Shown here: positions 1 to 28,522 of the stretch, piece by piece | How the letters are laid out: each line of letters opens with the position of its first letter | How positions within the stretch are numbered: position 1 is the stretch's first letter | Virus record (IMG/VR): IMGVR_UViG_3300025872_000236 | Coordinates: 1-28,522 of that record | Source: a virus | Reading direction: 5' to 3' (one strand) | DNA length: 28,522 nt | Program-made: the position numbers and the translations under genes | The notes under the pieces: model-generated | The model's input: only the letters and a program-made list of their open reading frames with translations | Databases searched by the model: none | Told to the model about the DNA's origin: nothing

Positions 1-2472
1 TCCCAGTCTCATTGAAGTATTAGCCAACCAGGTTGTGGGCGCGGACGTCACGCCGGAAAGATCTAGAACAGGCAATTTCTGCAAAGAGCTGCATCCAAAA
101 AATGCCTGATTAACGTCAGTTAGCGTTGCGTTAAGAGTAAAGCCAGACATGTAATTAATACCCGCTGTAAAAAACATGCTGTTGAGACTTGTTAAATTTG
201 GTGCAACAATTTTTGGCATAACTCTAAGATTGTGCAGACTGGAACCAAAATTAATACCGGTAGTACCTTTTATATACGATATCTGAGGGACGTTCTCAAG
301 CGAGACGCAATCACCAAACAGCGACGATATACTATCAGCTCGCGTTACGTCGATAAAAGGGGCGTCCACAAGACTTCGGCATCCGTAAAATATTTGATAG
401 AGTCCGTTACCGTTATTCACAGCAGAGGTTGAGTTTATTATTGGGAAAGATTTTAATGCCATGCAGTTGTAAAAAATATTAGTTATATTGGTTGCGCTAC
501 TGCAGTCAATTGTGGGGATTGATTCGAGCGCAAAACAATCTTGAAATAGCTGAGATAGGTTTGTGGCTTTACCAGTGTCCAAAAATTTAACGGACTCTAA
601 ATTAAAACAACCGTTAAACATACCGTTCATTGTTGTGGCGGCTGGTGTTTTTAAATAGCCAACCGATTTTATTCTTCGACAAGACGCGAACATGTTACTC
701 GTGTTTGTGCATTTCCTTAAATCTAAATCGGGTACCTCCACTAAAGATGAGCAGGCCGAAAATGCGCTAGCGGTAGTTGTGACGTTTGATGTGTCCATCG
801 GAGGAAGTCTAATCAATCGATGGCACTCAGCAAAGACGCTGGATATGTTTGTAACAGAGCTTCCTATCTTAATAGGTGCGTATCGTAAATTGTGACACAG
901 ATAAAATGCGGTGCTTAGACTTGTTATTGATGTCGAGGTTATTGTCGGAATTCTTATTAAATTACGGCAGCCTGAAAACGACGAAACCATTGTCGTAATT
1001 GCTGATGTATTAAAATCCGGTATATACCGAAGAGCTGAATTTTGAAACGCGTAATTAACATTTGTGGGTGCGGTTCCTGGTAAAGATATGATGTTTCTGA
1101 GCGCGTAGCAGTTTGATAATAAATATTGCCAACTCGTTAAGCTAGCGCTAGTTGTCCCAACCCATTCAAATTGTTCTAACAATGTTGGCGCATTTGCATT
1201 ACTAAAAGAACCAATAGTTAGTGATGTTATATTTTGACCAGCGACTCTTATGTCAAGCCAACCACCGCGATAATTAGCTAAACTGGCTTGATTATGCTTA
1301 ACGTCTAAGTTGATTGTAGTTAAATTAGCCCCTGCTTGTGGCGTAATGGTAATTATTACTACCTTGTAATCCTTAAATACGCTTTGCGTGGTGAGCCCGG
1401 CATACACAGTAGCGTTGTATTGTTTATACGCAGTAACGTTTGAGTTGTAGTTATTTGACGTCCCGTCCCCCCAATCCACTGTGTAATTTCCTAGGCACGT
1501 AAAGGCCACAAAATTAGAGTCCGTATTAAATATAGCAAACGCACCTACAAGTTTTTGATCACCGTTTGACACGGATGGTAGGCTAGGCCAACCACCAATA
1601 ATAATTTCCGGCGCTTCAGTAAATTTATTAGTGCATCCGGTTATTGTTATTGATGAGACGGCGCCCGAGGTTACTGCCGCTGTCACAGACGCGCTAAGAT
1701 TAACTCCTGGAATAATTACGGTCGGAGCTGTCGTGTAACCAGAACCGCCGTTACTCACAGTAACCGTTCCTAGATCGGCTAGGATATAAGCAGTGGCCGC
1801 TGCGTTAGTTCCGCCTCCTCCTGTAAATCCGATTGTTGGCGCTGACGTATATCCAGAGCCGCACCGAAGTCTGGCAACAACCTGCGCTGGGTAAGTGCTG
1901 CCAGAAGTGGAGATTGTAAATGTAGGTTGCGCTGTGTACCGAGTTCCTGTTGTTCCGAAAGTTATGCCGGTTAGAACGCCGTTTGTTATCGTTGTTGACG
2001 TTACAGTTGCGGTGGTTCCACCAGCTCCAGAAGGGGCGCTTATGGTTATAGTTGGCGCCGACGTGTAGCCTTCGCCGCCATAAACAATATCTACAGCATA
2101 AAGCTGGTACCACGGCTCAACTGCGATAATAACGTTGCTTGCGTTTCTGGTTGCAAACGCCTCGGCGCCGGTGCCGCCGCCGCCAGTAAAGGTAACGGTA
2201 GGTACCGTTGTGTAGCCGGATCCACCGTTAGTAACCCTAAATGCTGTGACGTTTCCATTAGTCAGGGCTACGGTAGCGACGGCGCCGTATCCCCCGCCGC
2301 TCGACGGCCGCACGTACGTCGTATCGGTATAGTCTAAATCTTCCGGAATTCCCACGTCGCCGGTAGCTACGCAGTAGGCGTGCTCGCGCGAATTAAAAAC
2401 GGCTTTTGCGCTATTTGCTGTGTCTCTCGGCTCAACACCACCAATATACCCGTTATTGCCACGACTCGGCAT
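1..2472 (-). CDS. Partial tail fibre/adhesin with BspA-like (DUF285-type) repeats
   Basis: The frame is open for 824 codons from the ATG at 2472 to the left edge, with no stop, so the C-terminus lies outside the window. Residues about 60-270 carry repeats of the type GGSGYTTxPTVTFTGGGGTGA, common in phage and bacterial fibre shafts. A VDWGDGT motif follows at about 332-338, a combination often seen ahead of BspA-type repeats. From about residue 427 to the edge there are roughly 22-24-residue units with the pattern F..C..L...P..D.S..T....F..C, typical of BspA-like leucine-rich surface proteins. The likely role is host or surface binding at the tail tip. The ATG starts one base after the stop of the upstream small fibre gene, so the two are probably co-translated. 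The fibre and repeat classes are recognised from motifs; the receptor is unknown. Confidence 0.82.
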   Translation of the reverse strand, partial: MPSRGNNGYIGGVEPRDTANSAKAVFNSREHAYCVATGDVGIPEDLDYTDTTYVRPSSGGGYGAVATVALTNGNVTAFRVTNGGSGYTTVPTVTFTGGGGTGAEAFATRNASNVIIAVEPWYQLYAVDIVYGGEGYTSAPTITISAPSGAGGTTATVTSTTITNGVLTGITFGTTGTRYTAQPTFTISTSGSTYPAQVVARLRCGSGYTSAPTIGFTGGGGTNAAATAYILADLGTVTVSNGGSGYTTAPTVIIPGVNLSASVTAAVTSGAVSSITITGCTNKFTEAPEIIIGGWPSLPSVSNGDQKLVGAFAIFNTDSNFVAFTCLGNYTVDWGDGTSNNYNSNVTAYKQYNATVYAGLTTQSVFKDYKVVIITITPQAGANLTTINLDVKHNQASLANYRGGWLDIRVAGQNITSLTIGSFSNANAPTLLEQFEWVGTTSASLTSWQYLLSNCYALRNIISLPGTAPTNVNYAFQNSALRYIPDFNTSAITTMVSSFSGCRNLIRIPTITSTSITSLSTAFYLCHNLRYAPIKIGSSVTNISSVFAECHRLIRLPPMDTSNVTTTASAFSACSSLVEVPDLDLRKCTNTSNMFASCRRIKSVGYLKTPAATTMNGMFNGCFNLESVKFLDTGKATNLSQLFQDCFALESIPTIDCSSATNITNIFYNCMALKSFPIINSTSAVNNGNGLYQIFYGCRSLVDAPFIDVTRADSISSLFGDCVSLENVPQISYIKGTTGINFGSSLHNLRVMPKIVAPNLTSLNSMFFTAGINYMSGFTLNATLTDVNQAFFGCSSLQKLPVLDLSGVTSAPTTWLANTSMRLG

Positions 2473-2473
2473 A

Positions 2474-2827
2474 TCAGACTCCTAGGAACCAGGCTACGGC
2501 GGTTTCGTCGGATCCGGCACCTCCGGTAGGTGTGGCCCAGAATATCGGAGGGTCGTTGCCTGAGTCGTAGGTTAGTACATCGCCGTCCGTCGCGGTGTCG
2601 GTTTGTATTTTTACAACATTCCCACCACCATCACCTATCAGAATAGTACCTAACGCGGTGTATTCTGAAAATCCTACGTAGGCTATCTCTCCGGTAGTAG
2701 TGGTGCTGGTTCCTAAAAATAACTTGAGATCGGCGGTGTTTGCGAAGATCTCGCCCACAAGAACGCCGCTCGTCGGAAGCGCCGTATTTGATATCGTCGA
2801 TCTACGAAGAACAATTCTGTTAGCCAT
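2474..2827 (-). CDS. Small tail protein resembling a tropism-determinant/fibre N-terminal domain
   Basis: This 117-residue protein begins with RIVLRRSTISNTALPTSGVL followed by VGEIFANTADLKLFLG. That arrangement is typical of the short beta domain at the N-terminus of phage fibres and major tropism determinants (basic strand, then GE, then NT.D.KLFLG). The middle, with LTYDSGNDPPIFWATP, resembles the 'vYdsgtgkW' turn seen in tail fibres. It lacks a large C-terminal receptor domain, so it may be a connector, a collar/tip piece or a stand-alone fibre subunit. It lies 17 bases after the collagen-like fibre gene and one base before the BspA-like adhesin, which suggests that it acts with those two. 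Function is inferred from motif resemblance only. Confidence 0.7.
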   Translation of the reverse strand: MANRIVLRRSTISNTALPTSGVLVGEIFANTADLKLFLGTSTTTTGEIAYVGFSEYTALGTILIGDGGGNVVKIQTDTATDGDVLTYDSGNDPPIFWATPTGGAGSDETAVAWFLGV

Positions 2828-2844
2828 GTGATGCCTATTCTAGC

Positions 2845-5800
2845 TCAGTAGGTTCCGCCGTCAATTGTCATGTTGTCCACGTAGTACTTCGTCGCAGCAT
2901 CTTGATTTGCCGTAGGATCTAAAACGTTAATTATCTTCTGCGAGTCCGAGTTAAATCCCTTGGCCTTAACTACACCGTCATCCGTAACCGATACGACCAG
3001 TGTGTTGGCGGCGTTCTTCAATTCTAATATGAAGTCGCCGGACGAAGCGTTTCTAATCGTAAGTCCGGTGACGCCGGAGGTAGAGCCTCGAATAATATTT
3101 CGGCTAGATGTAGTGGGCGTTATGGCCGCGTAGATCGTGTGGTCGTCGTCAGCTAATCCGGTAAGCGCGCCGTGATCCGTCGTACCTGCAGGACCCTGAG
3201 TTCCTTGAGGGCCGATAGGTCCTTGAACACCGGTAGCGCCGGGCGAACCTTGAACGCCTGTAGATCCTTGAACTCCGACGTCACCGGCGCGGGTAAACGA
3301 GATAACGACGTCATCGTTCTCACCGACTGCCGTTGATGATCCGGTGATGTACGTAACACTCAGCGCTACATAATTCGTGTAGGAGGTCAGTGCCGTTATT
3401 TGGTATTCGGCGAAAATAGCATCGTTATATAAAACGCTAACGCGCAACGATCCCTTAATAGTATTTGTTGAATCGTCGAAGGTTAGTAGCCAAGCTCCGA
3501 CATTAGCGCTATTTCCGTCGGTTTTGCTGATATACCAAACGGTGGTTGTGTTGGGGGCGGTACCGTTACCTGCTAAGTATCCGGAAGTCGGGTCTCCATT
3601 AGTTGCCTCGAAGGGCGCGACTAAGTACGGTGCTGTAGATCCGCCGTAGTTGCCAAAACTGCCTTGTACTCCCTGTACTCCCGTTGCGCCGGCAGAACCC
3701 TGAACACCCTGCACACCGGTAGCACCAACGGATCCTTGAACACCCTGAACTCCTGTAGCGCCGACAGAGCCTTGGACACCCTGCACGCCTGTGGCTCCAA
3801 CACTACCCTGTACGCCCTGAACACCAGTTGCACCCACCGACCCTTGAACGCCCTGAACACCAGTAGTGCCGACGGATCCTTGCACGCCCTGGACACCGAC
3901 ATTTCCGGCTCTAGCAAACGATACAATAATAACATCATTAGCCGACAGCGCACTTCCGGCGAGTACGTTGGTTACCGTAACTTCGACGTACCCTGTGTTA
4001 TCAATAACGCTGTTTATCGTGAAGTCGGTAAATGTTGCGGACTCGTAGTTCTTCGAGATACGAAGCGACCCCTTTACCGTGTTGGTGGAGTCATCCAACG
4101 CCAGCAACCACGGCCCCACCGAAACGGACTGCCCATCTGTTTTTGACAGATAGATAGACGTAGTTAACGCGTTAGTGGCATCTTTGAACGCACACTCCCC
4201 GGAACTAACGCTGGTGAGGCTGTAGCCTTTAAAATTGTACTGAATCGAGTCCCCGCCAAAGTTTCCAAAGGTTCCTTGAACACCCTGAACACCTTGGACT
4301 CCTTGCACGCCGGTTGCGCCCACCGAGCCTTGAACGCCTTGAACGCCCGTAGCTCCTACCGAGCCTTGAACGCCTTGAACGCCCGTAGCGCCAACGCTTC
4401 CCTGGACACCTTGAACACCGGTGGCGCCAACCGAGCCCTGCACTCCTTGCACGCCCGTAGCTCCGACCGAGCCCTGAACGCCTTGAACACCCGTAGCGCC
4501 GACGGATCCTTGCACGCCTTGAACGCCGGTAGCCCCAACACTACCTTGAACACCCTGTACGCCCGTCGCGCCAACAGAGCCCTGCACGCCCTGTACGCCA
4601 GTAGCGCCGACAGAACCCTGAACGCCCTGAACGCCAGCTGAACCACTCGATCCTTGCACACCTTGAACGCCAGTCGGTCCCTGGTCCCCGACGTCGCCGG
4701 CGCGGGCGAACGACATAATGATTTTGTCGTTTGCGGATAACGTACCAGCACCGGTCACATACGTAACAGGAATTTCTACGTAATTTGTGTACGGCGTTAT
4801 GTCGACGGAATCTATCGTGTAATCAACAAATACGTTGGACGAGAACTCTTTAAAAATTCTAAGCGAACCACGAACAGAGTTTGTTGAGTCATCGAGCGAG
4901 AGGAGCCAGGATGCTACGTTTACTGCCTGATCTGTGGTTTTAGAAACAACGATGGCTGTAGACAGCGCGGCGGTCGTGCTGTTAAGCCCGAGATACCCAG
5001 AACCCGGGTCGTTCGTTTTCGAGAATCCAAAGAAGGCATATTTTACCGAGTCGCCACCGTAATCGCCTGAAACTCCTGTAGTTCCGGTAGACCCCTGCGG
5101 TCCTTGTACGCCAGTAGCGCCGATAGATCCCTGAACGCCTTGAACGCCAGCAGCACCGACGGATCCTTGGACACCTTGCACGCCGGTTGCGCCGACAGAA
5201 CCTTGAACACCCTGCACGCCGGTAGCGCCGATAGAACCTTGAACCCCTTGTACGCCAGTAGCTCCCACAGATCCCTGAACACCCTGAACTCCCGTAGCGC
5301 CTACAGAACCCTGAACGCCCTGGACACCAGTTTCGCCAATCGAACCTTGGACGCCTTGTACACCGGTGTTGCCTGTGGCTCCGACAGACCCTTGTACGCC
5401 TTGAACGCCCTGAACGCCGGTAGTACCCGCAGACCCTTGCACGCCCTGCGCACCAACAGCACCAGCTAACCCTTGAACGCCCTGCACGCCGGTAGTTCCC
5501 TGCACACCTTGAGGGCCGATTATCGAGACTGCTGTTGGCCAGGCTCCGGCAGCCTTAGGACCGGAAATTTCCCAGTCTACTGTATTGATGAAGAAATCGC
5601 CGTTCGTGCCGACTGCGCCCGGGTCGCCCGCACCGTTTAATATAGTGTTTCCGAAGCTACCCTGCGCGCCTTGCACGCCAGCAGACCCTTGAACACCTTG
5701 GACACCCGCAGCACCTATGGATCCTTGCACACCCTGCACGCCTGTAGCACCAACGGATCCTTGGACGCCCTGAACACCGGCCGCACCTACGGACCCCTGT

Positions 5801-8800
5801 ACGCCTTGGACACCGGTTACTCCGATTGAGCCCTGAACGCCTTGAACGCCAGTAGCACCGATTGATCCTTGCACGCCCTGAACACCGGTTGCTCCGACTG
5901 ATCCTTGAGAACCCTGCGTTCCCGCAGGTCCCTGATCTCCAGTGTCGCCGGCTCGGGCAAACGACATGATAATTTTATCGTTCGTTGTTAATGTACCGGC
6001 ACCTGTTACATACGTAACAGGAATCTCGACGTAATTTGTGTACGACGTTATGTCGGTTGGATCTATCGTGTAATCCACGAAGATATTAGAGGAGAACTCT
6101 TTAAAAATTCTAAGCGAGCCGCGAACGGCATTTGTGGAGTCGTCTAACGCGAGCAACCATGCCGATACGTTTACGGCCTGATCTGTAGTTTTGGAGACGA
6201 CAATAGCCGTAGATAGCGCAGCCGTCGTATTGTTTAATCCGATATATCCAGAACCCGGATCGTTAGTTTTAGAGAATCCAAAGAACGCGTACTTTACCGA
6301 GTCTCCGCCGTAATCGCCCGATACGCCCGTAGTTCCGGTAGACCCTTGCGGTCCTTGAACTCCGGTGAGGCCAATAGACCCTTGTACACCCTGAACACCA
6401 GTTGCTCCCACCGAACCCTGCACACCTTGGACACCAGCAGCGCCGATAGAACCTTGTACGCCCTGGACGCCCACAGCACCGACAGAGCCTTGAACGCCCT
6501 GAACACCGGTTGCTCCGATAGAACCTTGAACCCCTTGAACGCCCGTGGCACCAACGCTCCCCTGTACGCCCTGAACACCAGTAGCGCCGACGGATCCTTG
6601 TACGCCTTGAACGCCAGTTAAACCTACACTGCCCTGAACTCCCTGAGGTCCGATTATAGATACAGCAGTCGGCCAAGATCCAGCAGCCTTGGGACCGGAA
6701 ATTTCCCAATCTGTGGTGTTGATAAAGAAATCGCCGTTCGTGCCCACGGCTCCCGGATCGCCGGCACCGTTTAATATGGTATTGCCGGTAGAGCCTTGAA
6801 CTCCCTGAGAACCTTGAATTCCTTGAACTCCGGTTGCACCGATAGTTCCTTGGACGCCTTGGAATCCAGTAGCTCCCACAGAACCTTGAACACCCTGAGG
6901 ACCGGCAACGCCTTGCGGCCCCGCATCGCCTGCGCGAGCAAATGATACGATTATTTTATCAGATACGCTAAACGATCCAGCACTGGTTACGTGCGAAACA
7001 GTAATTTGCACGTGACCAGATTGATTACTTAGGCTGGTTATGGTGTAGTCGGCAAATACTGATGAGTCGTACTCTTTAAAGAATCGCAGCGATCCTTTTA
7101 CCGTGTTAGTCGAGTCGTCGAGGGCGAGAAGCCAATTGGTTATGAGAGTGGTGAAGTCGTCGTTCTTTGAGAGATATACGACCGTAGTTGCGGAATTAGA
7201 TGCGCCGCTAAAATACGCCTGACCACCTAAGATAACGGGTGAGTCTACTGCGTAGCCCTGGAACGAGTATCGGAACGAGTCGCCACCAAAAAGACCGAAC
7301 GTGCCTTGACGGCCCTGAGCGCCCTGAGTCCCTTGTGCGCCCTGAACACCCGTAGCGCCGACTGAACCCTGCACACCCTGAACACCCGTTAAACCAACAC
7401 TCCCTTGAGTTCCTTGCGCACCTTGAACACCAGTCGCACCAACGGAACCTTGCACACCAGCAGCGCCAACTGACCCTTGCACACCTTGCACGCCCTGCAC
7501 GCCGGTTAATCCGGCAGAACCTTGAATCCCTTGAATTCCTTGAATTCCTTGAACGCCCTGCGGTCCAGTAGCACCAACAATACCTTGAACGCCTTGAACG
7601 CCTTGGGGTCCGATAATGCCCTGAGGTCCTATAGGTCCTTGATATCCTTGAGGACCCAAATCGCCTTGAACACCGAAATCGCCTTGAGGACCTAGCGGAC
7701 CTTGACGACCTTGAGTGCCTTGATAACCCTGCGGTCCTATAACACCCTGCGCGCCAATAGTTCCCTGTGATCCCTGATAACCGATAGGTCCTTGAACGCC
7801 TTGAACGCCTTGAATTCCTTGAATTCCCTGAACGCCTTGTACGCCTTGCGGCCCGATCTGCGTGTACATCACCTGAATTGCGGTGAATATCACGCTGGGG
7901 ATGGCAGGCGCGGGCGCTGCGGCGGGAATATATTGAATGGACACGTTTGTATTGGTCGTCTGCCAATACATTTCGATGTAGTCGTTAGCGGCCAGACTCA
8001 GGACAAAATTAACCGTACCTAACGCGTGACCGTCGACACCACCATGACTCTCGACTATCGACCACTTACTATCGGTGTCGGCGAGATTCGTTCCGTTTTT
8101 CTTAAGCCAGATGTTAGCGTCTTCGATTTGATTATGTGAGCTAGCAAATTGAACTGAAAATGTGAGCGAGTAAACGCCCTGATTAGCAAACGTCACTCGG
8201 CTATTAGAGACGATGCTTACGCCGGTAGAATCCGGGTCGGTGTTATTTAACGTAATCGCGTAGGCTGTATTAGCGGCGGCGGCCGTCTGATCCTGCGTCG
8301 ACCAGAACGAACCCCAGTAACCGATAGCGCCGCCAGCGCCGGTAGTTCCGGTCGACCCCTGTCGGCCCTGAGTTCCTTGCGGACCAATTTCGCCCTGAGG
8401 ACCAGCCGAGCCTGTGGGTCCCACCCCTTTTCGAGCACCGGACGTATCGAGAACATACCAACCATCGTCGTTGTAGCTGGCCGTTTCGCCAGTCAACAAA
8501 GTCGATTTATGCAGAATGCGCAGATTAGCGCCTTCCTTAAGAGCGACCACTAACGTTCGGGCAGATGAATCTGAGTTGTGGATCGTTACGTCACGAATAA
8601 CGTACGTCGAGCCGACCGCAGGACCAACGAGCAACGTCGTAGGCGATGCGGAAGTTCCACTGGTTACTGTTCCGTGAACGGGGGCCGGATTGAAATCGGT
8701 AGCTGTGTTCTCGGCGTACGAAACAACGAAAGTCGGCGCGGTGACGGGACCTGCGTCGAGGTAGGCGACGATTGACTGGGAAGAGGAGTTTAGAGCAATC

Positions 8801-8802
8801 AC
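2845..8802 (-). CDS. Giant collagen-like tail fibre (1985 aa) with five repeated beta domains
   Basis: Residues 1-125 are a globular N-terminal region. A short Gly-X-Y stretch follows, then a C1q/TNF-like beta domain at about 160-312, then long collagen-like Gly-X-Y runs dominated by GVQGVQGSVGAT units. Five related beta domains of about 120 residues interrupt the collagen (DNA about 6927-7284, 5943-6313, 4690-5062, 3893-4266 and 3283-3650). They share GGDS...Y.F, WLLALDDSTNTVKGSLR and a terminal SFARAGD. Two copies of an NTILNGAGDPGAVGTNGDF module occur at about 6651-6790 and 5518-5650. The C-terminus carries the phage tail motif DHGALTGLADDDHTIY and the motif IINVLDPTANQDAATKYYVD. The expected product is a long trimeric fibre of alternating triple helix and knobs. 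It starts at GTG, overlapping the upstream stop (GTGA); there is no convenient ATG nearby. Confidence 0.9.
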   Translation of the reverse strand: MIALNSSSQSIVAYLDAGPVTAPTFVVSYAENTATDFNPAPVHGTVTSGTSASPTTLLVGPAVGSTYVIRDVTIHNSDSSARTLVVALKEGANLRILHKSTLLTGETASYNDDGWYVLDTSGARKGVGPTGSAGPQGEIGPQGTQGRQGSTGTTGAGGAIGYWGSFWSTQDQTAAAANTAYAITLNNTDPDSTGVSIVSNSRVTFANQGVYSLTFSVQFASSHNQIEDANIWLKKNGTNLADTDSKWSIVESHGGVDGHALGTVNFVLSLAANDYIEMYWQTTNTNVSIQYIPAAAPAPAIPSVIFTAIQVMYTQIGPQGVQGVQGIQGIQGVQGVQGPIGYQGSQGTIGAQGVIGPQGYQGTQGRQGPLGPQGDFGVQGDLGPQGYQGPIGPQGIIGPQGVQGVQGIVGATGPQGVQGIQGIQGIQGSAGLTGVQGVQGVQGSVGAAGVQGSVGATGVQGAQGTQGSVGLTGVQGVQGSVGATGVQGAQGTQGAQGRQGTFGLFGGDSFRYSFQGYAVDSPVILGGQAYFSGASNSATTVVYLSKNDDFTTLITNWLLALDDSTNTVKGSLRFFKEYDSSVFADYTITSLSNQSGHVQITVSHVTSAGSFSVSDKIIVSFARAGDAGPQGVAGPQGVQGSVGATGFQGVQGTIGATGVQGIQGSQGVQGSTGNTILNGAGDPGAVGTNGDFFINTTDWEISGPKAAGSWPTAVSIIGPQGVQGSVGLTGVQGVQGSVGATGVQGVQGSVGATGVQGVQGSIGATGVQGVQGSVGAVGVQGVQGSIGAAGVQGVQGSVGATGVQGVQGSIGLTGVQGPQGSTGTTGVSGDYGGDSVKYAFFGFSKTNDPGSGYIGLNNTTAALSTAIVVSKTTDQAVNVSAWLLALDDSTNAVRGSLRIFKEFSSNIFVDYTIDPTDITSYTNYVEIPVTYVTGAGTLTTNDKIIMSFARAGDTGDQGPAGTQGSQGSVGATGVQGVQGSIGATGVQGVQGSIGVTGVQGVQGSVGAAGVQGVQGSVGATGVQGVQGSIGAAGVQGVQGSAGVQGAQGSFGNTILNGAGDPGAVGTNGDFFINTVDWEISGPKAAGAWPTAVSIIGPQGVQGTTGVQGVQGLAGAVGAQGVQGSAGTTGVQGVQGVQGSVGATGNTGVQGVQGSIGETGVQGVQGSVGATGVQGVQGSVGATGVQGVQGSIGATGVQGVQGSVGATGVQGVQGSVGAAGVQGVQGSIGATGVQGPQGSTGTTGVSGDYGGDSVKYAFFGFSKTNDPGSGYLGLNSTTAALSTAIVVSKTTDQAVNVASWLLSLDDSTNSVRGSLRIFKEFSSNVFVDYTIDSVDITPYTNYVEIPVTYVTGAGTLSANDKIIMSFARAGDVGDQGPTGVQGVQGSSGSAGVQGVQGSVGATGVQGVQGSVGATGVQGVQGSVGATGVQGVQGSVGATGVQGVQGSVGATGVQGVQGSVGATGVQGVQGSVGATGVQGVQGSVGATGVQGVQGSVGATGVQGVQGVQGVQGTFGNFGGDSIQYNFKGYSLTSVSSGECAFKDATNALTTSIYLSKTDGQSVSVGPWLLALDDSTNTVKGSLRISKNYESATFTDFTINSVIDNTGYVEVTVTNVLAGSALSANDVIIVSFARAGNVGVQGVQGSVGTTGVQGVQGSVGATGVQGVQGSVGATGVQGVQGSVGATGVQGVQGSVGATGVQGVQGSAGATGVQGVQGSFGNYGGSTAPYLVAPFEATNGDPTSGYLAGNGTAPNTTTVWYISKTDGNSANVGAWLLTFDDSTNTIKGSLRVSVLYNDAIFAEYQITALTSYTNYVALSVTYITGSSTAVGENDDVVISFTRAGDVGVQGSTGVQGSPGATGVQGPIGPQGTQGPAGTTDHGALTGLADDDHTIYAAITPTTSSRNIIRGSTSGVTGLTIRNASSGDFILELKNAANTLVVSVTDDGVVKAKGFNSDSQKIINVLDPTANQDAATKYYVDNMTIDGGTY
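4267..4690 (-). repeat. 36-bp-period collagen repeat array inside the giant fibre gene
   Basis: This is the longest uninterrupted run of the 12-residue unit GVQGVQGSVGAT, with about ten successive copies between the third and fourth beta domains. The encoded units are almost identical, yet the DNA copies differ at many third codon positions (for example tcc/acc/gcc variants and alternative Gly, Ala and Val codons). The repeats are therefore conserved as protein rather than as recent DNA duplications. Similar but shorter arrays occur at about 3656-3893, 5063-5517, 5651-5942, 6314-6650 and 7290-7855. Confidence 0.85.
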
Positions 8803-9125
8803 AGGCCGATATTAATTCGTTTCATTACCTGCGGATGGGTTAATCCAGAGCCGCCGCCGGCCGCAGATGCCTCCCATTTTCCGGTACTACTATTATAAAT
8901 TAGACCATCTCCGGTAGTCACGTTAGCAGCGTCAACATCTGGCAGATCTACAAGTCTAGGCGTGGCGTTCTCTGCGTCCGTAATAATACCGGTACGATCT
9001 ACGGTTATTCTCGGATTCGTGTAGATTCCAGGACGGACGGGCGAGTCGGGAGTAAGTTGCGGTACTATCGGCTCACGCGTCGTTTTAGTAACCGTATTAA
9101 TTTTTGTGTCTTTAGGAGAGGGCAT
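8799..9125 (-). CDS. Small fibre-associated structural protein
   Basis: This 108-residue protein is Pro/Thr-rich at its N-terminus and contains GDGLIYNSSTGKWEAS. That is the beta-hairpin motif found repeatedly in phage fibre and head-decoration proteins. A flexible AGGGSG linker and a short C-terminal helix (HPQVMKRINIGL) follow. It is preceded by a good ribosome binding site (GAGG six bases before the ATG) that overlaps the stop of the baseplate gene. Its stop codon overlaps the GTG of the giant collagen-like fibre. The coupling suggests it is made with that fibre, perhaps as an attachment or adaptor piece. The fibre-family motif is visible; the adaptor role is inference. Confidence 0.68.
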   Translation of the reverse strand: MPSPKDTKINTVTKTTREPIVPQLTPDSPVRPGIYTNPRITVDRTGIITDAENATPRLVDLPDVDAANVTTGDGLIYNSSTGKWEASAAGGGSGLTHPQVMKRINIGL

Positions 9126-9133
9126 AACTCACC

Positions 9134-10744
9134 TCAAAGTCCAGGTAATGGGGGCGTCAGATTACTTAAATTAGGTGGTGATATATTAGGCGGCGTTAAA
9201 CCGCTTGCTAATCCACCAATATCCGGCGGCGTTAAACCACCGGCTAATCCACTAATATCCGGAGGTGTTAAACCACCGGCTAATCCACTAATATCCGGAG
9301 GTGTTAAACCACCGGCTAATCCACTAATATCCGGAGGTGTTAAACCGCCGCTAATTTCTTTTAATAGCGAAGCTCTATCACCGAGTAGTGATTGAGCTGC
9401 TGATTTAACAGACCCCAAAAGTTTTTTGAGAAATCCGATTTTTGATTTGAATCCGCGTAAGAAACCAAGAACAGAAAAACCTTTTGGAATAAGGTCTAGA
9501 GAAACTAACTTTGTGTACCCGTCCAACAATATTCCTTTATACATCGACAAATCAAAATAACCTCCGCCGCTAGAATTTAACGACAGCATAGGACTGCCAG
9601 TAGGTGTTTCAAAAAGAGCGGTCGTTAAATTAGTTCCTATGAGCGCGGGCGTGTCTAAGTGAATGGCGGATGTGGCGGTTAATTTAATAACGTCGCCGTC
9701 AATCGATACATTACTTCCTTTTATAAACACACCTGTAGAACTCATCTCAATCTTCTGACTACGTTTTAAATCCTCGATACGAACGGAATTTGTTTCGTTA
9801 TTAATTTCGATTACGAGCCAATCCCGATAAAAGACTCGAGATCCGTAACTAACGGCGCCAGACCCGCTAACTATCCGACCCTCTTCTTTATATATCTCAG
9901 TATTTCTAGTCTTCTCTGTTCCATCTGGTGCGTAGGTAATTGAATCTTGTCGCTCTCTGTAGCTATGCGTTTTATTGTCGCGCTCTTCTACGCGGTGATC
10001 ACCGTACATATCGCGTCGACCGCGTTCGACTTTAGGTGCCCTTATTAACTGTGTTCCGTATTTAGCTCTGTTACCAATTACGGGAATCACGCCCTCATAC
10101 GACTCTCGATCATTTTTAGCTGCGGGCTGACCTGTTGAATCTTGCTCAATAGGATTACTTTGAAGTTGTTCGTATATAGTTGTCGTGTTGGTTTTTGTGT
10201 TAAATATAATTGATTTAAAATAACCGACACTTCTAGTTACAAAGCTTCTAGCAGTAGTTAGAATTTTATTGTCGCGGCGATTGAACATCTGAAAGCAGAA
10301 GTTCGACGCGAACGTTAAGATTGCGCCGTAGGAGTAAATTTTAATTTTACTACGACTCTTCGGATCGTCTGTTCTGTTTTCAATCGAAGCATCGCCGGCA
10401 AAATGAATCTCGTCCTCAGGATCTCTAAACTGCGGCACATCTAAGGACGGCGATCGGGTGTTCAGCTCTGTCAGATTATTTACAAATGCGGCGGCCGATT
10501 CGTCGGTTGTTGTCGGTCTGTTAGTGCCGGCAGGTACGGCGGGCGACTCTAACTCGCCAATAATTATCCACGACGAGTCGTATACCTGAGCGCACACTAC
10601 GAGCTTTCGGTCAGGATACGGCCTATCCACGCCGTTATGTAATCGGCGGCAAAATCGATCACCAAGTCCGGTCACATTAACTGAGTAAACACGCGTTGAC
10701 GGATTGTAGCTGTTCACTCTGCCGTTATATAACTTACCTGTCAT
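9134..10744 (-). CDS. Baseplate spike/hub-like protein with OB-fold-like N-terminus
   Basis: The product is about 536 residues. The N-terminal region (LYNGRVNSYNPSTRVYSVNV, then a WIIIGELESP strand) looks like the OB-fold found at the start of gp5/VgrG-type and other baseplate spike proteins. The middle has beta-rich segments (IEMSSTGVFIKGSNVSIDGD, IKLTATSAIHLDT) resembling the stacked strands of spike proteins. The C-terminus carries tandem GGLTPPDISGLA repeats and ends in a Pro-rich tail. I place the start at the ATG at 10744, whose A is shared with the stop of the polymerase gene (TGATG); a GTG one codon earlier is possible. The position next to fibre genes supports a baseplate role. No lysozyme or peptidase motif was seen. 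The spike assignment is moderate because the fold is judged from pattern only. Confidence 0.62.
   Translation of the reverse strand: MTGKLYNGRVNSYNPSTRVYSVNVTGLGDRFCRRLHNGVDRPYPDRKLVVCAQVYDSSWIIIGELESPAVPAGTNRPTTTDESAAAFVNNLTELNTRSPSLDVPQFRDPEDEIHFAGDASIENRTDDPKSRSKIKIYSYGAILTFASNFCFQMFNRRDNKILTTARSFVTRSVGYFKSIIFNTKTNTTTIYEQLQSNPIEQDSTGQPAAKNDRESYEGVIPVIGNRAKYGTQLIRAPKVERGRRDMYGDHRVEERDNKTHSYRERQDSITYAPDGTEKTRNTEIYKEEGRIVSGSGAVSYGSRVFYRDWLVIEINNETNSVRIEDLKRSQKIEMSSTGVFIKGSNVSIDGDVIKLTATSAIHLDTPALIGTNLTTALFETPTGSPMLSLNSSGGGYFDLSMYKGILLDGYTKLVSLDLIPKGFSVLGFLRGFKSKIGFLKKLLGSVKSAAQSLLGDRASLLKEISGGLTPPDISGLAGGLTPPDISGLAGGLTPPDISGLAGGLTPPDIGGLASGLTPPNISPPNLSNLTPPLPGL
9210..9350 (-). repeat. 36-bp tandem repeats in the baseplate gene's 3' end
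   Basis: There are four successive 36-base units encoding GGLTPPDISGLA. The units at 9246-9281 and 9282-9317 are identical base for base. The one before them differs at a few positions, and the next is identical for its first part. A degenerate fifth copy lies at about 9174-9209. DNA-level identity points to recent expansion by slippage or unequal recombination, unlike the synonymously diverged collagen array nearby. Confidence 0.9.
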
Positions 10745-13700
10745 CACTTGCCTTTCGCGAGTGGCGTTCTAAATTTGACAGGAACACCTAATTCATTAGT
10801 GCCCACAAACGCTAGTTGCGTTATCGGGTGTCCGTCCGGGCCGAAGTTAGCCTTCATGCCGAGGGCGGGAGCCGCGCGCATAGTATCGATAAGTCGATCG
10901 TGCTGCATGCGACCGATGAAGTCAGCATTTTCGTGCGGAACTTTGATAACACCTATTAACGTAGGCTCGTACTTAATAGGCCGCTTGAGTTTCTTATTCA
11001 GCTCTTCAATAGCGTTAATTTGCATAACGTCGTTAACGTGAACGTCGTGATTTACGCCATCGCCGGGGTCGGTAACCCTAGCTCGATTAGTCATCGGTTT
11101 GATTACCGTCTCAAACATACGACGCTTAATGTCGATGCCCGACTCCTTGAAGCTGCCGTGAAGCTCATCAATCATCTTATTACGAACACGATTGATGTCT
11201 CCGGTAGCGGCGAGAAGATCGTGAGGTAAGAACTCACCAGTCTTGGAGATTCGGTCGCCGGCGTGAACCATCTGATTGACGGTCACACCCAGGCCGAGTT
11301 CCTCAGGCACGAAGTGCTTCTTGTTGTCGATTACAACTATCCAACCACCGGCGGGCGCGCGAGAAACCTCGCTTACCTTGCCGGTAGCCATCGCCAAGAT
11401 TTCTTTGTTCTTGATCGTGCTGGGCAGCTTAAACAACCGGTCTACCTTCGGGAAGTCCGTAGACGGGGATCCGATAGCTCCAGCAAAGTGGAAAGCGCGA
11501 AGAGCCATCTGAGTCGAGGGTTCTCCGATAGTCTGCGCCGCCAAGATTCCGATGTGGTATCCGATCGGGTAGAACTTTCCGTTCTCGCTGAGTCCGAAGC
11601 ACTGCTGACAGGTGCCTTGCTTAGCTTTGCACTTAAGGGGTGTTCGAACTTTTAACGTCATCTGCTTTGTGCTCATCTGACGAACACGATCCGCCGTTAA
11701 AATTTGACCCTTAAGCGGACCTTCGGCGACAACGCGATCTACAATTTCCGGATTAGTGATGGCCATATCTACGCCATCTGTCGTGCCACAGTCCGACATC
11801 GTGATCGTGTTGTCCATGTTCGAGTTGACGAGCAGCTTATTAAGGTAGCCCGTCTCGCCAGTCGATAAGCCTTTGTCAACCATACCCTTTCGGGAACCGG
11901 GCATGGTTGTCCAGTATTCGCCCAGGCTCAAACCCTCAGCAAACGATTTACGAATTTGAACAGGCACCAACTTTTTCATGTGATCCTGAACAGCGACCAC
12001 ACCGCCGACCATGTGAGCCACCTGCGGAGTCTTACCACCGAACGCGCCGGACACGCTGGACATATAAACAAATCTGTTGTCTTTGTCCGAGTGCACCATG
12101 CTCTTTATCTTGTTAGACGCATCAAGGGATGCTTCAGCAAAACCCTTAACCTTTTCATGATCCTTAGCCTCGTTGAGAATCTTATCTCTGGTGCCTAAAT
12201 CAGTTTTAAGATCGCGAAGCGAAACAGAGAACCCGATCTCCGTAACATAGTGATTGCCGAGATCCTTCATCTTATTAACGACGTCCGGCGACTTATCGGG
12301 GTGTTTTCTGGCGACGTCGCCGATAACTTTGCTCACCATCTTCTTCGTCATGAGTCCTTCAAACCGGCAGTCGGGCGGAAGAACCTCGTTCAAAAGCACG
12401 AAACCGGGCGTGATGATTTTACCGCCAACCGTAAACGCCTGATTAATCTCGCATTTTTTATCGTGATATTCTTTTAAAACTTCAGACGTAGTCGTTGCTG
12501 TTTTAGGCGTGCCTTTGGGATCCGTCATCATGTAGAGGCCGAGGATAGCCTCTGCCTCCGGCATGTGCATGACTCGATTATCGCCGGGCGAGAACATATT
12601 CTTAGACGGAAGAAGCTTCTCAAAAGCTTCCTTCTTGGCGGCTTCCGAAATCGGTACGTGAATACCGGCCGTATCGCCGTCAAAGTCCATGTTGTAGCCT
12701 TTGACGATCAACGGATTAACACGAATAGCCTGACCAGGAACTAGCGTGGGTTTAAACGCGAGCACGTTGAATTTATGCAGCGACGGCGCGCGGTTCATAA
12801 TAACCGGACGCTCAGCCGCCTCTATGTGCAGCACTTTCAACGCGAGCGGATCCTTCGCTTCGATCATCTCTTTAGCTTTTTGAGCGGTGTTCCCGAGATC
12901 TACCAACCGCTTAACCACAAACGGATGGTAAATCGTCATACCCATGGCTTCGGGAATTCCGACTTGATCGATACCTAATTTGTGATCAACAACAACAGTA
13001 GACCGCGCCGACAAGTCCTGAGGGCGCGACATGAGCTTACCTTGAAAGAATCCGATCTTGTTTTCAGCGCCCTTAATCTGCTGCAGGAATCCCTTGAAGT
13101 GCTGAGCGCGAGTTATGGGCTCAGTCATACCAACCAACCCGCTAACTGACCGATAAAGATCGCCGCGAAGTTGCTGAACATGCTTCGGATCAATCTTCAT
13201 ATCTTTCATGTCTCGCAAAGCGTTTGCGACCATGATTACTTCCCGATAGCCGTGATTAGCGTCAGAGACATTTAAAGATCCGTCCGGCAGCGGATTAACT
13301 GACCGAAATTTAGGAGGAATTACCGGGACAACTTTATTCATGTACGCCTGTTCAGGGCGCATTTGAATATTTTTAAGACCAAGCAGGAAGCGACGGCGTT
13401 TGTTTAATTTATCAATCAGCGCCGCCGACTTAGTAGAATTTATTTTAGCTACAACTTTGGTAAGCTCGGCGTCAACATTTATGTTTTTAAGGCGATCAAA
13501 CAGCGCGTCGCCGCCGTGCGGAAGGGATCCCGTTGGGTTAGGAACTATAGTTCCGGTAGGGCTGAAGCCTAAGCTACCGTCCATTACCCCGCCAAGATCC
13601 TTCTCGGTCATCTCAAGAACAGATGCGACCGCTTTAGTCATTAGCGGATTAACGATGGGTTCGGGTAATTCTATGTGAGCCCAGTTTGTGCCGCCCATTC

Positions 13701-16700
13701 CGCCAGTAATCGCGGGGTCAAACAAGCCATCCTTTTCAGGCTTAAGATTGTTTGCCGTTATGACGGTTGGGTCTTTGATAGCGCCGTTGGACATCGCTTT
13801 GATTTGATTATCCGTAAGCGGCAGTGCTTTGATTTCCGTACCGTGAGTCTGTAAATTAATCCCAGACCCCAACATGTACGTGTTAAATTTTTCAGCGACA
13901 AATGGAACTTTAGCTTTCGGAAGCATCAAGCCATTTTGAAGAGCGCGCCAGTACTCGTCGTTTCTATTACCTTTGATCGAGAACGCATCTTTAACAAATT
14001 GACGAGCATCGCCGGCCAGCAGAGAGAATAGCTCCAAACCGCCGACGCGTTGAGCGGAACCCTCGTCGGTTTTGGCGGGTTGCTCGTTCATCGTGTACTG
14101 ACCGCCGATTCCTCTCGCAGAGAACTTCTTAGACACGAGGTGTTTCAGTTTAAGGAAATGCGTATCCCCAACTAAAACGTTGTTGTAAGTGCGACCTGTG
14201 GTTGGATCAGTTACAGACTCCTCCCCGTGCGGGTCGAGGCCCGCCTTTTTCAGGTCGTTTGTGACTTTCTCAAGAACATTTCCGGGGGCGAAGTTATCGA
14301 CTATGTACGGCTTACCGGTTGTCTTGGCCAGCTTACCCGCGGCCGCTTCGTACAACTGACCGGGATTACGACGACCGACGACGCCTGCGGGGTTGAAGAT
14401 TATGTCTAGCGGTTTTCCAGACTTATCGTGATAAATTTCCTTATCCGGAATGATGGCCGTGACGATACCCTTACCGCCGTGACGCATCGAGAACTTATCG
14501 CCGATCTGAGTCGCCTCTTCGGTATGAAGAATAACTTTCACAAATCCGCCGGTATTCACGACTTCTTCAACTACGCCGTTGTGATCGTTTTCCCAGCGAA
14601 GTGATACATCTACCCAGTTATTCTTTAATGCTTTGTGTAGCCGAGAGAAATCGTAATCTTCGTGTAACTCTTGTTCGCGAACAGCCGGAACCAAAAGATC
14701 GCCGTTATGAACGACAGCACCTTTCTTTACCACGCCGGTGTTATCGTATTTGCTTCGATCGCCGATTTTGACCGCCTCATCCGGGTAGTGCGCTAAGAAT
14801 ATGCTCAGACCAACTTTAGTATTTGCATCTTTGTCCAGACGTTCCTCATACTTGTGAATAGAGGTCATCTTCTTAGAGCAAGACTCACTTATAACGATGC
14901 CGTCTTCAAAATTCATACCCTTGTACGGCATGTACGCAACACGCAAATTCTTACCGAGAGCGAGAGTCCCATTCTTGGTGTAGTTGCTCTCGGCGATAAG
15001 CTGATCTTTCTTTACAGAATCGCCGACTTTTACGATCGGAGTGTTGTGTAAATAAGTGTTGCTGTTTAACGGAAACTTATCGTAGATAGAAACGGAGTAA
15101 AGTTTTCCGTCATTTCCTTTAATCTTTATGGCATCCGAGGCGATGGCGGCGATACGACCATCGACGGGGGATTTCGGTAAAAACGCTTGACCAAACTTAG
15201 TCTCAAAGCCTACGCCGCCCATGTTCGCCTGAACGAGGGGAACATCGGGATCTTTCAAAGGAACAGTCTGCTCAAGGTGGCGGCTTGTATATCCGGCTCG
15301 AGTTGACTCGTCTGTATGAAGGAACGGAATTGCGTTAGACGAGATAGAGAAGACATTCGCGGCGCGCGGAATTATGTATTCGATTTCTGTAGGAAGGAAT
15401 TCCCTGAGATCGGCTTGTCTACGACCTTTAATCCGCGGCGCGAGGGCTTTCGGCGGTTTGCTGGTCAAATCAAACTGATCGGGAAACGCAATAACTTTTC
15501 TGTCTACTTCCTGAACAGACTTAGTCTCAAGCGCACCTGTTTTTGCGTTAATCAGTTTGATCGTTAATTCGTTGCCCGACTTTGCGGCGCCTAACGACAA
15601 ATGCCCAGTAACGCCAATCTTCTGTCCCTCGGGAGTCTGAATTGGGTCGATAACACCAGCGTGACTGGGGTGTACCGATCTCAGGTCGTCAGATATGGAG
15701 TGCGTAGACCCGATTCCGCCTTCGCCGAGAACGGTCGTCGTGAAGTTGGTGCTGACCATCTCCAACGGATTAACCTGATCGGCGAATCGTGCGAATTCAC
15801 TTTGATTGAAGAACCCGGTTACGGGCTTCGTAAATAGGCCGGGGTGGAAAGCTTCTTTAATCTTGCCAGTGCGATCGAGCTTACTGGCTATCGCAAACTT
15901 AATACTTTTGGTCGCTTCTCTAATTCTATCCGGAACAAAGTCTTCGACAGAGTGAAGGCTCTTGAACGCTAAACTTTCCGTATCGTCGGATTGAACTTGA
16001 TTTTTAGAAAGCGCGACGCATTTTCTAGCAGCGTCTAGAACGGCTTCTCCTGTGATGGAGGCGTGTGCGGCGTTTAGCGTAATCTGATTAACCTTCGGAT
16101 CAAGAGGCTTAGAATTCAAGAACGACGTGATAAGTTTTTGAGCTTCCGCTAAAGATGCGGGACGCGGCGCGGTCGGACGTAATTTCTCGTACAACTTAAA
16201 CGCTTGAACCTCGTCATCAACCTTCTCGTCTGTGGCCTGAAACACATCACGCCCGAGCGCTTCAATAATTCTATCATTCCCGATACCAAGCGCGCGAAGG
16301 ACGGTTGTGAGCGGGAAATGAGACGTCTGAACTCGGAAAGAAAAATCGCCGGTCTTTCTATCTAAAATAATTTTGTAAACCCCGGAAGCCGACGTATTTA
16401 CGAATGTCTCAATATTATTATCAGCGGTAGTTCGGACGTACAATCCCGGCCTCAATCTCAGCTGATTTACCGTCTGAATATCTTTACCGTCGACAACGAA
16501 CGAGTCACGCGCCGTTATGTGAGGAACTTGAAGAATTACAACGCCTTTTAAAGTATCTAAAGTCTTACCAGATGCATCGGTCATGGTCAGATCACCGCGC
16601 ATCTTAGCTAAGATAGAGCTGTCGTTGAGTTTGGCCTTTTTCTGCGCGGCGACGTCGTTCTTTATGTGGTCGCCTAAATTCTCCCACTTAAAATTCGATG

Positions 16701-16800
16701 CTGTTAATTTGTACTTACGGCCTTCGATAGGGAAAGCGTCGCGAACCGCCTCTTCGCACCGCTTAATTAACGCAGGAAATTGTTCGGTGGGGTTGATCAT
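10744..16800 (-). CDS. Single-chain fused beta/beta-prime bacterial-type RNA polymerase
   Basis: This 2018-residue protein is DNA-directed RNA polymerase. The beta part (1 to about 985) has the rifampicin-region homologue at 336-359, HPSHAGVIDPIQTPEGQKIG, NFEDGIVIS, GDKFSMRHGGKG (active-site K769 and K777), FNPAGVVGRRNPGQ and AQRVGGLELFSLL. Beta-prime homology resumes at about 990 (LTDNQIKAMSNGAI, then LKPEKDGLF at 1019-1027). It continues collinearly through PVIPPKF, NRAPSLHKFNVLAF, the Mg-binding NMDFDGD (D1372, D1374, D1376), a bridge-helix region, zinc cysteines C1671, C1724, C1731 and C1734, and the trigger loop with R1768 and H1771. E. coli beta plus beta-prime total about 2750 residues. 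Lineage inserts and the N-terminal zinc finger are absent here. I chose the ATG at 16800 because GGAGG lies five bases upstream; a TTG 15 bases earlier is less likely. No alpha, omega or sigma gene is in the window. Confidence 0.96.
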   Translation of the reverse strand: MINPTEQFPALIKRCEEAVRDAFPIEGRKYKLTASNFKWENLGDHIKNDVAAQKKAKLNDSSILAKMRGDLTMTDASGKTLDTLKGVVILQVPHITARDSFVVDGKDIQTVNQLRLRPGLYVRTTADNNIETFVNTSASGVYKIILDRKTGDFSFRVQTSHFPLTTVLRALGIGNDRIIEALGRDVFQATDEKVDDEVQAFKLYEKLRPTAPRPASLAEAQKLITSFLNSKPLDPKVNQITLNAAHASITGEAVLDAARKCVALSKNQVQSDDTESLAFKSLHSVEDFVPDRIREATKSIKFAIASKLDRTGKIKEAFHPGLFTKPVTGFFNQSEFARFADQVNPLEMVSTNFTTTVLGEGGIGSTHSISDDLRSVHPSHAGVIDPIQTPEGQKIGVTGHLSLGAAKSGNELTIKLINAKTGALETKSVQEVDRKVIAFPDQFDLTSKPPKALAPRIKGRRQADLREFLPTEIEYIIPRAANVFSISSNAIPFLHTDESTRAGYTSRHLEQTVPLKDPDVPLVQANMGGVGFETKFGQAFLPKSPVDGRIAAIASDAIKIKGNDGKLYSVSIYDKFPLNSNTYLHNTPIVKVGDSVKKDQLIAESNYTKNGTLALGKNLRVAYMPYKGMNFEDGIVISESCSKKMTSIHKYEERLDKDANTKVGLSIFLAHYPDEAVKIGDRSKYDNTGVVKKGAVVHNGDLLVPAVREQELHEDYDFSRLHKALKNNWVDVSLRWENDHNGVVEEVVNTGGFVKVILHTEEATQIGDKFSMRHGGKGIVTAIIPDKEIYHDKSGKPLDIIFNPAGVVGRRNPGQLYEAAAGKLAKTTGKPYIVDNFAPGNVLEKVTNDLKKAGLDPHGEESVTDPTTGRTYNNVLVGDTHFLKLKHLVSKKFSARGIGGQYTMNEQPAKTDEGSAQRVGGLELFSLLAGDARQFVKDAFSIKGNRNDEYWRALQNGLMLPKAKVPFVAEKFNTYMLGSGINLQTHGTEIKALPLTDNQIKAMSNGAIKDPTVITANNLKPEKDGLFDPAITGGMGGTNWAHIELPEPIVNPLMTKAVASVLEMTEKDLGGVMDGSLGFSPTGTIVPNPTGSLPHGGDALFDRLKNINVDAELTKVVAKINSTKSAALIDKLNKRRRFLLGLKNIQMRPEQAYMNKVVPVIPPKFRSVNPLPDGSLNVSDANHGYREVIMVANALRDMKDMKIDPKHVQQLRGDLYRSVSGLVGMTEPITRAQHFKGFLQQIKGAENKIGFFQGKLMSRPQDLSARSTVVVDHKLGIDQVGIPEAMGMTIYHPFVVKRLVDLGNTAQKAKEMIEAKDPLALKVLHIEAAERPVIMNRAPSLHKFNVLAFKPTLVPGQAIRVNPLIVKGYNMDFDGDTAGIHVPISEAAKKEAFEKLLPSKNMFSPGDNRVMHMPEAEAILGLYMMTDPKGTPKTATTTSEVLKEYHDKKCEINQAFTVGGKIITPGFVLLNEVLPPDCRFEGLMTKKMVSKVIGDVARKHPDKSPDVVNKMKDLGNHYVTEIGFSVSLRDLKTDLGTRDKILNEAKDHEKVKGFAEASLDASNKIKSMVHSDKDNRFVYMSSVSGAFGGKTPQVAHMVGGVVAVQDHMKKLVPVQIRKSFAEGLSLGEYWTTMPGSRKGMVDKGLSTGETGYLNKLLVNSNMDNTITMSDCGTTDGVDMAITNPEIVDRVVAEGPLKGQILTADRVRQMSTKQMTLKVRTPLKCKAKQGTCQQCFGLSENGKFYPIGYHIGILAAQTIGEPSTQMALRAFHFAGAIGSPSTDFPKVDRLFKLPSTIKNKEILAMATGKVSEVSRAPAGGWIVVIDNKKHFVPEELGLGVTVNQMVHAGDRISKTGEFLPHDLLAATGDINRVRNKMIDELHGSFKESGIDIKRRMFETVIKPMTNRARVTDPGDGVNHDVHVNDVMQINAIEELNKKLKRPIKYEPTLIGVIKVPHENADFIGRMQHDRLIDTMRAAPALGMKANFGPDGHPITQLAFVGTNELGVPVKFRTPLAKGK

Positions 16801-16801
16801 A

Positions 16802-17206
16802 TCAGCCTCCGCCAAGCTCCTTCATCCGCGCCTCATCATCTTCTCTAAGACTTTTGCCGGTGCGAACTAACGGGAGATTGTCGCCAAGTTCGTTGTAGAC
16901 GATCAGGCATTTGTAGTCGACGAAATCGTCGGCTCTGATCATCGAATATTTCTCGCTGACAACCTCATAACGATCAACGTCGTTATGAATTATCTGCCAG
17001 CGCGCACTATCGTGCTCAGTGCTGAGATCCAGCAATTCGCATCGACGTCGCTTAGTTTGCGCAGCCTTCGGATCGACCAAGCCGAGCGGAACAGCGCGAT
17101 CAACAATTTTATTGATCTTTTGTGTTACGCCGTCCAACACACGGGACGCCATCGCGGAGGTTAATCGCGATTTGTCGGCTTGGTCGTTTCCGCGGCCGTC
17201 GCTCAT
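16802..17206 (-). CDS. Unrecognised small protein between portal and RNA polymerase
   Basis: This 134-residue, charged, mostly soluble-looking protein has no signal peptide or membrane segment. The N-terminal half is helical and basic (ASRVLDGVTQKINKIVDRAV, then TKRRRCELL). The C-terminal half looks like a small alpha/beta region (RYEVVSEKYSMIRADDFVDY, CLIVYNEL). Its ATG overlaps the portal stop (ATGA). Its 3' end contains the GGAGG that serves as ribosome binding site for the polymerase, so the three genes look translationally linked. I do not recognise a family. Possible roles include a head-completion protein or a partner of the polymerase, but nothing in the sequence decides between them. 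Confidence 0.8.
   Translation of the reverse strand: MSDGRGNDQADKSRLTSAMASRVLDGVTQKINKIVDRAVPLGLVDPKAAQTKRRRCELLDLSTEHDSARWQIIHNDVDRYEVVSEKYSMIRADDFVDYKCLIVYNELGDNLPLVRTGKSLREDDEARMKELGGG
16806..16810 (-). promoter_or_regulatory. Ribosome binding site deciding the polymerase start
   Basis: On the minus strand GGAGG lies five bases before the ATG at 16800 and is embedded in the last codons of the upstream gene, whose TGA is one base from that ATG. This strong site supports the ATG over the TTG at 16815. Confidence 0.75.
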
Positions 17207-19017
17207 ACAGGACTCGACTTACGACGCGGAGCGCGCTGTTCCGGCAGCGGCTTCATTTCCGGGGCGTTGCCTTGAGTCTTGATCATCGCTAATCGTTCAC
17301 GAATAGCCTGAGCGACTTCGGGATTTGTTTGCTGAATCTTAGCCAGCTCCATACGCTTCTGATCGGCATCGCCGGGGCTCTTGAGGAACTGATCGACCAT
17401 GGCGTCTAAAAGACCGGGCGTGTACTGAACACTAAGACCCGGCATGGGCTCGAGGGCGGCCTTCTTTTGCATAGGCGGAGCGCCGCCGTTTTGCTGAAGT
17501 TCTTGCTGCTTCTGCTGCGCCTTGAGCTGATAATCAGTTTGAGTTTGCAGCGCGCGGCCTTGAGCCTCGGCCTGAACAACCATCTGCTTGATAACAGCGG
17601 CGTCACGATCGGAAGCTTCCTCAGCCTTACGACGGCGTTCTTGTTCAGGATCAAATCCAAGCTCTTCCAACGTCGTACGATCCGAGACGGTATTCGTCTG
17701 ACGCAGATTAAGAGCGATCTGCTTCTGCTGGACGTCGTCGGCCATCTTGAAGTCCTTGTGCGTGATCTTCACGGCCGGGAGCGACAAGAAGCGCTGAAGC
17801 TTGGGAACCAAGAAGTCCTGCAAGAACGAGTTGAGCTGCTCGATCATGTTGAGGAACAGATTTTCAAGAACGCGCAGCGAAATGGACGATCCAGACCAGT
17901 TAAGTCCGCCGTAGATAAACTCTTGCGGAACGTCCAGACCGCCGGCGATCTGCTGACGAAGCATGTTCAGCTCGTCGAATACATTCAAGCTCTTAGCATC
18001 GCCACGGATGTTCTCTACCGACACGGGGAACGGTACGGTGTAGATGGAGTTTTGGTCGCGGCGCCAACGCCCGACGATATCCATCATCTTGCGCGACCAC
18101 TCGCCGAGATCGGCGTTCATATGCGGCGATACGCCGGAGCTAGAGGCTTGCGGAATGATTAACGTGAGCGGAAGCACGTGCTCGAGCGCGATGGCTTCCT
18201 GAGCCCGCTTGTAGGTCTGGAACAGCCACGCGTCTTTGAAGACCGGGAGCAGCGGAGGCATGCCGTAGGCATCGTCCTCAGCCGATACGGACGGGTTCTT
18301 AAAGTGGTAGATGTTCGAATCGTCGAACTTAATATTCTTACGATCCTTGATGGCCTTCAAGAACTCGATCGGCGTGCCATCGACAAGAACCTTATTGAGC
18401 TTCTTGTTCTCAATACGTTGACGCATCCACTTCGGAATCTTATAGATGTACTCGCTCGCATCGGTCAACGGGTTGTATCGAATATCGATGTACTGGGGAT
18501 TCCAGCGAATAACCTTGACGCGGGCCCGGTTGCGGATGACCTTGTCCTCCGGATCCATGATGCCCTTGATCTCACACTTAGAGCATTTGGCTATGAATTG
18601 AAATTCCGCGTATTCCCACTCGGATTTTTTCGCAACTTGTTTGTGTTTACACGCTCGACACTCTAAATACCGCTCAAATGGATACATAATCGACGCATAC
18701 GCATTACCGTACACGGCGTAGTCCAGCAGCATTTTATATTCGAGCTCTCGAATTTTGATGGTCTTCTCTAAGACCTCTTTCCACAGCTGCTTAGGTTTTT
18801 CTTTATCAGTGTCGTAGTTATACCCGGTGATAACGTACGAGCACTTCTTATTGATAATCGGGGCAATTTCCGAGTGGCTCGAGTACAGGTACTGGCACCA
18901 ACGGAAAAGCTCCTTGACCGACGGCGGCATGTACGTCGAGGAAATATCGAACCACTGGTGCGGGTATCCGCCGATCGAACCGCGGCGTCCGCCGCGCATA
19001 GTTGTAATTGGGGGCAT
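17203..19017 (-). CDS. Phage portal protein with zinc-ribbon insertion
   Basis: This 604-residue protein matches the general layout of phage portals. It has an N-terminal region with a helical wing (VKELFRWCQYLYSSHSEIAP), a conserved-looking LLDYAVYGNAYASIMYPFER segment and the domain IRYNPLTDASEYIYKIP. A long stem/clip-like helix region follows, with ELNMLRQQIAGGLDVPQEFI then YGGLNWSGSSISLRVLENLF. Residues from about 470 are Gln/Lys-rich and coiled. It would form the dodecameric vertex through which DNA is packaged. An unusual Cys4 insertion (C120, C123, C145, C148) interrupts the wing and looks like a zinc ribbon. The ATG at 19017 follows the upstream stop by three bases; no strong ribosome binding site is visible. 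The assignment rests on the portal-like YGNAY, DVP and NWSGSS region and on context. Confidence 0.85.
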   Translation of the reverse strand: MPPITTMRGGRRGSIGGYPHQWFDISSTYMPPSVKELFRWCQYLYSSHSEIAPIINKKCSYVITGYNYDTDKEKPKQLWKEVLEKTIKIRELEYKMLLDYAVYGNAYASIMYPFERYLECRACKHKQVAKKSEWEYAEFQFIAKCSKCEIKGIMDPEDKVIRNRARVKVIRWNPQYIDIRYNPLTDASEYIYKIPKWMRQRIENKKLNKVLVDGTPIEFLKAIKDRKNIKFDDSNIYHFKNPSVSAEDDAYGMPPLLPVFKDAWLFQTYKRAQEAIALEHVLPLTLIIPQASSSGVSPHMNADLGEWSRKMMDIVGRWRRDQNSIYTVPFPVSVENIRGDAKSLNVFDELNMLRQQIAGGLDVPQEFIYGGLNWSGSSISLRVLENLFLNMIEQLNSFLQDFLVPKLQRFLSLPAVKITHKDFKMADDVQQKQIALNLRQTNTVSDRTTLEELGFDPEQERRRKAEEASDRDAAVIKQMVVQAEAQGRALQTQTDYQLKAQQKQQELQQNGGAPPMQKKAALEPMPGLSVQYTPGLLDAMVDQFLKSPGDADQKRMELAKIQQTNPEVAQAIRERLAMIKTQGNAPEMKPLPEQRAPRRKSSPV

Positions 19018-19020
19018 GGG

Positions 19021-19674
19021 TTATTTGGCTTTCGCCATCTCCTCTTTGGCCATCGACAAACGTTCGAACACGTAGTTCTCTACATCATACAACTTTGCGG
19101 CCTGAACATCGACCAGTTCTTCTAAATTAAGTGTCGCATTAGGAATATCTTCTACGCGAGCCCTTATTTTCTCACGCAAATCTTTCTGAGAATCGGGTTC
19201 GTACTCAATGATGGCTTTAGGGTAAGCAAATACGCCATGCTGAACGAAGCACGCTTGAATGTACGCCACTACATCCTCCGAAAATTTTGGAAGATTCGGG
19301 TGAATCATTCGCGCCATTTGTATGCCGTATGAAATCTCCGCGGGCGACGCAACTTCAAGAACTTCAAAATTTGGCACGTGGTTGTTAAATGCCAAAATTA
19401 TATTCTCAAATCCCTCAATTCTTGTGGCAAATACGTCAGGATTGCCTAACAGAGTTTTTGCCGCAAAAATTGACGCCATAGCGCGATCAATTGGCTGATG
19501 AGAAACGTCAGATTTTAGCGAGGTCGGTAGAGAAAATTTAGTCGATATGCTTGTTCTAAGCGTTTCCGGTTCCCAACTAACCCAATCGGATCCTAAGACA
19601 GAGTTTAGTAATCTGACGTAGACCGCGACTGGGACGTTTTCGGCATTAAATAAAGCCGATTTTGGGTGTGACAT
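19021..19674 (-). CDS. Unrecognised head-region protein upstream of portal
   Basis: This 217-residue soluble protein has no signal peptide or transmembrane segment. It looks mainly helical, with an acidic, amphipathic C-terminal stretch (LEELVDVQAAKLYDVENYVF, then ERLSMAKEEMAKAK) that could be a coiled coil. The N-terminus includes a WVSWEPETLRTSIS segment. It ends three bases before the portal ATG and starts 13 bases after the stop of the preceding gene, so it belongs to the same transcription unit. Location suggests a head, neck or head-assembly protein. I do not recognise a family and no catalytic motif is evident. Confidence 0.82.
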   Translation of the reverse strand: MSHPKSALFNAENVPVAVYVRLLNSVLGSDWVSWEPETLRTSISTKFSLPTSLKSDVSHQPIDRAMASIFAAKTLLGNPDVFATRIEGFENIILAFNNHVPNFEVLEVASPAEISYGIQMARMIHPNLPKFSEDVVAYIQACFVQHGVFAYPKAIIEYEPDSQKDLREKIRARVEDIPNATLNLEELVDVQAAKLYDVENYVFERLSMAKEEMAKAK

Positions 19675-19687
19675 GAACTAACCATTC

Positions 19688-20731
19688 TCACTTCTTGGAC
19701 CAGGGTACGTACTTATTCTCCTCGAGTTTTTCTTTTATTTCCTTCATATCCTCAGTTTCTACCTCATCATCTTCTTTCTTAGGCAGCTTGGCGACAAGCG
19801 CGTCAATCGCTTTTTTCACCGCGGGAGAAGCGACGTAGTTGTAGTACTGAATGGGGCCACGAAGGAATCGATTTGCAACTTCGGGAGAGAATATCTGCTT
19901 CACTACGCCGGGATAGTTCACGGCGAGATTGGCAACCTGATTCTGCTCTATCGACGTCATATCACAAGACGCTAATTTAACCGCACCAGACCAGCACGTC
20001 ATAAACGCATCAGGAACACGACCGACAATACCAGCCGACTTATCGAGCTGATCGAGAAGGACGGCGCCGCGCTTTGAATCCATGCTCGCTAATCTATTTT
20101 TTAAATCTAGGAATTGAGCATGCTTAACAATGTCCTCTTTTAAAAGAGCTTCGCGTTGCTTCATCCCGTTTTCAAAATTAGGGCCGTAACCAGCCTTAGG
20201 CACGTAATCCATAATCCGCTGATCGGTGACCTGCGCCACTTTATTTAGCGCGTTTGCCGACACGACGCGCTCAGCCGGAGTCATTCGTCCGAAGTTCGCC
20301 AACCATTCTTGCTGAGCAAGGTCAAACGCAGCCTGCTTGCTCAGAGACTCGGTTTGCGGCATAGCCTCACCAGTTACGGTGAACGTGAATTGACCGGTTG
20401 AATTTACGGTCTCCGCTACAGCACCGGCTAGCTTAATCTGCGAAGATTCGGCCGCCTCCTGGATTCGGAATTGAGCCGCCTTGCGCATGTCTTCTGGAAG
20501 CTGATGGCCGTACGTATTGAAGTACGCGGCCGAAACCTTCACGAGCGCGGGCGAGGCGAGCGGAAACTTGCGGTGAGTGCCGGACGCCGTCTTAATCAAG
20601 ATCGCGAAATCACGGTCTTGGAGACGAGCTATGGCATCCGAGGACGGAACGCCCGACGACGCTAAATTAGGGTTGTTTACAAACTCAGGGTCATCGTAGC
20701 TATCAATTATCAGTCCGGCTAACTTAAGCAT
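19688..20731 (-). CDS. Unrecognised virion-module protein with KLAG N-terminus
   Basis: This 347-residue protein starts MLKLAGLIIDSYDD and is largely helical (for example ALVKVSAAYFNTYGH, RKAAQFRIQEAAESSQIKLA). The C-terminal 60 residues are strongly charged (LPKKEDDEVETEDMKEIKEK). The start is well supported: GGAGG sits seven bases before the ATG, inside the 3' end of the upstream gene. It lies in the head gene block just before the portal pair. It has no membrane segment and no recognisable protease triad. It may be a capsid-associated or internal head protein, but this is from position only. The short KLAG/KLAAP element shared with its upstream neighbour may be functional (see findings). 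Confidence 0.84.
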   Translation of the reverse strand: MLKLAGLIIDSYDDPEFVNNPNLASSGVPSSDAIARLQDRDFAILIKTASGTHRKFPLASPALVKVSAAYFNTYGHQLPEDMRKAAQFRIQEAAESSQIKLAGAVAETVNSTGQFTFTVTGEAMPQTESLSKQAAFDLAQQEWLANFGRMTPAERVVSANALNKVAQVTDQRIMDYVPKAGYGPNFENGMKQREALLKEDIVKHAQFLDLKNRLASMDSKRGAVLLDQLDKSAGIVGRVPDAFMTCWSGAVKLASCDMTSIEQNQVANLAVNYPGVVKQIFSPEVANRFLRGPIQYYNYVASPAVKKAIDALVAKLPKKEDDEVETEDMKEIKEKLEENKYVPWSKK

Positions 20732-20734
20732 GTC

Positions 20735-21082
20735 TCAGCCTCCGATCATCTCTCGGGGATCGATCGGGCCATCGGGAGCACCGCCCGGGCCCTGTGGCAT
20801 CGCGTCAGGCGATTGCTGGCGCTGTTGAGCCATCGCCGCCTCCTGTTGCTGCTGAGCCTGCATCTGAGCCTGCATCTGCTCTTGCTGCTCCTGAGCCGAC
20901 AGTTGTTGTTGCATTTGCTTAAGTTGCAACTTCAGTTGAAGATTCTGGAGCTGCTCGTTGAGCATGATATTCTCCATTTGTGTGGGCGACGGCGGACCCA
21001 TCATTTGGGGCGCCTGCTGTTGAGCGGGCGCCGCCAATTTCGTCAACTCAGTCAAGAAGCCAGTCATAAACGAGTCGGACAT
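20735..21082 (-). CDS. Q/M-rich coiled-coil protein, possible scaffold
   Basis: This 115-residue protein starts MSDSFMTGFLTELTKLAAP. The centre (about 40-95) is an almost continuous Gln/Met/Leu coiled-coil helix (LNEQLQNLQLKLQLKQMQQQ), and the tail is Pro/Gly-rich. I use the ATG at 21082, which has GGAG nine bases upstream; a TTG 27 bases earlier would add an unlikely N-terminus. A small, highly helical, low-complexity protein at the head of a capsid/portal gene block is compatible with a scaffolding or core protein. It could equally be a minor virion protein. It is the first minus-strand gene after the only large intergenic region, so it probably lies near a promoter. Confidence 0.8.
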   Translation of the reverse strand: MSDSFMTGFLTELTKLAAPAQQQAPQMMGPPSPTQMENIMLNEQLQNLQLKLQLKQMQQQLSAQEQQEQMQAQMQAQQQQEAAMAQQRQQSPDAMPQGPGGAPDGPIDPREMIGG

Positions 21083-21148
21083 CTCAGGTGTCTCCAAATA
21101 AGACCGCAAAATTTGTCATAAGAATATTGAGTCGGCGTTCTATACCGG

Positions 21149-21189
21149 TCTCAAGATCAGTATGATTTTTTTAATCATGCGTCTTGAGA
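21149..21189. repeat. Large imperfect inverted repeat in the intergenic region
   Basis: Outer arms TCTCAAGA (21149-21156) and TCTTGAGA (21182-21189) are perfectly complementary, as are the inner arms ATGATT (21162-21167) and AATCAT (21173-21178), which flank a run of T. The element sits between the leftward head gene block (ATG at 21082) and the rightward candidate ORF and ncRNA. It could be an operator, a terminator-like hairpin or part of a promoter region. No strong sigma70-type promoter was evident next to it. Confidence 0.55.
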
Positions 21190-21207
21190 TCGGAGTTAGG
21201 GAGCGTC

Positions 21208-21396
21208 ATGGATAGTAAGGAAATAGTGGAGATAGCGCGTAATTTAACGTCCAATCCGGTTATCGTCGATTTATTGAAAGATATTAAATCACGGCGACCG
21301 AGGAGTGATCGTTCAATTATAGTTGTTAACTCTGCCGGTATGAGGATTGATAATCTTAAATCTTTCCTGCTTATACCGAATCTTGGGTCCAAGTGA
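21208..21396 (+). CDS. Candidate small plus-strand protein (62 aa), uncertain
   Basis: An ATG at 21208 is preceded by GGGAG four bases upstream and opens a 62-codon frame ending just before the structured RNA. The N-terminal half reads as a plausible amphipathic helix (MDSKEIVEIARNLTSNPVIV), then a basic RRPRSDR patch and a hydrophobic C-terminus. It would be the only plus-strand protein in the window. The composition is protein-like, but the ORF is short and an overlapping minus-strand frame also exists. Part of it may instead be leader or promoter DNA for the downstream RNA. I do not recognise the product. Confidence 0.35.
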   Translation: MDSKEIVEIARNLTSNPVIVDLLKDIKSRRPRSDRSIIVVNSAGMRIDNLKSFLLIPNLGSK

Positions 21397-21745
21397 AGAC
21401 CACCGTGCTGCCCATAAAAAGGCGGTACGGCATCTTGTGGGGCTTGTCCCCCCGCCGCCGACTTACTATGCTGCTAGTACGCAGCCCGGAGTGTGCCTGA
21501 TTGCGCTGACCTGTGAAGTGACCTTGTTCAAGTCCGAAAGGGCGTCCTATGCGGCAAAGCCGCGGGTATAAGACGAGACATGAAGCTGGTTGGATTAACG
21601 TTGTCCGGAATAACACATCTTCGCGGCGGTCCGATTTGCCGGGCCACAGGGGCTACTGGTTGCCCCGCGCCGAACGCTACAAGCGCCGAGCGAAAATCAG
21701 CACCGGGGGTATGCCGAGACGGCTAGGCATACCCCCATCTTTTTT
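21388..21745 (+). ncRNA. Candidate novel structured RNA ending in an intrinsic terminator
   Basis: This interval has no credible ORF but is rich in local stems: GGCGG/CCGCC (21421-21425 with 21452-21456) around GGGG/CCCC (21439-21442 with 21448-21451); GCTGC/GCAGC (21470-21474 with 21481-21485); CGTC.TAT...ATA.GACG around GCGGC/GCCGC (about 21543-21576); CGGC/GCCG (21624-21627 with 21638-21641); GGGGC/GCCCC (21649-21653 with 21662-21666); and CGCT/AGCG (21675-21685). GTGCTG (21405-21410) pairs with CAGCAC (21698-21703), closing the whole domain directly before the terminator. A weak promoter-like pair, TTGATA (21347) and TATACC (21372) with 19-bp spacing, would start RNA near 21385; the 5' end is therefore approximate. 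It is GC-rich relative to its flanks. It lacks RNase P, tmRNA and SRP landmarks. The pairings are hand-found, so the fold is provisional. Confidence 0.62.
21705..21745 (+). terminator. Strong intrinsic terminator of the plus-strand RNA
   Basis: GGGGGTATGCC (21705-21715) pairs perfectly with GGCATACCCCC (21726-21736), giving an 11-bp stem with a 10-base loop, followed by ATC and six T. The T run is only on the plus-strand side, so this terminates rightward transcription. It lies just past the 3' end of the leftward 1558-residue fibre gene. Confidence 0.93.
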
Positions 21746-21758
21746 AGTCTATAAAACC

Positions 21759-24700
21759 TCAGATGGTCTCAAACACGGTCGCGCCCATGAATCCACTACC
21801 GTCGGACGGCGGAGCGATTAGCGCAATTTCGGTGTGAGTTCCTGCGGCGGGCAGTGTGATGCTGAATGTGCAGGACAGCGAAGACTTAGAGACGAGCGTC
21901 GTGACCAGATCGGTAAGAGCACCGGAGTTGTCAGACGATACAGCTAATATTGTTGGAATCACGTCTACATTTGACAAATTTGTATACGTGTAGGTGACGG
22001 TCTGAGTGGTTCCACCAGATACAGATGCGAGGGTCGGGAATCCCGAACTTGTTACTTGCGCAGCGTCGGCTCTGGCTGGTAGGGTAAAGTTGGTTCCGTA
22101 GGTCAGCAACACAGCGCCGGCTCGACTCAACAACTCTAATTTATACAGGATCGGCGTACCGTTTTTGTCGGCCACGTAGGTGAACGGAGAGACGTATACC
22201 GATGCGATAATCTGAGTAGACGACTGCTGTGTTATAACCAGCTTCGCTACCGGCTTGTTCAGGAACCTTATCGTGTGGTGCGTTAGCGCGCCGCTCACCG
22301 GCGATATCCGCAGAGACGCTACGTTGTACGATCCGAGATTAGTTCCGGTGATCAACATCTGACCGACTGTAGATGAGTCCGCAAGATTCGTGGTAATTAA
22401 CTCGGTTATAGTCGGGGATCCTGGAGTCGACGACACAGAAATACCGGTCTCTGTGCTGAAGTCCTCCGAGCCGATTGTTAAAGTCGTGCTCGCGCTCGCG
22501 CCCGGAAGATTCATCTTAAGGAATAACCGACGATCATCAGTGGCTAGCGGCGGCGATTTAACATTACCTAAATTAAACGTCAACGTTGTGTTTGACGGAT
22601 CAACAGTTGTTTCGGACGAAGATGTGGCAAACGCTTGGCAGTAGACGGTGGCCGCCGTATGCGTCAGATAACGTCCGTTAACAGTAAGCGTGAATCCAGT
22701 ATCGCCTTCGTATAAAACAGGCGGATTAATTGTGGTTCCGCTTCCATTTTTAAGCACGTATCCGGTAATTTCAGGAACCTTGTACGGCTCAACTTCAAAT
22801 GAGTGCGTCGCGGTATGATTAGCCGTAGCTACCGTTATCGTCACTACTTGACCGTCGCACGCGGCGGGAATAGTCAGCGTATCTATCTCAACTAAACCAT
22901 CGCTAACAATCGAAAACGAATTTAAGGATACGCCAGAAGCCGCGCCAGTTCCCGACACCGATACGCCCGTAGACACTGTGGTGTTGGATAGATTCTGTCC
23001 ATATATGCGGACTAATGCCGACCCCACCTGAGCGTATGCGCTACCAGCACCTTCAGTTTTGTCCGAAACCTCAATCGTGGTTATTACCGGACGAGGCTCA
23101 GCAATTGTGACTGTAAACGTGTCCGTATTCGTCGGATTCAAATCCGTAACAGTTACAACCAAATTAGTTCCGATAAGTGACGCGATGTTCGGTATCGAGT
23201 AAGGAAGCTTGACGTGCGTTGTGGACACCACAACAGCATCGCCCGACGCCACGGTTGTTCCATTAATCGAAATAGCGTAGGTGCAACCTGTACGGAAATT
23301 AGTGCCTGTAACCTTAATGTCGCCAGAGTCTCCGCAAACAGCGAGCGGCGCGTTTACCGATCCGTAAGTTAACGCATATTGCGGGGGACTTACGGGGTAA
23401 AAATCCAGATCAGTTATGTTGACGGCCGATGCCGACTGAACCGTCAGGGTCGTTGCAACGGATGTATTTCCGTTCGGATTTCGCACAGTAACGCTGTAGG
23501 AACCAGCGGTCGGCGAGTTTATCGTGATGAGGATATTACCTTGACCGGTTCCGGCGTTAGTTATCGTTAGCGTCTGAATAGATTGTAAACCGCTACCAGA
23601 CGGGCTGATCTGAACGACAGCCCCGGTAACTAAACCACTAGTAACGTTCACGGTTATTTGCTGTTCGGGAACATACTCAGTAATAGTTGCGATGCTGAGC
23701 GTAACGTTGGTCGGCGTGCTCGTATTGGCCACAACCCAGCTGCTCGTCGCCGTCAACCCAGACGGATTGTTAGTAACGGTCAGCGTTACGGTAGCCACCG
23801 TGTTGGTAACACAGGTGAACGTAAAGCCTGTCGATGTAACAGACGTCGGCGCGGTAACGCTGGTGGCGTTGGCTACAGAGATGGTCGGCGATATAAAGTT
23901 CTTTCCGACAACCGTTATAGTCTTCACCGATGCGTTCTGATCTGTAGACGACGGCGTTACCTGAGTTATCACAGGCACGGCATCGTTTATGGTCGGGATC
24001 GGAAGATCGGCTGGAATTAAAGCCAAATTTGCCAGCTGCGCCGCTCTTAATTTCAACACCTTATCTTCGCTGGAAAGATTCAGCGTTACTTTCGCAAACA
24101 CGGTCTCGCCCTCGGGGTCCGAAGGCTTCATACCAGACACGTTGAACGTGCTGGCAAGTGTGTTCATGTATCGTCCGCGATAGGCGGTGAATTCAGAGAT
24201 GGTAGCGTACGAAGTTGATCCGGTTGAATCTATAACTGTGTACTTACCGGTCAAAGATCCGTCGGACAAGTCAAACGGATAACCGCTCCAATTCGTGGTG
24301 GGAATAGCCGAGGTTGTGGGTAACGGAAGATTGCGACCGTAGGCCGTGATATACAGATCGGATCCGGCAGTTATCGACGTTACGGGAGTAAACGCGCCTG
24401 CGGCGTCGCGTGTATAGAATCTAGCCTCAATCCAAGACGGCGCTGCGGGCGGAATTACGAACGCTTGCGTAATCGTTTGCGTATTAAGCGAATCCGCCCT
24501 AGACGTAACCGTAATATTTACAGCAGTGCCGTATGTTAGACCTTCTGCGAGATCAAAAGTAAGTACTAAGTTATTACCTGAGAAGGAGTGACTAACGTTC
24601 CGAACGATGCGATCATCAAACTCTAAGTTAGTTGGCCACGTCCCGGGCGTCGCTACCGGATACTGCGCCGATACTTCGCTCGGCCTATCAGGTAACGGAT

Positions 24701-26435
24701 ATGCAAACGGACGGGGTTTCGACAGCGAACCTATCGGAGGATTGGTCAAATTGGACGTCGTGTTCATCGTATAGAACTGCACATCCAACAGCTGCGGGAT
24801 TCGATCACCGGCAATCGTTATGTTACAAACATCTCCGATTGCTATCAGAGCTTTGATCACACTCAACGTGCCCATGGAGGCGCAATAAATCGGCACCGCC
24901 GGTTCTGTGGGGGCGTTCGCCTTCTGCGCTAAGAAACCAGCCCACGTATACGTGGGATCCCCCGCGGCGATACGAGACATGATTCGATAGTCAGCAGTTC
25001 CAGGCGCTCCGTCCGGATTAGTAATCGGGATGATGTCGCCGGGAAACTTATTAGCAAACGGACCAGTAGTGCAGCACGGTTCCGTAGGCGGAGGCGGTCC
25101 TACGGGTCCCGTAGGCGTATTATCCTCAAACGGAAGTTCGGGAAGCGAGCGAAGAGCCACGTAAGATTCCGGCTCATCATCAACAGATGTGGCGGTGAAG
25201 AACTGAATTGAGGCAAGGAATTTATCGGATTGAGTGACGTCCCAGAAGAAATCAAAACCAAAACGACCGTATTGCGGCGACACTGGCAAAATAGAAACGC
25301 CGGTCGTATAGGCAGTATTCGACTGCTCGCTGATAAGGTACGCTTTTAGAGACGCGACAAATGACTTCACGGATGTTGCGGAAGACGCGGCGGCACCGAT
25401 ATTCACGGGGCCGTTATTGTACACGTAGTAAAAAATTCCGTTGCGATCCAACGAGAACTCGTGAGTACCAGCGTAACCAGCGGTGTTGGTGTTTACCTCG
25501 GACAGAATAGCGGGGGCCGACGTCCACCATATGGTGCGAAGCGGGGTTCCAGTAGCGTCAACCATCTCGCCGTAAATGCTCTTGGTTACACGCACACCAG
25601 TAATTAAACGATCAACACGAACCTCCAAATACAACCCAGGAATGGAGCCGGCCGCGGCGTTGTATCCCGTAGTGGAGGCCATAAGCGCTAATCGAAACGA
25701 AACGTAATCCGAATCTTTCTCCAGATGTTTCGTCAGTAATTCCGACACGTGCAAAGTTACACGCTGCACATGACTGTGAGGTACCTGAGCACGAACGCGA
25801 TTTATGGAAAATCCCTGACCAGCGCCAGTCGGAATACCTAAGTTAGAGTATTGATTATCGTCGCTGAAATATCGACCAGCAGATCCGGTAACCAACCAAT
25901 TAGATTGCGCTAAGTAGGTGCCCGCCGGGCCGGTGAAAAAATCTGTGACGGCCACCGGCGCATTTAAGGCCGGCGTGTAGTTAACTCCGGGTTGAGGACC
26001 CGGATTTATATTAGGCGTGGTATCAACAACGACGATCTTAGATCCGGCGGATGTTTCCGTTACCGTCGCATTCGGGAATCGAATCTCAGTTACAGCAGAG
26101 ACATTAGCACCACCGCCAACAGATGTTCCGGCAGTATTTTTGTCGTTGACGCGGACATGGACGGTTGATGCCAAAAAGTGGACGGTCGCGTCAGCGATGT
26201 GTGCATCGATCTGCGCGTGAGTGTTCGTGCCTTTATTTAGGAGATCGACGTGATTGACCTTCGGTCCCTGGCCGGCCGTACCATCGTGAATATGACCAGT
26301 ACCGTTAATCAAATCGGACGTATCATCGAACTTATTGTCGATGATGTCGTAGTTGGCGTTTGCCGGAACATCCCAGTTACCCGGATTGTCACCGTTAGCT
26401 GGTTTAGTCAGGCCGATGTTCGGGGTCGTCGTCAT
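21759..26435 (-). CDS. Large tail fibre with Ig-like (IPT/TIG-type) repeats
   Basis: This 1558-residue protein starts TTTPNIGLTKPANGDNPGNW, a classic phage tail-fibre N-terminal attachment motif. The stretch GTNTHAQIDAHIADATVHF is typical of fibre neck regions. Residues about 190-450 form a beta-rich, lectin-like region, ending in a PTEPCCTTGP hinge. The second half (from about residue 500) is a chain of Ig-like repeats with the IPT/TIG signature: openings such as PVITQVTPSSTDQNASVKTI followed by TVVGKNF, with further copies to about 1330. The C-terminal domain is beta-rich. It probably binds the host surface. The ATG is three bases after the stop of the upstream gene. The 3' end faces the plus-strand terminator. 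Domain boundaries are approximate. Confidence 0.86.
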   Translation of the reverse strand: MTTTPNIGLTKPANGDNPGNWDVPANANYDIIDNKFDDTSDLINGTGHIHDGTAGQGPKVNHVDLLNKGTNTHAQIDAHIADATVHFLASTVHVRVNDKNTAGTSVGGGANVSAVTEIRFPNATVTETSAGSKIVVVDTTPNINPGPQPGVNYTPALNAPVAVTDFFTGPAGTYLAQSNWLVTGSAGRYFSDDNQYSNLGIPTGAGQGFSINRVRAQVPHSHVQRVTLHVSELLTKHLEKDSDYVSFRLALMASTTGYNAAAGSIPGLYLEVRVDRLITGVRVTKSIYGEMVDATGTPLRTIWWTSAPAILSEVNTNTAGYAGTHEFSLDRNGIFYYVYNNGPVNIGAAASSATSVKSFVASLKAYLISEQSNTAYTTGVSILPVSPQYGRFGFDFFWDVTQSDKFLASIQFFTATSVDDEPESYVALRSLPELPFEDNTPTGPVGPPPPTEPCCTTGPFANKFPGDIIPITNPDGAPGTADYRIMSRIAAGDPTYTWAGFLAQKANAPTEPAVPIYCASMGTLSVIKALIAIGDVCNITIAGDRIPQLLDVQFYTMNTTSNLTNPPIGSLSKPRPFAYPLPDRPSEVSAQYPVATPGTWPTNLEFDDRIVRNVSHSFSGNNLVLTFDLAEGLTYGTAVNITVTSRADSLNTQTITQAFVIPPAAPSWIEARFYTRDAAGAFTPVTSITAGSDLYITAYGRNLPLPTTSAIPTTNWSGYPFDLSDGSLTGKYTVIDSTGSTSYATISEFTAYRGRYMNTLASTFNVSGMKPSDPEGETVFAKVTLNLSSEDKVLKLRAAQLANLALIPADLPIPTINDAVPVITQVTPSSTDQNASVKTITVVGKNFISPTISVANATSVTAPTSVTSTGFTFTCVTNTVATVTLTVTNNPSGLTATSSWVVANTSTPTNVTLSIATITEYVPEQQITVNVTSGLVTGAVVQISPSGSGLQSIQTLTITNAGTGQGNILITINSPTAGSYSVTVRNPNGNTSVATTLTVQSASAVNITDLDFYPVSPPQYALTYGSVNAPLAVCGDSGDIKVTGTNFRTGCTYAISINGTTVASGDAVVVSTTHVKLPYSIPNIASLIGTNLVVTVTDLNPTNTDTFTVTIAEPRPVITTIEVSDKTEGAGSAYAQVGSALVRIYGQNLSNTTVSTGVSVSGTGAASGVSLNSFSIVSDGLVEIDTLTIPAACDGQVVTITVATANHTATHSFEVEPYKVPEITGYVLKNGSGTTINPPVLYEGDTGFTLTVNGRYLTHTAATVYCQAFATSSSETTVDPSNTTLTFNLGNVKSPPLATDDRRLFLKMNLPGASASTTLTIGSEDFSTETGISVSSTPGSPTITELITTNLADSSTVGQMLITGTNLGSYNVASLRISPVSGALTHHTIRFLNKPVAKLVITQQSSTQIIASVYVSPFTYVADKNGTPILYKLELLSRAGAVLLTYGTNFTLPARADAAQVTSSGFPTLASVSGGTTQTVTYTYTNLSNVDVIPTILAVSSDNSGALTDLVTTLVSKSSLSCTFSITLPAAGTHTEIALIAPPSDGSGFMGATVFETI

Positions 26436-26438
26436 GGA

Positions 26439-27011
26439 TCAGTTATTCCTGTAAAGAACGTGAGGTTCGATCGGAAGATCTTTTAAATTCGCGGTTGAAT
26501 CCTGCGGTATGAAGACCCTAGCCGCGCTCGCCACGTTAGGCATATGGATAAGAACCGGTATGCCCTGAATTAAGTACACTAAAAAATCGCCACGGTAGTT
26601 TGTAAATACCGATACCGAATCACTACCAATATATCCCGCCGGGCCTAGTAAGGGAATATCTCTAAACATCGGACTGAAGCGCACTTCGGAACGAAGTTCT
26701 AAAAATGCCGATACATTCGTAATATTTCCCGACAGCGCACACAGAGGCAGGTCGGGAATAGGCCAAGTCTGAACCCGAAGCGTTGGGGGTTCGGGAATCA
26801 TGTAATCTTCAGGCTTCGGTCCGGCACTGCCGGTCACCGCGCTCACCGTATAAATCACAGCGGCAGCGGCCGCCTCGTTTGCAAACACTTGCGGGTCTAC
26901 AAACATATTAGACGGCACGCTAAACGTCCCACCCGACGACGGGGTCACCGTGTAGCCGGTTAGCCGCGGGTGCGGATTAGAGTTCCAAATTAAAAGGTTT
27001 TTTACGGTCAT
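26439..27011 (-). CDS. Unrecognised tail-module protein (190 aa)
   Basis: This beta-rich protein has an N-terminal WNSNPHPRLTGYTVTPSSGG segment, a Pro-rich middle (PKPEDYMIPEPPTLRVQTWP) and a C-terminal region (VFTNYRGDFLVYLIQGIPVL) that looks like a small beta-barrel or carbohydrate-binding-like fold. No signal peptide or catalytic motif is seen. It lies directly upstream of the large fibre gene with a two-base gap, so it may be a fibre connector or assembly partner. The ATG at 27011 has no good ribosome binding site. A perfect hairpin occupies the preceding bases, suggesting coupling to the upstream gene. Confidence 0.78.
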   Translation of the reverse strand: MTVKNLLIWNSNPHPRLTGYTVTPSSGGTFSVPSNMFVDPQVFANEAAAAAVIYTVSAVTGSAGPKPEDYMIPEPPTLRVQTWPIPDLPLCALSGNITNVSAFLELRSEVRFSPMFRDIPLLGPAGYIGSDSVSVFTNYRGDFLVYLIQGIPVLIHMPNVASAARVFIPQDSTANLKDLPIEPHVLYRNN

Positions 27012-27012
27012 T

Positions 27013-27038
27013 GGATAGCGCCAGGATATTCGCTATCC
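27013..27038 (-). promoter_or_regulatory. Perfect hairpin in front of the 190-residue gene
   Basis: GGATAGCG (27013-27020) and CGCTATCC (27031-27038) form an 8-bp stem with a 10-base loop. It spans the stop of the thioredoxin-like gene and ends two bases before the next ATG, where a ribosome binding site would be expected. No T run follows in the leftward transcript, so it is not an obvious terminator. A translational control or processing role is possible. Confidence 0.5.
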
Positions 27039-27338
27039 GTAGTTTAATTTGAGGGCACGTTTGTTTTTTTCAACTAGGTTATTCACCTGCTCGACGATGC
27101 CCGACCCCACGATTAAAGTGGGGCTCTCTAACCCAAGAAATCCCGGCGGAATAAGCAAGGCGGGGAACCTAAACCCCGGAGTGTTCATCTCAGCCTCGTT
27201 GGGCTTTCTAATAATTAATCGAATATTCAGCCTCGCAAACATCGGCACCAACGCCGACAAGGTCGGCATGCAGATGGGGCAGTTGTCAGCGTAGAAGAAG
27301 GTCGGTTCCAGTTTTGGGCGCACGGTGTAGTTTGTCAT
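27033..27338 (-). CDS. Thioredoxin-fold protein with CPIC active site
   Basis: This 101-residue protein has the layout of a small thioredoxin/glutaredoxin-like protein. A first strand (TFFYADN) runs into the redox motif C20-P-I-C23 and a helix (MPTLSALVPMFARL). A second strand (IRLIIRKP), a cis-proline-like turn (FRFPALLIP, P59), and a last strand and helix (LIVGSGIVEQVNNLVEKNKR) follow. The likely role is thiol-disulfide exchange. CPIC is not the classical thioredoxin CGPC. The ATG overlaps the stop of the VWA-like gene (ATGA), so the two are co-translated. Its position inside the tail fibre module suggests it may help form or protect disulfides in virion proteins; that role is inference. 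Clear alternatives are a host-redox-dependent phage glutaredoxin or a structural thioredoxin fold. Confidence 0.8.
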   Translation of the reverse strand: MTNYTVRPKLEPTFFYADNCPICMPTLSALVPMFARLNIRLIIRKPNEAEMNTPGFRFPALLIPPGFLGLESPTLIVGSGIVEQVNNLVEKNKRALKLNYG

Positions 27339-28513
27339 AATTTTTCGCAGAACAGGATCGGGAAGCTGGGCGGGAGCGCCGTCATGTCGCTTTGGAAATT
27401 ATGCCTATGCGCCACACCGATTGCAAATACCGGCTCGTCTTCGGCTCGACGTCCTGTGACGTCCAAGGAACCGTATCGATACGCGGCGATGCTAGCAGTG
27501 GACTCGCGAGGCAGAAGCGGCAGAGTAGAAGTAGTTTCAGTACTAGCCGGTTCAAATCCATCCGAATCCTCAATGTTTGCTAACTGCGCGCTAATACTAA
27601 CGTGATCATGCTTTTTCTGGCCACCTAAATACGGGGGCAGCTCGGTATCGTACCGATCTATATTAATCAAACTCTCGGCCACGACCGGTCGATTAAGTTC
27701 GCGGACAACAGCATTCACCGTTTTTTGACCAAAGAAAGAACCAAGAGCTGCGGCGCCTCCGGGAGTGCTGACCGCATCAATCAGTTCGCCTGGTGAGTTG
27801 TTAACGGGCAGTGGGTATACGTAATAATCAGGATTCGTTCCGCCATTTACTGGCCCCACCGGAGCAAGGGCCACGGTGCTCTCTACAAACCCTGTTATTT
27901 CAGAGGGTAGCGTTATCCGTGCTGATCTGGGGTAACTATTGTCGGTCATCATAAACAATAGTTTTGATCTGGACGTTGAGCTTTGAAGTACAGTTTTAAC
28001 AGCGTTGAATCCCGCCTGGATCGACTTAGCACCGCGATTATCTTGCACTCCGTAATTAATATAAGGCGCGTAAGAGCTGAAATAGCTGTTATTAGATGTC
28101 GTGGTGATAATCGTGACTTGAGGATTTAATCGGTTTAATATATCCGTGATAACCTTCTGACCTATCTCATTCTTATTTAACAACGTGAACTGCTGCCTAG
28201 ATACCACGACGTGACCAGCGCGCGCACCATCCGAAGCAACTATAGATAAAAATACCGAACCATTTGAAGGTAGGTTATCTAATACTGTGGTTATCCACAG
28301 CGATATGTGTGCACCCGCTTGATTCATGTATCCGCCCGTATCTACGTACAAAACGAGATCGACGGTTACAGCATCTTGAGCTTCCTGCGTGTCAATAACG
28401 ACAGTTCTATCAACAGCCAACTCGTACGGCGTTGACGACGTAAGGAATGCCAATCGATCTTTAGAATACGGAACAGTTCTGTATCCAGGTGGGCAGGAAG
28501 AGCCCGAATACAT
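27335..28513 (-). CDS. VWA-like domain protein with degenerate MIDAS
   Basis: This 392-residue protein has a von Willebrand factor A-like core. The first strand (VDLVLYVDTGGYMN, residues 51-64) sits where the metal-binding DxSxS would be. A TTSNNSYFSSYAP region and a strand (KLLFMMTDNSYP) resembling VWA strand 4 follow. Positions 60 and 62 are Gly and Tyr instead of Ser, so a standard metal site is doubtful. The N-terminus (MYSGSSCPPGYRTVPYS) and the C-terminal 130 residues are not recognised. The ATG at 28513 is near the right edge with only nine upstream bases, and the frame is open there, so an earlier start cannot be excluded. It is coupled to the thioredoxin-like gene by an ATGA overlap. 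Tail or adhesion function is inferred from context. Confidence 0.68.
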   Translation of the reverse strand: MYSGSSCPPGYRTVPYSKDRLAFLTSSTPYELAVDRTVVIDTQEAQDAVTVDLVLYVDTGGYMNQAGAHISLWITTVLDNLPSNGSVFLSIVASDGARAGHVVVSRQQFTLLNKNEIGQKVITDILNRLNPQVTIITTTSNNSYFSSYAPYINYGVQDNRGAKSIQAGFNAVKTVLQSSTSRSKLLFMMTDNSYPRSARITLPSEITGFVESTVALAPVGPVNGGTNPDYYVYPLPVNNSPGELIDAVSTPGGAAALGSFFGQKTVNAVVRELNRPVVAESLINIDRYDTELPPYLGGQKKHDHVSISAQLANIEDSDGFEPASTETTSTLPLLPRESTASIAAYRYGSLDVTGRRAEDEPVFAIGVAHRHNFQSDMTALPPSFPILFCEKL

Positions 28514-28522
28514 GATTACCGT

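Follow-up and report, generated by a model that had tools for sequence, protein, structure and literature searches.

The window, which is the whole of a 28,522-base virus record (IMGVR_UViG_3300025872_000236), encodes on its minus strand a bacterial-type RNA polymerase (RNAP) as a single chain of 2018 amino acids, in which a complete beta is followed by a complete beta-prime. The same single frame recurs in a large and old group of phages. The best explanation for the gene is probably a virion-packaged early RNAP of bacterial type that works as a single chain without alpha or omega.

The polymerase gene

The frame contains no internal stops and begins with ATG at 16800, 5 bases downstream of GGAGG; an alternative TTG start, 15 bases upstream of the ATG, is unlikely. 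Coordinates of all features are given in Table 1. Pfam domains were ordered along the chain as Rpb2 domains 2, 3 and 6 followed by Rpb1 domains 1, 2, 3 and 5, with the scores for Rpb2_2 and Rpb1_3 under their curated cut-offs. E values for the 2018-residue protein were 3e-61 (Pfam) and 1e-95 (PDB sequence search), and the match to RNAP is far above chance level. Pfam, NCBIfam and PDB sequence searches agreed on bacterial-type beta, then beta-prime, and the ORF together with its ordered Pfam domains confirmed the claim of the first-pass annotation that one uninterrupted frame runs from beta into beta-prime. A Pfam match to Peptidase_M23 was rejected as an extra domain because it falls in the barrel-sandwich repeats of beta-prime. 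The main genes of the window lie on the minus strand, which the first-pass annotation had left unstated. No tRNAs or Rfam matches were found within the 28,522 bases, and the record is probably a piece of a larger genome.

Table 1. Features of the polymerase gene and its neighbors in the window
Feature	Coordinates	Strand	Basis and remarks
Single-chain beta/beta-prime RNAP gene, 2018 aa	10744..16800	(-)	ORF, GGAGG and ATG; Rpb2 then Rpb1 domains
Beta part, residues 1-986	13843..16800	(-)	E. coli RpoB alignment, Rpb2 domains
Beta-prime part, residues 987-2018	10747..13842	(-)	E. coli RpoC alignment, Rpb1 domains
Joint, residues 981-994 (INLQTHGTEIKALP)	13819..13860	(-)	Last beta strand, short turn, first beta-prime strand; alignment and AlphaFold
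Beta active-site lysines K769, K777 (E. coli K1065, K1073)	14470..14496	(-)	Both kept, 78/78 phage rows
Mg-binding motif NMDFDGD, residues 1370-1376	12673..12693	(-)	Three Asp in 78/78
Site of missing beta-prime zinc-binding domain (four Cys)	13690..13707	(-)	E. coli 67-90 replaced by ~5 residues
Second zinc site, C1671, C1724, C1731, C1734	11599..11790	(-)	All kept; alignment
Bridge helix	11818..11925	(-)	36 aa, 0 gaps, 13 identical to E. coli
Trigger loop region	11398..11562	(-)	Catalytic His kept, without SI3 insertion
Clamp coiled coil	13129..13263	(-)	45 aa in window and E. coli; bacterially invariant positions changed
Spike-like gene, 537 aa, directly downstream	9134..10747	(-)	Weak Phage_spike match, E 0.042; family in 53/88
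134-aa gene between portal and polymerase	16802..17206	(-)	Family in 8/88 compared sequences
Portal protein, 604 aa	17203..19017	(-)	phrog_64 E 1e-5, phrog_2739 E 1e-3; family in 72/88
217-aa conserved-block gene	19021..19674	(-)	Family in 46/88
347-aa conserved-block gene	19688..20731	(-)	Family in 42/88

The joint between beta and beta-prime

Alignment to E. coli agreed with the earlier description of a joint of a few residues: the sequence GINIELEDE at the end of E. coli beta is matched in the window by GINLQTHGTEIKALPL, and the alignment to E. coli beta-prime resumes at FDAIKIAL. Relative to E. coli, beta-prime lacks ~16 residues of its N terminus here, and beta a few of its C terminus. 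A 961-residue part spanning the joint (residues 540-1500) was modeled with AlphaFold from 47 sequences (pLDDT 89, pTM 0.82). Strands predicted at residues 981-986 and 989-994 flank a short turn with pLDDT about 90, and the modeled fold is confident through the joint. The best PDB matches of this model were bacterial beta-prime chains, each covering only part of it because PDB chains are single subunits.

Catalytic residues and structural elements

Alignment with E. coli, whose numbering is used here, showed that beta K1065, K1073, R1106, E813 and D814, and beta-prime R425, H936 and the three Asp of the Mg-binding motif, are kept in the window and in 78/78 phage relatives. Every core catalytic residue checked was retained, in keeping with the first-pass description of the enzyme. 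At the second position of the Mg-binding motif, the window has Met where Ala is usual (phage rows: Ala 71/78, Met 6/78), and in this respect its enzyme is a slightly odd member of the clade. This departure from NADFDGD is the one feature that favors a catalytically dead structural relic, a reading that we consider highly improbable, since retention of all core catalytic residues in 78/78 relatives at ~30% identity implies selection for activity. The sequence predicts an active enzyme in the window phage.

In addition to the elements in Table 1, the lid and flap are present, and the lineage-specific insertions of E. coli are missing. Loss of the beta flap-tip helix was considered and rejected, as ~22 residues are kept in the alignment. 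The N-terminal zinc-binding domain of beta-prime is absent from all 78 phage rows, with the columns of its first and third Cys being gaps in 78/78.

In the clamp coiled coil, three positions that are invariant among the bacterial rows of the alignment are replaced in the window (R275 by V, E295 by L and Q300 by Y) and across the phages, in which R275 is mostly Val/Ile, E295 is mostly Leu and Q300 is Tyr in 72. Several positions of the rifampicin pocket are also changed, with R for Q513 and T for each of H526, R529 and S531. In bacteria, the listed coiled-coil positions bind sigma and the listed pocket positions bind rifampicin; from these replacements we infer that the enzyme may use a different initiation factor and would be resistant to rifampicin.

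Recurrence among viral relatives

A viral scan yielded 400 candidate stretches encoding a relative, and the best 80 of the 400 were taken. One frame spans beta and beta-prime in 77/81 viral-contig loci. The exceptions number four: in L022 and L068 the contig ends within the locus, and in L071 and L074 in-frame TGA codons are the only interruption. Four of the TGA codons in L071 stand where 64 to 78 of the other phages have Trp. Further scans, partly overlapping the first, gave a single frame in 85/98 loci, with the remaining 13 being TGA-interrupted, cut, of the type found in phage Arash (one gene for beta with the beginning of beta-prime, a second gene for the beta-prime end) or, in L274 alone, in some other multi-gene arrangement. 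By one count, there were 94 distinct single frames of at least 1600 aa with a DxDGD motif. The two-gene enzymes of Cobetia phage Carin-5 and Yersinia phage GN1, in which beta-prime precedes beta, were rejected as an unfused ancestor: they lie far outside, on a branch of 2.78.

Contaminant bacterial rpoBC does turn up in phage collections (several search rows), which favors reading the window as a bacterial chromosome taken for a virus or its frame as an assembly join of two genes. However, the fused frame is found in dozens of independent contigs and in isolate genomes, beside phage genes, and its recurrence refutes the assembly join that the first-pass annotation had named as a threat to its claim. 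The probability that we leave to either artefact is negligible; the fused frame is real.

Conserved gene order

The polymerase gene abuts or overlaps both the 134-aa gene upstream and the spike-like gene downstream. Neighboring families were compared across 88 sequences, including the window. The portal family includes the annotated portal of Arash, and members of the spike-like family lie downstream of the polymerase in relatives. The genes run on one strand in a conserved order, namely 347-aa gene, 217-aa gene, portal, (small gene), polymerase and spike-like gene, although many relatives have extra genes between these. Overlap of same-strand neighbors and recurrence of the order portal, small gene, polymerase, spike-like gene bear out the placement of the enzyme in a structural operon.

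Phylogeny and origin

A scan of ~85,000 bacterial and archaeal species gave 80 listed loci, all in bacterial records and at 25-31% identity to the window. Among the matches listed there were only ordinary rpoB/rpoC, and no close chromosomal rpoBC fusion, the other finding that the first-pass annotation had said would count against it. An unrooted combined tree was built from 81 phage and 65 bacterial rows; placing its root would require archaeal rows. The branch between phages and bacteria has a length of 1.35 changes per site and support 1.0. Separate trees of beta and beta-prime (mixture model), the check proposed at the outset, again placed all phage enzymes in one clade apart from Bacteria (SH-aLRT 100 in both). 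In both half-trees the neighbors of the window are L001, then L010, then L012; with the same split and the same neighbors, the two halves must have travelled together. The phage clade is internally very deep, and a long branch separates it from every sampled bacterial phylum. The window enzyme shares its single frame and its lack of the beta-prime zinc-binding domain, and groups with phages in both half-trees. The only full-length bacterial fusion in the set, L096 from an Acidobacteriota MAG, branches among Bacteria. In the beta tree and the concatenated tree the Arash-type split is secondary; the tree of beta-prime gives no resolution there.

These results divide the origin first proposed for the gene, capture of a bacterial rpoBC operon by simple fusion to give a distinct phage lineage. 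The phage lineage and the natural fusion stand, but the long branch and deep clade do not fit a simple recent capture. That a single bacterium's rpoBC operon was acquired recently and then fused is very improbable: although bacterial profiles outscore archaeal ones by far and natural bacterial fusions such as L096 exist, the phages form one clade on a long branch from sampled bacteria in both halves, nothing above ~31% identity was found among the matches listed from ~85,000 species, and the beta-prime zinc-binding domain is missing in all 78 phages.

Partner subunits and cultured relatives

One polymerase per phage was found in 21/21 large records. Alpha was detected in 0/21 large relatives and omega in 0/23 (the same 21 plus phages Arash and D69). 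Sigma region 2 was found in 5/21 large relatives, among them the closest, L001, which carries two copies, and matches to sigma region 4 in 10/23, 7 of which were over the cut-off. Sigma-type proteins were undetected in most large relatives, whose records are perhaps fragments.

Two cultured phages, Salmonella phage Arash (Gp206) and Vibrio phage D69, have beta fused to beta-prime, belong to the same phage clade and share with the window the order portal, small gene, polymerase. Unlike the window enzyme, their chain stops shortly past the barrel with the Mg motif, and a second gene (Arash Gp216) encodes what remains of beta-prime. Our sequence analysis showed that Gp206 holds beta and the catalytic part of beta-prime; in the annotations, the Arash and D69 enzymes are separate beta and beta-prime. 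The Arash enzyme, at ~31% identity, is a distant relative of the window enzyme. In mass spectrometry of Arash virions, Gp206 was the most-detected protein, with the top spectral count, and Gp216 and a sigma factor were present, in a proteome of 116 proteins that includes metabolic enzymes (PMC10585845). The authors of that study offered early transcription or carry-over of abundant proteins as explanations for virion RNAP, and the main text does not mention a single-chain form of the enzyme (PMC10585845).

Proposed role

In the model that we favor, a tailed phage encodes a catalytically complete single-chain DNA-dependent RNAP of bacterial type, and would produce it alongside structural proteins and pack it into the capsid. 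Injected with the DNA, the polymerase would transcribe the first phage genes without host beta and beta-prime, with promoter choice probably made through a phage-encoded sigma-like factor and not host sigma-70. In the absence of an alpha dimer, fusion of the chains would help to hold the pair of barrels together. Packaging and early transcription in the window phage are suggested by the complete catalytic set, collinear domains, recurring single frame and supported phage clade; by the conserved order around portal and spike-like genes, with one polymerase per phage and alpha and omega undetected; by sigma-type proteins in some relatives, including L001, and the confident fold over the joint; and by Gp206 topping detection in Arash virions, together with Gp216 and a sigma factor (PMC10585845). 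The case is weakened because Arash is distant and its virion list has metabolic enzymes and possible carry-over (PMC10585845), and because sigma-type proteins went undetected in most of the large, perhaps fragmentary, relatives.

An alternative, unlikely but to be taken seriously, is a non-virion polymerase that transcribes middle or late genes after infection, with its location in the structural operon incidental and early transcription carried out by host RNAP. With one polymerase per phage, the enzyme may have to serve late genes, and many non-structural enzymes were present in Arash virion preparations; yet the position beside portal and spike-like genes is conserved, and Gp206 has the top spectral count in Arash virions (PMC10585845). 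Beyond a packaged early RNAP in the window phage, whether the whole deep and widespread phage clade had ancestrally a single-chain packaged RNAP, without alpha, omega and the beta-prime zinc-binding domain and with a rewired sigma contact, is in our judgement evenly balanced. If so, the two-subunit description in the literature misses a basic architecture. A compact bacterial-type RNAP of about 2000 residues from one gene, which may need no alpha or omega, would make the parts of the cellular enzyme required for assembly and catalysis directly testable. It also suggests that a large phage group, some of whose members are in culture, starts transcription independently of the host with a packaged enzyme.

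Comparison with known systems

Multimeric-RNAP-encoding Caudovirales (mReC) were described in 2020 by Weinheimer and Aylward, with 97 contigs published (PMC7481178). Like the window, these are metagenomic tailed phages with RNAP beside structural genes, in a clade apart from Bacteria (PMC7481178). The window has tailed-phage hallmark genes (portal, conserved structural order) and, as in mReC, beta and beta-prime recognizable by cellular profiles (Pfam, NCBIfam). The mReC clade is defined as separate from cellular life and NCLDV; in our trees, which cover phage and bacterial rows, the RNAP clade of the window is separate from Bacteria. The mReC filter, however, required NADxDGD in beta-prime (PMC7481178), which NMDFDGD of the window fails, with Ala there in 71/78 relatives. 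PF07068-type major capsid proteins were reported for the eight mReC MCPs found (PMC7481178); PF07068 (gp23-type) capsid was found in 0/21 large relatives and was absent from Arash and D69, with a positive T4 control, and no capsid gene was identified within the window. Given the failure of both the motif filter and the gp23-type capsid, we call the window mReC-like and not a proven mReC member. When proteins from related samples were used as scan queries, the named mReC contigs did not turn up. The window and mReC clades are likely the same or nested. In a study published in 2023, a single viral RNAP gene with the annotation beta and beta prime took the basal position in the mReC clade.

Enzymes of this kind have been known since 2020 and suggest an ancient lineage within the RNA polymerase family. 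In its main text, the mReC paper refers to beta and beta-prime as subunits and uses fusion terms only for crAss-like enzymes (PMC7481178), and the single-chain form goes unmentioned in the main texts on mReC and Arash. An earlier notice of the fusion in supplementary files or subscription journals is possible.

The virion and non-virion RNAPs of phiKZ/AR9-type phages are likewise phage-encoded and related to cellular RNAP, they lack alpha and omega, and one of the two sets is packaged, but they consist of four or five polypeptides, with two enzymes per phage, and are far more diverged (PMC7598289); the AR9 RNAP matched only 13% of the query, at 25% identity. The RNAPs of crAss-like phages, P23-45 and YonO are also one chain, and those of P23-45 and crAss-like phages are linked to virion genes (PMC10770324, PMC7481178). 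These are highly diverged, with no recognizable match of crAss-like RNAPs to cellular COG profiles reported (PMC7481178), whereas the resemblance of the window protein to bacterial beta and beta-prime runs domain by domain, with strong Rpb2 and Rpb1 matches. The one 2018-residue frame and these matches uphold the distinction first drawn from both the split phiKZ/AR9 and the YonO/crAss-type enzymes. Bacterial fusions, which include L096 and the type known from Helicobacter and Wolbachia (models NF007172 and NF011417), have the same subunit order in one chain but are about 2840-2890 aa in length, and the window scored far below the curated cut-offs of both models (502 versus 5372 bits for NF007172, 461 versus 4632 bits for NF011417).

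Sequence variation in the single-chain polymerase genes

The polymerase frames of two viral relatives of the window, L071 and L074, are interrupted by in-frame TGA codons. In L071, 4 of the 11 in-frame TGA codons fall at alignment columns occupied by tryptophan in 64–78 of the other phages, which suggests that TGA is read as tryptophan. Polymerase frames broken likewise by in-frame TGA only were found in L239, L244, L267 and L271.

The β′ Mg-binding motif, nearly universally NADFDGD, is replaced by NMDFDGD in the window and in six relatives (L001, L002, L003, L012, L015 and L020). The intein-like inserts of L002 and L020 occupy two different conserved sites of β. Judging by its length (2419 aa), the polymerase of a further compared locus, L265, possibly contains an intein-like insert too.

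Coordinates of features in the window and in compared loci
Feature	Sequence	Position	Remarks
Large gene truncated by record end	Window	1-2472	DUF285 repeats (Mycoplasma-type family)
Collagen-like fibre gene, 1985 aa	Window	2845-8802	19 collagen repeat stretches
NMDFDGD Mg motif	Window	12673-12693	
Intein-like insert in β	L002, protein P0003	residues about 375-787	LAGLIDADG domain
Intein-like insert in β	L020	residues 781-1113	LAGLIDADG domain
TGA-interrupted polymerase frame	L071	9956-16030	in-frame TGA the only interruption
TGA-interrupted polymerase frame	L074	9956-16015	in-frame TGA the only interruption

Neighboring genes

The spike-like protein encoded directly downstream of the polymerase gene (window 9134-10747) carries tandem GLTPPDISGLAG-like units at its end, corresponding to the 3′ end of the gene.

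Comparison with other RNA polymerase arrangements

In a Bryobacterales MAG (Acidobacteriota; L096), bacterial rpoB and rpoC are naturally fused, giving a chain of about 2880 aa, and in trees this fusion groups among bacteria. The phage collection contains several records that resemble bacterial chromosome carrying rpoB and rpoC, such as 'Staphylococcus phage SA 1306 Kay' and AGRM01000005.

Vibrio phages D181 and D148 are relatives of D69, a cultured Vibrio phage of the same polymerase clade, and their polymerase region additionally contains a gene annotated as a homing endonuclease and comprises a larger number of separate genes. L274, a 236 kb contig, has a multi-gene phage polymerase with a β′ piece ahead of β, an arrangement that falls outside the single-chain pattern. 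Cobetia phage Carin-5, where the gene immediately upstream of the polymerase genes carries a sigma-factor annotation, and Yersinia phage GN1 encode a different type of phage polymerase, consisting of two adjacent genes in the order β′ then β, with the motif FNLDYDGD.
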